Assembly (NCBI RefSeq): GCF_900184685.1
Contig: NZ_FXXL01000007.1
Span: 1,922,001 to 1,986,000 of the forward strand
Length of the DNA stretch: 64,000 nt
Direction: 5' to 3'
DNA from: Butyricimonas sp. Marseille-P3923
GTDB lineage: Bacteria > Bacteroidota > Bacteroidia > Bacteroidales > Marinifilaceae
The notes under the pieces were generated by a model that searched no databases, was not told the origin of the DNA, and worked only from the letters and a program-made list of their open reading frames with translations. Below, piece by piece: positions 1 through 64,000 of the stretch (within the stretch, counting starts at the first letter, position 1; every line of letters starts with the position of its first letter). Both the position numbers and the translations under genes were made by a program.

Positions 1-1713
1 ATGATGCCCGACACGTTGAAGCACGACAAGGCAAACAACAAATATTACATGCTTCCTTTTATCCTCGGGTTACTGGGTATGTTCTACCAGTACCAGCGGG
101 GAAAACAGGGAAAGAAAGACTTCTGGGTGGTTATGCTGCTCTTCTTCCTCACGGGTATCGCCATCGTGCTTTACTTGAACCAATATCCTTATCAACCGCG
201 TGAACGGGATTACGCTTACGCCGGATCATTCTACGCATTTGCCATCTGGGTAGGATTCGGGGTACTCTACCTTTGGGAACTTCTCCAAAAGAGAATGGAT
301 TCCCGCAAAGCTGCCATCGCGGTAACGGCAGTTTGCCTGTTCGCCGTACCGGTGAACATGGCGGCGCAAAACTGGGACGACCATGACCGCAGCGGACGTT
401 ACGCGGTGATCGCGCATGCCAAAAACTACTTGAGCACCTGCGCCCCGAACGCCATACTGTTCACTTACGGGGACAATGACACCTTCCCGTTATGGTACGC
501 CCAAGAGGTGGAAGGCTTCCGCCGGGACGTGCGCATCGTGAATTTGAGTTTGCTTGCCGGGGACTGGTATATCGACCAGATGAAACGGAAAGCCTACGAA
601 TCACCGGGGGTACCGATCTCTTTCACGAAAGACCAATATCATTACGGGGTACGCGACTTCGTGGCTATCGAAGAGAGAACCGACAAGCCATTCAGCATCG
701 CCGAAGTGATGAATTTCGTCGGTCAGGACGGTGCGGAATACAAGACGAACCGCTATCAAGGCGAACCGTTAAATTATATCCCCACCCGGAGCCTTTATCT
801 CCCCGTGGACAAAGAGAAAGTTCTCGCCAACGGAACCGTGCAACCGGAAGATGCAGACGAGATCGTGGACAGAGTGGAAATCAAGCTGACAGGCAACTCA
901 CTGAATAAATCCCAACTCATGGTACTCGACATTCTGGCTGCCAATAACTGGGAACGGCCTGTATATTTCGGTATCGGCATGGGACAGGACAGCTACATGG
1001 GCTTTGACAAATACTTCCAGCTGGAAGGTGCCGGCTACCGCGTGGTACCGATCAAGACGGAAAACAAGGATGCATATTACGAGTTCGGTCGCATCAACTC
1101 GAACGTGTTGTATGACAATTTGATGAATAAGTTTGTCTGGGGAAATATCAATGACCCGAAAGTAAATATCGACCATTTCCACGACAATACCATTGCCGTG
1201 ATGAAATACCGGAATACTTTCTTGCGTCTTGCCCAGAAACTGGTGGAAGAAGCCGTAAACGAAAGTACAGTACTCGGTGACTCCACGATAAGTGAAATCG
1301 TAGACTCCTCGAAGATGCAGGAAGCCGTCAAAGTACTGGATAAATCACTGGAAGAAATTCCGCTTTACCAAGTTCCGGCAGATTATTTCTTGATCTATTA
1401 TATCCCGATCTATTACACGGCGGGAGAAAACGAGAAAGCAAACGATCTGGCATGGGCTTTGGCACTGGATAACGCTCAAACGTTAAGATATATCCAATCT
1501 CTATCCGCCAACCGCAGGCAAATGCTTAACCGGGACGAACGAAACAGCATGCAGATACTGCAAATGTTGATCGGATGGGCAAGAAGCAGCGGCGAGGAAG
1601 TTTTCGCACAAGAAATACAAACCATGGTGGAAAACACGCTGACCGGGAAACCGATCACCAGTAACCGGGTGAATAAAAACTTCCCGATAGACAGTAAAAT
1701 GAATAAACAATAA
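1..1713 (+). CDS. DUF2723 family membrane protein (glycosyltransferase-like), 5' end outside window
   Basis: C-terminal 570 residues of a DUF2723-type protein. Hydrophobic segments lie near residues 17-33, 43-60, 70-95 and 107-123, followed by a large soluble, presumably periplasmic domain. Features typical of the family are the short motif QYPYQPRERDYAYAGSFYAF just after the second membrane segment and a GDNDTFPLWYAQE motif near residue 157. Family members are full-length proteins of about 1000 residues with an N-terminal multi-spanning half, so the ATG at base 1 is most likely internal and the gene starts upstream of the window. DUF2723 proteins are regarded as membrane glycosyltransferases, linked in Bacteroidetes to protein O-mannosylation; that role is family knowledge and is not shown here. 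The gene is followed by a clear hairpin terminator. Confidence 0.8.
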   Translation: MMPDTLKHDKANNKYYMLPFILGLLGMFYQYQRGKQGKKDFWVVMLLFFLTGIAIVLYLNQYPYQPRERDYAYAGSFYAFAIWVGFGVLYLWELLQKRMDSRKAAIAVTAVCLFAVPVNMAAQNWDDHDRSGRYAVIAHAKNYLSTCAPNAILFTYGDNDTFPLWYAQEVEGFRRDVRIVNLSLLAGDWYIDQMKRKAYESPGVPISFTKDQYHYGVRDFVAIEERTDKPFSIAEVMNFVGQDGAEYKTNRYQGEPLNYIPTRSLYLPVDKEKVLANGTVQPEDADEIVDRVEIKLTGNSLNKSQLMVLDILAANNWERPVYFGIGMGQDSYMGFDKYFQLEGAGYRVVPIKTENKDAYYEFGRINSNVLYDNLMNKFVWGNINDPKVNIDHFHDNTIAVMKYRNTFLRLAQKLVEEAVNESTVLGDSTISEIVDSSKMQEAVKVLDKSLEEIPLYQVPADYFLIYYIPIYYTAGENEKANDLAWALALDNAQTLRYIQSLSANRRQMLNRDERNSMQILQMLIGWARSSGEEVFAQEIQTMVENTLTGKPITSNRVNKNFPIDSKMNKQ

Positions 1714-1736
1714 AAAGGGGAATTTTCCCCTTTTTA
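1712..1736 (+). terminator. Rho-independent terminator after the DUF2723 gene
   Basis: The sequence AAAAAGGGGAA / TTTTCCCCTTTTT begins inside the stop codon and forms an A-tract, GGGGAA stem and T-tract. Because both flanks are A/T runs it could act in both directions. Confidence 0.8.
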
Positions 1737-1739
1737 TCA

Positions 1740-1902
1740 GTCGAAAGTCTATAAAGTCCATGAGGTCTATAAGGTCACGGGTGTCCTTCGGACTATATCA
1801 ACGGCAATAAAATTGCCGTTATAGCAAAGCGCCCGCAGGAGCCATGGACTTTCGACTTTATGGACCTTACAGACCTTACGAACTTTATTAACTTTATAAA
1901 CT
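1740..1902. repeat. Composite palindromic intergenic element, full copy 1 (R1)
   Basis: The left arm (1740-1776) is made of AAAGTCTAT / AAAGTCCAT / GAGGTCTAT-like units. The right arm (1841-1902) carries the complementary GACTTTATGGACCTTACAG-type units. The core has three stems: CGGGTG (1778-1783) can pair with CGCCCG (1830-1835) with one G-U pair; GTCCTTCGGAC (1783-1793) is a tight hairpin; ACGGCAAT/ATTGCCGT (1801-1808 / 1812-1819) is a perfect 8-bp hairpin. The element fills nearly the whole gap and ends 9 bases before the prfB start codon, so it may form part of the prfB leader. Related copies are at 14817-14961 and 21243-21473. Confidence 0.75.
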
Positions 1903-1911
1903 AAAAATACA

Positions 1912-3004
1912 ATGATCACGATCGACCATATTAAAGAGCTGGCAGAGAGAGGTGAAGCATTGAGGAGGTATCTTTGACATAGATGGTAAAAAGGTACAAC
2001 TCGCTGAAGAAGAATTAAGAACGCAAAATCCCTCCTTGTGGGATAACCCCAAAGAGGCGGAAGTATTGATGAGGAAGGTACGCGAATTAAAATCATGGAT
2101 AGAAGGATACGAACAAGTAACTTCTGCCGTGGGCGATTTACAGGTACTTTTCGATTTCGCCAAGGAAGGAGAAGCCACCGAAGAAGAAGTAGACGCCCAA
2201 TACGAGGAAACCGTACGGATAGTGGAGGATATCGAGATGCGCAACATGCTGCGTAAAGAGGAAGACCATTTCGGTGCCATCATGAAAATCAATTCCGGTG
2301 CCGGGGGTACGGAGAGTATGGACTGGGCAAGCATGCTCTACCGGATGTATATCCGTTGGGGTGAACTGAACGGTTACAAGGTAAAACACGTGGATTACCA
2401 AGAAGGTGAAGAAGCGGGTATCAAATCCGCCACGCTCGAATTCGAGGGTGATTACGCTTACGGCTACCTGAAGTCGGAAAACGGCGTGCATCGTCTTGTG
2501 CGTCTGTCCCCCTACAACGCGTCGAACAAGCGCATGACCTCCTTCGCCTCGGTATTTGTCTATCCCGCCGTGGACGACACCATCGAGGTCACGATCAACC
2601 CTGCCGACATCAGTTGGGACACTTTCCGAAGCGGAGGTGCCGGGGGACAGAACGTGAACAAAGTAGAAACCGGAGTGCGCCTGCGCCATGCCCCGACAGG
2701 CATCATGATCGAGAACACGGAATCCCGTTCGCAATTGCAAAACCGGGAGAACGCCATGCGATTGCTAAAAGCCCAGTTGTACGAACTGGAACTTCGAAAA
2801 CGTCAGGAAGAAAAAGACAAAATTGAAGGTACAAAAAAGAAAATCGAATGGGGGTCACAAATCCGTAGCTACGTGTTCGACGACCGACGGGTGAAAGACC
2901 ACCGCACCAACTACCAGACATCAAACGTGCAAGCCGTGATGGACGGTGAAATCAACGATTTTATCAAGGCTTACTTGATGATGTTCGGCGGCGGGGAAGA
3001 ATAA
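1912..3004 (+). CDS. prfB: Peptide chain release factor 2 (programmed +1 frameshift)
   Basis: RF2 recognises UGA and UAA and triggers peptide release on the ribosome. Translation starts at ATG 1912, runs 21 codons to an in-frame TGA at 1975, and must shift +1 at CTT TGA to continue as L-D-I-D-G-K and on to the stop at 3002-3004. The product is about 363 residues, the usual RF2 length. The catalytic GGQ lies in [13 protein letters not shown]. The stop-codon recognition tripeptide is SPY (in [14 protein letters not shown]), where E. coli has SPF. An ORF starting at the TTG at 2036 would lack the N-terminus and is not the true gene. The gene sits between repeat element R1 and a second repeat type. 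Confidence 0.97.
1963..1978 (+). promoter_or_regulatory. prfB programmed +1 frameshift site
   Basis: AGGAGG (1963-1968), a 3-base spacer TAT, then CTT TGA C (1972-1978). This matches the classic RF2 autoregulatory site: the internal Shine-Dalgarno-like sequence and the slow UGA stop cause slippage on CUU when RF2 is scarce. Confidence 0.95.
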
Positions 3005-3105
3005 CATACTGATTCTGTGATTTAGCGATTCAATAATTTAGTGATTAAAAATCACAGAATCGAGAATCACGAAATCACAGAATCTATAAATTCTAAATTT
3101 TCATT
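3005..3105. repeat. AT-rich palindromic intergenic repeat, second family (B1)
   Basis: The whole prfB-hldA gap consists of GATTCTGTGATT, TAGCGATTC, AATTTAGTGATT units followed by the complementary AATCACAGAATC, GAGAATCACG, AAATCACAGAATC. The outer GATTCTGTGATT / AATCACAGAATC arms are a perfect 12-bp inverted repeat. Related units recur at 18937-19056 and 42170-42219, and more weakly at 7551-7585. Confidence 0.6.
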
Positions 3106-4041
3106 ATGGATTTCAGTAATTGCAAAATACTAATCGTCGGGGACGTGATGCTCGACAAATATTATTTCGGGAAAGTGGAACGCATTTCGCCGGAGGCTCC
3201 CGTGCCGATCGTGAATATCGTGACGGAAGAATCCCGGTTGGGCGGAGCCTCGAACGTGGCAAACAACATCAGCAGTCTGGGCGGGCAAGCCACCTTGTGC
3301 GGTGCCGTGGGATATGACTTTTTCGGGAAGGAGATCGAGCGAATGGCGCACCGCAAGGGAATTCGCACGGAGTTCATCAAAACAGAGCAACCCACGATCA
3401 CGAAAGCCCGCGTTATCGGCGGACGCCAACAAATCGTGCGCCTTGACTACGAGCAACGACTGGAAGTACCCGAGAAAACAAAAGAAGATTTTAAAGTTCA
3501 TCTGGAAGAACTCATCCGTGAAAACCCGACTCTCGTGATCTCCGATTACGGGAAGGGCATGATTTCCGACGACATTTGCACTTTTCTGATCTCGATCGCT
3601 AAACAGCACGGGACGCGCGTCATCGTGGACCCCAAGGGACAAAACTGGGCAAAATACGCCGGGGCGGATTTGATCACGCCAAACGTGAAGGAACTCGGGG
3701 ACATCATCGGGCATCCTATCAGTAACGAGGACACCGGAATCGAGGCTTCGGCAAAGGAAATCATCCGGAAGTACGGGTTGAAAGCCTTGCTCGTGACTCG
3801 AAGCGAGAAAGGCATGAGCCTGATCACCGGACAAGAAACCGTGCATATCCCGACACACTCGCAAGAAGTGTTCGACGTGAGCGGAGCCGGAGATACCGTG
3901 GTGGCAGCCTTAGCGTTAGCACTGACCGCGGGTAAAGATATCAAGGAATCTATCCGCATCGCCAATATTGCAGCAGGAATCGTGGTACAGAAGATCGGAA
4001 CCGCCACACTGACGGCAGAAGAGTTGAGAAAAGCGATGTAG
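3106..4041 (+). CDS. hldA: D-glycero-beta-D-manno-heptose-7-phosphate kinase (RfaE domain I)
   Basis: PfkB-family sugar kinase of 311 residues that phosphorylates heptose 7-phosphate at C1 for ADP-heptose and lipopolysaccharide core synthesis. The N-terminus VGDVMLDKYYFGKVERISPE and RLGGASNVANN segment are characteristic of RfaE domain I. The PfkB signature with the catalytic Asp is DVSGAGDTVVAALALA near residue 256. The cytidylyltransferase half found in bifunctional HldE is absent, so the adenylyl-transfer step must be encoded elsewhere. It starts right after repeat B1 and ends at a convergent boundary with pdxT. The kinase family is certain; the heptose substrate follows from RfaE similarity. 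Confidence 0.9.
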   Translation: MDFSNCKILIVGDVMLDKYYFGKVERISPEAPVPIVNIVTEESRLGGASNVANNISSLGGQATLCGAVGYDFFGKEIERMAHRKGIRTEFIKTEQPTITKARVIGGRQQIVRLDYEQRLEVPEKTKEDFKVHLEELIRENPTLVISDYGKGMISDDICTFLISIAKQHGTRVIVDPKGQNWAKYAGADLITPNVKELGDIIGHPISNEDTGIEASAKEIIRKYGLKALLVTRSEKGMSLITGQETVHIPTHSQEVFDVSGAGDTVVAALALALTAGKDIKESIRIANIAAGIVVQKIGTATLTAEELRKAM

Positions 4042-4046
4042 AAAGA

Positions 4047-4133
4047 AAAGAGTTATAAAGTTCATAAGGTTTATAAAGTTCATAAAGTAATAAACCTTAC
4101 GAACTTTATAAACCTTAAAAACTTTACGAACTA
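4047..4133. repeat. Palindromic AT-rich intergenic element, arms only (R2)
   Basis: Left arm GTTATAAAGTTCATAAGG, TTTATAAAGTTCATAAAGT and right arm AACCTTACGAACTTTATA, AACCTTAAAAACTTTACG can form one long imperfect hairpin. It uses the same 9-10 bp units as R1, R4 and R5 but has no GC-rich core. It fills the whole gap between the convergent hldA and pdxT genes and runs up to the pdxT stop codon, so it may work as a bidirectional terminator. Confidence 0.7.
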
Positions 4134-4700
4134 TTTGATTTTAGAAACAAAGTATTTCAAGAAAGTCACATCATCCGTAAGTTCCGGATGAAAAGAGGTC
4201 ACCAGCATATTTCTTTCTTCAGCGGCAACCACGTGACCGTCCAGTTCACACAATACTTTCACCCCGTCTTCCACCTTTGTTATATAAGGTGCGCGGATAA
4301 ACACCAGCTCGATCTCTTTCGAGTCGACGGCGGGGATTACCTGTTTCGTGGAGAAACTATCAATCTGGCTACCGTAAGCATTGCGGCGCACGGAGATATC
4401 CATAACTCCCAAGTGAGTCACCGAATCGTTCACCAGATCTTTTGCCAACAAGATCATTCCGGCACAAGTTCCCCACACGGGAAGTCCCCCGACAATCTTC
4501 TCCCGCAGGGGGGCCATTAACCCCGTGCGATTGAGAATCTTACCCATGGTGGTACTCTCCCCTCCCGGCAAAATGATAGCGTCAATAACGTCCAATTGTT
4601 CCGGGTATTTCACGATCACGGGTTCATGTCCCAATGCTTGAATCTGACGCTCATGCTCGACGACAGCCCCCTGAAACCCTAAAATGCCTATCTTTTTCAT
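4131..4700 (-). CDS. pdxT: Pyridoxal 5'-phosphate synthase, glutaminase subunit
   Basis: PdxT hydrolyses glutamine and passes ammonia to PdxS in the DXP-independent route to vitamin B6. The 189-residue reading starts at ATG 4700 (MKKIGILGFQGAV), the family's normal start; an open frame extending further upstream only overlaps pdxS and is not used. Visible motifs are LPGGESTTMGK, the nucleophile Cys in VWGTCAGMILLA, and the His-Glu pair in SFHPELTDD, completing the class I glutamine amidotransferase triad. It lies 4 bases downstream of pdxS in one transcription unit. Confidence 0.97.
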   Translation of the reverse strand: MKKIGILGFQGAVVEHERQIQALGHEPVIVKYPEQLDVIDAIILPGGESTTMGKILNRTGLMAPLREKIVGGLPVWGTCAGMILLAKDLVNDSVTHLGVMDISVRRNAYGSQIDSFSTKQVIPAVDSKEIELVFIRAPYITKVEDGVKVLCELDGHVVAAEERNMLVTSFHPELTDDVTFLKYFVSKIK

Positions 4701-4704
4701 TATT

Positions 4705-5574
4705 TTACCACCCTCTCTCGGCGTATTTATTTTCCAATTTGGATATTTCCAACCCGGACATCGGCTCGCCCAAGTTCTCTGACAATTCGGCCAATTTAAC
4801 CGGATCGTTGTAATAAGTAGTTGCCAACACGATAGCTCTCGCTCTCTTGGCAGGATCTCCCGACTTGAAGATACCGGAGCCAACGAATACACCCTCGCAG
4901 CCCAATTGCATCATCAAAGCGGCATCGGCGGGAGTGGCGATTCCACCGGCAGCAAAGTTTACAACCGGCAATTTACCGTTCTCGTGCACGTATTTCACGA
5001 GGTCGAAAGGAGCACCCATTTCTTTAGCGAGCGTCATCAAAGCTTCTACCGGGGCAGATTGTACCTGATGAATATCATTGTTCAACTGACGCATATGTCT
5101 TACAGCCTCAACCACGTTTCCGGTTCCGGCTTCTCCCTTGGTACGGATCATGGAAGCACCTTCGCCGATGCGTCTTAAAGCCTCGCCCAAGTTGCGGCAA
5201 CCGCAAACAAACGGTACTTGGAATTTAGTCTTGTCCACGTGATACAGATCATCCGCGGGAGTCAATACCTCGCTCTCGTCGATATAATCAATGCCGATGG
5301 CTTCCAATATTTGAGCCTCAACAAAGTGACCGATTCTCACTTTAGCCATTACAGGAATAGATACGGCGTTCTTGATCGCCTTAATCATTTGCGGATCTGA
5401 CATTCTGGCAACACCGCCATCTTTACGAATATCCGACGGCACTCTTTCCAGTGCCATAACAGCACATGCCCCGGCAGCCTCTGCAATCTTCGCCTGTTCA
5501 ACATTGGTTACGTCCATGATAACCCCACCTTTAAGCATCTGCGCCAAATTTTTGTTCAATTCATATTTTCCCAT
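4705..5574 (-). CDS. pdxS: Pyridoxal 5'-phosphate synthase, synthase subunit
   Basis: PdxS builds PLP from ribose 5-phosphate, glyceraldehyde 3-phosphate and ammonia in a dodecameric TIM-barrel complex with PdxT. The 289-residue protein matches the family in length. Recognisable segments are [14 protein letters not shown] (with the Asp and first strand), [20 protein letters not shown], and [14 protein letters not shown] carrying a catalytic Lys. The start chosen is ATG 5574 (MGKYELNKN), preceded by an AAAGAAGAA stretch; a longer frame to 5613 adds a non-conserved leader. It is first in the pdxS-pdxT unit. Confidence 0.97.
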
Positions 5575-5664
5575 AAGGTTCTTCTTTAGAATATTAAAAC
5601 TATAAATAAACAATTGAAAATAAGTTTCTTAACAAAGAAAAGAATGCTTCCGCAAACGTTTTCT

Positions 5665-5704
5665 CCCGTTTTTAAAACCTTTTCCAAAACGGGGAACAAA
5701 TATA
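5665..5704 (-). promoter_or_regulatory. Likely pdxS promoter -7 box with a hairpin at the mRNA 5' end
   Basis: On the minus strand TATATTTG (plus 5697-5704) fits the Bacteroidetes -7 consensus TAnnTTTG; no good -33 TTTG was found. Directly downstream, CCCCGTTTT ... AAAACGGG (plus about 5665-5694) can fold into a hairpin at the expected 5' end of the transcript. The leader would be about 115 bases. The hairpin could instead be the terminator of rpoD. Confidence 0.45.
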
Positions 5705-5841
5705 CAATTTTAGATGAAAAGAAAAGTTTTTTGAGGGACTTTTTCGGACAAATACATCTTCAGGATTGTTACAAATTATAATCTAATTAGTTACAATTTA
5801 CAACAACTCTCGGTTCATAACTTACAACCTAAAATATCCGG

Positions 5842-6711
5842 TTACAAATAAGTCTTCAACCGCTTCGTGCGATACGTGTTTTTCAACTTTTTGATGGCTT
5901 TTGATTTGATCTGACGTACTCTTTCGCTGGTAAGTCCTACCCGATCCCCAATCTCTTCCAAAGACATTGGCAAATAACCTCCCAGCCCGTAATACATACG
6001 CAAGATCGTGGCATCCCGCTCATCTAAAGTGGATAAATAACGATCTATCTCCGTCCGCAACGAATCAGCGTTCAACTCTCTCTCCGCCTCCGGTATCGAG
6101 TTCTCGCCGGTGATCATCACGTCGTATAAATTAGACGCATCCTCGTCACTCGTCAACGGGGCATCCATTGACAAGGGACGACTGGCAATCCGCATACTGT
6201 CTTTCACTTCTTTTTCCGGAACGTCCATCTCCCGGGCAATCTCCTCGGCTGTCGGCTCCCGCTGAAATTCCTGTTCCAGACGGAAGAAAAATTTGTTCAC
6301 CTTGTTTATGCTACTGATTTTATTCAAGGGTAAACGAACCAAACGCGAGTTCTCGGCAATTGCCTGCAAAATAGACTGGCGAATCCACCACACGGCGTAA
6401 GAAATGAATTTGAACCCTTTCGTCTCATCAAAGCACTCTGCCGCTTTGATCAAACCCAGATTCCCTTCGTTGATCAAATCACCCAGACTCATACCGTTGT
6501 TCTGGTATTGCTTGGCCACGGAAACCACGAAACGAAGATTACTCTTCACCAGAAGCTCTCGTGCGGCTAGATCTCCGGCTCGTATTTTCTTGGCTAGCGC
6601 AACCTCCTCGTCCGGCGACAACACGTCGATCTTCCCAATCTCCTGCAAGTACTTTTCGATTGAAAAGGAATCCCTGCCAGTGATTTGCTTGCTGATTTTT
6701 AACTGTCTCAT
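5842..6711 (-). CDS. rpoD: Primary (housekeeping) RNA polymerase sigma factor, Bacteroidetes type
   Basis: Sigma-70 group protein of 289 residues that directs RNA polymerase to the TTTG/TAnnTTTG promoters seen throughout this window. Regions 1.2 (SIEKYLQEIGKIDVLSPDEE), 2 (NLRFVVSVAKQYQ, GNLGLIKAAECFDETKGFKF, YAVWWIRQSI), 3 and 4 (EIGDRVGLTSERVRQIKSKA) are present in order. Region 1.1 and the non-conserved insert of proteobacterial RpoD are missing, as is normal for the phylum. It is divergent from rpmH. Confidence 0.95.
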   Translation of the reverse strand: MRQLKISKQITGRDSFSIEKYLQEIGKIDVLSPDEEVALAKKIRAGDLAARELLVKSNLRFVVSVAKQYQNNGMSLGDLINEGNLGLIKAAECFDETKGFKFISYAVWWIRQSILQAIAENSRLVRLPLNKISSINKVNKFFFRLEQEFQREPTAEEIAREMDVPEKEVKDSMRIASRPLSMDAPLTSDEDASNLYDVMITGENSIPEAERELNADSLRTEIDRYLSTLDERDATILRMYYGLGGYLPMSLEEIGDRVGLTSERVRQIKSKAIKKLKNTYRTKRLKTYL

Positions 6712-6795
6712 AGGTCTCTTTAGTAAATTGGCTTAAAGTTAATAATCTATTTCAATAAAACAAATATCAGAGCATATTTTTTCATGTCCCTCCTG

Positions 6796-6803
6796 CAAAA
6801 GTA
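6796..6803 (-). promoter_or_regulatory. Candidate rpoD promoter -7 box
   Basis: Minus-strand TACTTTTG matches TAnnTTTG, about 85 bases ahead of the rpoD start. No clear -33 TTTG at the right spacing, so this rests on the -7 box only. Confidence 0.4.
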
Positions 6804-6868
6804 TACGACAAGATTCTAACTTTGTTGTGACAAACTTCAAATTAACCGAAGATAATTTTGCAATTTTC

Positions 6869-6899
6869 TTTGGCACAATCAAAAAAATACCTACTTTTG
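6869..6899 (+). promoter_or_regulatory. rpmH promoter
   Basis: TTTG (6869-6872), 19 bases, TACTTTTG (6892-6899): an exact match to the Bacteroidetes -33/-7 consensus, giving a leader of about 35 bases before the rpmH start. Confidence 0.8.
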
Positions 6900-6940
6900 C
6901 AGTCCGAAGTGAGAAAATAATAACATAAGATAATATCACA

Positions 6941-7099
6941 ATGAAACGTACATTTCAACCATCCAACAGAAAGAGAAGAAACAAACATGGTTTCAGAGAA
7001 AGAATGTCTACAGCTAACGGTAGAGCAGTTTTAGCCAGAAGAAGAGCTAAAGGAAGAAAAAAATTGAGTGTTTCTGACGAGCGCAGACACAAACAATAA
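6941..7099 (+). CDS. rpmH: 50S ribosomal protein L34
   Basis: 52-residue, very basic protein of the large ribosomal subunit. It begins [18 protein letters not shown], the signature of L34, and continues with the conserved [19 protein letters not shown] segment. It has its own strong promoter (6869-6899) and terminator (7103-7135), so it is a single-gene unit. In many bacteria rpmH sits next to rnpA and dnaA; here its neighbours are rpoD and an iron-uptake region. Confidence 0.97.
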
Positions 7100-7102
7100 T
7101 AT

Positions 7103-7135
7103 AAAAAGCTGCTTATCAGCAGCTTTTTTTTATTT
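7103..7135 (+). terminator. Rho-independent terminator of rpmH
   Basis: AAAAGCTGC-TTATCA-GCAGCTTTT stem-loop followed by a run of T. Confidence 0.9.
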
Positions 7136-7340
7136 TAGCCATCCCCTCTCCAAGGTAACAAGATATATTCCTTACCCTTCCCCTCCACTATGATTACATC
7201 CTCTTCACTTGCCTGACGCAGCATATACACACGTGAGCGTTCATGCTTCGAAGATGCTACGTTCATGCTACGTTCATGGTATAGACAAGGGGTAGCCAAG
7301 CCATGGCTCAAACAAGGAGAATGTCCGTGAAACAAGGTAG

Positions 7341-7547
7341 CTATTTCCCGTTCTTTTCCCGCTCTATCGCCGATTTTACCGGGCTATTCCCGAATACATA
7401 CGTTTTTTTTCTGTTTGTCCGCGAGCCGCAACCGCAGCAATCACCGCATCCCCCGTTCTTACGACCGGAACGGAATAACCGATAAATGCCCCTTCCCACG
7501 AAGAAAAGCGCCACGGCAACAATTATATATGTAAGTATGAGCTGCAT
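7341..7547 (-). CDS. FeoB-associated Cys-rich membrane protein
   Basis: 68-residue protein with one N-terminal membrane helix (LILTYIIVAVALFFVGRGIY), a basic linker and a Cys cluster NGGCGDCCGCGSR. This matches the small Cys-rich proteins encoded next to feoB in Bacteroidetes and Firmicutes, where a role in handing ferrous iron to or from FeoB is suspected but unproven. It follows feoB by about 38 bases in the same direction. ATG 7547 is preferred to a GTG one codon earlier. Confidence 0.8.
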   Translation of the reverse strand: MQLILTYIIVAVALFFVGRGIYRLFRSGRKNGGCGDCCGCGSRTNRKKTYVFGNSPVKSAIEREKNGK

Positions 7548-7585
7548 CACTCCTTTAATTTTAGATTTTAGATTGACTCATTGAT

Positions 7586-10063
7586 TTATATCAACAAGTC
7601 CAATACCTGTTTCAACACGAAACAAACAACCCATGCCAGCACGGTCGTGTATCCCATGACGAAGAACGCCCATTTTGCCCCGATCTCTTTCCCTATCGCG
7701 ATCAATGCCGCGAAACAGGGAGAATAGAGTAACACGAAAACAATAAACACGATAGCGATAACGGGCGTAAAACCATGTTCTTTCAGCCGCGTCACCAGTG
7801 CCGAACTTGCCGCCTCATCGTCCTCGTCGATATCCTCGCCTTGATAGAGCACAGCCATCGTGCTCACCACGATTTCCTTGGCAGCAACACCCGTCAACAA
7901 GCTCACCCCGGCTTTCCACTCGAAACCGAGAGGCGCCCAGATGGGTTCCATCGCCCGACCGATACGACTGATATACGAACTTTCCTGACGTTTGATCACT
8001 TCTTCCCGGTGCAAACTTTCCAGCTTGGCTTCCCGCTCTGCCTTCAACATCTCGGCGTTACCGGTTCCCGAGGCTATTTCCACCTCGTACGCTGCCGCGA
8101 CTTCCGCCTTCTGCTTGTCGTATTCCGCCGCCAATTCCTTGTCCACGGGGAAATAACCGAGAGCCCAAATCACGATGGAAGCAAGCATGATGATACCTCC
8201 CATCTTTTTCAGGTATTGCTCGCCTTTACTCCACATGTGGCGAATCGTGGTACGTAATGTAGGCATACGGTAAGGCGGCAACTCCATCACGAAAGGCACT
8301 TCCTGTTTGTGGAAAAGTACCCGTTTGAATAATTTCGCCATCACGATTGCCGCTAAAATACCTATCAAGTAGATACCGAACAACACCAATGCCGCGTACT
8401 CCTTGAAGAAAGCCCCGACTAACAGTATATATACCGGAAGACGGGCACTACAAGACATGAAAGGATTGATCAGTATCGTCAATATCCGGTCACTGCGATT
8501 CTCCAGCATACGCGTGGACATGATTGCCGGCACGTTACACCCGAATCCCATGATCATCGGGATAAAACTCTTCCCGTGAAGCCCGAGTTTATGCATGATT
8601 TTATCCATGATAAACGCCGCACGCGCCATATACCCCGTATCTTCCATGAACGAGATAAACAGGAACAGGATCAAGATGTTCGGCAAAAACACGATCACAC
8701 TACCGACACCGCCGATAATCCCGCTTACCAACAAATCCTTCAACGGTCCCGCGCTCATATTGTTTTCCACGAATGTACTCAAGGCGGCAACTCCCGTTTC
8801 GATCCACTCCATGGGATAACTGCCCAGACTGAAAGTGGCAAAAAAGGTCGTGAACAAGAATAACAGGAAGATCGGGAACCCGAATAATTTATGCGTTACG
8901 ATAGCGTCGATATATTCTGTTTTACGCCGCCGGTTGACGGGACTTTCCCGGTAAGTTTCTTTCAGCGCCCCGGAGATGAAACCGTACTTCGTGTCAGTGA
9001 CCACCGCTTCCACGCTCTCCCCGAACGTGGATTCGATTTTACACACATTCTCCTGAACGGTATTCATCAGTTTTTCCCGCGGCCTATCCTTCTCCGCAAA
9101 ATGCGTGATTTCCTTATCTCCCTCGAGTAACATCAGTGCCATGAAACGAGGCGACATATTGCAGGTCAATTCTTTCTCATCCGCCAATTCCGAACGTATG
9201 GCAACGATACCGTCTTCGATCTCCTGCCCGTAATTGATATGAATATGCCGTACGGTTTCGCTTCTTCCCTCGTACACCTCGATAATCTCGTCCAAGAGTT
9301 GCTTGACTCCTTTTCCTTTCGAGCCGATCGTCGGCACCATAGGCATCCCGATCATCTTACCCATTTTCCGGTAATCGAATGTCGCTCCGGAACGCTCCAG
9401 TTCGTCGAACATATTTAAGGCAATCACGCCTTTCACGTCCATGTCTATCAACTGGGTAGACAGGTACAGGTTGCGTTCCAGATTGGACGCATCCACCACG
9501 TTGATAACCACGTCGGGAGCGTGATTCGTGATATATTCCCGCACGTATTTTTCTTCGTTCGAGTAGGCTGAAATGGAGTAAGTACCCGGCAGGTCGACCA
9601 CGTTAAACTCGTACCCGTTGAAACGGAAAGTCGCTTTCTTCGCATCCACGGTCACCCCGCCGTAATTCCCGACATGCTCCTGCGAGCCGCTCATGTAATT
9701 GAACAGGGTGGTTTTCCCGGCGTTCGGGTTGCCGACCAAGGCGACATGAATATGCTTGTCCCGCCCTTCCCAATGCTTGGCAAAGGCCTCCTCCGCATCT
9801 CTCGCGGATGCTGAAATCCCGACGATATTGCTGGCTTCTTCCAGTGAAACAATCTCGATAAACGCAGCTTCTTGTCGCCGCAAGGATATCTCGTACCCCA
9901 TGATCGAGTATTCTATAGGATCATTCAAAGGAGCGTTTTTCACGGCTTTGACTACCTTACCCCGTATAAATCCCATTTCATTCAGACGCTTACGGAAAGC
10001 CCCGTATCCTTTCACTTTCGTTATCACGGCGCTCTCGCCGGTCTTCAATTCTGACAATAACAT
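7586..10063 (-). CDS. feoB: Ferrous iron transporter, fused FeoA-FeoB
   Basis: GTP-dependent inner-membrane Fe(II) transporter of about 825 residues. A FeoA-like SH3 domain (residues about 1-75, LSELKTGESAVITKV ... EAAFIEIV) is fused to the FeoB G domain with P-loop GNPNAGKTTLFN, switch GNYGGVTVDAKK and G3 DLPGTYS, followed by two gate domains with many membrane helices from residue about 385. The FeoA-FeoB fusion is usual in this phylum. An ATG at 10087 adds eight residues, but a good -7 box (CAAAGGTA on plus, 10090-10097) ends 2 bases before it, so the transcript should start inside that extension; ATG 10063 is therefore preferred. A Cys-rich Feo partner follows. Confidence 0.93.
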   Translation of the reverse strand: MLLSELKTGESAVITKVKGYGAFRKRLNEMGFIRGKVVKAVKNAPLNDPIEYSIMGYEISLRRQEAAFIEIVSLEEASNIVGISASARDAEEAFAKHWEGRDKHIHVALVGNPNAGKTTLFNYMSGSQEHVGNYGGVTVDAKKATFRFNGYEFNVVDLPGTYSISAYSNEEKYVREYITNHAPDVVINVVDASNLERNLYLSTQLIDMDVKGVIALNMFDELERSGATFDYRKMGKMIGMPMVPTIGSKGKGVKQLLDEIIEVYEGRSETVRHIHINYGQEIEDGIVAIRSELADEKELTCNMSPRFMALMLLEGDKEITHFAEKDRPREKLMNTVQENVCKIESTFGESVEAVVTDTKYGFISGALKETYRESPVNRRRKTEYIDAIVTHKLFGFPIFLLFLFTTFFATFSLGSYPMEWIETGVAALSTFVENNMSAGPLKDLLVSGIIGGVGSVIVFLPNILILFLFISFMEDTGYMARAAFIMDKIMHKLGLHGKSFIPMIMGFGCNVPAIMSTRMLENRSDRILTILINPFMSCSARLPVYILLVGAFFKEYAALVLFGIYLIGILAAIVMAKLFKRVLFHKQEVPFVMELPPYRMPTLRTTIRHMWSKGEQYLKKMGGIIMLASIVIWALGYFPVDKELAAEYDKQKAEVAAAYEVEIASGTGNAEMLKAEREAKLESLHREEVIKRQESSYISRIGRAMEPIWAPLGFEWKAGVSLLTGVAAKEIVVSTMAVLYQGEDIDEDDEAASSALVTRLKEHGFTPVIAIVFIVFVLLYSPCFAALIAIGKEIGAKWAFFVMGYTTVLAWVVCFVLKQVLDLLI

Positions 10064-10089
10064 ATTTGCATCTTTCTGGTTTCGCATAG

Positions 10090-10097
10090 CAAAGGTA
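10090..10097 (-). promoter_or_regulatory. feoB promoter -7 box
   Basis: Minus-strand TACCTTTG fits TAnnTTTG. Its position 2 bases before the longest possible start codon argues for the internal ATG at 10063 as the real start. Confidence 0.5.
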
Positions 10098-10138
10098 TTA
10101 CTTTATTTTTATTTTTTCTAAATAAACACAGAAAAAAA

Positions 10139-10195
10139 AAGTCCATAGACCTTACGACCTTATGGACCTTACTTTATTAACCCTACAAGTCTAAA
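10139..10195. repeat. Fragment of the palindromic intergenic repeat (R3, one arm)
   Basis: GTCCATAGACCTTACGACC, TTATGGACCTTACTTTATT and AACCCTACAAGTCTA resemble the right arm of R1, including the GGACCTTAC unit. GTCCATA and TATGGAC can pair internally. It lies between the divergent feoB and the 10253 gene. Confidence 0.55.
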
Positions 10196-10240
10196 AAAAG
10201 AAAACTTTTCTTTTTTAATTCGTATAATCAATAAATAGCT

Positions 10241-10248
10241 TATTTTTG
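10241..10248 (+). promoter_or_regulatory. Candidate -7 box just ahead of the 10253 gene
   Basis: TATTTTTG fits TAnnTTTG and ends about 4 bases before the first ATG, so either the mRNA is nearly leaderless or translation starts at a later codon such as Met31 (10343). No convincing -33 element. The position could be off by one base. Confidence 0.35.
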
Positions 10249-10252
10249 TAAT

Positions 10253-11044
10253 ATGAAAGCAGAAGATAAAGACAACAGAGACGAGAAGAAATGGGGTAAC
10301 GTGAACGAGTTTTTGGCAAAAAACGCTTCACAACTCAATATCATGGAAGAAGAAATAGACGTGGAGGTGCAACATCACTTTATGGCACTTCTTGAATTTT
10401 TGATGAAGGACAAGACGAAATTCAAGATGCTGATAGAGGAAGCTCCCCAGTTGACAGATGAATTGTACAACGAGTCCGTCAGCGAAGACAAGAAGAGAAA
10501 GATTCTGGCTGTACTGGCCACGATAAATGATATAGCGATATACCGGAAGATTGAGGCATTCCAGAAGGAAGACACCCCGTTGAAAAAATGGGCGACCGTG
10601 GCGTTGCAACAATCGCGTATGTTGATTCAATCTTCCCTGCTGGATGAATCTACCGTGTTTGTTTCCACGGGATTGGGCGGCCACGGGACTCTATTACGTT
10701 ATTTCTGTGTTTATATTGCCAACGAGGGGGTGGTTATACAACCGTTCCAATGGGATATTGCCAAGAAAGAAACCGAACTGGTAGTGACCAAGGCTAAAGG
10801 AGAAATAGAGAGTTCCGAGCACTTCGATAAATACATCATGTTTACCCTTTTGTTGCCGATTGATGCCGGGTTGAAAGAAATATTCGAAACCATTATCAAC
10901 GAGTGCAACACGTATGGTAATTTCTTGAAAGAGAACATTATCATTACAAACGTGAAGAAACTTACCCTCGAAGAAATCGACGGTATCGTGAACTCGAAAA
11001 ACCCAAAACAGGATCGGAAAATCAGTCCAGCATCAGACTTATAA
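10253..11044 (+). CDS. Hypothetical protein, 263 residues
   Basis: I do not recognise this family. It has no signal peptide or membrane segment, so it is probably cytoplasmic. The N-terminal 45 residues are highly charged (MKAEDKDNRDEKKWGNVN), followed by a probable helical region to about residue 125 and an alpha/beta-looking part with STGLGGHGTLLRYFCVYIAN near residue 141. A short alternative starts at Met31. The 3' end overlaps the convergent GNAT gene by 23 bases. Codon use looks like that of the neighbouring core genes, so it is probably a genuine resident gene. Confidence 0.7.
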   Translation: MKAEDKDNRDEKKWGNVNEFLAKNASQLNIMEEEIDVEVQHHFMALLEFLMKDKTKFKMLIEEAPQLTDELYNESVSEDKKRKILAVLATINDIAIYRKIEAFQKEDTPLKKWATVALQQSRMLIQSSLLDESTVFVSTGLGGHGTLLRYFCVYIANEGVVIQPFQWDIAKKETELVVTKAKGEIESSEHFDKYIMFTLLLPIDAGLKEIFETIINECNTYGNFLKENIIITNVKKLTLEEIDGIVNSKNPKQDRKISPASDL

Positions 11045-12080
11045 AAGGATGACAGGCTTTGAAACGAGAGGCTAACCCGGGAAAACGTTCCGGATAATAA
11101 CCGAATACCAAACGGGTTAACTCTTGCACGGTCAATTCGACGGGTGTTTCTTCGGCGACTTTCCGGGTACAAGCACCCTCACTGACGATATACATTCCCG
11201 TGTTCTCCGGGATTTGTTCATCCGTCACTTTCAACACGAAATGCAGATCGGGATAACGGACAGCATACAACCGCAACACCTGTTCCACGTCCAAGATTCT
11301 CGCCATCCCCCGATGTTCGTCATTTTTCCCCGTCGGTAGCGAACGACAGAATATTTCGGCAGTATCCCAACGTGTCATTATCCCCCACAAGAGCGCCTGT
11401 TTTACTTCCCCGGAGTCATACAGCCAATCTTTTACCAAAACATGATTCCCCCGCGGCTCGGCAAATGCCATGCCGACAAGGTGATCTTCACGGTTATACG
11501 CCACGAGCAAAGCACCTTCGCTTATACGCAAATCCTCCATAATCGTGTTAAAATCCTCCCGGTCATGTTGAATACAACAGGGACGACGGAGCATGACATC
11601 TTCAAAATAACGAAACACTTCGTCTGTCAACAAAGCCTCGTCACGAAACGCCTCCACCCTGTAATGCCCCAACACGGGACGATCGAGAATCGTGTAATGT
11701 TCGGGTGAGAAATCAAAAATAGTGGCATATCCCATCTTCTCGTAATAGCCGTACAACCAATCGTTTGCCGGGATTAAAGTACTCACGGGGACATCCCGCA
11801 TTCTCATCACGGCAAAGGCCTCCTGCAATAACTTTGTCATGATTCCCCGCGCACGGGCCAGAGGGTGGGTACAAGCGCCCGAAATATACCCCGTCTGCAA
11901 CAAGGTTCCGGCGAAGGTCATCGGGTAAAGCGGCATTTGCAGCGCCGCAACAGCATCACCTTGCCTATCACGATATACAAGAGTGTTTTCGTCTTTGTAT
12001 TTCTTGCTGAAATAGAAACGAATAAACTCTTCCGTATCGTCAAAACACAATCGCCACAAATCCATTACCTCTTGTTTCAT
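11022..12080 (-). CDS. GNAT family N-acetyltransferase
   Basis: 352-residue protein with an N-terminal GNAT fold: acetyl-CoA-binding segment SGACTHPLARARGIMTKLLQEA (residues about 70-90; R-x-x-G-I in place of the canonical Q/R-x-x-G-x-G/A) followed by VSTLIPANDWLYGYYEKMGY. The length and layout recall Eis-like acetyltransferases with a second GNAT-like and a sterol-carrier-like C-terminal domain. The substrate is unknown. It is 7 bases downstream of the DUF2156 gene, so the two are probably co-transcribed, and both are of the acyltransferase type. Confidence 0.8.
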   Translation of the reverse strand: MKQEVMDLWRLCFDDTEEFIRFYFSKKYKDENTLVYRDRQGDAVAALQMPLYPMTFAGTLLQTGYISGACTHPLARARGIMTKLLQEAFAVMRMRDVPVSTLIPANDWLYGYYEKMGYATIFDFSPEHYTILDRPVLGHYRVEAFRDEALLTDEVFRYFEDVMLRRPCCIQHDREDFNTIMEDLRISEGALLVAYNREDHLVGMAFAEPRGNHVLVKDWLYDSGEVKQALLWGIMTRWDTAEIFCRSLPTGKNDEHRGMARILDVEQVLRLYAVRYPDLHFVLKVTDEQIPENTGMYIVSEGACTRKVAEETPVELTVQELTRLVFGYYPERFPGLASRFKACHPFISLMLD

Positions 12081-12087
12081 GCCATTT

Positions 12088-12984
12088 TCAATTTTCGATT
12101 AATTGAGCATACCCTTTTTCCAACAAAATCACGGGACGATAAGATAACTTCGCCTTTCGTAAACCGACTAATCCCAAGTCTTCTTCCCGGTTCAAGTAAA
12201 TATATTTTTCCGGAATATGCAAGGCAAATTCTTGATTCAATATATTATAAGCCCCGTCGATACGGCTGTCCGCTTTCTCGATATGCACGGCAAAAGTATC
12301 CCTATTCACGGGAGCGCCATAGGTAAAACCGACAATCTCGTCATCCACCCAAAGCGCACCGCCCGTCAGTTCCAACTCGTCAAAATGGCGTAACGCGGAG
12401 TTCAGTGCTTTTCGCTCGTTAATCAGGCTCTGCTCTTCATCACAACCGTGTTGCTCGCACCATTTCTCCTCCAGTTCGAGGCAATGCGGAATCATGTCCG
12501 CCGTCAAGGGAGTGTAACGATAATTGTACGTCCGCTTGAACTTGTTGACATGATTCCGCTTGGGCTGGAAATTCTTACCTTTCAATTCCGCCAATTCTTT
12601 CCTTAGATATATATAGTCAAAATAATCCCGATCCAGACGGTAGTCAAATCGTCCGGGGAACTCCCGGTTGAACCATTCTTCCATTTCCGGGAACACGCCA
12701 TGTATCCGCAAGACATGCCCTTCAGCCTTTGCCTGATCTTTCAACATCCCGATGATTCCTTTCACGTCCCCCGTCCCGACGGGCATCGTGTACACGATAC
12801 TTTCCTCGTCCAACGTGAAACGCACGATCAGGCAATTATCCACCACGGCATAGCAACTGTTAGTCAGGAACTGCCACGTGTACAAATTCACGAATGACAG
12901 GTTGCAATCCCGGTTCCCGCAGGCCAAAAAATACGACGTTATTAACTCTTTATCTTCAATTTTGATCGGTTTAAAATCTATCAT
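12088..12984 (-). CDS. DUF2156 domain protein (LPG-synthase C-terminal-like)
   Basis: 298-residue cytoplasmic protein with two GNAT-like halves, matching the DUF2156 / phosphatidylglycerol lysyltransferase C-terminal family. Supporting segments are CNLSFVNLYTWQ near residue 27, GKNFQPKRNHVNKFKRTYNY near 137, and GAYNILNQEF with YIYLNREEDLGLVGLRKAKL near the end, which are typical of the family. It lacks the membrane flippase half of MprF, so it is not a full lipid aminoacylase. The acceptor is unknown. First gene of the DUF2156-GNAT pair. Confidence 0.8.
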   Translation of the reverse strand: MIDFKPIKIEDKELITSYFLACGNRDCNLSFVNLYTWQFLTNSCYAVVDNCLIVRFTLDEESIVYTMPVGTGDVKGIIGMLKDQAKAEGHVLRIHGVFPEMEEWFNREFPGRFDYRLDRDYFDYIYLRKELAELKGKNFQPKRNHVNKFKRTYNYRYTPLTADMIPHCLELEEKWCEQHGCDEEQSLINERKALNSALRHFDELELTGGALWVDDEIVGFTYGAPVNRDTFAVHIEKADSRIDGAYNILNQEFALHIPEKYIYLNREEDLGLVGLRKAKLSYRPVILLEKGYAQLIEN

Positions 12985-13027
12985 ATAATTCTATCTTGAT
13001 TACAATACAAAGATACAATCTTTCATC

Positions 13028-14767
13028 TCATAGCACTTCTTTCATGTGTCTGAAATTAGACGTGATCGTATCCAAAATTTCCTTTGTCCGTCCGTTGATC
13101 ATCAACTTGTACATGGATTGCGCAAATCCCAGCATCTGGCTCCACTCTACCTTGGGCGGCATGGCGAGAGCGTTCGGGTCGGTCATCACGTTCACCAGCA
13201 CCGGGCCGTTTATTTTCATCGCTTTTTCCAGTGTCGATTGAACTTCCTCGGGATCGTTTACCGTGAATCCTTCCATGCCCATGGCTTTTGCCACGAGGGC
13301 GAAATCGGGATTCTCCATGTCCGTCTGCCAATCGGGTAACCCGGCAACTTCCATCTCCAATTTCACCATTCCCAACGAACGGTTATTGAACACGACGATT
13401 TTCACGGGCAATTTATATTGTACAATCGTGGAAAGATCTCCTAGCAACATAGACAATCCGCCGTCCCCGCACAATGCCCATACCTGTCTGTCAGGATACG
13501 CCAGCGAAGCCCCGATAGCTTGGGGAACGGCATTTGCCATGGAACCGTGGTTAAACGAACCCAACATTTTCCGTTGTCCCGTCCCGTGCAGATAGCGGGC
13601 TCCCCAAACACAAGTCATCCCGGTATCCACGGCAAAGATCGCATCTTTCGACGCTAACTTGTCCACGACAGACATCACGTATTCCGGGTGAATCCGATCT
13701 TTCTCGCCGTGTACTTCCACGTAAGCATTCAAATTCTCCTTTACCCGTTCGTACCCTTTCAATTGTTTTTTCAAGAAATCATCGTCTTCTTTTTGCTTGA
13801 TCCGAGGCAGCAAAGCCTGCAATGTTGCTCTCACGTCGCCGCAAAGTCCCATGTCAACCTTCGCCCGTCGTCCCAATCGTTCCGGTTTTATATCAATCTG
13901 AACGATCGTGTTATTCTCCGGCATAAAAGGCGCGTAGGGAAAATCCGTACCGAGCATTACGAGAACTTCCGCCTCGTGCATACTGTCATAACCGGAAGGC
14001 ATACCTAATAACCCGGTCATACCAACCTCGTTCGGGTTATCGTACTGTATTTCCATTTTGCTTTTGAAAGAATAAGCCACGGGAGCGTTCAACCGATATG
14101 ACAATTCCACCACCTCGGCATGAGCATCTTTCGCTCCCATCCCGCAAAATAGAGTGATTTTCGTTTTATTGTTCAACAAGGCTGCCAGCTCGTCCAATTC
14201 CTTGTCGGAAGGACGGATAGACGGTTGAGTCGGGAAAGGGTGCAAAGATGAAAAAATATCTACCGAATCTTTCGCCGTCACATCTCCCGGAATACCGACC
14301 ACGGCAACACCGTGCCGGGATAACGCCGTTTGCATTGCCGCCTGCAACATACGGGGCAATTGAGCCGGTGTAGCTGCCACTTGATTATAATAACTGCAAT
14401 CATCAAATAATTTTATCGTATCGGTTTCTTGAAAATACCGGGAACCGAATTCCTCGGTCGCCATTGTCGATGCCAACGCCAGCACCGGAGCCCCGGAACG
14501 ATGAGCGTCATACAGACCGTTGATCAGATGCACGTGTCCCGGTCCGCTACTCCCGGCGCAACAAGCCAACTGCCCGTGAAGCTGCGCCTCGGCTCCTGCC
14601 GCGTAAGCCCCGACTTCCTCGTGTCGCACGTGTATCCATTGAATTTTACCATTACGCCGCACGGCGTCATTTATTTCATTCAAACTATCGCCTGTCACGG
14701 CATAAATACGTTTCACTCCGACTTCTACCAGTATTTCGACCAATTGTTCTGCTACTTTTTTCGCCAT
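13028..14767 (-). CDS. poxB: Thiamine-diphosphate-dependent pyruvate oxidase / pyruvate dehydrogenase (quinone)
   Basis: 579-residue ThDP enzyme that oxidatively decarboxylates pyruvate to acetate, in PoxB passing electrons via FAD to the quinone pool. The three-domain layout is clear: Pyr domain with the catalytic Glu in HVRHEEVGAYAAGAEA, central FAD/Rossmann domain, and PP domain with the ThDP motif WALCGDGGLSMLLGD and later VVFNNRSLGMV. Other activities of the family (acetolactate synthase, phosphonopyruvate decarboxylase) are less likely given the strong N-terminal match to PoxB. The C-terminal membrane-binding helix of E. coli PoxB is not obvious. It is a separate unit from DUF2156. Confidence 0.88.
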   Translation of the reverse strand: MAKKVAEQLVEILVEVGVKRIYAVTGDSLNEINDAVRRNGKIQWIHVRHEEVGAYAAGAEAQLHGQLACCAGSSGPGHVHLINGLYDAHRSGAPVLALASTMATEEFGSRYFQETDTIKLFDDCSYYNQVAATPAQLPRMLQAAMQTALSRHGVAVVGIPGDVTAKDSVDIFSSLHPFPTQPSIRPSDKELDELAALLNNKTKITLFCGMGAKDAHAEVVELSYRLNAPVAYSFKSKMEIQYDNPNEVGMTGLLGMPSGYDSMHEAEVLVMLGTDFPYAPFMPENNTIVQIDIKPERLGRRAKVDMGLCGDVRATLQALLPRIKQKEDDDFLKKQLKGYERVKENLNAYVEVHGEKDRIHPEYVMSVVDKLASKDAIFAVDTGMTCVWGARYLHGTGQRKMLGSFNHGSMANAVPQAIGASLAYPDRQVWALCGDGGLSMLLGDLSTIVQYKLPVKIVVFNNRSLGMVKLEMEVAGLPDWQTDMENPDFALVAKAMGMEGFTVNDPEEVQSTLEKAMKINGPVLVNVMTDPNALAMPPKVEWSQMLGFAQSMYKLMINGRTKEILDTITSNFRHMKEVL

Positions 14768-14816
14768 ATCCTGTAGTTTTAATATTGTTTTCTAATCTCT
14801 ACAGGTAAACGTAAAA

Positions 14817-14961
14817 TGAGTTTGTAAAGTTATAAAGTTTGTAAAGTTTATAAAGTAGAAAACCATAAGGTCTACAAGGTCGCGAGAATTCCCCGGAAAA
14901 ATTTATCAGCAGCTTTGCTACCGTGAACAAAGCACCCGCGGGGTCAACGACCTTATAAACT
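14817..14961. repeat. Composite palindromic intergenic element, diverged copy (R4)
   Basis: The left arm GAGTTTGTAAAGTTATAAAG, TTTGTAAAGTTTATAAAGT and the short right arm GACCTTATAAACT share the units of R1 and R5. The core keeps the order of R1/R5: TTCCCCGGAA hairpin (14889-14898), AGCAGCTTTGCTACCG (14908-14923) and ACAAAGCACCCGCGGGGTC (14927-14945). Several stem positions have changed, so it appears to be decaying. The right end runs into the stop codon of the GH29 gene. Confidence 0.65.
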
Positions 14962-16411
14962 AATTTATTTTCGGCGCCAAGAACGCCCCTACCCGCGATA
15001 TATTTGCCACACCGCGACATTCACGGATTATTACACGGATGCCGTCTGTTTCCGTATCCGGGAAGCGCAAAAGACGCTTGTACCCGATCGTGGTGCCCTC
15101 CGCGACGGGTTTCCATTCCCCGTTTACGCGGACTTCCACTGTGAAGGCTTCTACCCGCTGCCCTTTGCTGATATCTTCCTGCAACATAACAGTGTTGACC
15201 ACGGCACCTTTATTTAAGGCATATTCTTTCTGCTCACCCGGTTTTGCTGTCCACGGACGAGCCCAACGAGAGGTATAATCTTTCGAGAATGTCTTTTCTA
15301 TATATTCACCGAACTCTTTCAGGCGAGCCGCATCATTCTCGTGAATCACACCCCGTTTATCCGGCGGTACATTCAATAACAAAGAAGAATTACATCCCAC
15401 GGAATGGAAATAAATGTCCACCAATTCCTTCAAAGACTTTACTTTATTATCTTCATAATCATGATAGAACCAACCGGGACGGATAGACACATCAACCTCG
15501 GACGGATACCAGAAAAGCTCAGTAGCACGGGCAAGTACATGCCTGCTCCCCAGATCACGGGCATAGGAATCCAAATGCAACCGCTCGTTTCTCACGCAGG
15601 CATTCGGGAACACCTCCGGTACCAATGCCGAGGCGCTCCACTCCGTCTCTCTCCCCCGACCTCTTTCGTTCCCTACCCAACGGACATCGTCACCGCAAAT
15701 TGCCGTGACAGCATTGGGTTGCAATTTATTGATTATCTTCATGATCGCTTCCCAGTTATATGCTTGTCTCTTCCCGTTCAGTCCCTCGCCGTTCGCCCCG
15801 TCGAGCCATACTTCGTCCACCTTGCCATAGTCGGACAACAACTCGGTCAATTGTTGTATAAAGAACTCGTTGTATTTCACGGAATCGCCATAGCAGGAAG
15901 CATTCCGGTCCCACGAGGAAACGTACACTCCGAATTTCATCCCGTTCCGCTCACAGGCTTTCTTCACCTCTTTGACCACGTCCCCTTTTCCGTTTTTCCA
16001 CGGGGAAGAAGCCACCGAATGTCGGGTTGTCTTCGTGGGCCACAAGCAAAAACCGTCATGATGTTTCGCGGTAATGATCACCAGTTTGAAACCACCCGCT
16101 TTCAATACCCGCACCCATTGGTCCGCATCCAGAGCCACGGGATTGAACATCGCGGGGAACTCTTTACCGTCCCCCCACTCCTGTCCCGTGAAGGTATTCA
16201 TCCCGAAATGGATAAAAGCGGTCATCTCCAATTGTTGCCACGCCAATTGCTTTTTCGAGGGAATCAGCCGTGACGCCATATCCACTTTCTCTTCCAAGGT
16301 TGCCTGCCCCGGGAAACATACCTGTTTCTCGTAAAACTTCCCCTTCTGCGCCCCCGCCGGTAAAATACACGTGCACAATAACACCCCCAGTATATAGATT
16401 GATTTCACCAT
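14960..16411 (-). CDS. Alpha-L-fucosidase, GH29 family
   Basis: Secreted glycoside hydrolase of 483 residues releasing terminal fucose from glycans. The N-terminus MVKSIYILGVLLCTCILPAGAQ is a signal peptide, probably signal peptidase I with AGAQ cleavage. GH29 hallmarks are AFIHFGMNTFTGQEWGDG, ITAKHHDGFCLWPTK and the nucleophile Asp in KVDEVWLDGANGEG near residue 215. The C-terminal 120 residues resemble a discoidin/F5-8-like module common in GH29 enzymes. ATG 16411 directly before the signal peptide is preferred over a TTG nine bases upstream. It is not adjacent to a SusC/D pair. Confidence 0.9.
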   Translation of the reverse strand: MVKSIYILGVLLCTCILPAGAQKGKFYEKQVCFPGQATLEEKVDMASRLIPSKKQLAWQQLEMTAFIHFGMNTFTGQEWGDGKEFPAMFNPVALDADQWVRVLKAGGFKLVIITAKHHDGFCLWPTKTTRHSVASSPWKNGKGDVVKEVKKACERNGMKFGVYVSSWDRNASCYGDSVKYNEFFIQQLTELLSDYGKVDEVWLDGANGEGLNGKRQAYNWEAIMKIINKLQPNAVTAICGDDVRWVGNERGRGRETEWSASALVPEVFPNACVRNERLHLDSYARDLGSRHVLARATELFWYPSEVDVSIRPGWFYHDYEDNKVKSLKELVDIYFHSVGCNSSLLLNVPPDKRGVIHENDAARLKEFGEYIEKTFSKDYTSRWARPWTAKPGEQKEYALNKGAVVNTVMLQEDISKGQRVEAFTVEVRVNGEWKPVAEGTTIGYKRLLRFPDTETDGIRVIIRECRGVANISRVGAFLAPKIN

Positions 16412-16480
16412 GATTATCAATGTTAATTAATGAATGTAAAAATAAACTTTTTTTCTCATTCAGACAACATATTCTCCCAC

Positions 16481-16509
16481 TTTTACGTTTCATAGGGAGT
16501 AACGTAAAA
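16481..16509. promoter_or_regulatory. Inverted repeat ahead of fructose-bisphosphate aldolase
   Basis: TTTTACGTT (16481-16489), 11 bases, AACGTAAAA (16501-16509), ending 10 bases before the aldolase start. The position suggests an operator or a leader hairpin. One half-site copy (AACGTAAAA) occurs upstream of poxB at 14808-14816, which could be chance. Confidence 0.4.
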
Positions 16510-16519
16510 ATTTTACCGT

Positions 16520-17578
16520 ATGAACACAAACAAAATAACTGAAATCCTTGGAGATCAAAGTGAATTTCTTCTAAATCACTCTTGCAGGACAATTGACAAG
16601 TCATTGATTCACGCCCCGTCGCCAACCACGATCGACGATATATGGGTACCTTCCGACAGAAATACCCGCACGTTAAACAGTCTGCAATCCATTCTGGGAC
16701 ACGGACGTCTGGCAAACACGGGATACGTGTCCATTCTACCCGTGGATCAAGGCATCGAACATTCGGCAGGTGCATCATTTGCCCCGAACCCGCTCTACTT
16801 CGATCCCGAGAATATCATAAGACTCGCCATTGAAGGTGGCTGCAACGCGGTTGCTTCAACATACGGCGTACTCGGCTCGGTAGCCCGCAAATACGCTCAC
16901 AAGATACCTTTTATCGTGAAAATCAACCACAACGAACTTCTGACTTACCCGAACCAATATGACCAAACCTTGTACGGCACGGTAGAAGAAGCTTGGAACA
17001 TGGGTGCCGCCGCCGTGGGTGCCACGATATACTTCGGTTCCCCGGAAAGCAGGCGTCAGATACTGGAAATCTCGGAAGCCTTCGCTCACGCCCATGAATT
17101 AGGCATGACCACCATCCTCTGGTGTTACCTGCGAAACGAACACTTCAAGAAAGACGGCACGGATTATCACTCCGCGGCAGACCTTACCGGACAAGCCAAT
17201 CATTTAGGAGCCACGATACAAGCCGACATCGTGAAACAGAAACTCCCCACGGTCAACGGTGGCTTTACCGCTTTAAAATTCGGGAAAACGGACGAACGCG
17301 TATATTCCCGCCTCACGTCTTCCCACCCGATAGACTTGTGCCGTTATCAGGTAGCGAACAGCTACATGGGACGGGTCGGTTTAATCAATTCCGGCGGAGA
17401 ATCCAAAGGTGCATCCGATCTGAAAGAAGCCGTGATAACAGCCGTCATTAACAAGCGAGCCGGCGGCATGGGACTTATCAGCGGTAGAAAGGCTTTCCAG
17501 AAACCGATGAAAGAGGGCGTAGAATTATTGAACGCCATTCAAGATGTGTATCTGGACAAAACGATTACTTTGGCATAG
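16520..17578 (+). CDS. fbaB: Fructose-bisphosphate aldolase, class I (DhnA/FbaB type)
   Basis: 352-residue archaeal-type class I aldolase that splits fructose 1,6-bisphosphate through a Schiff base, with no metal. Supporting segments: [20 protein letters not shown] near residue 75, [34 protein letters not shown] and the C-terminal phosphate-binding part [11 protein letters not shown] / [12 protein letters not shown]. The protein length matches the long DhnA-type enzymes of Bacteroidetes. It is divergent from GH29 across a 100-base gap containing an inverted repeat. No other glycolytic gene is nearby. Confidence 0.93.
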
Positions 17579-17631
17579 AAAAACTAAAAGATAAAATCCC
17601 TTTCATCCATCCGGACAAGTATTTTTTATTC

Positions 17632-17639
17632 TATCTTTG
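17632..17639 (+). promoter_or_regulatory. Candidate promoter -7 box of the radical SAM gene
   Basis: TATCTTTG fits TAnnTTTG, 25 bases before the start codon. No clear -33 partner. Confidence 0.45.
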
Positions 17640-17664
17640 TGAGGAAGACTAAACCCCGTTCGAC

Positions 17665-18930
17665 ATGGATGAAAGTGTACTCAACAAGCTCAAAATCCTC
17701 GCTGAATCAGCGAAGTACGATGTATCATGTGCATCCAGCGGAACTTCCCGTTCTCACAAAAAAGGACAAATCGGAAGTGCCGAGGGATGGGGTATATGCC
17801 ATAGTTTCGCGGAAGACGGACGCTGTATTTCGTTGCTCAAAATCATGCTCACGAATAACTGCATATACGATTGTGCTTACTGTATAAACCGCAGGAGTAA
17901 TGATCTGCCGCGGGCTACTTTTTCCGTGACGGAGTTGGTCAACTTGACGATAGAGTTTTATCGACGGAATTATATCGAGGGACTATTTCTCAGTTCCGGA
18001 GTCGTTCGTAACCCGGACTATACCATGGAACGATTGGTTCGGGTGGTGAAAGACCTCCGGCAAGTGTACAAATTCAACGGGTACATCCACATGAAAAGTA
18101 TCCCCGGTGCCAGTCAGGAACTGGTGAACGAGGCGGGGTTATACGCCGACCGGATGAGCGTGAATATCGAGATTCCGAACGAGCAGAGCCTGCAACTTCT
18201 CGCCCCGGAAAAAGACTTCCAGAGCGTATTCACTCCCATGCGCTTTATTCAGCAAGGGATGTTGCAAAGTGCAGAGGACAGAAAGAAGTACCGACATGCA
18301 CCCCGTTTTGTTCCGGCAGGACAGAGCACGCAAATGATCATCGGCGCCACACCCGACAAGGATAAAGATATACTCGGGCTTACTTCCGCCCTGTACAAGC
18401 GCCCCAGCATGAAACGGGTTTATTATTCGGGATTCGTGCCCGTCAACGCGTACGATCATCGGTTACCGGCCCTGAAACAGCCGCCCCTTGTTCGGGAAAA
18501 CCGATTGTATCAGGCCGATTGGCTGCTTCGTTTCTACCATTTCAAGGTGGAAGAAATCGTGGATGATTCCTATCCCGATCTTGACTTGGAGATTGATCCC
18601 AAACTGGCATGGGCGTTACGTCATCCCGAAGCCTTTCCCGTGGACGTCAACCGGGCAGACTACGAGATGCTGCTCCGGGTCCCGGGGCTTGGCATGAAGT
18701 CTGCTAAAATGATTGTCACGGCACGCCGTTATTCCCGTTTAGGGATGGCTCAACTCAAGCAGATAGGCGTCGTGTTGAAAAAAGCACAATATTTCATCAC
18801 CTGCCACGAATTGCCAACCAAAACCGTCAATGAATTAAAACCGGAGAATGTTAGACGTATCCTAACCCAAAGGGCAACCCGGAAAATCGACGACGGGCAA
18901 CTGATTATTCCATTCGACTTTGTCAATTGA
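17665..18930 (+). CDS. Putative DNA modification/repair radical SAM protein
   Basis: 421-residue radical SAM enzyme with the 4Fe-4S motif C66xxxC70xxC73 in NNCIYDCAYC. The N-terminal SCASSGTSR ... GICHSFAEDGRCISLLKI and the C-terminal helix-hairpin-helix (LLRVPGLGMKSAKMIVTARR, around residues 335-360) are typical of the uncharacterised family annotated as radical SAM linked to uracil-DNA glycosylase-like proteins. The HhH implies contact with DNA or another nucleic acid. The next gene on the same strand is its usual partner. The actual reaction is unknown; the DNA role is an inference from HhH and from UDG-like partners in other genomes, and no UDG is present here. Confidence 0.88.
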   Translation: MDESVLNKLKILAESAKYDVSCASSGTSRSHKKGQIGSAEGWGICHSFAEDGRCISLLKIMLTNNCIYDCAYCINRRSNDLPRATFSVTELVNLTIEFYRRNYIEGLFLSSGVVRNPDYTMERLVRVVKDLRQVYKFNGYIHMKSIPGASQELVNEAGLYADRMSVNIEIPNEQSLQLLAPEKDFQSVFTPMRFIQQGMLQSAEDRKKYRHAPRFVPAGQSTQMIIGATPDKDKDILGLTSALYKRPSMKRVYYSGFVPVNAYDHRLPALKQPPLVRENRLYQADWLLRFYHFKVEEIVDDSYPDLDLEIDPKLAWALRHPEAFPVDVNRADYEMLLRVPGLGMKSAKMIVTARRYSRLGMAQLKQIGVVLKKAQYFITCHELPTKTVNELKPENVRRILTQRATRKIDDGQLIIPFDFVN

Positions 18931-18936
18931 AATCTT

Positions 18937-19056
18937 ATTAATTTATGATTTATGGTTTACGATTTACGATTAAAAAACTTGGCAGATGGAAAAGGAAGAA
19001 GCGTTAGCTTATGTGGCTGGAATCTTAAATCAAAAATCACTAAATCTAAAATTGAC
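18937..19056. repeat. AT-rich intergenic repeat, second family (B2), with a central insert
   Basis: Left part AATTTATGATTTATGGTT, TACGATTTACGATTAAAA and right part CTTAAATCAAAAATCACT, AAATCTAAAATTG are built of 7-9 bp GATTTA(C/T) units and their complement, flanking about 45 unrelated bases. It fills the gap between the radical SAM gene and its partner. The units resemble B1 (3005-3105) and 42170-42219. Confidence 0.45.
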
Positions 19057-19058
19057 AC

Positions 19059-19826
19059 ATGGTTATTTTCATCTACGATAAGACATTTGAAGGGTTGCTG
19101 ACCACGGTTTTTGACGCGTATAGTTACAAAAAGTATCCGGATGTCTTGCTCGGGGAAGGTGAAACGCTACCGCTATTTTATGACAAAAGTTTCACGGTAA
19201 CGACGGACACGGAAAGGAGTGAACGGGTATGGAAAGGACTGCAAAAGAAATTGTCAGCCCCAGCCCTTTCTCAACTCACAACGTGCTGGTTATCGGAACT
19301 GCCGGGGATTGATCTTTTGTTATTCCGCTATATACGCAAGGCGATAGACGCACCGCGCTCCATTGAACTTAACTTCGGCGATCCGGATGTATTGGAACTG
19401 TCCAAAGTATTCAAGCAAGTGAAAAACGAACGCCTCCGGGTTATCCAGTTCCTGCGTTTCCAAAAAGCCGCGGACGGCACGTACTTCGCCGCCTTGAAAC
19501 CCTTGTATAATGTTCTCTCGTTGGTTATCCCTTACTTGCAAGACCGTTTTGCCGACCAGCAATGGTTACTCTATGATCTAAAACGAGAGTACGGTTACTA
19601 CTATGATCTAACCACGGTCACGGAAGTACATTTCGAACAGAAAGAGGGACATCTTCTCACCGGGTTCCTCGACGAGAGCATCATGGACCAAAACGAAAAG
19701 CTCTTTCAGCAACTTTGGCAAACCTACTTTAAAACGATCGCTATCAAAGAGCGCCTCAATCCGAAACTACACCGTCAGAATCTCCCCGCCCGCTTTTGGA
19801 AATACTTGACTGAAAAAAGAAAATAA
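19059..19826 (+). CDS. DUF4130 / 'probable DNA metabolism' partner of the radical SAM protein
   Basis: 255-residue cytoplasmic protein beginning MVIFIYDKTFEGLLTTVFDA, the signature start of the family found beside or fused near the radical SAM gene above. In many bacteria this protein carries a C-terminal uracil-DNA-glycosylase-like (UdgX-like) domain; here it stops after the DUF4130 part at PARFWKYLTEKRK, so the fusion is missing. It follows the radical SAM gene by 128 bases, the gap being filled with repeat B2. Function unknown; the conserved pairing suggests the two act together. Aromatic-rich segment REYGYYYDLTTVTEVHF lies near residue 183. Confidence 0.85.
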   Translation: MVIFIYDKTFEGLLTTVFDAYSYKKYPDVLLGEGETLPLFYDKSFTVTTDTERSERVWKGLQKKLSAPALSQLTTCWLSELPGIDLLLFRYIRKAIDAPRSIELNFGDPDVLELSKVFKQVKNERLRVIQFLRFQKAADGTYFAALKPLYNVLSLVIPYLQDRFADQQWLLYDLKREYGYYYDLTTVTEVHFEQKEGHLLTGFLDESIMDQNEKLFQQLWQTYFKTIAIKERLNPKLHRQNLPARFWKYLTEKRK

Positions 19827-19899
19827 GCGTCCAACACCTTAAACACCCAAAATGCGAATGGCAAGGGAACCATTCCAAGCCTTTTCCAGAAGTACTGTC

Positions 19900-19932
19900 G
19901 TTCATGAACCGTTGTTCAACCGTTCTTGAACC
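19900..19932. repeat. Three tandem 11-bp near-palindromic units
   Basis: GTTCATGAACC, GTTGTTCAACC, GTTCTTGAACC in direct succession, then a partial GTTTCC. Each unit is itself close to a GTTC-N-GAAC palindrome. The array is in the gap between two converging genes, about 50 bases before the DUF4272 stop. Confidence 0.6.
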
Positions 19933-19983
19933 GTTTCCAAACGTCTACAAAACGACAGGACAACAAAATATGCTAGAAGTTTG

Positions 19984-21177
19984 TCAAGTTGTCGGTCGAA
20001 TATCATCCCAATCTGCACCCCCATTCGCTCCTATCAACCAGTTGAACGCGTAATGACGTTCCATCACTATTCCCCCATCCAATGAAGCAGGCATTTCTTT
20101 CCCATTGACACGGGCATCCACGCATGCCCAATCATAACGCAATGTCAAGTCAGCCTCATCCAGAATCTCCTCTTTACCCCGTGTTTCGCCTAACCCTAAA
20201 ATAGTCCCTTTCTCTTGGTTATCAAAGAAAAACCGGGCTATAAACGGGACATCACAAATCTCCAAGGGATAGGACAACTCCGCGCTCCCTAATGCCCACA
20301 ATAGCACGGCACAACACTCGTACCGCCACAGGAATTGAATACAGTCATGCTGTTCCGGTGAAGGATTTTGAAGATAAGTTTTCTCCAAGGGAGTCAGTTC
20401 GTCCATAATATGATAACTTTCATCTATTTTCTGCACGAAACTCAATCCTTCCTCTCGATCGGGATTCTCGGACAACATTACCTCCGAATACAATGCCACG
20501 GCAAACAACGCTGTCGCCCTACGGGCTATTTCTTCCGGAGTACGAATAACTGCTTCACTGTCCAATACCTCGCAAGGCAAATGCTCTATATAAGGTACAC
20601 CTTCCTCTTCCAAACGGACAATAGAACGCTCTCTACGATATTGATCCACATCCGTGGGTGCCGAACGTCCGACTTCCAACAAATCGGAGTTTGCCACCGG
20701 ACGAAAAGTCTCGTACTCGCTCTCACCTCGTGCCGAAAAAAGCAGTTTACCCTTACTGTCATACAGGCTCATGCTTGGGTAAAGCACGAAACCGTTTATA
20801 TCTGCCGCAACATCAAAAATAGTATTCACGATATAATTCGTCCGCTCCCGATTATCATCAACCTCGAACTCTATACCCACGACACAATTGAAACAATTGA
20901 CCTGACGAAGTACTTCTTCCTTGATAGCGGTCAATTCGGTTTCCGCCTGCGCAAAAAAATTCGCCATCCCGTTCGTGTGTTCTGCCACCCGCTCCGCCTC
21001 GTCCTTGGTCTGCATCATTGAACAACGAATCACCGAATCGTCCTGCAACACGAACATCCAGCGATTATTGTCGGGCGTGAACATTTTAGTTACCTCACGG
21101 AACCGCTTTTCCATAGATTGTGCCACCCGGTCGAAATCACCGATTACCGTGTAAAGAGTCAAATTTGCTTTCTCCAT
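19984..21177 (-). CDS. DUF4272 domain-containing protein
   Basis: 397-residue acidic, soluble protein. The C-terminal half matches DUF4272: it begins at IRTPEEIARRATALFAVALY near residue 215 and includes the conserved LTPLEKTYLQNPSPEQHDCI and FLWRYECCAVLLWALG segments. The N-terminal 200 residues contain a conserved-looking FVLYPSMSLYDSKGKLLFSA stretch. No signal peptide or membrane helix. DUF4272 proteins are widespread but have no known biochemical role. It is a single gene flanked by repeats on both sides. Confidence 0.8.
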   Translation of the reverse strand: MEKANLTLYTVIGDFDRVAQSMEKRFREVTKMFTPDNNRWMFVLQDDSVIRCSMMQTKDEAERVAEHTNGMANFFAQAETELTAIKEEVLRQVNCFNCVVGIEFEVDDNRERTNYIVNTIFDVAADINGFVLYPSMSLYDSKGKLLFSARGESEYETFRPVANSDLLEVGRSAPTDVDQYRRERSIVRLEEEGVPYIEHLPCEVLDSEAVIRTPEEIARRATALFAVALYSEVMLSENPDREEGLSFVQKIDESYHIMDELTPLEKTYLQNPSPEQHDCIQFLWRYECCAVLLWALGSAELSYPLEICDVPFIARFFFDNQEKGTILGLGETRGKEEILDEADLTLRYDWACVDARVNGKEMPASLDGGIVMERHYAFNWLIGANGGADWDDIRPTT

Positions 21178-21242
21178 AAAATCGTTTTATAATTCATACA
21201 AATATAGAAACTCCTTTCGAGAAAGCAATATTCTCTATTTTC

Positions 21243-21473
21243 CGGGGCAAACGCATCAAAACGCTTTTTGCCCCGCCCAGTTCATAAAGTTGAGCTTTCA
21301 GCTCATAAAGTTTATAAAGTTCATAAAGTAACGGGCGTCCTTCGGACAAGGTTTACCGGCAGCTATGCTGCCGTGGACAAAGCGCCCGTTAGGGGCCATA
21401 AACCTTATAAACTTTATAGACTTTATAAACTTTTGACTAAAAAGGCAAAAAGCGTTTTGACGCGTTTGCCCTG
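21243..21473. repeat. Composite palindromic intergenic element, best-preserved copy (R5)
   Basis: Three nested levels. (1) Outermost: GGGCAAACGCATCAAAACGC (21244-21263) plus TTTTTGCC pairs with GGCAAAAAGCGTTTTGACGC plus GTTTGCCC (21443-21470), about 28 bp with one mismatch. (2) Arms of TATAAAGTT / CATAAAGTT units (21280-21329) against AACCTTATAAACTTTATAG-type units (21400-21433), the left arm holding a small hairpin GAGCTTTCAGCTC. (3) Core: AACGGGCG (21330-21337) pairs with CGCCCGTT (21383-21390), enclosing TCCTTCGGA (21338-21346) and CGGCAGC-TAT-GCTGCCG (21357-21373). It fills the gap between the GH92 stop and the DUF4272 promoter region. Confidence 0.8.
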
Positions 21474-21474
21474 C

Positions 21475-23754
21475 CTATTTTTCCAAAGAAAAAGAGTAAG
21501 GGAAATCCGTATCACCGGTTCCTCTCGACTTATTCGGGCGTTCACTCATACGGAACTCTATCCGTCCGCCACCATGCAAGTCTTTATGTGTGACGTAATT
21601 CTTCGTGTAAACTCGTTTATTTAATTTCATCCCGTCGATATAGCGATGCGTATCGTCTGTCCCCGGGGCAACAATCTCCATCTTTTTCCCGTTCTCGAAA
21701 TGAATCGTTGCTTTCGGGAAAAGCGGTGTACCCAGCACGTATTGCTCCGAACCCGGACAGACGGGATAAAAACCAAGCGCCGAGAACACGTACCATGCCG
21801 ATGTCTGCCCGTTATCCTCGTCCCCGCAATAACCGTCCGGTCCGGGCGTGTACATCCGGTTCATCACTTCCCGCAGCCAGTACTGCGCTTTCCAAGGTTG
21901 TCCGGCATAATTATACAAGTATATCATGTGCTGTATAGGTTGATTCCCATGAGCGTAATTCCCCATGTTCATGACGGTCATTTCCCGGATTTCATGAATT
22001 ACTCCCCCGTAATAACTCTCGTCAAACAGGGGCGGCACGGCAAAAACAGAGTCCAGCATCTGCACGAAAGACTCTTTTCCTCCCATTAAATCAATCAACC
22101 CTTGAGGGTCGTGGAATACCGACCACGTGTAATGCCAACTATTCCCCTCCGTGAAAGCGTCACCCCATTTCAGGGGAGAGAAGGGCGTCATAAAAGTGCC
22201 ATCTTGATTCTTTCCCCGCATTAACTTAGTTGCGGGGTCGAATAAATGTTTATAATTCATCGCCCGTCGGGCAAATCGTTCCACTTCCTCTGCCGGACGC
22301 TCTAACTTCTTTGCTAATTGACAAATACACCAATCATCATAAGCATATTCCAATGTACGCGCGGCACTCTCGTTTATCCCCACGTCGTAAGGCACGTATC
22401 CCAATGTATTATAATACTCGTGTCCCAAACGTCCCGTAGAAGAGGCTTTCGGGTGCACGTGTTCCGTGCCGTGTATCAGCCCCTCGTACAGTGTTTTCAC
22501 GTCAGCCACCCGCACGCCTTTCAAATAAGCATCCACGAGCACAGAAGCCGAATTATTCCCGACCATACATCCCCGGTGTCCCGGGCTTGCCCATTCCGGG
22601 AAAAAGCCGCTTTCCTTGTAAGTATTAATTAATCCCTCCTGTATTTCCTTGTTCCGGGAAGGATAAACCAGATTTAACAAGGGAAACAGACAACGGAATG
22701 TATCCCAGAATCCCGTATCCGTGTATAAATATCCCGGCAACACCTCTCCATTATATGGACTGTAATGCACCGTGTTTCCCTCCGCATCTATTTCATAAAA
22801 CTTACGGGGAAAAAGTACTGAACGGTAGAGGCAAGAATAAAACACCCGGTATTGGTCCAACGAACCACCTTCTACCTGAATAGCTCCTAACACTTTATTC
22901 CATGCCGCTTTACTCCGCCCGACCAAGGTTTCGAAATCGTCATTTCCCAACTCTTTCAAGTTTATTTCAGCCTGTTCCGGGCTTATAAATGAAGATGCCA
23001 CGCGGGCGTGAACCTTCTCCCCTTTTTTTGTCCGGAAGCCAATCACGCTTCCCACGTGATGGGATTGCTGTACAGAATCGTCACTCAGTTTCCCGTCGAC
23101 AAACGTGTGTTTATACTCGAATGGTTTATCAAATTCTATCACGAAGTAATTCTTGAAATTCTCCGGCACACCGCCACTATTCCGAGTAGTGTATCCCACG
23201 ATCTTGTTATCTCCCTCGATACAGACAAATGAACCCCGGTCAAAAGCATCGACAACAATATACGAATGTTCGTTCTCCGGAAAAGTAAAGCGGAAAAGAG
23301 CCGCCCGTTCTGTCGTCGTGAACTCCGTCACCACATCGTGCTCGGCAAGATAAACCTTGTAATAATAAGGTTTCGCCACTTCCCCCTTATGCGAGAACCA
23401 ACTGGCACGCCGCTCCTGCTCGAACTCCGGTTTCCCGACCACGGGCATCAGCGAGAATTGACCGTAATCATTAATCCATGGACTCGGCTGATGCGTCTGT
23501 TTGAATCCCCGTATCTTGTTTGCCGTGTAGACATAAGCCCAACCGTCGCCCATTTTCCCCGTCTGGGGCATCCAGAAATTCATTCCCCACGGACGAGCAA
23601 TCGCCGGGTAAGTGTTCCCTGCCGACAACTCGAACGTGGACTGTGTACCCATAAGCGGATTCACGTACTCCACGGGCTCAAAAACAGTTTGAGCTCGCGC
23701 AGGAATACCCACGCCGAGCCACAAACAAACTAAAACACAAACATAATATCTCAT
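21475..23754 (-). CDS. GH92 family alpha-mannosidase
   Basis: Secreted calcium-dependent exo-alpha-mannosidase of 759 residues. Signal peptide MRYYVCVLVCLWLGVGIPAR, then the family start EYVNPLMGTQSTFELSAGNT, catalytic-domain motifs TEGNSWHYTW and CGDEDNGQTSAWYVFSALG. The ATG at 23754 before the signal peptide is preferred to a GTG two codons earlier. Where the second GH92 of this operon has HGNEPSHH, this one has HGNQPIQH, so the two probably cut different linkages (inference). Last gene of the GH92 / BSP / GH92 operon, 45 bases after the peptidase. Confidence 0.92.
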   Translation of the reverse strand: MRYYVCVLVCLWLGVGIPARAQTVFEPVEYVNPLMGTQSTFELSAGNTYPAIARPWGMNFWMPQTGKMGDGWAYVYTANKIRGFKQTHQPSPWINDYGQFSLMPVVGKPEFEQERRASWFSHKGEVAKPYYYKVYLAEHDVVTEFTTTERAALFRFTFPENEHSYIVVDAFDRGSFVCIEGDNKIVGYTTRNSGGVPENFKNYFVIEFDKPFEYKHTFVDGKLSDDSVQQSHHVGSVIGFRTKKGEKVHARVASSFISPEQAEINLKELGNDDFETLVGRSKAAWNKVLGAIQVEGGSLDQYRVFYSCLYRSVLFPRKFYEIDAEGNTVHYSPYNGEVLPGYLYTDTGFWDTFRCLFPLLNLVYPSRNKEIQEGLINTYKESGFFPEWASPGHRGCMVGNNSASVLVDAYLKGVRVADVKTLYEGLIHGTEHVHPKASSTGRLGHEYYNTLGYVPYDVGINESAARTLEYAYDDWCICQLAKKLERPAEEVERFARRAMNYKHLFDPATKLMRGKNQDGTFMTPFSPLKWGDAFTEGNSWHYTWSVFHDPQGLIDLMGGKESFVQMLDSVFAVPPLFDESYYGGVIHEIREMTVMNMGNYAHGNQPIQHMIYLYNYAGQPWKAQYWLREVMNRMYTPGPDGYCGDEDNGQTSAWYVFSALGFYPVCPGSEQYVLGTPLFPKATIHFENGKKMEIVAPGTDDTHRYIDGMKLNKRVYTKNYVTHKDLHGGGRIEFRMSERPNKSRGTGDTDFPYSFSLEK

Positions 23755-23799
23755 AAACACAACGTATTATATTACACCTCTCCAGTTTCTTGTACGTCT

Positions 23800-24579
23800 C
23801 TACTTATCTCCCATCGCGATCATGTATTCTTCCCAAAGCCGGTCTATGTCATATCCCTCCCCGAGAGCATATTGAATCGCACCTTGAAAAGACCAAGGAA
23901 TGACGTGCAAAGTACTGCGGTTAAATTTACGCAAAAAATCCGAATCTTTCGTCTGCGTCAACCAAGCCAAAAAGAAACCTGTTGTACGATACCCGTCCAT
24001 GTAATGTCCTCCCTTAGGGCGATCGTCCAAAGTGAAACCACCATTCACGTAACGCACGGCATCCGCCATCCCCTCGATGAAAGCCCAAAAAGTCTTGTTT
24101 GTCTCGTAAGTTCCTATCCCTTGCGGTTCCAATTGAAACCCGTGTGTCAATTCATGCCAGAGTACTCCCCGGTTTTCCCGCACCAACGCATCCATGTTTC
24201 CCTTGTAACTTTTCTCCACCCAATCCGTGCTGTAAGTAATCGTGATCGAGGGCGGATTACCGCTTTTCGCCGATATTCCGTCATAAGACTTTAATATATA
24301 AGTAATCCATCTCACTCCCGGAATACTATCCGCTAGTGAAAAATAGAGTGTATTCAATACTTGTCGGGCGCATTCCTGTATAAATTGTTCGGGATGGGGA
24401 ACGATGCGGGCGTATAATTCAGCCCCTTCCGTTTCCGGCGACAAATTCCGGAACTCCACTTGTCCCACGTCATAGGCAGACCAATCCACAACTTCTCCCG
24501 CTTTCGGGCTATTCTTTTTGCATCCGCAGGAACTTGCCATTCCCAAGATACACCAACATATGATTATCTTTATATTCAT
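23800..24579 (-). CDS. Basic secretory protein (BSP) family zinc peptidase, lipoprotein
   Basis: 259-residue lipoprotein with signal sequence and lipobox near GMASSC (Cys18). The zinc-binding HExxH appears as LWHELTHGFQLEP near residue 140, and AFIEGMADAVRYVNG (third ligand region) follows about 25 residues later, the layout of plant basic-secretory-protein-like metallopeptidases. Its start overlaps the stop of the upstream GH92 gene by 4 bases (ATGA), indicating translational coupling. Pairing a peptidase with two alpha-mannosidases suggests attack on mannosylated glycoproteins. Confidence 0.85.
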   Translation of the reverse strand: MNIKIIICWCILGMASSCGCKKNSPKAGEVVDWSAYDVGQVEFRNLSPETEGAELYARIVPHPEQFIQECARQVLNTLYFSLADSIPGVRWITYILKSYDGISAKSGNPPSITITYSTDWVEKSYKGNMDALVRENRGVLWHELTHGFQLEPQGIGTYETNKTFWAFIEGMADAVRYVNGGFTLDDRPKGGHYMDGYRTTGFFLAWLTQTKDSDFLRKFNRSTLHVIPWSFQGAIQYALGEGYDIDRLWEEYMIAMGDK

Positions 24580-26903
24580 CGTGTCAAGGAATAAGGTTTA
24601 TTATCTTCCGTGTAAATCCTATTTCGGTTGGGACGATTACTCATCTCAAACTCCAACACCCCTCCCGCCATGATATCCCGTTGGGTTATATAAGCCTTAT
24701 CATATGGTTTCCCGTTCAACCGGACAGCTTTCACGTATCGGTTTTTGTCATCCACTTTCGGCGCACGCACCTCAAACGTGTTGCCATTCTCCAAACGTAT
24801 TTTCATGTAGGGCAGGTAAGGTGCACCCAACACGTATTGATCCGTCCCGGGACAGACAGGATAAAATCCTAAAGCCGAGAAGATATACCAAGCAGACATC
24901 TGACCGCAATCGTCGTTACCGCATAACCCGTCGATTTTATTCCTGTACATACGGTTCATCACTTCCCGCACCCGGAACTGCGTCTTCCAAGGTTGAGAAG
25001 TCCAAGCGTACAAATACAACACGTGATGGCTGGGTTCATTCCCGTGCACGTAATTCCCCATTAACCCCTCTTCCGTGATGTCCTCCGTATCGGCATAATA
25101 TTTTTCCGGAAGATGCATCGTGAACAAGCTATCCAACCATTCAGCAAAACGCTTTTCCCCTCCCATCAAACGAATCAACCCGTTTACATCGTGCGGCACG
25201 TGCAACGAGTAATTCCACGAATTACCCTCGATAAATCCTTCACCATGCGTACCCAACGGATCGAACGGCTCTTTCCAGCTCCCGTCGGATAAGCGGGGAC
25301 GTGCAAATCCCAAACGTTCGTCAAACAGATTACGGTAATTCATCGCCCGGCTTTCGTATTCGTGAGCCATATTCTCGTTCCCCGCCGCCTTCGCCGTCCG
25401 ATATATCGCCCAATCGTCATACGCATTCTCCAGCGTGATGGAAGCACCATTCCCGTCTTTATCCACGGGCACGTACCCCTTTTCCACGTATTCACGGGTA
25501 TGTTGGTAATACGGAATATTCGAACTGTTCTTCATCGCCTCCAATACCAACGCCGTATCCAGCTCGATACCTTTCGCCACGGCATCCGCCACGACGGCAA
25601 CCCCGTGATAAGCGATCATACACCAGTTCTCGTTACCCATATGCGACCACACGGGCAAAGCCTTGTGTACACTCTGCCGGTAATGCTCCAACATGGACAT
25701 CACCATATCCCGGTTCCGCTCCCGGTTGATCACATTAAACAACGGGTGCAAAGCCCGATAGGTATCCCACAAAGAAAAAACGGTATAATTGGTAAAACCT
25801 TCCGCCTGATGAATCATGTGATCCACACCCCGGTACTGTCCATCCGCGTCCATGTAAACAGACGGATTTATCATCGTGTGGTACAACGAGGTATATAACA
25901 TACACAACTCGTCATGACTTCCTCGAGCCTCAATCACCGAAAGCTCCTGGTTCCATTTCTCTCCGGCACGTGCCGCCAACGTTTCAAAGTCAACACCTGC
26001 CGCTTCCGCCTGTAAGTTTTTCAACGCACCTTCCGTGCTCACGCACGAAAGAGCCACCTTAACCTCCAGTTCCGGGCTATCGTGTAAGTCGAAATCAAAA
26101 TATGCCACAATGCCCCTACCACCCATTTCCGGGAAATTGTGTTTCTCATCAAACCGACGCCAAAAACCTTTATAGTCCACCTCCTCGAAATTCTCGTGCC
26201 CGTAATTCCGTATCGGTTTGGAGAACGTTATCGCGAAATAGGTGTAATTCGTCCGAGCCCATCCCCTCGTGATCCGGTATCCTGTCAATAAGGTATCATT
26301 TTCCACCCGGAGATTCGCCCACAATACCTTCCCATCATAATTATATATTCCGTGCAACAAATCCACTATCACATGACCTTCTTCCACTCCTGACGGATAA
26401 GTATATTTGTGAATCCCCACCCGTTCCGTCGCTGTCAACTGCACTTTCACGTCATAATCCTGCAACATCACCTCGTAATAGCCGGGTAAGGCTTTTTCCT
26501 GATCGTGCGAAAACCGGGAACGATACCCCTCTTCCGGCTGTTCCGCCGTACCGGGAATTAATTTCAATTCCCCGACTGTCGGCATCAAAAGCACATCACC
26601 TAAATCCGAATGTCCCGTCCCGCTCAAATGCGTGTGACTGAACCCGACAATCGTCGGATCATCATACTGGTATCCGGCACAATATCGATAAGTATCTTTC
26701 CGGTAAACACCATCAATATTATGCGGCACGTTCTCCGTATCGGGACTTAACTGTACCGCACCATACGGAACGCAAGCCCCCGGGAAAGTATGTCCCATGC
26801 TTTTCGTCCCGATAAAAGGATTCACGTAATCCACCGGACTTTTCTTTTCTTCTTCATTTACCAGCATCGTTCCCAGACACAATAAAAGTACATTCAATTT
26901 CAT
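24576..26903 (-). CDS. GH92 family alpha-mannosidase
   Basis: 775-residue GH92 exo-alpha-mannosidase. N-terminus MKLNVLLLCLGTMLVNEEEK is a weak signal sequence, followed by the family start DYVNPFIGTKSMGHTFPGAC. Motifs in the catalytic domain: FIEGNSWNYSLHVPHD, NYVHGNEPSHHVLYLYAW and CGNDDCGQMSAWYIFSALGF, with the acid and base residues of the family in the EGNSW and NDDCGQ segments. First gene of the operon; a strong terminator (26976-27017) separates it from the Sus-like locus upstream. The HGNEPSHH form is the one common in alpha-1,2-mannosidases, which is a tentative assignment. Confidence 0.92.
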   Translation of the reverse strand: MKLNVLLLCLGTMLVNEEEKKSPVDYVNPFIGTKSMGHTFPGACVPYGAVQLSPDTENVPHNIDGVYRKDTYRYCAGYQYDDPTIVGFSHTHLSGTGHSDLGDVLLMPTVGELKLIPGTAEQPEEGYRSRFSHDQEKALPGYYEVMLQDYDVKVQLTATERVGIHKYTYPSGVEEGHVIVDLLHGIYNYDGKVLWANLRVENDTLLTGYRITRGWARTNYTYFAITFSKPIRNYGHENFEEVDYKGFWRRFDEKHNFPEMGGRGIVAYFDFDLHDSPELEVKVALSCVSTEGALKNLQAEAAGVDFETLAARAGEKWNQELSVIEARGSHDELCMLYTSLYHTMINPSVYMDADGQYRGVDHMIHQAEGFTNYTVFSLWDTYRALHPLFNVINRERNRDMVMSMLEHYRQSVHKALPVWSHMGNENWCMIAYHGVAVVADAVAKGIELDTALVLEAMKNSSNIPYYQHTREYVEKGYVPVDKDGNGASITLENAYDDWAIYRTAKAAGNENMAHEYESRAMNYRNLFDERLGFARPRLSDGSWKEPFDPLGTHGEGFIEGNSWNYSLHVPHDVNGLIRLMGGEKRFAEWLDSLFTMHLPEKYYADTEDITEEGLMGNYVHGNEPSHHVLYLYAWTSQPWKTQFRVREVMNRMYRNKIDGLCGNDDCGQMSAWYIFSALGFYPVCPGTDQYVLGAPYLPYMKIRLENGNTFEVRAPKVDDKNRYVKAVRLNGKPYDKAYITQRDIMAGGVLEFEMSNRPNRNRIYTEDNKPYSLTR

Positions 26904-26975
26904 CTTATCAGCATTAATTAAAATTTCCTGTTACCCGACTACTCTAAAAAGACACTCGAATACCCTCAAAGGGTG

Positions 26976-27017
26976 AAAAAAAGTTGCAATATTTCTGACA
27001 TATTGCAACTCTCTTTT
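26976..27017 (-). terminator. Terminator of the first Sus-like locus
   Basis: Minus strand: AGTTGCAATAT-GTCAGAA-ATATTGCAACTT followed by TTTTTTC, a perfect hairpin with T-tract just past the stop of the degenerate metalloprotease gene. Confidence 0.85.
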
Positions 27018-27030
27018 TAAACAATTTTCT

Positions 27031-29616
27031 CTAACGAATACCTTCTACATCCAAAGCCTGTCTGATTTTATAATGTAAATACTCGTAATAGTCCTTCATT
27101 TCTCCCGTGCTTGTTTTCATGGCATTATTCACCATACCATCGATTTTCAGCAACATTTGGTAAAAGACATGAGAACGTGACAATGTATTTACCTTAATCC
27201 CCTCTTGCGCATAGAATCCACTGATATTTTCTACCTGCATCCGCTCCATCTTTTCACAAAGAATAGGGTCATAAAGTTGTCTGCCACTGCTTATTCCCTG
27301 TGCCAACGCTTTCGTGTGTGCATCCAGTTTCGCGGCATCTTCCGTTACCGTCGAAGAAGCAATCACAGCAGCCAAGAAAGCCATCTGGAAATCCCTTTCC
27401 AACGGATCCAATTTTCTACGTTTTATGGTACCCTCCCACACCATCCGGTACAATTCATCCATGTACTCGTCTGCGGTATATCCCCCGCTTGCCTTACGGG
27501 AACTCATAATAACCATATACCAACGAGAAAATAACAATCCAAAAATATCCATCCGTTTTTGCTGCACGGCGGAAGAGTTCACCCGCAGGTCATGTCTTAA
27601 TTCTTGATTATCCAACCATTCCAAATCTTTAGCCTGTGCCAACAAGAAATTAATGGTTTCCCGTTGTTTGGCTTTAGGAACAACCGCATAATGCTGTACA
27701 TTCTCATCGCTATTACCTTCGTTGATATACATACCGCCGATATAAGATGCAATCCGGTTCAACCCATCCATATACCGTCCTTGCATAAAACCATACAACT
27801 TATTCTGGAGTTCCAGTGTTTTATCCTCTTCGGCAAACCATTCACGACAATGAGCCATCGACTTTTTCAGATTCTTTATCAGATATTCCCCCGCTTTAAC
27901 ATGATCGTTCCCCAAATCCTCACTCAATATTCGGGGATCGTAAACATTCGAGGTAAAAGGGGTATGCCCGTATGTTTTAGCTATATCCAGACGGGATTCT
28001 TTAATCCAACGATCCAAAGTATCGCATTCCTCGTCCGCGTTCTTCACCCCTCGAATCGGTTTATACAACCATTCTATGGCGTAATAATCGTATTCCCCCA
28101 GCTTGTCTTGTACCAGCATCACGCCATTTTTCACGTCTTCTTCCTGAGCGACATAATTATACGGCACCATATCCATTATCGAGGGTGACAACCCGTGTTC
28201 TCTCGTGAAAGTCGCAGAACGCAACGAATCAACCGGGTAAACAGAAGATGCCCGCAAATTGGATCTCAATCCCAAACACGAACCGATCTCCCGAATCATC
28301 AGACTCTTTATCAATTGTCCCATCACCTCCTCTGACAAAACAGCTTTACGTGCTTCCGGGTCTGCCGCCATCGTGTATAGAAGCCTGTCCCGATGCAGTA
28401 TGAACAAAAAATGATGATGTAAATACAACGATGCGTTAAGAATCTCCCCGCTCCGGTTATCCACCAGCATAGATTGTTGGGGACGATACATATTCGGAGA
28501 GGTCGGAGAATAACGAATCACAGAATGCTGAATATTCCCCGCGTCAAAATCCGAAGTTCCGGGAAAAGGAACAGCACGCAGTACATTTTTAAACCCGATA
28601 CGTTCGAAAGCCTTATTCCACTCTTCAATACCCGCACGAACATATTTCGTCCAACTTTCCGGCATCAACGTATCCAAGTAAAAAACGATCGGCTTTTTCG
28701 GTTCCACAACCTGCCCAGCCCAATAAGCGACCTCGTCACTCGGCTCCACTCGCCAACGTCTGGCTAGATGCTTCTTTGTCAATATTGATTTTTCTTTCCC
28801 GATTTCGGGAATTGTCACGAAACTTACCCCAATCCTAGAATCAGCATAACGAGGTGTCATTTTATCTTCGGGCAGAACCACCAACATTTTATTAAATGTT
28901 ACGGAAACTTTTATATTCTGTCTTGTTACAGAGCCTACCACGATATGATCCACATCATACCCCGATTCACAAACCACGGTAACGCTCCGTCCATCCGCCT
29001 TGACCTCTTGAAACAAATTCCGATTCGCTTTATACTTTTGATTCCGCCCGACGAATCCCCATACAGAATTGGCAGCCTGAACGGAAAACGGATTCGTGAA
29101 CGCCGTGTGTTCCAAGAAAAAAGATGTCATATTCAACACCACGGCACGATTATCCGGCGTGTAAGTCTCTATTTTAAACGTAGCGTACACCCCCGGCATA
29201 AAAGATTTCTCTAAAGCACTCTCCATGTTAGCATCTCCACTACCGTTACCGACAGGAGCACCTTGCCGCAAACGAGCCTGCACGTAATCTCCCTCTTTCG
29301 TGAACACGAACACTTGAGGAGTCCCGGCAAATTGCCCGACAACTCCCTCTCCGTTATCACTCGTGTTCTCTATCGACGAAGCGAATAACATATCCTTGCC
29401 CAACAAATCCAAGGGAAACTCCACGTATACATTTCCCCCCGCGTAATGAATCGTCATTACACCCTTTGCCGTCTTTACACTCTTACCATCAAAGAGTTTC
29501 TGATAAGCCGAATTTTTATTCTTACCCGTATCCTTCTTCTCCCGCACCATCCCGCTGCCCTCGAACGGACACAGAACTATCGAAAGAAGAAACACTATAT
29601 ATATGATATTTTTCAT
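27031..29616 (-). CDS. Zinc metalloprotease-like protein with destroyed zinc site (pseudoprotease)
   Basis: 861-residue secreted protein, paralogue of the next gene, with the same layout: signal peptide (MKNIIYIVFLLSIVLCPFEG), SAYQKLFDGKSVKTAKG, then the DUF5117/DUF4953-type domains. Active relatives have HEVGHCLGFMHN; here the aligned segment reads REIGSCLGLRSN. The His residues at positions 1, 5 and 11 are replaced by Arg442, Ser446 and Ser452, while the Glu and the later SIMD Met-turn remain. It cannot bind zinc in the usual way but is full length with no stop or frameshift, so it is probably kept for binding or regulation. ATG 29616 before the signal peptide is preferred to one nine codons earlier. 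Last gene of the locus. Confidence 0.88.
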   Translation of the reverse strand: MKNIIYIVFLLSIVLCPFEGSGMVREKKDTGKNKNSAYQKLFDGKSVKTAKGVMTIHYAGGNVYVEFPLDLLGKDMLFASSIENTSDNGEGVVGQFAGTPQVFVFTKEGDYVQARLRQGAPVGNGSGDANMESALEKSFMPGVYATFKIETYTPDNRAVVLNMTSFFLEHTAFTNPFSVQAANSVWGFVGRNQKYKANRNLFQEVKADGRSVTVVCESGYDVDHIVVGSVTRQNIKVSVTFNKMLVVLPEDKMTPRYADSRIGVSFVTIPEIGKEKSILTKKHLARRWRVEPSDEVAYWAGQVVEPKKPIVFYLDTLMPESWTKYVRAGIEEWNKAFERIGFKNVLRAVPFPGTSDFDAGNIQHSVIRYSPTSPNMYRPQQSMLVDNRSGEILNASLYLHHHFLFILHRDRLLYTMAADPEARKAVLSEEVMGQLIKSLMIREIGSCLGLRSNLRASSVYPVDSLRSATFTREHGLSPSIMDMVPYNYVAQEEDVKNGVMLVQDKLGEYDYYAIEWLYKPIRGVKNADEECDTLDRWIKESRLDIAKTYGHTPFTSNVYDPRILSEDLGNDHVKAGEYLIKNLKKSMAHCREWFAEEDKTLELQNKLYGFMQGRYMDGLNRIASYIGGMYINEGNSDENVQHYAVVPKAKQRETINFLLAQAKDLEWLDNQELRHDLRVNSSAVQQKRMDIFGLLFSRWYMVIMSSRKASGGYTADEYMDELYRMVWEGTIKRRKLDPLERDFQMAFLAAVIASSTVTEDAAKLDAHTKALAQGISSGRQLYDPILCEKMERMQVENISGFYAQEGIKVNTLSRSHVFYQMLLKIDGMVNNAMKTSTGEMKDYYEYLHYKIRQALDVEGIR

Positions 29617-29648
29617 GACAACTAGTTTACTGTTAATAATCACCCGTC

Positions 29649-32258
29649 TCAGTTATTCTTAAAAACCTTCTCCAATTTATAAACCAACAACTGATAATGC
29701 AATCGAGTATCTTCTGTTGCCGTATTCATCCGGCTTTTCAATAAAGCCAAGGTCTTTTTCAACATCAAGAAACAATCCGTCCCGATAGAAACATTCGGTC
29801 TGTTCAGGTTCGTCGTTCTACCGAAACCGCTAATTTCCTCCGGAGCGAAACAACATCCCCTACGCGCGAACATACCCAGATATTCGTCAGGCAACTCGCC
29901 ATAAATATTCCGGCTATTCTCTTGCACGTAATCCATAACCTCAATCATCCCGTCACGGGAGAACGCAAAAGGCGAGCCGCCCATTCCTTTCACTTCCACG
30001 CCGGAAGCAGACACCAAAAACGATAAATACTTGATTTGCAATCGTTTTTCAATTTCAGACAGAGAATTTCTCTTCTTGGTAGGAGCCATGATAAATTCAT
30101 ACAAATCATTCATATACTCCCGAGTAGAATAAGCCTCCTCTTTCGACTGTTCCATGCACACGGCTAACGCGTTCAACCGAGACAATAGTCCCCTGAAAAT
30201 AGCATTTTCCATATCTCCCGAAATATCGCTCATCAACGGCAGACCATCCTTGAAATCCTTCGCATCAATCCAAGCCATCTCTTTCAACTGATCCAACAAA
30301 AACACCAAAGCCTCCTTTTGTCTGGCTTTAGGAACTAAAGCATAAGCAGGTATCGGATCCCCGGCATATTTTTCATTCAAGTAAATACCGCCGATATTAA
30401 AAATAACATTATTCAAATACCTGAAATACTGCATTACAATCTCGTTATAAATCTGTTGGCGAAACGCATAATCTTTATCTTCTGCCTCTACCCATTCATT
30501 CAGGTTCGCCAAAATATATTTCAAATTCTTTATCCCGTACGCAGAGGATTTTATCGGATCATCTCCCAAGTCTTCCTCGAAAGAACTCGGATCCCAACGA
30601 GAGTTTATCTGCTGTCTTCCATAGCGATATATAGGATCGCCCGCTTTCTCGCCAATCCAACGATCCAGAACAGGCACTTCCTCGTCCGTGGTCTTCTCGT
30701 CCAACAAAGGCGTGTACAACCATTTTATCGTGAAATAATCATACAAACCCAAATGAGGCGGCGTCAACTTCACACCCCTCTCCTTGTCTCCCGGTTGTGC
30801 CACGTAATTGTTCCGGGCATAATCCATGATTGAATGAGTTGTCCCGTACTTTTGCGTGTAAGAAGGCGAACGCAAAGAATCCGTGGGGATTGCGGCAGAA
30901 GCACTCATATTATGCATAAAACCCAGACAATGACCTACCTCGTGCGCAATAGCGTAACGGATGCTCTCACCCAATAATTCTTCCGGCAACTGCATCCTCC
31001 GCACGTCAGCATCCGCCTGAGCCGTCTGTACGAATCGCCAATTTTGAATCAATTGAGCTATATTGTGATAAAAATAAACCGAAGCATTGATAATCTCTCC
31101 CGTCCGGGGATCTGTCCACGAGGGTCCCATAGCGTTAGGTGTCCACGAGGGAGAATAGCGTACACAAGAATATTTCAGATTTTCCGGATCAAATTCCGGA
31201 TCATTCTCCGGGAAATCCTTGGCTATAATCGCATTTTTCAAACCGATCTTTTCAAAGGCTTTCTGCCATTCTTCTACCCCTTGCTTGATGTATTTCTTCC
31301 AACTCTCCGGGAATGCGTTATCCACGTAAAACACAATCGGTTTCTTCACCTCCGTCAATTGTCCGGCACGATAAGCCGCCTCATCCGCAGGTTCAAGCCG
31401 CCAACGATTAGCATAGTAACGAAAATCGACACCACTCTTTTTTGAATTAAATTCATATTTTGCCTGATAGAATATAGCAATACGGGGATCTGCCATACGG
31501 GGACGCATCGGTTCTTCCGGCAACAAAATAAAACTACGTGTCATCACCGCGGTAAAAGGTACTTTCTGAAACAATACCCGCTCTTGATTCCGCACGGTAA
31601 CCAAATAACTCAAAGAAGAGCGTATGCTAAAATTATCCTCGAAAGCCTTAATTTCCCCGATAAATGAATTTTTCTTCACAAACTCCTTGTCCACGCGACG
31701 CCTGCCACTATTGATCGGTGCGAACTGGGAAAAGGGAGATAATCCCTCGTTATCACTCAATAAAAAATCGGTCAAATCCAGCACAACTGCCGTACTGTCT
31801 TCCGAGTACACCTTCACCGGAAGATTCAAAATAATAGCCGGCTTAAAACTCTCTTCCAAACGTTTCCTTATACCCTCCTCCGTGGTATAATATATCGCAC
31901 TCACCTCCCGCAAGCTAATTATCGAGTCTTGGCGGGTAAACACCACGTGCAGCGGTTCTTTAGGTTTCTCTCCCACGCTCCCGAAATCATTATTCGTGAT
32001 TTCGCTAATCGTCGAACCAAGCAACATCTCTTTCCCCAACAAATTCAACGGTAACTCGAAATAGATCTTCCCGTCCATTTTGTGCAACGTGATTAAACCT
32101 CGCTTTGTTTCGCACGACTTTCCCTTAAAAAAGCGTTGGTAAGCACTTTCCGTTTTTACCTCTTTAGTCGCTTGTTTCTTCTTCCGCCCTTTACCCTCTG
32201 CCGACACAACACTCAAAGAAAGAAATATAAATACAAATACAATTGATTTCAATATCAT
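29649..32258 (-). CDS. Zinc-dependent metalloprotease (DUF5117/DUF4953 family)
   Basis: 869-residue secreted metalloprotease. Signal peptide MILKSIVFVFIFLSLSVVSAEG, basic linker GKGRKKKQ, SAYQRFFKGKSCETKRG, then the catalytic motif AIAHEVGHCLGFMHN near residue 437 and Met-turn THSIMDYARNNYVAQPGDK. The extended HExxHxxGxxH is intact. These proteins are common beside SusC/SusD pairs in Bacteroidetes; substrates are not established. The gap to the degenerate paralogue is 32 bases, so they are co-expressed and probably arose by duplication. ATG 32258 is chosen over one eight codons upstream because it precedes the signal peptide. Confidence 0.9.
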   Translation of the reverse strand: MILKSIVFVFIFLSLSVVSAEGKGRKKKQATKEVKTESAYQRFFKGKSCETKRGLITLHKMDGKIYFELPLNLLGKEMLLGSTISEITNNDFGSVGEKPKEPLHVVFTRQDSIISLREVSAIYYTTEEGIRKRLEESFKPAIILNLPVKVYSEDSTAVVLDLTDFLLSDNEGLSPFSQFAPINSGRRRVDKEFVKKNSFIGEIKAFEDNFSIRSSLSYLVTVRNQERVLFQKVPFTAVMTRSFILLPEEPMRPRMADPRIAIFYQAKYEFNSKKSGVDFRYYANRWRLEPADEAAYRAGQLTEVKKPIVFYVDNAFPESWKKYIKQGVEEWQKAFEKIGLKNAIIAKDFPENDPEFDPENLKYSCVRYSPSWTPNAMGPSWTDPRTGEIINASVYFYHNIAQLIQNWRFVQTAQADADVRRMQLPEELLGESIRYAIAHEVGHCLGFMHNMSASAAIPTDSLRSPSYTQKYGTTHSIMDYARNNYVAQPGDKERGVKLTPPHLGLYDYFTIKWLYTPLLDEKTTDEEVPVLDRWIGEKAGDPIYRYGRQQINSRWDPSSFEEDLGDDPIKSSAYGIKNLKYILANLNEWVEAEDKDYAFRQQIYNEIVMQYFRYLNNVIFNIGGIYLNEKYAGDPIPAYALVPKARQKEALVFLLDQLKEMAWIDAKDFKDGLPLMSDISGDMENAIFRGLLSRLNALAVCMEQSKEEAYSTREYMNDLYEFIMAPTKKRNSLSEIEKRLQIKYLSFLVSASGVEVKGMGGSPFAFSRDGMIEVMDYVQENSRNIYGELPDEYLGMFARRGCCFAPEEISGFGRTTNLNRPNVSIGTDCFLMLKKTLALLKSRMNTATEDTRLHYQLLVYKLEKVFKNN

Positions 32259-32413
32259 AACTTCAATATTTAAACATCCCAATTAATTTTTGATTCTCCC
32301 GTTTGTACCACAATTCCATTTATATTCCAAATCTCTTTCTATACAACAATCCCTTCCGATATAGAAATGCTATTCAGATAAAAAGTATAAATAACTGTGT
32401 TACAACAGCGGAG

Positions 32414-32452
32414 TAGTTTTCTAAAATCGGTTTACCCGATTTTAGAAAACTA
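32414..32452 (-). terminator. Perfect 17-bp hairpin after the PKD-like gene
   Basis: TAGTTTTCTAAAATCGG, 5 bases, CCGATTTTAGAAAACTA, 8 bases after the stop codon. There is no T-run behind it, so it may be a partial terminator or a processing/stability hairpin that lowers expression of the metalloproteases relative to SusC/SusD. Confidence 0.6.
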
Positions 32453-32460
32453 TACTGCAA

Positions 32461-33996
32461 TTACATATCCCGACCTGATAATTTATACTTGTAAATCACA
32501 TCGGCAATCCGACCGAAACCGCCCTGTTCATACAGCACGACAGGCTCACCCGCTTTCAATACCGAATCTTCAACGTTAAACAGGATGAACGTCCCGTCTT
32601 CCAGTCCTACCCCCAGCTCCTTATTCCCTTCGGCAGGGTGCATCGCCATAATGGCACGTCCGTTCAAAGAGGTATAATGATATGATTTCCCGGTACTCAG
32701 ATCGTAATAATACAACTCGTCATTATTCACTCCCCCGGAGAAAAAAATGTAGGTACGATTTCTCAATATCCTGAAAATACTTCTATCCGTCACGTATCCA
32801 TCCGTCTTGCCGGAGAACGTCTGACATTTATCCAACGCATCCAACGTAATTACCCCCAACGCGTTGGCTGCAATCCCGAATGTTTCCACTTTCCAATCGT
32901 CCCCGTCCCGTAAAATCAAGGCATACTTCGTACTTCCTTGCATGGTGCCACCGTAAGCCGCACCGTATACCAACTCATAATCACCCAAATTATTCACCGG
33001 AATAAAACCGGCAGGATAAGTCCCCGTGTACTGCAACTCCCTGTACTCTTCTGCCGTCGTGTAATAGGCACTTCTCACGTGAATCAACCGACCGTTCAAC
33101 TCGTCATACAAAAGAAAATGCTTGAGATACTGGTGTGCCGTTTCAATAATCTGACCGATTTTATACCCTTTATTAATATATACCGGAACATTATTGTAAG
33201 CCGCGGAGTGATACCCCATACTCTTCGGGTCGTTGAAGAAACGGGTATAAATTTTCCCATCCTCACTCAACACGATATTCATGTAGAACGGGTAGAACGC
33301 GGATACCAATTTAAAATTCTCCGGGGGATTTCCTCCCACGAACTCCTCACGGGTCAATACCTCTTTCTCGTTCGTGTTACCGTTCAATTCCACGGGTCCC
33401 TGCCCGCCATTCTGAATAACCAGCAACTCCGACCATTTACAATAATTAGTCGCGTTCCAAAAGAAATGCTGAACCAATTTCACCGGTTCCGAACCCATAT
33501 CCTCCCCGTTTGCCTCCCGGTACAAATCATAATAAGCATGATACTCTTCATCTTGGGAAACACTAGGTAAATTTATATGCCCCAGTTTTGATACCCCGCC
33601 TTCTTCATACAGGATAGAGAACCCCGATTGATACACCGTCGCCGCAACAATGGACATCGTGCCACTATACACTTTCCCATTACGGTTATCCTTCAAGGCT
33701 AACCGGCAGGCATACGTTTTTGCTTGTTCCGGGGTAAATTCCAAAACCCGCTCCGTGGAAACGACCTCATAATCAACACGCCACTCGTACGAGAAATCCG
33801 TGGAGTCACCTTCACCAAACCGGATTTTAGGCTCAACCTTCACTTCATCATGCACAAAACAATTCACCGTGTAAGTTTCAAACGAAACCTTCGCGTCTCG
33901 TATCGCCTCGTATTTATAATTACCTTCGTCTTTGATACAGGAAAACAATCCTACCATCATCAACAAAGACAGATATATTACATTTTTCATTTTCAT
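32461..33996 (-). CDS. PKD-like family surface lipoprotein
   Basis: 511-residue lipoprotein: MKMKNVIYLSLLMMVGLFSC gives a lipobox with Cys20, followed by IKDEGNYKYEAI, the typical start of the PKD-like family in Sus-type loci. The N-terminal about 120 residues look like a PKD/Ig-like fold (FSYEWRVDYEVVS), followed by a larger domain with repeated aromatic beta-strands that could be a beta-propeller. These are thought to be surface ligand-binding proteins assisting SusC/SusD. It lies 14 bases after the DUF4843 gene. Confidence 0.82.
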   Translation of the reverse strand: MKMKNVIYLSLLMMVGLFSCIKDEGNYKYEAIRDAKVSFETYTVNCFVHDEVKVEPKIRFGEGDSTDFSYEWRVDYEVVSTERVLEFTPEQAKTYACRLALKDNRNGKVYSGTMSIVAATVYQSGFSILYEEGGVSKLGHINLPSVSQDEEYHAYYDLYREANGEDMGSEPVKLVQHFFWNATNYCKWSELLVIQNGGQGPVELNGNTNEKEVLTREEFVGGNPPENFKLVSAFYPFYMNIVLSEDGKIYTRFFNDPKSMGYHSAAYNNVPVYINKGYKIGQIIETAHQYLKHFLLYDELNGRLIHVRSAYYTTAEEYRELQYTGTYPAGFIPVNNLGDYELVYGAAYGGTMQGSTKYALILRDGDDWKVETFGIAANALGVITLDALDKCQTFSGKTDGYVTDRSIFRILRNRTYIFFSGGVNNDELYYYDLSTGKSYHYTSLNGRAIMAMHPAEGNKELGVGLEDGTFILFNVEDSVLKAGEPVVLYEQGGFGRIADVIYKYKLSGRDM

Positions 33997-34010
33997 ATTC
34001 TATCGATTTA

Positions 34011-34694
34011 TTATCCAATTACTGTTACCGTCATGGCTTTACCATCTACATCCAGCACGACTTCATCCTTGTCTTCCATCTCACGCAAATAATACTTTAA
34101 CTGTAACGCATAAGCCCTTCTCGTTGAAGCATCCAGATTAGTCCAATCTCCCTCCCCGGTCACCTTAATCAACAATTGATACTTCGGAATCGAATAAGTA
34201 CCGAGAAAAGACTTCTCTACATCCCCATCCCACCATTCCGGTATCGACACCTCACTACTCAAATTAATAATCTTGTATTGATAACTGTATTCCCCCGCCA
34301 AAACATCCGCCCCGTTCCCCCGGATAGCCAACACGATTCGCACGCGAGTATCCCCGGGGTTATTCAATACCAACGAAATCGTGTCTTTCACGTGTTCCTT
34401 ACGAAAAACATAATACTCCGGAAGTACGATATGTTCATCCGTTGCCGTGGACAAGTCTTTATCCAGCTCGACAACAAACGACCGGTCTTCCAAGAACAGA
34501 TTTCCCAGCATTTCCACTTCTACCGGAATCTCAATCTGCTCCGCATTCCCGTAAAAGAAAAACGAAATATCCATCGAATCCCGGTAAGTATCCGAAAACT
34601 GGATATAATTCACGGTATCATACATCGGAATATTCTCCTTTGAACACGCTCCCAACAGGAATACACTTAAAATAAATACATATATCTTTTTCAT
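34011..34694 (-). CDS. DUF4843 domain lipoprotein
   Basis: 227-residue lipoprotein with signal MKKIYVFILSVFLLGACSKE (lipobox LGAC, Cys17). The rest is a DUF4843 protein: YIQFSDTYRDSMDISFFFYG near residue 30 and EIPVEVEMLGN are typical. This family is nearly always encoded directly after SusD and before a PKD-like gene, as here. The role is unknown; a surface-exposed accessory of the SusC/SusD complex is the usual suggestion. The spacing to SusD is 17 bases. Confidence 0.85.
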   Translation of the reverse strand: MKKIYVFILSVFLLGACSKENIPMYDTVNYIQFSDTYRDSMDISFFFYGNAEQIEIPVEVEMLGNLFLEDRSFVVELDKDLSTATDEHIVLPEYYVFRKEHVKDTISLVLNNPGDTRVRIVLAIRGNGADVLAGEYSYQYKIINLSSEVSIPEWWDGDVEKSFLGTYSIPKYQLLIKVTGEGDWTNLDASTRRAYALQLKYYLREMEDKDEVVLDVDGKAMTVTVIG

Positions 34695-34711
34695 AACTCG
34701 TCTTTTAAAAT

Positions 34712-36184
34712 CTAAAACACCTTTTCATCATCCGGCAAAGGCAACACGAACGAATTTCCCAACGTGACAGATTCACTTCCGCTCAACACCGGATGGTTCA
34801 AACGTTTAAACATAAAAAAAGTCTGTCCTTCAGCGAGATACTCTTTCATTCCTTCCCAGATTAACTCCTCCTTGAAAGTGCTGGCGGACACGCTTTCCGG
34901 GATATTACGCTTACACCCGCGTCCTCCCCGCACCTTCTCCAGATACTTCACGGCAGCAGCATTACCGGCAGCAGAACCATACGTTGTTTCTGCAAGGATA
35001 TAGCATATTTCACTAAATCTCAACGCCGGAATCAAAGCATATTGCACTCTCACAAAGTTTTCCGATGCACCCAAATCCAACCACTTCTGTGAACGATTCG
35101 CATCAATAGTCCAATCGACAAGGTATTGGCGATAATCATCCCCGTCGCCCCTGTCCCCGAACAGACTGCCGGCATTCTTCAACAACATCTTGGGCTTACC
35201 GGTCGCCTCCGTGAAATCCTCCACATCTTCCGTCAATTTTTTATTATAAAATGCAAACAGAATATCATTGTACGCTTTCACGTATTTATTCACGCCGGAA
35301 ACATTCAAATCCGACGATGAAGTAAAATAAATATCCCACGAATCCTCCTTAGCTTCTACTAACTCATACACGTGCAACGCATACCGGTTAGCCTCTTCAT
35401 TTTCACCCGCGTACAAGCACAAACGCGCTAATGTCCCGCACACGGCCAAATAATTCATTCTGGTTCCCCGGAAACTGAAAAAACGGTTTCCGGAATCCTC
35501 CGCGACAAAACGATTGGCATACGCCATCTCATCGTCCAAAGTATCATTCTGCACTACAAGATCCTTTGCCTTCAACAAATCCTCCTTGGCAAGGCGAAGT
35601 ACCTCTGAAGTCGGCAAAGCGGATTCATAATGCGTCGGGTAAACCGTCACGTAAGGAATATACGCCCCGTTGTCACCGGTCGCCGGAGCCGGGGCAAACA
35701 TACGCAACAAATCCAAGTGCAGGTATCCCCTCAACGCCAAGGCTTCGCCATATATCAAATTTCGTTCGCGTTCACCCAAAGGAAAGAAAGAGGCATCCTT
35801 AGCTTCTATCTCCGCGATTAATTTATTGCAATTCGCGATAGCATTATATCCACCCTTCCAGATCTTTGAGATAACATCTTTGACATCCTTTGAATTATAA
35901 TCATAAACAACTGCCGCTTTATAAGCATCATTTTGACTGACATCCCCAGCCTCGTAAGTTTGCGCCAACACGCTGAGAAATCCCCATGAAAGCTCCCGTC
36001 CGTACATTTCCGGTTCGGACAACTTATAATACACTCCGTTCAAAGCACTTCGGAATCCCGTGTAATCCTTAAATGTCTTCTCGTCACTCGCCTGATTATC
36101 CGACTCCACGTCCAACCAACTATTACACGCCGCTAACCCGAACAGCATCAACAACAACAAGTAATTATATCGTATCATAATCAT
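34712..36184 (-). CDS. RagB/SusD family surface lipoprotein
   Basis: 490-residue substrate-binding lipoprotein that caps the SusC channel. Signal and lipobox LLLLMLFGLAAC (Cys20), then NSWLDVESDNQ, the standard SusD start. The TPR-like helical core includes GEALALRGYLHLDLLRMFAP near residue 150, the family hallmark. The C-terminal half ends with GRGCKRNIPESVSASTFKEE and YLAEGQTFFMFKRLN, where SusD proteins carry the RxxEL-type signature. The partner SusC ends 5 bases upstream. Confidence 0.93.
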   Translation of the reverse strand: MIMIRYNYLLLLMLFGLAACNSWLDVESDNQASDEKTFKDYTGFRSALNGVYYKLSEPEMYGRELSWGFLSVLAQTYEAGDVSQNDAYKAAVVYDYNSKDVKDVISKIWKGGYNAIANCNKLIAEIEAKDASFFPLGERERNLIYGEALALRGYLHLDLLRMFAPAPATGDNGAYIPYVTVYPTHYESALPTSEVLRLAKEDLLKAKDLVVQNDTLDDEMAYANRFVAEDSGNRFFSFRGTRMNYLAVCGTLARLCLYAGENEEANRYALHVYELVEAKEDSWDIYFTSSSDLNVSGVNKYVKAYNDILFAFYNKKLTEDVEDFTEATGKPKMLLKNAGSLFGDRGDGDDYRQYLVDWTIDANRSQKWLDLGASENFVRVQYALIPALRFSEICYILAETTYGSAAGNAAAVKYLEKVRGGRGCKRNIPESVSASTFKEELIWEGMKEYLAEGQTFFMFKRLNHPVLSGSESVTLGNSFVLPLPDDEKVF

Positions 36185-36189
36185 CTATT

Positions 36190-39100
36190 TTAAAAACTTG
36201 CATTTAAGGTCAAATTAAAAGTTCTGGCAAAGGGATAAGACAACCCCCGCTCTTGTTTCACGCTCGAAATCGTGAATATATCCTTCATGTTAAACGATAA
36301 CCGCAACATACTCATCCGCATTTTCTTCAATAAGTCTTTATCGAAATCATACCCTATCGTGAGTGAATTAAAGTTCAACATATTGTAATCCTGCACGAAA
36401 CGAGAGGTTGGCAAAGTCACGTTATTCCGGTCTTTAATTGACTTCAAACGTGTCAACTCCCCGGGCTTTGCCCATCGCTCCGTGAGAACACGCTTGTCCG
36501 CATTCGTTTCGTACAACTTCACGTTCTCCACCTTATCGACCAAAGTCTGGTTATACACTTGTCCCCCGAATTCATACATAAACGTGGCAAATAACGTGAA
36601 CCGCTTCCACTGCAAATTCACCCCGAAAGAACCCGTTGCATCCGGTTCCGTGTCACCTAAAATAGACTGTTGGCTGGATGTCCACTCCTGAATGACCTGA
36701 CCACTCCGGTCAAGAAACAACTCGCTCCCGTTACTCGGGTTTATTCCCAAAGAACGCATCCCGTAAATAGCCGTCAAAGAACCTCCTTCCTCGTATTTCA
36801 GCAAAGGTTTGCTATACTTCAAATCCTGTTTGTTGAAAACGTTATCAAAGTATTCATCAAATTTCTCGTTTACCCGTTCATTATACGCCTTCAAGGATTC
36901 AGAAATCTTCAATATTTTGTTCCGGTTATGTGCCAGATTCCCGAACACGGCAACCATCCAATCTTTATTCTGGAGAATATTAAAACGGACATCCAATTCG
37001 AATCCCTTATTCTCCACCTCACCCATATTATCCTTGTAAGAAGTAAAACCGGTATGGGTAGGAATCGTCACATCCGTGATCAAATCCTTGGTCTTTTTAT
37101 TATACCACGTAAACTTCGTATAAATCGCGTCATTCAAGAAACCCAACTCCAATTTCAAATCACGGGAAAAAGTCCGCTCCCATTTCAAATTCTCATTTCC
37201 CATATAGTGCAAGTAAATACCGCCACCCGTGGAATAATACGAATTCGTAACATCATAAGTATGCTTGGCAGCGTAAGCGGGGAAATTGGTTTTTCCCAAC
37301 ACTCCCATGGTCCCCGTGATCTTCAACAAGCTCACCACATCCTGCGCTTTCATAAACTCGTAATTATGCACGTTCAACCCGACACCCCCGGAATAAAACG
37401 GAGCATATTTCTTGTCTGCCCCGAACTCGGACGAACCGTCCAGACGCCACGAGGCATCAAGTAAATAAATATCGTTATACGTGTAGTTTAATGAAACAAA
37501 CGCCCCGAACAGCCGCTTTTTATTATCCGAATACGTGGGTACATCATCCACGTTCTCCGCGAAAGCCGGGGTATTCAATTCACCCGAAGGAAATCCCAAA
37601 TATTTCTCCACCGAACTATTCGTACTCTCCGTGTTCGTGTTCAATCCCAACGAAAAATTCATATTATGCTTCTTTATCGCCTGCACGTAATTCAACACGA
37701 AATTGGTATTCCATTTCACCAGTTTCCTCTTACTCAAATTCAACGAACCTTTCTTGTCATCATCCACGTTGTAAAACGAAGAAGAAAGCGGGTCTTTAAA
37801 AACTTTTGTTTCAGTATCGGTCAAAGTTACCGCTACCTGTCCTTTAAAATAAAGACTCTTCGTGATATACCAGTTCAAACTCAAATTATTCGTCAAATCC
37901 TGTATTTTACTTTTATCAAAACTCTTCAACATTTTCGCCTCGTACAACGGATTTTTCGTGCCACTCATACCCCCATGCCAAAGTTTTGTCTGTTCCACGT
38001 AATTTCCATCCGCATCTTTCAACTCATCATACGGCAATTTCTTCGTGTAATCACTAAAATCTCCATAAGGAGAATTTTCTGATTTCGTGACCGTGTAGGC
38101 GATCTGATTCTTCAACTGCATCCCGCCGATACGGTAATCCAAGTAAAATCCAGCTCCCAAGCGCTCTCGGAAAGATCCTTTCATCACTCCATTCTGGTTA
38201 TCGTAATTCAGATCCACGTTAAAACGCATATTCTCGGAACCACCCTGAATGGCAAGACTATGTTTATGATTAAATTCGTTCTGCAAAGGTTGTGACAACC
38301 AGTCCGTGTTTACCCCCCGAATAATGTTCGACAACTTCGCCTCGTACTCGCTTAAAAGAGTATAAGACGAATTAATGTTGGAAGTCGGTTCATAATACCC
38401 TGCCAACCGCTCAGCCTCAAGCAACTCTTTAGCGTTCATTAAATTATAATCCGACAAATCCGGAGCGGTAAGCGCACCCGTGAAATTATACATCACGTTC
38501 AACTGTCCCGGTTTCGGCGCCACCGTTTCAATCACCACCACACCGTTAGCCGCACGGGAACCGTAAATAGCCGTAGCCGCGGCATCCTTCAATATCGTGA
38601 TACTCTCTATACGGTTCGGGTCAAAATCATACACCTTTTGCACCGTCACCTCGAAACCGTCCATAATAAAAATAGGTGAATTGGGATTATTACTCAAAGC
38701 CGATTCGGAAAGGCTCTCCTTATCCAAATCCATCACCCCGATACCGGAACGTCCCCGGATATAAAACTCCGGCAATGTATTCGGGTCTGCTCCCATTTCG
38801 TTATTTTTCATGATACGCAATGAAGGATCAAACACCTGCAACACATCGATCACGTTGGTCGGCGATACCTTGAACAACTCCTCTTTATCCACCCTCACCG
38901 CATTTCCGGTAAAACTGGACTTTTTCACGTTAGCGTATCCCGTCACGACCACCTCTTCCATTTGTTTCACGTCAGGTTTCATCTTCACGGTCACCTCCCG
39001 CGTGCTATCCGTTACCACAACTTCCTGAGTTTCGAAACCGATAAAAGAGAATACCAAAGTTATGGGTAATTTCATCGTCAACGCACTTTTGAATTTTCCA

Positions 39101-39588
39101 TCCGCATCACTGACGAAACCCGTACTTGTTCCCTTGAGCATAATCGTTACTCCCGGCAACGGCTCGTTCAAGTCATCATACACCACACCGCGCACTTCCG
39201 GCACTTTCGTGTCTTTCTTTACTTCCCGAATTTCCAAAATCAACACGAAATTCTCCTTCTCCTCGTACCGCACCTGCTTCCCCGCGAACACCTGTTTCAA
39301 CGCTTCGTCAATAGTGGCATTCACTAACTTCACGTTCACCTTTTCATTCATATCCACCTGCACATTACTGTAAAAGAAATCCTTCCCGAACTCTTTTCCC
39401 AACATACGCAGCACCTGATTGATCGGAGTATCCTTCACTTCCAAAGAAACCCTACGTTCCTGTCCATGTGCCACCTGCACGCCGCACACGATACTCAACA
39501 AACAAAAAAAACTAGCCAAACGCATCATCGATAACATTTTTTTTCGTCCTAACCGCATAAACCGGTTAGGCTCTCGATTATTTTCCAT
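36190..39588 (-). CDS. SusC/RagA TonB-linked outer-membrane transporter with STN signalling domain
   Basis: About 1132 residues. Order: cytoplasmic-side leader and signal segment (MLSMMRLASFFCLLSIVCGV), STN domain (TPINQVLRMLGKEFGKDFFY ... FVLILE), carboxypeptidase-regulatory-like beta-sandwich (GVVYDDLNEPLPGVTIMLKG), plug (MEEVVVTGYANVKKSSFTGN; SITILKDAAATAIYGSRAAN), and a 22-strand barrel ending in Phe (RTFNLTLNASF). The STN domain contacts a FecR anti-sigma factor, and FecR and sigma genes lie directly upstream, so substrate binding should induce the operon. Start ATG 39588 is preferred; longer starts to 39645 add a non-conserved leader. Confidence 0.93.
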   Translation of the reverse strand: MENNREPNRFMRLGRKKMLSMMRLASFFCLLSIVCGVQVAHGQERRVSLEVKDTPINQVLRMLGKEFGKDFFYSNVQVDMNEKVNVKLVNATIDEALKQVFAGKQVRYEEKENFVLILEIREVKKDTKVPEVRGVVYDDLNEPLPGVTIMLKGTSTGFVSDADGKFKSALTMKLPITLVFSFIGFETQEVVVTDSTREVTVKMKPDVKQMEEVVVTGYANVKKSSFTGNAVRVDKEELFKVSPTNVIDVLQVFDPSLRIMKNNEMGADPNTLPEFYIRGRSGIGVMDLDKESLSESALSNNPNSPIFIMDGFEVTVQKVYDFDPNRIESITILKDAAATAIYGSRAANGVVVIETVAPKPGQLNVMYNFTGALTAPDLSDYNLMNAKELLEAERLAGYYEPTSNINSSYTLLSEYEAKLSNIIRGVNTDWLSQPLQNEFNHKHSLAIQGGSENMRFNVDLNYDNQNGVMKGSFRERLGAGFYLDYRIGGMQLKNQIAYTVTKSENSPYGDFSDYTKKLPYDELKDADGNYVEQTKLWHGGMSGTKNPLYEAKMLKSFDKSKIQDLTNNLSLNWYITKSLYFKGQVAVTLTDTETKVFKDPLSSSFYNVDDDKKGSLNLSKRKLVKWNTNFVLNYVQAIKKHNMNFSLGLNTNTESTNSSVEKYLGFPSGELNTPAFAENVDDVPTYSDNKKRLFGAFVSLNYTYNDIYLLDASWRLDGSSEFGADKKYAPFYSGGVGLNVHNYEFMKAQDVVSLLKITGTMGVLGKTNFPAYAAKHTYDVTNSYYSTGGGIYLHYMGNENLKWERTFSRDLKLELGFLNDAIYTKFTWYNKKTKDLITDVTIPTHTGFTSYKDNMGEVENKGFELDVRFNILQNKDWMVAVFGNLAHNRNKILKISESLKAYNERVNEKFDEYFDNVFNKQDLKYSKPLLKYEEGGSLTAIYGMRSLGINPSNGSELFLDRSGQVIQEWTSSQQSILGDTEPDATGSFGVNLQWKRFTLFATFMYEFGGQVYNQTLVDKVENVKLYETNADKRVLTERWAKPGELTRLKSIKDRNNVTLPTSRFVQDYNMLNFNSLTIGYDFDKDLLKKMRMSMLRLSFNMKDIFTISSVKQERGLSYPFARTFNLTLNASF

Positions 39589-39687
39589 ATATTTGCATTT
39601 AAGGTTATACATAGCTTTGTTCTCTCTCAAACAGTAACAAAGCAATTACCACTCAAAACCGGGGAAGTCTAGCCACTTCCTCGATTT

Positions 39688-40848
39688 TTATTTTCCAGAT
39701 ATTATAATATTTTCTCCTTTCACGCTAAACCGCACAAAACTCGTTGCCTCAATCATCTCGATCAAATCGCTCAACGGTCTAAATTTCAACATCGCCCCGG
39801 AAAAACGAATATCTTTCAAATCATCATCATCAAAAGATATTTTCACGTCATACCAGCGGGAAACCTGCCGGGCGATATCTTCCAAACGGGAATTATCAAA
39901 ACTAAACTTCCCGTTCACCCAAGACGTGACATACGACACATCGACATCCTGCACCTCAATTTTTCCACCCGCAGTCAACGCCTGTTGTCCCGGCTCCAGC
40001 ACCACCGACTCTCCTCCGCGGGCATCCACCCGCACCGCCCCGTTCACGAGCGTCATCACGGCATCACGATCTTCCTCGTAAGCTGAAACGTTGAACTCCG
40101 TACCCAACACGCACACGTCAGCACGTTCCGTTGCCACGTAAAACGGTCTTGATGAATCTTTCTTCACCTTAAAATAAGCCTCTCCCACCAATCGTACCCT
40201 TCTCTCCCCCGCGGCAAAGCGTTCCGGTATTTCCAGCGAAGAAGCGGAATTCAACCAAACAACCGACCCGTCTTCCAACACCATTCGATACTCCCCTCCA
40301 TTCGGGATCACCAATTTATGCACCCGCCGTTCCAATCCTTCATCATTATTCCCTCCCTCGTAACGCAACACCCGGTTGGAATCCACCCGCACTACCGCTC
40401 CCCCGTCCCCAGTCAGCAAAGTATCTTTCATCGTTTCGTCGATTGCCACTTGTACCCCGTTCGCCCACACGATATACGCCTGTTCTTTCCCGGGCACCGC
40501 CACTTTCGCGAAAATACGATGTTCCTCCTCTTTCTTTTTCCCATCATTCCACAACAAGTAGCTCCCCACGCTCACAAGTAAAATACCGACCGCAACATAA
40601 CGCATCCACCCCGCAACATAACGCACCCGTCGTTTTTTATGCTTCTTAACCGACTGCAAACGTCCTTGCACATTCGGGTGAAATTCTTCCCGCAACACGG
40701 ACAACCGCTGCCGCACCGCTTCAAATTCCCGCAAGATTCGTCCATGAGCCTCCGACTCTGCCAACCACCCGGACAATTCTTTCTCCTCCGCGGCAGAAAG
40801 TTCCCCGTCAATCCTTTTTACCAATAATTCTTCTATTCTCTCGTTCAT
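39688..40848 (-). CDS. FecR family anti-sigma factor
   Basis: 386-residue inner-membrane regulator. The N-terminal cytoplasmic part (LLVKRIDGELSAAEEKELSGW) binds the sigma factor. One membrane helix, YVAVGILLVSVGSYLLW, lies near residue 85. The periplasmic FecR domain has GGEYRMVLEDGSVVWLNSAS and RRVRLVGEAYFKV, and the C-terminal DUF4974 domain (FSFDNSRLEDIARQVSRWYD) ends the protein. It should relay the STN signal from the SusC transporter encoded just downstream to the sigma factor encoded 92 bases upstream. Confidence 0.93.
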   Translation of the reverse strand: MNERIEELLVKRIDGELSAAEEKELSGWLAESEAHGRILREFEAVRQRLSVLREEFHPNVQGRLQSVKKHKKRRVRYVAGWMRYVAVGILLVSVGSYLLWNDGKKKEEEHRIFAKVAVPGKEQAYIVWANGVQVAIDETMKDTLLTGDGGAVVRVDSNRVLRYEGGNNDEGLERRVHKLVIPNGGEYRMVLEDGSVVWLNSASSLEIPERFAAGERRVRLVGEAYFKVKKDSSRPFYVATERADVCVLGTEFNVSAYEEDRDAVMTLVNGAVRVDARGGESVVLEPGQQALTAGGKIEVQDVDVSYVTSWVNGKFSFDNSRLEDIARQVSRWYDVKISFDDDDLKDIRFSGAMLKFRPLSDLIEMIEATSFVRFSVKGENIIISGK

Positions 40849-40940
40849 AAAATGACAAGCTGATTTATATTCTTCGTGAGAGGACGCACAAGAATAAAAA
40901 AAGGGTGAAAAGAAAACAGAATATTTTTCAAAAAAATAAA

Positions 40941-41519
40941 TTACCGCCTATTAAACCCCTCACCCACATAAAAATAATAGAACAAAACAGAAATCTCTCC
41001 CGACGTAAATTTCTTTCTCAACTCCCGGTAAGCAATCTTCATTTGCGTTTTGACCGTATTGACCGAGATATCCAGTTTCTCTGCCGCCTCCGCGTACTTC
41101 ATATCTTCGAGTACGACCAATTTTAAAACAACACGGCATTGCTCCGGCAAACTTTCCACGGCATCCCACACGTATTTCCAATCCTCCGCCAAAATCTCTT
41201 CCGTTTCCATCTCCGACAATGCCTCCAACCCCACGTGAGGTCTTTGTCGGCGCGCATAACTGACACAACCGTTTCGCACCGCCACGTAAAGATAACTATC
41301 CAGTGAAATATCGCTGCTAATCTTCAAGTTATTCTCCCATATCCGGACAAAAACATCCTGCACGATATCCTCCGCCACGTCATATGATCCCACGAAAGCC
41401 CGTGCAAAACGGCACAAGTCCTCGTAACGGGTTGTAAACAGGTAATCAAAAGCCGGTTCGTACCCCTTTTTCAAATCTTGTACCAACTGATTTACATCAT
41501 ATTTTACTCGCTCCGTCAT
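40941..41519 (-). CDS. ECF RNA polymerase sigma factor (FecI-like)
   Basis: 192-residue sigma-70 of the extracytoplasmic-function group. Region 2 shows YDVAEDIVQDVFVRIWEN near residue 50; region 4 shows LPEQCRVVLKLVVLEDMKYA and AEKLDISVNTVKTQMKIAYR. It has no other domain. It is first in the sigma-FecR-SusC-SusD locus and should activate that locus once released from FecR. Confidence 0.93.
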   Translation of the reverse strand: MTERVKYDVNQLVQDLKKGYEPAFDYLFTTRYEDLCRFARAFVGSYDVAEDIVQDVFVRIWENNLKISSDISLDSYLYVAVRNGCVSYARRQRPHVGLEALSEMETEEILAEDWKYVWDAVESLPEQCRVVLKLVVLEDMKYAEAAEKLDISVNTVKTQMKIAYRELRKKFTSGEISVLFYYFYVGEGFNRR

Positions 41520-41543
41520 ACTAGCTATCTAAATTCCACATTA

Positions 41544-41551
41544 CAAATGTA
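41544..41551 (-). promoter_or_regulatory. Candidate -7 box for the ECF sigma gene of locus 1
   Basis: Minus-strand TACATTTG fits TAnnTTTG, 24 bases upstream of the start codon; no clear -33 element. Confidence 0.4.
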
Positions 41552-41778
41552 AAGAAATATATTATTCCCGAACACATTTATTTCCGAATAAAACTTATTC
41601 GTTCCTAATAAATGTGGCGTTTTATGCCGACCACCTGTACCTCACGCTACATTACTTGAACACGCTGATCCGTCAAGCGGGCAACCGCACGATTATGGAA
41701 TGGATATTACCTATATTCCTAATTATTTATAAAAGGAAGCAAAATTTTATAGACTTCCGGTTGAATCATCACAAAATC

Positions 41779-42153
41779 TTATTCCGGCAGTATCTCGATC
41801 CAATACCCGTCAGGATCAGCAATAAAATAAAGCCCCATATCAGTATTCTCGTAGCACACGCAATCCATTTGCTTGTGGTATGCCCGTACCTCATCATAAT
41901 CGCCGGGAACACGCATACAAAGGTGAAATTCCCCCTCTCCCAAGTCGTAGGGTTCTTTCCGATCCCGCATCCACGTCAATTCCAACAGGAACCCGGTCTT
42001 TTCCTCACCCATATACACTAAAATAAAGGAACCGTCTTTGGCTTCCATCCGGCGGACTTCCTTTAATCCCAAGGCTTTCTCGTAAAAACGAATGCTTCTG
42101 TTCAAATCAAGCACGTTAAAATTGAAATGGTCAAATCGACTTTTAATCTCCAT
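41779..42153 (-). CDS. VOC family protein (glyoxalase I-like)
   Basis: 124-residue single-unit vicinal-oxygen-chelate protein. FDHFNFNVLDLNRSIRFYEK near residue 7 supplies the first metal His, GEGEFHLCMRV the second, and FIADPDGYWIEILPE the C-terminal Glu. This order and the SIRFYEKALGL phrase resemble lactoylglutathione lyase, but Bacteroidales generally lack glutathione, so the true substrate is uncertain. It is on the same strand as the MBL-fold gene 66 bases downstream, and both glyoxalase I-like and MBL folds recall methylglyoxal detoxification, though the MBL protein here is not a typical glyoxalase II. Confidence 0.85.
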   Translation of the reverse strand: MEIKSRFDHFNFNVLDLNRSIRFYEKALGLKEVRRMEAKDGSFILVYMGEEKTGFLLELTWMRDRKEPYDLGEGEFHLCMRVPGDYDEVRAYHKQMDCVCYENTDMGLYFIADPDGYWIEILPE

Positions 42154-42169
42154 AGCACAACAATTTTAA

Positions 42170-42219
42170 ATTTAAAAATTCATACAATCACAGAATCGGC
42201 AATCGTAAATCGCCCAATC
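42170..42219. repeat. AT-rich intergenic repeat, second family, one arm (B3)
   Basis: ATACAATCACAGAATCGGC, AATCGTAAATCGCCC, AATCTTAAATCATAAAC: the AATCACAGAATC unit of B1 followed by AATCGTAAATC units. It fills the gap between the VOC and MBL-fold genes. Confidence 0.5.
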
Positions 42220-42942
42220 TTAAATCATAAACTCCTCTCCTTTATACTCCAAACTCACGAAACGAACGCCTCGTTCCCCGGCATATTCCCGGAAAGCATT
42301 CGCTTTATCGTAAACGTCGTCAAAATGCATCGGAACAAACGTTCCCACGCGGAACCGATCTATAAATTGCTTCGCCCCCAACATATAGTCCTCCCCCAAA
42401 CGGGGATCGACAGGAAACATAACCAAATCCATGCTATCCGTTCTCCGCGCGAGCGTATCGAGTTCAGCCAGATACGCACTTTCCGCTTCCCGCACCTCTT
42501 CCCCGGTCGCCTCCTCTTTCCAATGCCAATTATTCAAATCCCCGGCATGAAAAACCGTCTTCCCGCGTAAGCGCAGCAAGAATGAAATCCCGGCATCCGT
42601 GGAACCGAACGCCTCTATTTCCAGTATCCCATCTGTCCACACGTTACCCTTCTCGATATAACAGGCATCCCATAAACCGACATGTCCCACTTCAAGAATA
42701 TCTTTAGAGAAAATATATTGAATATCAGGTCGTGAATGTTTCCAAGTCAACACATCCGGGTTAAAATGATCGGCATGAACATGGGATGCCAAAACATAGA
42801 GTTTACCCGGACGTCCCAACAACTCCCCGTGCACGACACCCGTCAACGGCGGGTTTGCCGAATCCTTATAATAATCGATAATCACGGTAACACCCTCGTC
42901 CAAAAGGGCAAACCCGCTATGATAGATATAAATTCCTTTCAT
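42220..42942 (-). CDS. MBL-fold metallo-hydrolase
   Basis: 240-residue cytoplasmic protein of the UlaG-like metallo-beta-lactamase group. The metal motif is HVHADHF near residue 55 (HxHxDH), with a later His in KTVFHAGDLNNWHWKE and one in PMHFDDVYD. The substrate is unknown; members cleave phosphoesters, lactones or act on nucleic acids. It lies between the VOC gene and the nucleobase permease, all on the minus strand. Confidence 0.87.
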   Translation of the reverse strand: MKGIYIYHSGFALLDEGVTVIIDYYKDSANPPLTGVVHGELLGRPGKLYVLASHVHADHFNPDVLTWKHSRPDIQYIFSKDILEVGHVGLWDACYIEKGNVWTDGILEIEAFGSTDAGISFLLRLRGKTVFHAGDLNNWHWKEEATGEEVREAESAYLAELDTLARRTDSMDLVMFPVDPRLGEDYMLGAKQFIDRFRVGTFVPMHFDDVYDKANAFREYAGERGVRFVSLEYKGEEFMI

Positions 42943-42969
42943 ACAAATCTTCTTTTTCCCATGTATACG

Positions 42970-44244
42970 TCACGCCCCTTGCGCAGGTTTGCTCTTTCTA
43001 AAGATCAGATGCTCCAGAATCAACACGGACACGACTCCCATCACGAAACCGTTTCCCACGATCGGGCGAAACAAAGAAGGTATAAGATTCACCACTTCCG
43101 AGGGAGCGAAAGACAGCAACAACGCCACCATCAGGGGCAAGCCGACTACCACGCCGCTATCGAAATCCGTGATCGCCCGTTCACGTACCAACATTTGCAT
43201 CCCCGCCGCCAACTGCGTCGCCATCAAGTAAAGCAATATCGCCCCCATGACCACCCCCGGCAACGTTACCAACAACCCGACCACAGCCGGGAAAAAAGCA
43301 CACGCTATCAAACCGATACCCGCCGGAATCAAGGTATAGCGAGAGGCGCACCCCGTGGCGGCGATCACTCCCGGGCTCATGGAATAATCCACGGGACCGA
43401 TTACCCCGAACAATCCCGACAACACGTTAGTGAGCCCGACAACCCCCACGCCCCGGGTTGTACGTTTATTCAGGTTATCGGCTTGCAACATATATCCCAC
43501 GGCTTGAATCGAACCCAACTCGTTCACGATAAGTGCCACGTAACAGAACAAAAACGAAAATATCGTCCCCGCCTCAAAATCCAGTGAAAAATTAAACAGA
43601 GATACTTGGCTTTCCGCCCCCGTCGAGGGTAACACGGGAAAACCATTCACCAGATAATACACCAGCGCCCCTCCGGCTATCCCCCACAACACCGTGGTAG
43701 ACTTCCATATCCCCCGTAAAAACTTATTCCCGATAACCAACGCAAACACGATGAGCAACGTGAAAAACAAATTGAACAACCCGTGTGCCGTATCTCCCAT
43801 GACAAGGTTCAAAATAACGGGAGTCAACGTGAAAGCAATCAATATCAGAATGACCGTGACAACGCGAGGCGTGAAAATAAACTGTAATTTTCCCAACCAA
43901 CCACTGTACGCCAATACCGTCAACACCAGTCCCCCGACCAGAATCCCCGTGTATATGGCGGAAATTCCCGCTGAAACAGTAGCAAGAATCCCTATCAGCA
44001 ACACGGATGCCGGACCGATAACCAACGGCAACCGATGCCCCCACAACACTTGCACGACCATCGCCACGCCCATGATCCCGAACAACTTTTGCAGGTAGAA
44101 AGTCTGTTCCGCCACGTCCGTGTAATGCAGCTTCGAAACGATAATTCCCATGATCACCACGCAAGGCAGAGAAACGATCCACCATTGCAACCCGTACATC
44201 AACATGGGCAACAGCCCCGGTTTATCATTCAATTCGTATTTCAT
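42970..44244 (-). CDS. Nucleobase:cation symporter-2 (uracil/xanthine permease family)
   Basis: 424-residue inner-membrane transporter with about 12-14 hydrophobic segments. Family motifs include GLQWWIVSLPCVVIMG at the start, LPLVIGPASVLLIGIL, GVVGLTNVLSGLFGVIGPVD and VGLPLMVALLL. Substrate (uracil, xanthine or urate) cannot be decided from sequence alone. The first about 30 codons and the upstream 70 bases are duplicated at 55064-55231 as a pseudogene fragment. It is 27 bases before the MBL-fold gene, so the two may be co-transcribed. Confidence 0.88.
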   Translation of the reverse strand: MKYELNDKPGLLPMLMYGLQWWIVSLPCVVIMGIIVSKLHYTDVAEQTFYLQKLFGIMGVAMVVQVLWGHRLPLVIGPASVLLIGILATVSAGISAIYTGILVGGLVLTVLAYSGWLGKLQFIFTPRVVTVILILIAFTLTPVILNLVMGDTAHGLFNLFFTLLIVFALVIGNKFLRGIWKSTTVLWGIAGGALVYYLVNGFPVLPSTGAESQVSLFNFSLDFEAGTIFSFLFCYVALIVNELGSIQAVGYMLQADNLNKRTTRGVGVVGLTNVLSGLFGVIGPVDYSMSPGVIAATGCASRYTLIPAGIGLIACAFFPAVVGLLVTLPGVVMGAILLYLMATQLAAGMQMLVRERAITDFDSGVVVGLPLMVALLLSFAPSEVVNLIPSLFRPIVGNGFVMGVVSVLILEHLIFRKSKPAQGA

Positions 44245-44350
44245 CTCATCTCGTATTTACACGTGTAAAAATAGTACATTACAAGAGATTTTACACCTTT
44301 CTCGAAAAAAAGATGTTTCGGACGTGTCAATATACAAGAAGTAATAAAAG

Positions 44351-44384
44351 CGAGTCCCGTTACCAGGGCGGGTAGCGGGACTCG
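44351..44384 (-). terminator. Strong hairpin terminator of the second Sus-like locus
   Basis: CGAGTCCCGTTACC-AGGGCG-GGTAGCGGGACTCG, a 14-bp stem with one G-T, followed on the minus strand by CTTTTATT. Located about 45 bases after the metalloprotease stop. Confidence 0.85.
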
Positions 44385-44427
44385 ATGAATTTTATTTATA
44401 GAAATTGAATGCATTTACGATATTACA

Positions 44428-47097
44428 CTACTCTATCTTCAATGCTTTTTGAGTTTCCCGATAAAGAAGCTCATAGTGAGCCCGATCCACCACTGGAGCT
44501 GTGGCCATTTTACTTTTAGCCAAAGTATTGATTTTTTTCACGATGTTCAATTGGGCTTCCGCTTTTTCATTCGGATCGCCTTCCATGTAATTATCCATAG
44601 TTCCATTCTCGTCACTAAATTGACATGATAAAAGTACTTTAGCCACGGAACCTACTCCAACTTTACTTTCTACCTCGGCAAATTTAGTGGCAAAGCGATC
44701 CAGCAATTTCGCAGGCACTATGTTAAACAATCGTAATTCATCTAACGTTGGATAGATCATAACAGGACAGTCATCCACAAGACCGAACAAGTTCTTTTTT
44801 CCCGAAGCGGATTTATTTACATCCGCCATCAATCCTTTTTGTAAAGCCTTGTCAAAAGCAGTCAATGTTTTCCCCTGCAAAGTCGGGTAAAACGCCTCTG
44901 CATACAAATCCTCGTACAATTCCTTCACAGAATAAACCTCCTGGGGTGTAGACAATTTAGAAGTTATTAAAACTCTATTAGCCCATACTTCCGATAATTG
45001 CTTAGATAAACTTTCCCGTATTGCCGTGGTGTAAGTAGTTCGCACGGGTAATTTACCTAATAACTTTTCATCGTCGAGCCAATCACAATTACGCAATTCA
45101 TTAATTACCCATTTTACTGCTTTTCTTTGATCAGCCTTTGCTACCGCGAGATGAGGAGTCCCCGGAGTGCCGTCTTTCACATTCGTCAAATAAACACCTC
45201 CAACTTGAAAAATCACATTGTATAAATAACCCATGTATTGCATAGCTAATTGTTGATACAAACTTTCCCGGCGTGAAAGATCTCCCTCCTCACCACTCCA
45301 CGCTTCCAAGTTCGACAAGATATATTTCAAGTTCTTGATCCCGTAGTCCCCAGCCTTAACCGGATCATCACCTAAATCTTCGCTCATACTACTAGGATCC
45401 CAAATGTTCCGGAATTGCTGTTCCCCATAACGATATAACGGATCACCTGCTTTCTCATCTACCCATTTCTCAATGATTTCAGCTTCTTCCCACATATTCT
45501 TTTCTCCTGTAATAGGCGAATAAAGCCACTTGATCACGTACTCGTCATAAACACCCAAGTCGGGAGGGGTCAATTTCACACCTTTGTCTTCGGGTTGAGC
45601 CACGTAATTATTACGAGCGTAATCCATGATAGAGGGGGTTGTTCCATTTTTCATCGTGAAAGAAACTGACCGCAAAGAATCTACCGGATAAACGTGGGAA
45701 GCACTCATGTTGTGCATCAAACCTAACGTGTGACCGATCTCATGCGCAATAACGTAAACCATGGACTCGTGCATCACGTCGGCAGGGAGCTTTTTGCCAC
45801 GCACTCGTTCATCTATTTGTGCCGTCTGAACAAAACGCCATTCGTTCACCAATTTCGCTATATCACTCCAGATAAATACCGAAGCATTTAGAATTTCACC
45901 CGTTACAGGATCAGTCCAGCTAGGTCCCATTCCATTGCCGATGGCTGCCGGAACATAACGGATACAAGAGTACTTCAAGTTATCCGGATCAAAAGCCGAG
46001 TCTTCTTCTTTAGTCGGGAAATTACGTGCTTGCATCACGTTCTTCAACCCTATCTTTTCGAATGCTTGATTCCAAACCAAAATACCCTCGTGAATAGCAG
46101 GGAGCCATTCAGCAGGGAAAGCGTCATCCACGTACCAAATAATCGGTTTCTTCACATCCACTAACTCGCCACGTTCCCACGCCACCTTATCTACTGGCTC
46201 CAATCGCCAACGAGTGGCCAAATAAAAAGTTTTCACACCATCTATTTCTTTGTCCCCGTAACTTGATTTCGGAAAGGGAAATATACCCGTTAAATGATAA
46301 CTTGGAAACACACCCACGCGACTATCACGTACACGAGGTTGCATCTTTTCTTCCGGTAATAAAAGCATGGAAATAGAAGAATTTGCAGTCACATCACCTA
46401 ACGAAAATTCCAATGTGAATATGAACATTTCATATACCATTTTAGTTGAGAAATTTTGTTTCACCTCCACGGATAAATTATCGTCGAAAGCCTTTATCGT
46501 TCCAAACGTGAAAGAATCTTTGTCTTCCTTTTCTGTAATAACATTCCCTAGCATTCCCCAAGTCGGATTCAAATCTTTATTTTTAAATAAACTGGTTGCT
46601 TCGAACACAACAGCCGTACTATCGCTATTATAAGTAGTCACTTTAAACTTTTTGTAAAATTTTGAAGTGTAGCCTCGATCAAGAGCTTTCCCAATTTCAG
46701 ATGTTTCATTTTTTTCACGAAGTACAGCCGTGTTGGGATATTCTACCCAAATCGTGGAGTCTTGTAATTCAAATTTCAGGTGTAAAGTTTCTGCTGCCTT
46801 ATAACCCAATGTTACCAAAAAGGCATCACTGGTTGATTTCACCGCACTTCCAAGCAATACCTCTCGTCCCAAGTATTGTAAAGGATACTCGAGATAAATT
46901 TTCTGTCCCACTTTATGTACCGTGGCAAAACCACCTTTGGCTGTCACCGTTCCCGGTTTTTCCAATAATTCTTCATACTTGCTTTGTTGCTCAGTTTTTC
47001 CCTCTTCTTTTTTCTTTTTTTTACGTTCTGCCCCAGTCATTTCAAGGCATGAAACAAGCATTGCTACCATTAGTAGCATTACATACAATCTTTTCAT
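44428..47097 (-). CDS. Zinc-dependent metalloprotease (DUF5117/DUF4953 family)
   Basis: 889-residue secreted protein, the third paralogue of this family in the window and the second with an intact site. It opens with MKRLYVMLLMVAMLVSCLEM, where the Cys17 context (MLVSC) gives a possible lipobox, then a Lys/Glu-rich linker RKKKKKEEGK. Catalytic motif VIAHEIGHTLGLMHN near residue 449 and Met-turn TPSIMDYARNNYVAQPEDKG are complete. It is last in the second Sus-like locus, 32 bases after the peptidase-like lipoprotein, and is followed by a strong terminator. Confidence 0.9.
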   Translation of the reverse strand: MKRLYVMLLMVAMLVSCLEMTGAERKKKKKEEGKTEQQSKYEELLEKPGTVTAKGGFATVHKVGQKIYLEYPLQYLGREVLLGSAVKSTSDAFLVTLGYKAAETLHLKFELQDSTIWVEYPNTAVLREKNETSEIGKALDRGYTSKFYKKFKVTTYNSDSTAVVFEATSLFKNKDLNPTWGMLGNVITEKEDKDSFTFGTIKAFDDNLSVEVKQNFSTKMVYEMFIFTLEFSLGDVTANSSISMLLLPEEKMQPRVRDSRVGVFPSYHLTGIFPFPKSSYGDKEIDGVKTFYLATRWRLEPVDKVAWERGELVDVKKPIIWYVDDAFPAEWLPAIHEGILVWNQAFEKIGLKNVMQARNFPTKEEDSAFDPDNLKYSCIRYVPAAIGNGMGPSWTDPVTGEILNASVFIWSDIAKLVNEWRFVQTAQIDERVRGKKLPADVMHESMVYVIAHEIGHTLGLMHNMSASHVYPVDSLRSVSFTMKNGTTPSIMDYARNNYVAQPEDKGVKLTPPDLGVYDEYVIKWLYSPITGEKNMWEEAEIIEKWVDEKAGDPLYRYGEQQFRNIWDPSSMSEDLGDDPVKAGDYGIKNLKYILSNLEAWSGEEGDLSRRESLYQQLAMQYMGYLYNVIFQVGGVYLTNVKDGTPGTPHLAVAKADQRKAVKWVINELRNCDWLDDEKLLGKLPVRTTYTTAIRESLSKQLSEVWANRVLITSKLSTPQEVYSVKELYEDLYAEAFYPTLQGKTLTAFDKALQKGLMADVNKSASGKKNLFGLVDDCPVMIYPTLDELRLFNIVPAKLLDRFATKFAEVESKVGVGSVAKVLLSCQFSDENGTMDNYMEGDPNEKAEAQLNIVKKINTLAKSKMATAPVVDRAHYELLYRETQKALKIE

Positions 47098-47129
47098 CTT
47101 ACTGTTTTTTAGTCAATTAAATAATAAGG

Positions 47130-47990
47130 TTACTCGTAAGTCGTGTCACCTATTTCTTTTAAATCAATATTATATTTCTCTTTAAACCACTTCTGAAGGA
47201 AATCATACTTCTTTCTTACTAAAGGATATTGCAGATCCGAGGTCAATTCGGCAGAAGTACGGGTTGTCATATGGACCAAGAAAGAACAGAAATCTTTTTG
47301 CTCGACTTCTTTTCTCGAGTAATAGTGTAACTCGCTACTCCACTCGTATTCTTCACCGTCGTCGAAGTGTCCGGAAAGAAATCCCCTGTTACGTGCTTGT
47401 TCTGAGTCGTCTTCCACTCTCGTGGCGTAATCACTGATCCGCGTGAACTCTTCCGGGGCATTTATAACCACTCCCCATTTTGACCAAAGCAGTCGTTGTA
47501 AAGTCTTTTTACATTCCCATTTCTTTTCAGGGGTAACATTCTCCAACTCGTTGGAACAGAAGCCCACGTATAAGGAGTTTGTTCCCGTGAAGGTGAAAAT
47601 TTCATCCTCGAAGTAGTCCAGCAGAGTGCCCGCAATGAAGATTCTGTGAGGCATGTATTTTTGATGAAACTCCGTCGGGTAGAAATCCATCCACACCTCT
47701 TTCAGCAAATCGAGCATATCCTCCACGTATAGGGGATCTGCTATTTCGTAGCTATAATCTGCGCGGTAAGAAATCTCATAATAGAATTCCAAATCCGTAT
47801 ACTTGTATAAAAAATAGCTCCCGTACCGCTTGTAATAGTTAGCAATCGTATCATCTACCGGGGTACCCGTGGGTAACACATAGTCCGGTTCTAAGGGATC
47901 CACGTGACCTATTGAATCGTCCTCCGAGCAGGCCGTTGCCCATAAAATAACGGAAGCAATCACATATATGTATATTCTCTTCATCATCAT
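47130..47990 (-). CDS. Lipoprotein resembling the putative zinc-binding metallopeptidase family, HExxH missing
   Basis: 286-residue lipoprotein (YVIASVILWATACSEDDS, lipobox Cys21). Overall layout resembles the PF15890-type lipoproteins of Sus loci: an early YYKRYGSYFLYKYTDLEFYY, a middle helix, RNRGFLSGHF near residue 200, QKDFCSFLVHMTTRT, and a C-terminal WFKEKYNIDLKEIGD. Where I expect HEFxHI, the segment reads KKTLQRLLWSKWGVV and I find no HExxH anywhere, so if the family call is right this is another catalytically dead member. Located between SusD and the active metalloprotease. Confidence 0.6.
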   Translation of the reverse strand: MMMKRIYIYVIASVILWATACSEDDSIGHVDPLEPDYVLPTGTPVDDTIANYYKRYGSYFLYKYTDLEFYYEISYRADYSYEIADPLYVEDMLDLLKEVWMDFYPTEFHQKYMPHRIFIAGTLLDYFEDEIFTFTGTNSLYVGFCSNELENVTPEKKWECKKTLQRLLWSKWGVVINAPEEFTRISDYATRVEDDSEQARNRGFLSGHFDDGEEYEWSSELHYYSRKEVEQKDFCSFLVHMTTRTSAELTSDLQYPLVRKKYDFLQKWFKEKYNIDLKEIGDTTYE

Positions 47991-48002
47991 TATTTTTTAT
48001 AG

Positions 48003-49397
48003 TTATTTTTGAGTACCACCTCTTTGAGGTGCGTATGCCGAGTCATTTTGTTTCAGACTCATATTGTTATCCATCACTGACCGTGGGAGCGGAAGCGTGT
48101 AAAGCGGATCATTTTGCCGTAGCGTGTAAGTGACCCAAGGAGCAGTCGATTTTGTTCTATAGTCATGAGAAATGGGAGGCATACCGTAACGCCGCAAGTC
48201 AAACCAACGATGGTATTCAAAACACAATTCCAAACGACGTTCCTCTCGTATTTCTTCTAAAAGGTTGTTACTTTCCGAGATATCTTGGTAATTCACAATC
48301 CGGTGGCGACGCAAGTTGTTCAAGTCAGACAAAGCACCCGGGATATCCGCATTTTCTGCCAATACTCTTGCTTCCGCCCTGTTCAGGTAGGCCTCCGAGA
48401 GCCGGATCGATTGATTGGGAACGATACCATCCCTATCACGTTTTTTGGGACGTTTGTTTGTCGCGTCGAACCACAATTCCAAGCGCTTGTCTTGCCTTGC
48501 CTCGTATCCAGATAATAAATCGCTTGCAGCTACCACTTGGGATATTCCTCCAACTACAGTCGGGATTGCTCCGTATAACCATTCTACCTCAGAATGCTCA
48601 TAAGTACTCAGGTAAAAATCGTCATCCGGGGATAATGTCGTGTAGTCCGTTAACCCCTCAGCAGAAGCTATTGCCCGAGAAGCTGCCGTGATGGCTTCAT
48701 CCCACTTTTCCATGTAAAGACAAACCCGAGATAATAAAATATCCACGGTCGTATTATTTATATAATAATCACCCCGCCGTTTCGGGTATTTATTCAGCAA
48801 TGCGGAAGCAGTTTCCAAGTCTGTAATAATTTGTTTATAAACTTCTTCTACCGTATTGCGAGGCAACCCGTTTTCAATCAAGGGTGCGTCTAATTTCAAG
48901 GGAACTCCCAAGGCTGTTTTATTATGGTTATAAGGTTCCCCGAACAAGTTTACCAGCATGAAATAGGTATAAGCACGCAACCCGAGAGCTTCCGCCTTTA
49001 CCCGTTCTTTCTCTTCATTGGAGCCACTAGCCTCGTCGATACCGTTTAATACGGCATTATAAGCCATAATGCGGTTGTACGATTCGCTGTATTCTTTACC
49101 GATTTGACCTATTGCTTTAGGCTGTTCCCACATATCGGGTTGCCACGAAAAACATCCCCCATACTTTAATAGGGTAGAGTTTTCGTACGTGCCCAACTCT
49201 CCTATTGCGATATCATCATCCAAGAAATCCAATACCTCGTACTTTACTCTTTGTGTGTAATGTAATAATATTTCACGATAATCCGTGGCGCTTGTAGGGA
49301 TCACCTCGTCTTGCGACTGCTCTTCCAAGAATTGCGAGCAGGAGCTTGTCAACATTAGGCCAATCCATCCTATAAATATCCATGTTAACTGTTTCAT
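48003..49397 (-). CDS. RagB/SusD family surface lipoprotein
   Basis: 464-residue SusD-type lipoprotein. Signal and lipobox GWIGLMLTSSC (Cys20) followed by SQFLEEQSQDEVIP. The core signature ALGLRAYTYFMLVNLFGEPY lies near residue 135, and the C-terminal RLSEAYLNRAEARVLA and IREERRLELCFEYHRWFDLR match the end of SusD proteins almost exactly. It sits 18 bases after SusC of the second locus. The TSATDYREILLHY start is typical of the subgroup linked to peptidase-containing loci. Confidence 0.94.
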   Translation of the reverse strand: MKQLTWIFIGWIGLMLTSSCSQFLEEQSQDEVIPTSATDYREILLHYTQRVKYEVLDFLDDDIAIGELGTYENSTLLKYGGCFSWQPDMWEQPKAIGQIGKEYSESYNRIMAYNAVLNGIDEASGSNEEKERVKAEALGLRAYTYFMLVNLFGEPYNHNKTALGVPLKLDAPLIENGLPRNTVEEVYKQIITDLETASALLNKYPKRRGDYYINNTTVDILLSRVCLYMEKWDEAITAASRAIASAEGLTDYTTLSPDDDFYLSTYEHSEVEWLYGAIPTVVGGISQVVAASDLLSGYEARQDKRLELWFDATNKRPKKRDRDGIVPNQSIRLSEAYLNRAEARVLAENADIPGALSDLNNLRRHRIVNYQDISESNNLLEEIREERRLELCFEYHRWFDLRRYGMPPISHDYRTKSTAPWVTYTLRQNDPLYTLPLPRSVMDNNMSLKQNDSAYAPQRGGTQK

Positions 49398-49415
49398 GTT
49401 ATATATCTTTAATTG

Positions 49416-52400
49416 TTAAAATATTACCTGTAATGACAAAGAGGTTACCCGACGGCTAGGCCAATCCCCGGTTTCAGGATCCAAACCATCCCATTTTTTA
49501 TCAGACACCCACATGAACGGGTTCGTCATGCTTGCCTTCACTTGCAAGTAGTTGATACCGGTTTGCTGTAACCACTCCCCTTTAAAATTATAACTCAAAG
49601 AGAGGGAACGGCAACGAATAAAATCAGTGTTAGCCACCCGAACATCGGATTGGTTATACATCGCATAGCGACTTTTATTCATTCTGTTGGAAGTTTGGGT
49701 TGCCGGTACGCTTATCCACTCGTTATCAATTAATGGTAAAGAAGGTATCGTAGTTTTATCCCCCGTTTTTTTCCAACGGTCTTGCAATTTGCGGGACACA
49801 TTTTGTTCCGAACGGGGAAGACCGTCTCCACTGTAAAGATCCGGCAAACGATCGTGTCCACCCCATTGCACGGCAAACAAAGCGTACAAGGAGAATTGAC
49901 GATACTTGAACAACATGTTTAACCCACCGGAGAAATCAGGTATCAACTTACCGCTTTCTACCAAGAAATCTTTAGGACTTTTCCCGTCTTCGATGTCTAA
50001 ATCTTTGAATATGGGGTGCCCGTATTCTTGCTCCAAACCGTCGAACTGGTATGAATAGAACGTGGAGAACGGGCGTCCATCTATAACTCCGGAACCATTC
50101 AAGTAATCATCCAACGTGTTTTGGCGGCTATTCTTTTCCACTCTGTTACGCGTCACGGAAGTATTTAGCGAGAGCTGCCACGTGAAATCTTTCGTTTGCA
50201 CGGGAACGACGTTAATCACAAACTCGTAACCGTCGTTGTGCATGGTTGAACCGGAAACAATACCATTTTCCACGCCATTCTCTTGAGGCACGCCGCGGGA
50301 AGAAAGCACGCTGCTTATTTTCTTGAAATAGTTAAACGTGAAGTTCAAACGCCCCTCCAAGAAAGCCCCGTCTACTCCAATATTCCAAGTCTTCGTTTTT
50401 TCCCAACCCAAGTTAGGATAAGGCAAAGATTGAATTTCCAAACCGTAAGAACTATACTCTTCAATAAATGAAGTCTTGGTAACCAAGAAAGGAGAAACAG
50501 TCTCCACCGAGTTCCCTTGATAACCGTATGAACCGTACAGGTCGAGATTATTTAGCCACCACAAATCCCGGGAGAATGACTCGCTAGCCATCCGCCATTT
50601 CAAACCCGCCGACCAAGTGGGTTGGAAACGCTTGTTCTTGTCCTGACCGAAGCGGTTGGAAGCATCCATGCGAGCACTAAAGTTAAACACGTAACGATCG
50701 TCATACGTGTACACGGCCATCCCGTATTCACTCAATTTATTCTCGACCCTGTTTAAGACCTTGTGCTCACCTTGTCCTATTTCCGTATTATCTTCTTCGT
50801 ACCAACCTAACGGATTATATACAGCAGGCGGGTTCGCAAACAACTCTCCTCGATTGGGAAGATAACCGTATCGCTTGTTGGCTTCTCCTCTGGTTTTTAC
50901 CGAGTTGGTTTCAATACCCAATTGCAATGTCACTCTATGTTTCTCTTTAAATAAATGATCGTATACCAAGGCATTACGTACCGTCACGGAAGTTACATTC
51001 GTCAAATCCGTTTCAAGTAAACCTCCCATGGGTAGGCGAGAATATTCAATCTCGGGAGCACTAGGCGCGTAAGCACCATATTCATATGACCGTATTTGGG
51101 TGATATAGAAAGAATGTTCCGTGGCATGTTTCTTCGTGTCGGCAGAAGAAGAGGAATAGGCCACCAATCCTTGATATTCCAAGCCCGAGAGAATTTCCCA
51201 CTTCAAATCCACGGTGGCTCCCCAAGTGCGAGTCACGTTACGGCTACCCGTGTTGGCCAATTCATTTAATATATTGTAATTGTATATGCTTGTATAGCCT
51301 ACAGTTGATTCTTCTTCGCTCAATTTTTCATGGAAATAATAAGACCCGTCCGGGTTGAAAGCAGGAATCACGCGAGAGGTGTTATAAGCATACTTGAAGG
51401 GATCTACCTCATAAGCAAAACCTTTCACCTGACGTGAGCTTCCGTTCAATAATAAATTTACTCTCAACTTCTCGCTGATATTGATCGTCGTGTTCGACGT
51501 GGCAGCAAATTGGGTCAAGCTATTCCCTTTCACTTCCCCGTCCTCGCTGGTAAAACTCAACGAAGTGCGGTTCTGAATCTTGTCCGATCCCCCGCTAAAG
51601 CTCACGTTATGAGAATGGTTGAATGAATTCCGGAACAAGATATCAAACCAGTCCGTATTTTGGCGAGCCATATTTTGGTACTCCTTGTCCATCTCGCTCA
51701 AAGAAATTTCCTTGTTCAAGTAACGTTTCAACAAACCTTCATACCCGATGGAAAGAATGATATCATTCGGGTCAAATTTCCGTTGTTCCTTGTATATATC
51801 TTGGGAAAGTTGCATCCGCTCCGCAGAGTTCATCAAATCGTATAACCCGTAATGAGGACGTTGCCCGATGGAAAAGTCTCCGCTGTAACTGATCTGCACT
51901 TTCCCTGCGATAGCTTTTTTCGTGGTAATCACGATCACCCCGTTAGCCGCTTGCGAACCGTAGATAGCTGTGGCAGAAGCATCTTTCAATACTGTGATCG
52001 TTTCGATATCATTCGGGTTTAACCAAGAAATTGCGTTTCCTGCCAATTGTTTGATATCATCGGCATCCGCAGAAAATTTCGTGTTATCTTCTGGATTGAA
52101 GGGCTGAGGATCACGTTGAATTACTCCGTCCACGACCCAAACAGGTTCCTGACTACCTAACAATGAGGATGTTCCCCGCACCCGAATTTTGGGAGATGCT
52201 CCCACTAATCCCGTCTTATTCATCACCAGCATGCCGGGCACAACCCCTTGTAGCATTTGGTCTATGGAAGAAACTCCCGCCATCATGATATTTTCTGCCC
52301 GAATCGTGGTGGAAGCTCCGGTATAGTTTCCTTTTGTCACGTTCCCGTAACCGGTCACAACCACCTCTTCCATGGCTTGCACATCCTCTTGTAAGATTAC

Positions 52401-52994
52401 GTGTAAAGTATCTCGGGCTGTTTCGGTCGTGAAGGTAACTATATGCTTTTTGAAACCAACGAAAGAAAACTCCAACTGTCCCTTCGTCACTGGCAACTTA
52501 ACAGAAAACCATCCCTTTGCATCCGTGGCCGTACCCACGGAAGTTCCCACTAATTTCACGGTCACACCCGGCAAGGGTTGCCTTTTGGTATCCCACACGA
52601 ATCCCCTAAGCGTGAGGGCTACCCTTTCTTCTTCTACTTGCCTGATGATAATTGTGTTATTCAGAAATTCGTAACTCAATCCCGTGCCTTGCAAACAATA
52701 TTGCAGAATAGAAGCGACCGTTTCGTTTTTAAAGTCCGCAGTAATCAATCCGGCAGATTTCAATTGCTCGTGATTATACACGAACGAGTAACCGGATTGT
52801 TCTTCAAGCAAATCAAACACCTTTTCCAACTGGCTGTTCTTCACGGAAAAACTTACCCGTGCATTTTGCGAGTAGGCTACCGCCATCACTTGCATACAAC
52901 TTACAAACAATAGAAATGTGATTAATTTCATCATGATGATCCATTTTTCTAAAATACGATTCCGTAAAAATCGTAAATGTCGTTTTTTTGTCAT
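49416..52994 (-). CDS. SusC/RagA TonB-linked outer-membrane transporter with STN signalling domain
   Basis: 1192 residues. Signal region around IIMMKLITFLLFVSCMQVMA; STN domain (NSQLEKVFDLLEEQSGYSFV ... NTIIIRQ) to about residue 115; beta-sandwich GFVWDTKRQPLPGVTVKLVG; plug with MEEVVVTGYGNVTKGNYTGA and TVLKDASATAIYGSQAANG; then the barrel, ending SLSLQVIF. STN plus FecR and sigma genes upstream indicate the same surface-signalling control as locus 1. The plug and barrel differ widely from the SusC of locus 1, so a different ligand is likely. Confidence 0.94.
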   Translation of the reverse strand: MTKKRHLRFLRNRILEKWIIMMKLITFLLFVSCMQVMAVAYSQNARVSFSVKNSQLEKVFDLLEEQSGYSFVYNHEQLKSAGLITADFKNETVASILQYCLQGTGLSYEFLNNTIIIRQVEEERVALTLRGFVWDTKRQPLPGVTVKLVGTSVGTATDAKGWFSVKLPVTKGQLEFSFVGFKKHIVTFTTETARDTLHVILQEDVQAMEEVVVTGYGNVTKGNYTGASTTIRAENIMMAGVSSIDQMLQGVVPGMLVMNKTGLVGASPKIRVRGTSSLLGSQEPVWVVDGVIQRDPQPFNPEDNTKFSADADDIKQLAGNAISWLNPNDIETITVLKDASATAIYGSQAANGVIVITTKKAIAGKVQISYSGDFSIGQRPHYGLYDLMNSAERMQLSQDIYKEQRKFDPNDIILSIGYEGLLKRYLNKEISLSEMDKEYQNMARQNTDWFDILFRNSFNHSHNVSFSGGSDKIQNRTSLSFTSEDGEVKGNSLTQFAATSNTTINISEKLRVNLLLNGSSRQVKGFAYEVDPFKYAYNTSRVIPAFNPDGSYYFHEKLSEEESTVGYTSIYNYNILNELANTGSRNVTRTWGATVDLKWEILSGLEYQGLVAYSSSSADTKKHATEHSFYITQIRSYEYGAYAPSAPEIEYSRLPMGGLLETDLTNVTSVTVRNALVYDHLFKEKHRVTLQLGIETNSVKTRGEANKRYGYLPNRGELFANPPAVYNPLGWYEEDNTEIGQGEHKVLNRVENKLSEYGMAVYTYDDRYVFNFSARMDASNRFGQDKNKRFQPTWSAGLKWRMASESFSRDLWWLNNLDLYGSYGYQGNSVETVSPFLVTKTSFIEEYSSYGLEIQSLPYPNLGWEKTKTWNIGVDGAFLEGRLNFTFNYFKKISSVLSSRGVPQENGVENGIVSGSTMHNDGYEFVINVVPVQTKDFTWQLSLNTSVTRNRVEKNSRQNTLDDYLNGSGVIDGRPFSTFYSYQFDGLEQEYGHPIFKDLDIEDGKSPKDFLVESGKLIPDFSGGLNMLFKYRQFSLYALFAVQWGGHDRLPDLYSGDGLPRSEQNVSRKLQDRWKKTGDKTTIPSLPLIDNEWISVPATQTSNRMNKSRYAMYNQSDVRVANTDFIRCRSLSLSYNFKGEWLQQTGINYLQVKASMTNPFMWVSDKKWDGLDPETGDWPSRRVTSLSLQVIF

Positions 52995-53073
52995 ACATTT
53001 GTTTTGTTAGAGAGTTAAATACTTATTATTTTTTCTTTCTTATTTACCGGGAAGGACCAGTTCCCGGTATTTC

Positions 53074-54255
53074 TTATTGTGATACAATCAACATTTGCTG
53101 ATTCAAATTAAATCTCACGGAACCCGTTTTTTGTAAAAATTGCAGGACTTCCGATATATCAATGTGTCGTTGGATATTACCCGTGAAGTGCAAATCTTTC
53201 AACTTCTCTTTTTGATAAAACACCTCTATCCCATACCAGCGAGCAAGCGTCGAGAGCACTTCTTCCAAACGCTGGTTCTTGAACACAAACCAGCCGTCTT
53301 TCCAAGCAGTGAATTCCCGGGTATCCACCTTTTGCAAGGACACTTTCCCATTCTCTTCCTTAAGTTGCATACAGGGGGATAGAGTGTAGGTTTTCTCTCT
53401 CGTGGACACTTCTACTTTACCCGTCACAAGAGTTGCGATGAATGCTTGCTCGTAACGATTGATATTGAAACTAGTACCTAACACCCGTACCTCTTTATTT
53501 TCCACTTCCACGATAAAAGGATGGCGTGTGTTTTTAGTTACCTCGAAATAAGCTTCTCCTGCCACTAACCTCACCCGGCGTTCTTTGCCCGTGAACCGAA
53601 CCGGAAATTCAAGAACTGAAAGTGAATTTAGCCAAATCTTACTACTGTCAGACAACATCACGTGGTATTCTCCCGTTTGTGGCACCACTATACGATGGTA
53701 CTTTATTTCTTGCTCCACATCCTCTTGCATTTCTTTTTCCACGACTAACATGCCTTTCGGGTCTGTTTTCAGAATCGCACCATCCACACGGGTTGGTATG
53801 TGACTATTACTATCCAACGTGATATATTCCCCTGTTGCCAGCTCCAAATAAGCTTTCGAACCACCTTTCATGATAGGTTGTTGTTGAGCCACGAGAGGCG
53901 CTTCTAAAGTCACGTCAGTAAAATACAAAAGATAAACAGCAACACTAATCAATAAACCAATTGTGGCGGCTATCGCGTAGCGAGTCACAAATCTCATGCG
54001 TTTCGATCCTTGTAAATGACGTTTCACTTTTTGCCAATCCTCTGTTTTGTGACTATTCTCATAGTATCGGATTTTGAATGCAATTAGCTCCTCATTTTCA
54101 ATCCTTTCCACCAATTTCCGGTTAGCCGGACTTTCTTCCATCCACCGCTGAAAAATCTCCAAATCCTTTGCAGGTAATGTTCCTTCCAGATACCTCTTTA
54201 TCTGTTGGATACGTTCTTCGATAGTCGTGCATGTCATTTGTGTATTCATATCCAT
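53074..54255 (-). CDS. FecR family anti-sigma factor
   Basis: 393 residues. Cytoplasmic sigma-binding part (EERIQQIKRYLEGTLPAKDL), membrane helix YAIAATIGLLISVAVYLLYF near residue 92, FecR domain with GEYHMVLSDSSKIWLNSLSV and RRVRLVAGEAYFEV, and DUF4974 C-terminal domain (FVFKNQRLEEVLSTLARWYG). It should control the sigma factor encoded 88 bases upstream in response to the STN domain of the neighbouring SusC. Confidence 0.94.
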   Translation of the reverse strand: MDMNTQMTCTTIEERIQQIKRYLEGTLPAKDLEIFQRWMEESPANRKLVERIENEELIAFKIRYYENSHKTEDWQKVKRHLQGSKRMRFVTRYAIAATIGLLISVAVYLLYFTDVTLEAPLVAQQQPIMKGGSKAYLELATGEYITLDSNSHIPTRVDGAILKTDPKGMLVVEKEMQEDVEQEIKYHRIVVPQTGEYHVMLSDSSKIWLNSLSVLEFPVRFTGKERRVRLVAGEAYFEVTKNTRHPFIVEVENKEVRVLGTSFNINRYEQAFIATLVTGKVEVSTREKTYTLSPCMQLKEENGKVSLQKVDTREFTAWKDGWFVFKNQRLEEVLSTLARWYGIEVFYQKEKLKDLHFTGNIQRHIDISEVLQFLQKTGSVRFNLNQQMLIVSQ

Positions 54256-54343
54256 AAATCGGGATTTTATTCATCCTTTTATTACTATTACCAAGAAGTC
54301 GGCAAAGAGGATGACAAGGGACTGTAATTTTTTTTGAAAAAAA

Positions 54344-54907
54344 TTATAACCCCAGCACCACAGATATGATAAACAGGTCTTTCAGCTTGATTTTTAATTG
54401 TTGACGTGCTCTTGCTTTATGAGTTTTCACCGTATTCACGGACACTTGCATGATCTCGGCAATCTCGTTGTTGTTGTTTCCCTCCAGATGAAGCGAGAGC
54501 ACCCGACGTTGCTCGGCAGGCAAACGATTGATTTCCGCAATCACGAGTCGGTGGACTTCCTCTTCCACCACACGATCCTGATAATCCTCCTCGGCCTCCT
54601 CCAACAGATATTCCTTGTAATACTTTTCGTGCACTTTCCTCTCTTGCAAATAATTCAGACATCGGTGGCGCATGGATTGATAAACATACATTTTCAAATG
54701 TAGGGAAGACTCGATATTTTCACGTGTTTTCCACAAATTGATAAACACGTCTTGCACCATATCTCGGCAAGCCTCCTCGTCCTTCACCATGCGGAGCCCG
54801 AAAAGGCATAAAGCATTATAATACAAATCATAGAAATAATGAAATGCACGCTCGTTCCCCCGGGTAAAAGCGATCAACTTACTATCTGTTTCATCTGTCT
54901 GGCACAT
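54344..54907 (-). CDS. ECF RNA polymerase sigma factor (FecI-like)
   Basis: 187 residues with region 2 (EEACRDMVQDVFINLWKTRE) and region 4 (LPAEQRRVLSLHLEGNNNNE; IMQVSVNTVKTHKARARQQL). First gene of locus 2. A displaced copy of the permease promoter region lies 150-320 bases upstream and points towards this gene, which may influence its transcription. Confidence 0.93.
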   Translation of the reverse strand: MCQTDETDSKLIAFTRGNERAFHYFYDLYYNALCLFGLRMVKDEEACRDMVQDVFINLWKTRENIESSLHLKMYVYQSMRHRCLNYLQERKVHEKYYKEYLLEEAEEDYQDRVVEEEVHRLVIAEINRLPAEQRRVLSLHLEGNNNNEIAEIMQVSVNTVKTHKARARQQLKIKLKDLFIISVVLGL

Positions 54908-55063
54908 ATCCCACGAGATTCATAAATTATTATCTTTCAAAAATAGAGATTATTTATTTAAATCCAAAATTCGATTTTTCCCCATCATCTCAACAAAATT
55001 ATCCTTCATCGAGATCGTGATTAAATTCCTATACAACTCCCATTTACACGAAGGACAAACCGT

Positions 55064-55231
55064 GATAACCACGTCCGCAAGGCAGGGAAACGCTCCACCA
55101 TTACAACCCGTACATCAACATGGGCAACAGCCCCGGTTTATCATTCAATTCGTATTTCATCTCATCTCGTATTTACACGTGTAAAAATAGTACATTACAA
55201 GAGATTTTACACCTTTCTCGAAAAAAAGATG
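55064..55231 (-). pseudogene. Duplicated 5' end and upstream region of the nucleobase permease gene
   Basis: Bases 55107-55231 are identical over 125 bases to 44191-44315, and the match continues with scattered mismatches to about 55064 (44148). It covers the upstream region and first about 30 codons of the permease (MKYELNDKPGLLPMLMYGL...). One change turns the Gln codon CAA after GL into TAA, so no protein results. The rest of the gene is absent. The 54908-55318 gap otherwise contains no gene I can support. Confidence 0.9.
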
Positions 55232-55279
55232 ACTTATTTTAAAATATTCTTTCCTCTCGTTCGTCTATAACAATAGAAA

Positions 55280-55291
55280 GGATTGCAATCC
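55280..55291. promoter_or_regulatory. 12-bp perfect palindrome before the small membrane protein operon
   Basis: GGATTGCAATCC, 28 bases before the first start codon. Possible operator or part of the promoter; no -7 consensus box was recognised next to it. Confidence 0.35.
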
Positions 55292-55318
55292 GAGAGTAAC
55301 TATAAAAAAGAAACGAAC

Positions 55319-55465
55319 ATGAGAAACCATAATAAAGTAATAATCCGGGAAGTAAGGGCGGTGATACCGTTTATCGTCACGCTTGGCGTCATCGCCCTAC
55401 TCACTTTATCCGTCCACTTTTTACAGGACTTCACGAAAATATATTACATTTATACAACCTATTAA
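55319..55465 (+). CDS. Small single-pass membrane protein
   Basis: 48 residues: MRNHNKVIIREVRAVIPFIV, then a membrane helix (about residues 14-34) and a short aromatic tail KIYYIYTTY. Start ATG 55319 follows an AAAAAAGAAACGAAC stretch; an upstream in-frame start adds a poor leader. Not recognised. It is 11 bases before another membrane protein and in one unit with an ECF sigma factor, so it may be part of its control circuit. Confidence 0.6.
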   Translation: MRNHNKVIIREVRAVIPFIVTLGVIALLTLSVHFLQDFTKIYYIYTTY

Positions 55466-55476
55466 TATCGAATACT

Positions 55477-55824
55477 ATGAAAAACAATAAACACAGAAAA
55501 GGCTTACACGCGCTGTTTATGCTCTTTGCACTCGCCGCTATTCCGGCCATCATCATGCTGTTGTGGAACTGGCTGATTCCCTCTATCATCGGTTGGTCTG
55601 CCATCAGCTACTGGCAAGCCCTCGGACTCTTCATCCTGAGCAGGCTATTTTTCGGGGGCTTCGGTCGTCACGGATTCGGGATGCCGCACGGAGAACATCC
55701 TCATCTTTTTCGGGAAAAATTCAAAAACATGACACCGGAAGAACGCCGCAATTTCATTCATCGACGTTTCGACCGCTTTCCCGACCAGCCGGAAGACAAT
55801 GCCCGTCCCCCCGAGGAAAAATAA
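55477..55824 (+). CDS. Small membrane protein with charged C-terminal tail
   Basis: 115 residues. Two membrane helices (about 10-32 and 42-60), a Gly/His-rich hinge (FGGFGRHGFGMPHGEHPHLF), then a hydrophilic tail with FKNMTPEERRNFIHRRFDRF. The MTPEERR segment recalls periplasmic metal-stress proteins (Spy/CnrX type) but is too short for a call. It ends 6 bases before the ECF sigma start. By position it is a candidate membrane-bound anti-sigma factor or sensor; this is inference. Confidence 0.7.
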   Translation: MKNNKHRKGLHALFMLFALAAIPAIIMLLWNWLIPSIIGWSAISYWQALGLFILSRLFFGGFGRHGFGMPHGEHPHLFREKFKNMTPEERRNFIHRRFDRFPDQPEDNARPPEEK

Positions 55825-55830
55825 ATACCC

Positions 55831-56373
55831 ATGGACGTAACGACCATTTTCAAGAACTACCAGTCGCGACTGAAAGGTTATATTGCCCAACGGGTTTCTT
55901 CACGAGAAGACCGGGAAGACATACTACAAGATGTCTTCTATAAATTACTCCAAACGGATCCCGCGGAGCCTCCCATTCGGCAGATATCAGCATGGCTCTA
56001 TTCCGTGGCACGCAACCTCATTATCGACAAGAACCGGAAGCACAAAGAAGAACAAATGCCGCTTCTGCCGCAATATGACGATGAAACGCTCGTGCTGAAA
56101 GAAATGTCGGAATTTCTGTTCGACGCCGACACCTCGCCGGAAAAAGAATACACCCGTTCCCTCGTCTGGGAAGAACTGGACAAAGCCTTGACAGAACTAC
56201 CCGAGGAACAACGCACCGTGTTTGAACTGACCGAATTACAAGGCATCTCGTTCAAAGAGATTTCCGCATCGACAGGCATCCCCGTGAACACGCTTATTTC
56301 CCGCAAACGCTACGCGGTGCTGTACTTGAGAGAACAACTATACGAACTATACGAGGAATTGCTACAGGAATAA
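55831..56373 (+). CDS. ECF RNA polymerase sigma factor (SigZ-like)
   Basis: 180 residues. Region 2: SSREDREDILQDVFYKLLQT and ISAWLYSVARNLIIDKNRKH; region 4: LPEEQRTVFELTELQGISFK, EISASTGIPVNTLISRKRYA. It differs from the FecI-like sigmas of the Sus loci and has no FecR neighbour. The two small membrane proteins upstream are probably its regulators or targets. Confidence 0.88.
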   Translation: MDVTTIFKNYQSRLKGYIAQRVSSREDREDILQDVFYKLLQTDPAEPPIRQISAWLYSVARNLIIDKNRKHKEEQMPLLPQYDDETLVLKEMSEFLFDADTSPEKEYTRSLVWEELDKALTELPEEQRTVFELTELQGISFKEISASTGIPVNTLISRKRYAVLYLREQLYELYEELLQE

Positions 56374-56434
56374 TCTCCCCCCACCCTTTCGGATTATGTT
56401 TTAACAATTGCTATGAATCTTCACCCAAAAAATG

Positions 56435-56442
56435 TATGTTTG
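56435..56442 (+). promoter_or_regulatory. Candidate promoter -7 box of the flavoprotein gene
   Basis: TATGTTTG fits TAnnTTTG about 65 bases before the start; the nearest TTG (56408-56410) is 24 bases upstream, longer than ideal. Confidence 0.4.
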
Positions 56443-56507
56443 TCACAGCAACCAACATTTCACGTGAACACACGTAAAAAGACAAATAAACAATAAAACT
56501 CAAACAA

Positions 56508-57143
56508 ATGAAAGTAATCGCTATTAACGGAAGTCCTCACCCGCAAGGAAATACTTTTCAGGCTTTAAAAGTCATAGGAGAAGAATTGAAAAAAGAGAAT
56601 ATCGAATTTGAGATACTGCAAGTCGGAAGCCAGAAGATACACGGTTGCATGGGATGCAACATGTGCTTCAAGAATCATAACGAACGGTGCGTCATTACCA
56701 CGGACACGCTCAACGACTTGCTGCAAAAGATAAAAGATGTCGACGGGCTGATTCTCGGTTCTCCCGTTCATTATTCAGGTATCGCCGGAACAATGAAATG
56801 CTTCCTCGACCGCACCTTCTACGTTGCCGGGGCAAACGGCAACTGGTTCCGCCATAAAGTAGGGGCAGCCATCGTTGCCGTTCGCCGTTCAGGCGGTTCT
56901 GCCACGCTGGACGGGCTGAATCATTACCTCACGTATTCCGAAATGCTCGTGCCGACCTCCAATTACTGGAATATTATCCACGGGTTGAAAGCCGGAGAAA
57001 TCATTCAAGACAACGAAGGGCTACAAATCATGCGAACACTGGGGAAAAATATGGCTTGGTTGATGAAAATGAAAGAACAGACGAAAGACACGCTCACTCC
57101 ACCCGAAGGGGAGAGTAAAATTATGACTAATTTCATCCGCTAA
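56508..57143 (+). CDS. Flavodoxin-fold oxidoreductase, iron-sulfur flavoprotein-like
   Basis: 211-residue NAD(P)H-dependent FMN reductase-type protein. FMN-binding loop INGSPHPQGNTFQALK at the start and GSPVHYSGIAGTMKCFLDR near residue 83. A compact Cys cluster GCMGCNMCFKNHNERC (C-x2-C-x2-C-x7-C) near residue 46-59 is the 4Fe-4S motif of the Isf iron-sulfur flavoproteins. Probable role: electron transfer or reduction of quinones or O2 products; the exact substrate is unknown. It is a single-gene unit. Confidence 0.88.
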   Translation: MKVIAINGSPHPQGNTFQALKVIGEELKKENIEFEILQVGSQKIHGCMGCNMCFKNHNERCVITTDTLNDLLQKIKDVDGLILGSPVHYSGIAGTMKCFLDRTFYVAGANGNWFRHKVGAAIVAVRRSGGSATLDGLNHYLTYSEMLVPTSNYWNIIHGLKAGEIIQDNEGLQIMRTLGKNMAWLMKMKEQTKDTLTPPEGESKIMTNFIR

Positions 57144-57210
57144 AAAGAATAGAGAGTAACTAGCTCTCCCTCTGTTTATAGAGGAGGAGTTGAAATAGTA
57201 ATTTTACTAC

Positions 57211-58137
57211 ATGATCATCAGTGCCAGCAGAAGAACAGACATCCCCTCTTTTTACTCGGAATGGTTCGTCAACCGAGTAAAGGAAGGGTACGTACTCGTT
57301 CCAAATCCTTTTAACCCGAAACAGCTCAGCCGGGTGCGGCTCACGCCGGATGTCGTCGACTGTATGGTTTTCTGGACAAAGAATGCCGCCCCGATGCTTG
57401 ATAAACTGGATGCCTTAAAGGATTTCAAGTATTATTTCCAATTCACGTTAAACCCTTACGGGAAAGAGATTGAAGGAAACCTCCCGTCGCTCGAACAACG
57501 GATAGACACCTTCAAACGCCTTGCCGAAAAGATCGGCAAAGAAAAAGTGATATGGCGGTACGATCCCATATTGACGAACTCCAAGTATAACACGCGATTC
57601 CACGAAGAAGCATTCGCATCTATCGCCTCGCGACTGAAAGACCACACGGAAAGATGCATGCTCGGCTTTATCGATCACTACACCCACGTCCGGCAAGCCG
57701 TCACGCGACATGACATTCACCCCCTATCCATGGAAGAAATCCGGGAAATGGCAACCTCTTTCGTGCAGACAATCCCCGACACGATACACCTCGACACGTG
57801 TACCGTGAAAGTCGATCTTCGGGACATGGGCATTCCCGCCGGAATGTGCATCGACAAAGAACTGATAGAAAGGATTATCGGTTACCCGATCACGGCAAGA
57901 AAGGACAAGAATCAACGGGATATATGCCAATGTATCGAGAGCATCGACATCGGCACGTATGACTCCTGCCTCAACGGTTGCATATACTGTTACGCCAACA
58001 CGGGCAAAGGGAAACTGTCACGCAACACGGAACGGCACGACAAACATTCGCCCAAACTCGTCGGACACGTTCTGGAAGACGACGTGATAAAAGAGCGGGA
58101 AATGAAAAGCCTGCGAAGCGACCCCACGTTATTTTAA
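57211..58137 (+). CDS. DUF1848 domain protein with C-terminal CxxxCxxC motif
   Basis: 308 residues. The N-terminus MIISASRRTDIPSFYSEWFV and the VFWTKNAAPMLDKLD segment are diagnostic of DUF1848. The C-terminus has C239-x-C241 and then C253xxxC257xxC260 (SCLNGCIYCYAN), which is the spacing of the radical SAM iron-sulfur motif but at the wrong end of the protein. The middle shows an alternating beta/alpha pattern (KVIWRYDPILTN; TCTVKVDLRDMG) compatible with a TIM barrel. Function unknown. Whether this is a permuted radical SAM enzyme is discussed in the findings. Confidence 0.88.
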   Translation: MIISASRRTDIPSFYSEWFVNRVKEGYVLVPNPFNPKQLSRVRLTPDVVDCMVFWTKNAAPMLDKLDALKDFKYYFQFTLNPYGKEIEGNLPSLEQRIDTFKRLAEKIGKEKVIWRYDPILTNSKYNTRFHEEAFASIASRLKDHTERCMLGFIDHYTHVRQAVTRHDIHPLSMEEIREMATSFVQTIPDTIHLDTCTVKVDLRDMGIPAGMCIDKELIERIIGYPITARKDKNQRDICQCIESIDIGTYDSCLNGCIYCYANTGKGKLSRNTERHDKHSPKLVGHVLEDDVIKEREMKSLRSDPTLF

Positions 58138-58235
58138 CGCCTCTCTTCAAATCCGGTCACAATCCCGACACCCCTTCCCCAGCACGGGCGAAACACTCGT
58201 TTCCGCGTTATATTTCCATTTTATTACAGTTTTAG

Positions 58236-58267
58236 CTTGCAACGAACCTAAATTCCGCGTATATTTG
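58236..58267 (+). promoter_or_regulatory. Likely promoter of the methyltransferase-rsgA operon
   Basis: CTTG (58236-58239), 20 bases, TATATTTG (58260-58267), close to the phylum consensus. It implies a leader of about 210 bases. Bases 58138-58235 of this 346-base gap show nothing recognisable. Confidence 0.55.
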
Positions 58268-58423
58268 TAACACTAAAAATTATTTGATGTTTAATAGTTT
58301 ATTTATTATTTCGGATTTGGTATTGTAAACAATCTGTATTTCCCGTACAGGTTGTCCCCTTCGTTTATTCTCGAGTAATTCCATTCGAGTATATTATCTA
58401 TTGTATTAATTAAATTTTTAACC

Positions 58424-58475
58424 CGTATACAATAATGACAGCATTAATTATGCTTTCGCTTGTATACCGTATACG
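58424..58475. promoter_or_regulatory. Three GTATAC sites in the methyltransferase leader
   Basis: CGTATACAA (58424-58432) is opposed by TTGTATAC (58460-58467), forming an inverted repeat, and is followed by the palindrome CGTATACG (58468-58475), ending 8 bases before the start codon. It could be a leader hairpin that hides the start or a binding site. Confidence 0.4.
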
Positions 58476-58483
58476 TTAAGAAA

Positions 58484-59263
58484 ATGAGTAACGAAAATAA
58501 AACAATTCATGAATTCGATTTCAATTTAATCTGCGAATATTTCCTAAGTACAGAACGTCAAGGACCCGGAAGTCCCGAGGCAACCCTTAAAGCGCTGGGC
58601 TTTATAGACAATCTTTCCGACCAATCCCGCATCGCCGATTTAGGTTGCGGCACGGGTGGTCAGACAATGATATTGGCACAACACGCCCCGGGACACATTA
58701 CAGGTCTTGACTTCTTCCCGGGATTCATTGACCGGTTCAACCACAACGCCGGGGAATTGAATCTTCAGCATCGAGTAAAAGGAATCGTCGGCTCGATGGA
58801 CAACCTTCCTTTCGGAGAGGAAGAACTGGACTTAATCTGGTCGGAAGGAGCTATCTATAACATCGGGTTTGAACGAGGACTGAACGAGTGGCGCAAATAT
58901 TTGAAAACAGGGGGATACATCGCCGTTTCCGAAAGCGCATGGTTTACCGAAGAACGCCCCGCGGAAATTCATGATTTCTGGATGGCAGCCTACCCGGAGA
59001 TAGACACGATTCCCCGTCAATTAGCCCGAATACAGAAAGCAGGGTATCTTCTCGTCGCTTCCTTTATCCTGCCTACAACCTGCTGGACAGAGCATTATTA
59101 TACCCCACTGGTAAAAGCAAGAGAAAAATTCACTGCCAAATACCCGGGAAATAAAACCGCCGAAGAACTCATCTCCTCCTCGCGCCACGAAGAGGAACTA
59201 TACCGCAAGTATAAAGAATTCTACGGTTATGTATTTTACATCGCGAAAAAAATAAAACAATGA
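58484..59263 (+). CDS. Class I SAM-dependent methyltransferase
   Basis: 259-residue Rossmann methyltransferase. Motif [20 protein letters not shown] lies near residue 50, followed by [13 protein letters not shown] and [20 protein letters not shown], the usual motif II/III order of small-molecule methyltransferases. ATG 58484 ([12 protein letters not shown]) is preferred to a TTG eight codons earlier. The substrate is unknown. Its stop overlaps the rsgA start by 4 bases (ATGA), so the two are translationally coupled, although their functions have no obvious link. Confidence 0.88.
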
Positions 59264-60270
59264 ATAATCTAAATACTTACGCCACTCTGCCACGAGGGCG
59301 AGTGGCTATCGTACACCGCACTTGTTATGAAGTGATTTCCGAAAACGGGGTGTTCCAATGTGAACTAACGGGCAACATGATGTTCGGCAAATCGGACTTT
59401 GAACTGCCTTGCACGGGCGATTGGGTAATTTTCCAACCGTTCGATGAAAACAAAGGAATAATCGTCGATATGTTACCCCGCGAGCGAACTCTGTATCGCA
59501 AGAAAGTCGGGACAGTCGCCGACAAACAAGCCATTGCCGCACATGTTGACAAGGCATTTATCGTGCAGAGTCTTGACGGTAACTTCAACCTCCGCAGGGT
59601 TGAACGCTTCATGATTCAAATACTGGAAGAAAACATCAAACCCGTGCTGGTACTCAACAAAGCCGATTTAGGTTTTGACAGACGGGAAGTGGAAGAAGCG
59701 TTGAAGCACAGCGCCTGCCGGATGCCCGTGTTTTTCACGAGCATTCATCATCCCGAAACTATACTCCGGTTACGGGAATCCATAAAGGAAGGCGAAACAG
59801 TGGTATTTGTCGGCTCTTCGGGAGTCGGGAAAAGTTCCTTGATTAACGCCCTTAGCGAGAAATCGGTATTGCTCACGTCCGACGTAAGCCAATCCACCGG
59901 AAAAGGACGCCACACGTCCACACGCCGAGAAATGCTATTGCTGGACGGCTCGGGCATACTGATTGACACACCCGGCGTTCGGGAATTCGGGTTAGCAATT
60001 GACAATCCCGATTCTTTAGCGGAAATGCTGGACATTTCGGACTATGCCGAATCGTGTCGTTTCAAGGATTGCACGCACACGAATGAACCCGGCTGCGCGG
60101 TTCTGGAAGCAATAAACAACGGTATATTAGATATCGAGGTATACAAAAGCTACATGAAACTCCGGCGAGAAGCATGGCATTTCTCCACTTCCGAACACGA
60201 AAAGCGTAAAAAAGACAAAACCTTTTCAAAACTCGTGGACGAGGTAAAGAAGCAGAAAGAGAATCGCTAA
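59260..60270 (+). CDS. rsgA: Ribosome small subunit-dependent GTPase A
   Basis: 336-residue circularly permuted GTPase that checks late assembly of the 30S subunit. N-terminal OB fold, then NKAD (G4, VLNKADLGF) ahead of the P-loop [12 protein letters not shown] (G1) and DTPGVREFG (G3), the permuted order that defines the family. The C-terminal zinc site [14 protein letters not shown] is complete. It is coupled to the methyltransferase and followed by a hairpin at 60311-60376. Confidence 0.95.
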
Positions 60271-60310
60271 TCTCGGCTTCAAGAGGTTGCCCCGAAAGCC
60301 CCGTTTGTAC

Positions 60311-60376
60311 CCCGGGAGCAAAGCGAAAGATCTCCTAAAAGTCACTGTTGGCAAGAGATCTTTCGCTTCACCCGGG
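60311..60376 (+). terminator. Large hairpin after rsgA
   Basis: CCCGGGAGCAAAGCGAAAGA-TCTC and GAGA-TCTTTCGCTTCACCCGGG: the inner GCGAAAGATCTC/GAGATCTTTCGC is a perfect 12-bp stem and CCCGGG closes it outside. No T-tract follows, so a structural or repeat origin is also possible. Confidence 0.55.
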
Positions 60377-60408
60377 AACACAAATAGCATTTCAGTAACA
60401 AATTGCAG

Positions 60409-60896
60409 ATGGAATTACCCGGACTTAGAGGCTTTTCTGAACGCAATTTGAAAAACATGCGGACATTTTATGAAAAAACAAGATTATGCAGAACATCAAG
60501 AATTTCATTATGACATTTGGCAGGGATTTTACATTCATTGGAAATCAGTTCCGTGTTGAAGCATTAGGGCATACTCATATAATAGACTTGCTTTTCTTTA
60601 ATCGTGAATTATCCTCACTAGTTGCAATAGAATTGAAGACAGGAGCATTCAAAACGGCATACTTGGGACAACTGAATATGTATCTTCGTGTACTTGACGA
60701 TTTTGTCCGCAAACCAAATGAAAATCCTTCGATTGATATTGTTTTATGCAAGAGCGCAGATAAAGCGTATGTGAAATATGTTGTTAAGGATTATAATAAA
60801 CCTATGGAAGTTGCGACATACAAGACAGCATGAGATATGCCTGAACGATTAAGAAATGTCCTGCCTGATATGGAAGAACTTAAAAAGCTATTATAA
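60409..60896 (+). pseudogene. Decayed DUF1016 (YhcG-type) PDDEXK nuclease gene
   Basis: Two matching pieces of a DUF1016 protein. The first, from ATG 60409, reads ELPGLRGFSERNLKNMRTFY, the end of the N-terminal domain, and runs into a stop at 60480s. The second, 60486-60833, is in another frame and carries the PDDEXK core: GNQFRVEALGHTHIIDLLFF ... LVAIELKTGAFKTAYLGQLN, with the D and ExK catalytic residues. An in-frame TGA at 60831 precedes the true end DMPERLRNVLPDMEELKKLL with stop at 60894. The start of the N-domain and the region joining the two pieces are missing. Intact relatives are nucleases often found in defence or mobile regions. Confidence 0.8.
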
Positions 60897-61510
60897 CCAG
60901 AAGATTGCACTTCTATTGTGAATCTTCACATAACAACCTAAAAACAGTATCTAACCCGCGCAAAACAGAATCAAAATACTTTTCACTGTTTTCCACCCCT
61001 GTTCGTGATAAATTACTGCCCTATTCAGTTATCTAACAAGAATTAATAATAAATATTCCATATATTTTGCTATTATTAAATTTTATTTAATTACAATTAA
61101 ATTTCTATTTCTACACCTTTAAAATAGGAGATGAATAGGGGTTAAATAGGAGTTGAATAGGAGATGCTATAAATCAACTATAATGTATATATACAATATA
61201 TACTTATCATTTAACTTATTTTAGCTTGAACACAAGAGGAAAAAGTTCAATCTTCTCACCATTCCATTTTGACAATCGCCCAATATAACGAGAATGTCGA
61301 ACTTCCTCCATCTACTTTAAAAATTTTTTCAGGGAAATAAATCAAAAGTATAAACAAAAGTTACAAACACAAATCTGTATTATCCTGAAAAAGTTTACTC
61401 TCACAATTAGTAAACCTACTTCAGGAAGACACATATTGAGTAAAAAGAAATAAACCTGCTCACAAAAAAATGTGCAGGTGAATTTCTTGTTTCTCAAAAA
61501 AATAGCCCGA
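60897..61510. other. AT-rich stretch without a supported gene
   Basis: About 610 bases, markedly more AT-rich than its surroundings, with no open frame that looks like a gene. The one distinct structure is the 11-bp tandem repeat at 61123-61166. Together with the decayed nuclease gene this looks like the remains of a mobile or horizontally acquired segment (inference). Confidence 0.6.
61123..61166. repeat. Four tandem 11-bp repeats
   Basis: AATAGGAGATG, AATAGGGGTTA, AATAGGAGTTG, AATAGGAGATG in exact register. One helical turn per unit suggests a protein-binding array; function unknown. Confidence 0.8.
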
Positions 61511-61514
61511 TTAT

Positions 61515-61545
61515 TTTGAAAATAAAAATAAACGCTCTACTTTTG
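61515..61545 (+). promoter_or_regulatory. Promoter of the TetR regulator gene
   Basis: TTTG (61515-61518), 19 bases, TACTTTTG (61538-61545): an exact match to the phylum consensus. The operator begins at the next base, so repressor binding would cover the transcription start. Confidence 0.8.
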
Positions 61546-61561
61546 TAGACCAAACAGTCTA
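61546..61561. promoter_or_regulatory. Operator 1 (tetR self-regulation)
   Basis: TAGACCAAACAGTCTA, an imperfect 16-bp palindrome directly after the -7 box. It differs at two positions from operator 2 in front of the receptor gene. Confidence 0.7.
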
Positions 61562-61585
61562 ATAAAGATTATATCACTCTTTAAT

Positions 61586-62170
61586 ATGAACGATACGAAA
61601 AATATTATTCTCCTTACCGCCTTGCGCCTGTTCCTCCAAAAGGGGTATCGGGAAATCACCATGCAGGATATTCTGGATGCTTCGGGGCAGGCCAAAGGCA
61701 CTTTCTATTATCACTTCAAGAACAAGGAGACTGTGTTCGAGGAATCGGCCAGATACTTGATCGTGAACTATATGACGATCAATCACAGCCGTTTGTCTTA
61801 CGAGTCGGTGCGAAGTTTTATCGATTCCCTATTCCATGTACGTGAAAAAGCAGCCCGCAAAATGTCGGGACTGGGCGAAAAATTCAAAGTGCAGATATTG
61901 ATTGGACAAGCCTCCATGCGCATACCGGCACTGGGAAAGATGATTTCGGAGCAGGAACAGCGGGAGCGCGAGGCATGGGGAAAAGCTCTTGCAGTCGGCC
62001 GGGAGCGTGGTGAGATAGCGACCAACTTACCCGACGAAGAAATCGTTGCATTGTTTATGGACGTATATGAAGGCGTAAGTTCCAAACAATTGAAAAGCCT
62101 TTGCAACATAGACACTTTGAAATATATCAAACGCGACTGGGAAAGTCTTTATGCGCTGATAACGCAATAA
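61586..62170 (+). CDS. TetR/AcrR family transcriptional regulator
   Basis: 194 residues. N-terminal helix-turn-helix: LLTALRLFLQKGYREITMQD, ILDASGQAKGTFYYHFKNKE (residues about 8-48), the TetR signature. The C-terminal part is an all-helical ligand and dimer domain (FKVQILIGQASMRIPALGKM). Together with the two shared operators it should repress both itself and the TonB-dependent receptor downstream; the inducer is unknown. It lies 107 bases before the receptor. Confidence 0.93.
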   Translation: MNDTKNIILLTALRLFLQKGYREITMQDILDASGQAKGTFYYHFKNKETVFEESARYLIVNYMTINHSRLSYESVRSFIDSLFHVREKAARKMSGLGEKFKVQILIGQASMRIPALGKMISEQEQREREAWGKALAVGRERGEIATNLPDEEIVALFMDVYEGVSSKQLKSLCNIDTLKYIKRDWESLYALITQ

Positions 62171-62238
62171 TACATATTAAAATCATCCTATCGTAGACTC
62201 GTCGAATTGTATTCGGCGGAAATTCACATAGGGACAAT

Positions 62239-62254
62239 TAGACCAAATGGTCTA
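62239..62254. promoter_or_regulatory. Operator 2 (receptor gene)
   Basis: TAGACCAAATGGTCTA, palindromic except for the two central bases, 23 bases before the receptor start codon. It shares 14 of 16 positions with operator 1. Confidence 0.75.
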
Positions 62255-62277
62255 CAAACAATTTAAATACAACAATT

Positions 62278-64000
62278 ATGAAACCAAGAAAAAAAACAAT
62301 TCGCATTTGGCTGTCCGTAGGGATGCTGTTCTTATCATTGGGTGCTTCTGCCCAAGTATTTACGGGCAAGGTTGTAGACGAACAAGCCGTTCCCGTCGGC
62401 TATGCAACCGTTGCCCTGTACCATAAAACCGATTCCTCTGTGATTCAAGGAGGAATCACCGGAGAAGACGGTCGTTTTTCATTGAAAGCTGCCAATTCGG
62501 GAACATATACGGTGCAAATATCGTTCATTGGATTTCAAACCCGCACGCTCGAATCCGCTCCGTGCGATTTGGGAACGATTGTCTTGAAGCCGGATGTTTT
62601 GGAATTGGGCGATGTGATCGTGACCGGATACCGCCCAAAATACAAGGCTATTGCGGGAGGTATCTCCACGCAAGTGGAAAACAACGTGCTCGGCAAGGCC
62701 GGAACCGCGAAAGACGTAATCGGGCATCTGGCGGGCATCCGCAAAAAAATCGACGGTACATTCGAGGTCATCGGCAAAGGCGCTCCCGTCGTTTATATCA
62801 ACAACCGCATGGTGCGCGACCAATCGGAACTCGAAAGACTTCGGTCGGACGCTATTCAAAATATACAGCTCATTACCAATCCGGGGCCGGAATACGATGC
62901 TTCTGTTGGAGCGGTATTGAAAATCAAGACAAAGAGAAATTCGGATGATAGTTTCGGGATAAGCGTCAGTTCGGAGGTCGATTATGCCGATAAATTCAAT
63001 ACGTCCCAACAATTGGACATGAATTACCGACAAGGCGGCTTTTCGCTTTTCGGTTCGTTCCGTTACGACCTGACACATTCTCACCAAACGGCTGTCACCG
63101 ACATCGAAACTCGTGTTGATAAACGATGGACACAGGCTGCTACATCAGAAGACAAAGGCTCTAATCAAGGTTATTTCGGACAGATAGGAGCCAATTATGA
63201 AATCAACTCCCGCCACTCGCTCGGAGGCATGTACGAACTGACCTCGATGCCGCACTATAAAACCGCCAACCGGAATCTGACGGACGTATTCATCGATGAC
63301 CGCCCATTTGACAGTTGGAATACATCGGAAACTGCAATGCAAAAATCGTCGACTCATCACGTCAATGCTTACTATGCAGGAGAGGTCGGCAAGTTGACTA
63401 TCGATTTCAATACCGATGCTTTGCTGGGTGACGGCAACGGGAGCAGCGAGGTGGCAGACCGAAGCCTGAACCACGAGGATTATTTTTTAGGAACGAGCGA
63501 CAACTACACCAACCGCCTGTTTGCAGGAAAACTCGTGCTTTCCTATCCTGTGTGGAAAGGAAAGCTGTCGCTGGGTTCGGAATATACCGACACGTACAAA
63601 CGGTCGCAGTCGAGCGGATTCGAAGAAATCATCACAGCTTCCGACGATAAGATAACCGACAGAAACGTGGCCGTATTCACGAGCTACGAAGCAGCTTTCG
63701 GACCGGTAAACGTTAATGCTGGGTTCCGCTATGAACATGTGACGTATGATTTTTATGAGAACGGGCTGTTTCAAGCCGAACGGAGCAAGTTTTACGACAA
63801 TTTCTTCCCTTCCGTCTCGCTGAATGCCGCCGTCGGCAAGACACAGTTGTCGCTGGACTATCGTATTCAAACGATACGTCCCATGTACGAAATGCTAAAC
63901 AGTGCGGTAAGTTACGGCAACCGACTCACGTATCTGAGCGGAACTCCCGATCTGCAACCCACCTATATCAATTCCGTAAGTTTCGGGGCAATCTGGCGAA
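62278..64000 (+). CDS. TonB-dependent outer-membrane receptor, 3' end outside window
   Basis: At least 574 residues, open to the window edge. Signal peptide (IRWLS-type: IWLSVGMLFLSLGASAQ), then a carboxypeptidase-regulatory-like domain (FTGKVVDEQAVPVGYATVAL), a plug-like domain (LGDVIVTGYRPKYKAIAGGI; VVYINNRMVRDQSELERLRS) and the beginning of a beta-barrel. It has neither STN domain nor SusD partner so far, and is of the outer-membrane beta-barrel type found beside TetR genes. Expression should be released when the TetR protein leaves operator 2. The ligand is unknown. Confidence 0.85.
   Translation, partial: MKPRKKTIRIWLSVGMLFLSLGASAQVFTGKVVDEQAVPVGYATVALYHKTDSSVIQGGITGEDGRFSLKAANSGTYTVQISFIGFQTRTLESAPCDLGTIVLKPDVLELGDVIVTGYRPKYKAIAGGISTQVENNVLGKAGTAKDVIGHLAGIRKKIDGTFEVIGKGAPVVYINNRMVRDQSELERLRSDAIQNIQLITNPGPEYDASVGAVLKIKTKRNSDDSFGISVSSEVDYADKFNTSQQLDMNYRQGGFSLFGSFRYDLTHSHQTAVTDIETRVDKRWTQAATSEDKGSNQGYFGQIGANYEINSRHSLGGMYELTSMPHYKTANRNLTDVFIDDRPFDSWNTSETAMQKSSTHHVNAYYAGEVGKLTIDFNTDALLGDGNGSSEVADRSLNHEDYFLGTSDNYTNRLFAGKLVLSYPVWKGKLSLGSEYTDTYKRSQSSGFEEIITASDDKITDRNVAVFTSYEAAFGPVNVNAGFRYEHVTYDFYENGLFQAERSKFYDNFFPSVSLNAAVGKTQLSLDYRIQTIRPMYEMLNSAVSYGNRLTYLSGTPDLQPTYINSVSFGAIWR

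Follow-up and report, generated by a model that had tools for sequence, protein, structure and literature searches.

A metzincin paralog without zinc ligands is retained beside its intact twin in Bacteroidales and may serve as its partner subunit

Tandem metzincin paralogs, one intact and one lacking all three zinc ligands, are encoded side by side in Butyricimonas sp. Marseille-P3923. The window, which is the whole stretch of 64,000 nucleotides analysed here, is one part of a 5.3 Mb genome. We read the gene pair as a catalytic metzincin and its pseudoprotease sister, which has long been retained and is most likely the enzyme's non-catalytic partner subunit, as in M16B heterodimers, and we put the probability of this reading at about one half. 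The keeping of a dead sister beside a working-looking protease in some gut Bacteroidales suggests that the two work as a team, because a sister without a metal site, right beside the protease, is still kept by selection.

The features of the locus are given in Table 1. An earlier note on this DNA had described the two minus-strand genes as tandem metalloprotease paralogs, and that observation is confirmed at these positions. The intact ORF (29649-32282) opens at a TTG at 32282 and encodes 877 aa from that codon. The pseudoprotease ORF (27031-29643) opens at a GTG at 29643 and encodes 870 aa; the 861 residues of the earlier note are the length counted from the ATG at 29616. From the end of the intact gene there are 5 bases to this GTG and 32 bases to the ATG. 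DUF5118, DUF5117 and DUF4953 follow one another in both twins, all above the Pfam gathering scores, and in the pseudoprotease they score 44.8, 96.9 and 265.8 bits (DUF4953 being the Met-zincin model). The motif HExxHxxGxxH/D is present in the intact twin (HEVGHCLGFMH) and absent from the pseudoprotease (REIGSCLGLRS). Alignment of the motifs bears out the replacement of the three His ligands by Arg, Ser and Ser that the note had claimed for the downstream copy, but the catalytic Glu at motif position 2 is retained. The orthologous pair of Butyricimonas synergistica has REIGS..A, so the loss of ligands is more than a sequencing error. Both twins have the SIMD Met-turn, and no internal stop or, as noted earlier, frameshift interrupts the pseudoprotease. 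By eye, each protein has a Sec-type signal peptide at its start, with a basic stretch after it. Neither has a lipobox (by eye and by pattern), and both therefore look periplasmic. Across the wider set, the lipobox pattern occurs in 0 of 35 pseudoproteases and 2 of 35 intact partners.

Table 1. Features of the pair and its surroundings; positions are numbered from the first letter of the window.
Feature	Position	Strand	Remarks
ECF sigma factor	40941..41519	-	
FecR anti-sigma regulator	39688..40848	-	
SusC/RagA TonB-dependent transporter	36190..39645	-	TIGR04056, 661.2 bits
SusD-like protein	34712..36184	-	PF14322
DUF4843 protein	34011..34694	-	Pfam; frequent neighbor of such pairs
PKD-like protein	32461..33996	-	PF16407; frequent neighbor of such pairs
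Intact metzincin gene	29649..32258	-	869 aa from ATG at 32258; HEVGHCLGFMHN, SIMD, DUF4953 342.8 bits
Intact zinc motif	30909..30944	-	HEVGHCLGFMHN; residues 447-458 of the intact ORF
Pseudoprotease gene	27031..29616	-	861 aa from ATG at 29616; DUF5118/DUF5117/DUF4953; three zinc ligands gone
Degenerate zinc motif	28258..28293	-	REIGSCLGLRSN; residues 451-462 of the pseudoprotease ORF; aligned with HEVGHCLGFMHN of the twin
Met-turn SIMD of the pseudoprotease	28171..28182	-	Residues 488-491; kept
GH92 glycosidase	24576..26903	-	Downstream, same gene run
BSP-family peptidase	23800..24579	-	PF04450
Second GH92 glycosidase	21475..23760	-	

The pair belongs to a minus-strand run with the order ECF sigma factor, FecR, SusC, SusD, DUF4843, PKD-like protein, intact metzincin, ligand-less metzincin, GH92, BSP-family peptidase, GH92 and DUF4272. 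Adjacent SusC (TIGR04056) and SusD (PF14322) genes in this run identify a SusC/SusD-type uptake locus, and the arrangement recurs at other pair loci. SusD, DUF4843 and PKD-like genes lie directly ahead of the pair on the same strand at 15 of the 29 loci that hold the 30 pairs of the main clade described below; these 15 are from Butyricimonas, Sanguibacteroides, an Alistipes bin and Bacteroidales bins. Somewhere within the fetched stretch, 26 of the 29 loci have a relative of SusC or SusD. Neither was found in the stretches fetched for the other three (L122, L123 and L223), perhaps because the stretch is short or the genes are too distant for recognition. The order SusD-DUF4843-PKD-pair recurs in L307, L312, L313 and L319, and in L261 with the twins swapped. 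At L089 the pair sits between FecR and SusC. SusC/SusD genes are on the opposite strand in L117, as is one SusC gene in L128. The question raised in the earlier note, whether other Sus-protease loci also have active/inactive pairs, has a clear answer in the affirmative: 49 pairs were found, and many of the main-clade loci contain SusC or SusD. The GH92 and BSP genes in the window suggest that the substrate may be a glycoprotein.

The pseudoprotease is under purifying selection. Values of omega (dN/dS) were calculated by the Nei-Gojobori method. The window and B. synergistica pseudoproteases are 88% identical, with omega 0.095 at dS 0.62, and their intact twins give omega 0.048 at dS 0.58. Two further comparisons of inactive copies give 0.065 and 0.071 (intact counterparts 0.041 and 0.085), and dS reaches at most 1.15 over the three inactive comparisons. 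Where dS is saturated, omega is 0.071 for the inactive and 0.058 for the intact copies of the QIKE comparison, and 0.157 and 0.086 for L122/L123. One comparison yielded no dS. The reading frame is open in 16 of the 17 ligand-lost copies of the genus. These results uphold the earlier claim that selection has kept the gene as one for a non-catalytic protein. The B. synergistica ortholog does not have an intact HExxH but likewise lacks the ligands, and an omega of 0.095 is not that of a gene under relaxed selection throughout; together the ligand-less ortholog and the low omega rule out a recent loss of the ligands.

Some observations would fit a decaying duplicate on its way to loss. Of the 12 main-clade pseudoproteases in the genus, one (G001) carries an in-frame TAG close to the mature N-terminus, ahead of an open frame of 829 aa, and two copies from metagenome bins are short (L115, 676 aa; L160, 641 aa). 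On the main-clade trees of 30 pairs, the pseudoproteases also evolve 1.56 times faster than their intact partners. Decay is nevertheless very improbable: omega is 0.065 to 0.095 where dS is unsaturated, the frames are open across several families, and the copies form one old clade. The selection and phylogeny data thus contradict it.

Ligand-lost copies occur next to intact ones wherever they were found. All 49 distinct ligand-lost copies, from several Bacteroidales groups, adjoin an intact copy, although the searches were cut by E-value and lone, distant ligand-lost copies outside the window's own genome could escape this count. The 49 comprise 17 from the genus Butyricimonas, 18 more, one at L261, and another 13; the wider search consisted of a scan of named genomes (the best 80 loci of a longer list) together with searches by family and order. 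The ligand-lost copy is directly downstream of the intact copy in 48 cases. At L261, the sole exception to the active-upstream order, the lost copy precedes the intact one and still has its third His. At L322 the intact partner is split over two frames. Copies altered at the third His only (two HEHN and one HEHD in the genus, one HEHD in L228) were left out of the 49, because HEXXHXXGXXD is described as a working motif in Asp-zincins (PMC3890501).

The window's own genome has 45 members of the family, of which, by alignment, 37 have H, E, H and H, seven have lost ligands and one is altered at the third His only. Same-strand arrays account for 26 of the 45 genes and contain all eight altered copies (hypergeometric p 0.007, shared history ignored), and the 19 copies outside arrays are all intact. 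Six of the seven two-gene arrays are intact then lost, and the seventh is intact-intact. Intact-intact tandems are found in this genome, in L227 and in L316; with the 19 of 45 copies outside arrays, they indicate that the fold in general needs no dead partner. Across six genomes of the genus, this one included, at least 106 members were found, with 17 ligand-lost and three third-His-only copies, and all 20 adjoin an intact copy.

Outside the genus, pairs are present in Sanguibacteroides, Alistipes, other Rikenellaceae, Prevotella oral taxon 376, a Bacteroides MAG and other Bacteroidales MAGs. A profile built from ten pseudoproteases separates them from intact neighbors in six genomes (at least 994.9 versus at most 753.4 bits), six of the seven pseudoproteases found in this comparison being members of the profile. 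In an even order-wide sample of 149 genomes, the profile matched at a strict cut-off in 11; one of the ten matching genomes besides the window's own held a pair, the neighbors being viewed within 1.5 kb, so the pair is patchy rather than universal. In the family of genome G203, 18 of 120 genomes match at the cut-off, and by reading of the loci 11 of the 120 contain one pair or more.

Phylogenetic reconstructions with the motif and Met-turn columns removed place 30 pseudoproteases in one clade with support of 99, and the intact partners fall in matching groups. Separate trees of the two twins share 21 of 27 splits (at most 3 in 2000 shuffles). All 17 splits of the intact tree with bootstrap support of at least 95 recur in the tree of lost copies, and 17 of 18 recur in the reverse direction. 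The distances of the twins are correlated at 0.917, against at most 0.406 in 5000 shuffles. With 13 pairs added, 31 of 40 splits are shared (at most 2 in shuffles), and supported splits recur in 24 of 26 and 25 of 27 cases; membership of the main clade was tested for the 30 pairs, before the 13 were added. Immediate neighbors in an operon could have mirrored trees through linkage alone. SusD serves as a control at 17 loci, chosen from the 29, where it lies ahead of the pair on the same strand (motif columns left in). Of 14 splits there, 11 are common to the twins (r 0.948) and 7 to the intact twin and SusD (r 0.661), and the partial correlation of the twins given SusD is 0.905. Because the twins share more splits with each other than the intact twin shares with SusD, the pair travels more tightly than the surrounding locus. 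This weakens the case for linkage as the sole cause of the mirrored trees but does not abolish it, since SusD is some kilobases away from the pair. An AU test, run under the LG model without mixture on 23 chosen rows and with long branches that share the model's pull, rejects the window twins as mutual sisters (p about 1e-50), and the L185 twins likewise. This rules out an origin of the two window genes by local duplication and recent decay. The single clade of lost copies, the mirrored trees and the rejected sisterhood show that the main pair arose once, before the compared loci spread, and has since been copied or transferred as a two-gene unit across many loci and several families.

A single origin does not hold for ligand loss as a whole. 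Outside the main clade, ligands have been lost independently at least four more times, and each time the lost copies sit in tandem with intact ones: clade II (three very divergent pairs), the NNTC copy with the HEHN rows, the QKNN copy with one HEHD row, and L261, whose lost copy is sister to its own partner (support 97). The trees of these origins were made with FastTree and carry long-branch warnings for clade II, whose own number of origins is therefore unsure. Linkage does not account for this recurrence of ligand loss.

The twins differ in what is conserved. In a set of 26 non-redundant pairs, the intact partners have 175 columns with conservation of 90% or more, of which 37 reach this level in the pseudoproteases too. 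Those kept are mainly scaffold residues. Those lost include the motif, the NAMGPSW edge, H406, W415, residues after the Met-turn, and R553/Q557/Q558, columns that are assigned to the cleft by homology and not from a structure model. The lost cleft columns show no new consensus; one column alone is 90% conserved in the pseudoproteases with a different commonest residue in the partners. Identity within the pseudoproteases relative to that within the intact copies (24 pairs) is lowest in the catalytic region (0.61 to 0.62) and, apart from a linker of 11 residues (0.84), highest in the C-terminal part and DUF5118 (0.74 to 0.75).

Structure models indicate that the scaffold is likely preserved. Mean pLDDT of the AF2 single chains is 82.3 for the pseudoprotease and 83.6 for the intact twin. 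Residues 271-532 of the pseudoprotease are predicted to have a metzincin-like fold (karilysin 2xs4, Z 9.0, 3.7 Å over 152 residues), and the intact twin model aligns with MMP-9 (4h2e, Z 9.4, 3.0 Å over 147 residues) and also with myroilysin and astacin. With these best Z values, the catalytic domains of both twins are assigned to the metzincin fold on the basis of the models. Solved metzincins fill most of the top rows of the VIA-align results, the Z values being middling and an unrelated row scoring 8.9 for the pseudoprotease. The structure matches of its helical C-terminal part are uninformative. Foldseek gave no match for the pseudoprotease in the PDB at E up to 0.001, and a sequence search of the PDB gave weak matches, the best being chain 4l63 (E 0.021 with the single protein, 0.034 with the profile).

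A preserved fold, with model confidence of about 95 in the former active-site helix, would suit a peptide receptor that hands substrate to SusC/SusD or to the twin. The SusC or SusD relatives at 26 of 29 main-clade loci would suit it too, and the fast, diverse change in the cleft could reflect diversified recognition. The receptor reading is nonetheless unlikely: the conserved cleft columns are lost without a new consensus, and the lipobox pattern occurs in 0 of 35 pseudoproteases, which makes a surface position beside SusD improbable for them. SusD itself is located outside the outer membrane. The lost cleft columns, the missing lipobox in the window twins and the location of SusD thus leave unsupported the earlier note's suggestion that peptide is bound in order to be delivered to SusC/SusD.

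Arg, Gln or Lys occupies the first ligand position of 38 of 43 pseudoproteases, so the old site is not random; mutation bias may contribute, as a single base change turns His into Arg or Gln. This preference could mean that the pseudoprotease has taken on an activity or a target of its own, with no relation to the twin. We consider that improbable: 49 of 49 ligand-lost copies adjoin an intact copy, and the independent losses are also in tandem.

The motif glycine differs in the opposite direction. It is retained in 43 of 43 pseudoproteases, whereas 14 of 43 intact partners have Ser or Ala instead, a change seen in none of 132 distinct intact copies outside pairs and in none of five intact partners outside the main clade. 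The contrast of 13 of 30 with 0 of 134 is significant by Fisher's test (2e-11; pooled, kinship ignored, and two of the 134 are duplicates, leaving 132 distinct). On the tree of 30 the change needs five steps and is therefore not one event, although related rows still weigh on the count. This glycine forms the turn of metzincins that leads towards the third His. Its replacement only in partnered enzymes therefore hints that these may have a changed, partner-dependent active site.

More speculatively, the pairs may form obligate dimers of an active protein with a pseudoprotease, tied to Bacteroidales SusCD import loci and amounting to a new class of heteromeric metzincin in bacteria. In such a dimer the dead half, with Arg, Lys or Gln at the first ligand position and the motif glycine kept, would let the live half tolerate Ser or Ala there, and the heteromer would have evolved at least five times in one family. 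We hold this extension tentatively.

The twins would act in the periplasm on peptides or glycopeptides imported by the SusCD pair, and we infer that they touch each other. The pseudoprotease itself would perform no hydrolysis; it may help to fold, shape or gate its active twin, or complete the substrate chamber. Inheritance together with the twin favors chaperone, inhibitor and subunit roles as a group. Within that group, a dedicated inhibitor or folding chaperone would bind the twin transiently, or would guard it in a zymogen-like manner until it meets its proper site or substrate. It draws on the same linkage, co-transmission and selection data, and the active-first gene order would suit a guard made later. 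No result separates a guard from a constant subunit, but intact copies often lack a partner, and these presumably fold and stay in check alone. We give the guard a low probability and retain the partner subunit as the preferred reading.

Loss of ligands in one tandem copy at least five times, with one clade kept across several families, amounts to a natural experiment on partnerships of enzymes and pseudoenzymes. It offers a transition from homomer to heteromer with ready-made replicates, and the intact-intact tandems are its controls. The pairs also point to proteolysis, as yet uncharacterized, as a step linked with SusCD uptake in gut Bacteroidales. If genes were annotated from the family name alone, the dead copies would be labeled metalloproteases.

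Active/inactive protease pairs are already known as such. No description of such pairs in the DUF4953 family or in SusCD loci was found in the open-access literature, which omits most subscription journals, and no papers on the DUF4953/DUF5117/DUF5118 family were found there by name. The pseudoprotease shares with the Met-zincins of this family (PF16313, PF17148, PF17162) the three domains, the Met-turn and a metzincin-like fold, but not the zinc ligands. Karilysin, serralysins, myroilysin and astacins probably have the catalytic-domain fold in common with the window twins, judging from the models, but lack their DUF5117 N-terminal and helical C-terminal parts. The intact twin scores 20.9 bits against the reprolysin-like Pfam model, below its cut-off of 22. 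ADAM pseudopeptidases of animals are described as non-catalytic metzincin homologs that serve protein-protein contacts (PMC11266112); ADAMs, however, are multidomain animal membrane proteins and not an operon pair.

The closest parallel to the preferred reading is found in the M16B heterodimers (MPP alpha/beta, SPH2681/SPH2682, TTHA1264/TTHA1265 and AlbF/AlbE), in which an active protein and a motif-less homolog are reported to make up one enzyme (PMC12731061; for MPP, PMC11266112). TTHA1264 alone is reported to be monomeric and inactive and to pair with the product of the neighboring gene, TTHA1265 (PMC12731061). A Pfam scan of the window twins found no M16 model at E up to 0.001, and both are DUF4953 proteins. 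M16B proteins have an unrelated motif, HXXEH, and a clam-shell form, whereas the window family consists of metzincins of about 870 aa, with repeated ligand loss and with many of its pairs in SusC/SusD loci. The likeness is that active and ligand-less homologs are encoded side by side, as in 49 of 49 cases in the window family.

The genome that carries the window (5.3 Mb) encodes 45 members of a single metzincin family, as counted by a whole-genome search. B. synergistica is comparable, with 42 matches to the family at E 1e-100, and candidates are far fewer in most other genomes of the taxonomic family than in these two. The additional intact metzincin in the window is among the 19 copies that lie outside same-strand arrays, and large ORFs are present upstream of it (47130-54255). 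The gene that ends the window's run has kept its position in B. synergistica, where a DUF4272 gene occupies the equivalent place (locus L071).

Features of the metzincin loci and of the window. Coordinates are those of the locus stretch (L numbers) or of the window.
Feature	Location	Strand	Remarks
DUF4272 protein	window 19984-21177	minus	last of run of genes
Intact metzincin, same family as the pair	window 44428-47097	minus	zinc motif HEIGHTLGLMHN
Intact metzincin	L025 505-3222	plus	convergent, end to end with next
Intact metzincin	L025 3289-5850	minus	convergent with preceding
Pseudoprotease, same-genus genome G001	L076 7888-10513		in-frame TAG
HExxHxxGxxD metzincin	L088 5389-7923		middle of three-gene array
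Sanguibacteroides (G016) array	L225 8837-19527		intact, lost, intact, lost, fifth member
HExxHxxGxxD metzincin	L228 7448-9991		middle of three-gene array

In Sanguibacteroides the intact/lost pair is repeated within one locus. The orientation of the L025 genes differs from that of the remaining arrays of the window's genome, and the sequence search places a stop within the second match. The TAG of the L076 pseudoprotease lies a short distance past the signal peptide, and the remainder of the gene is an open, conserved frame. The middle copies of L088 and L228 may retain activity, since their third zinc ligand is Asp, as in the Asp-zincins.
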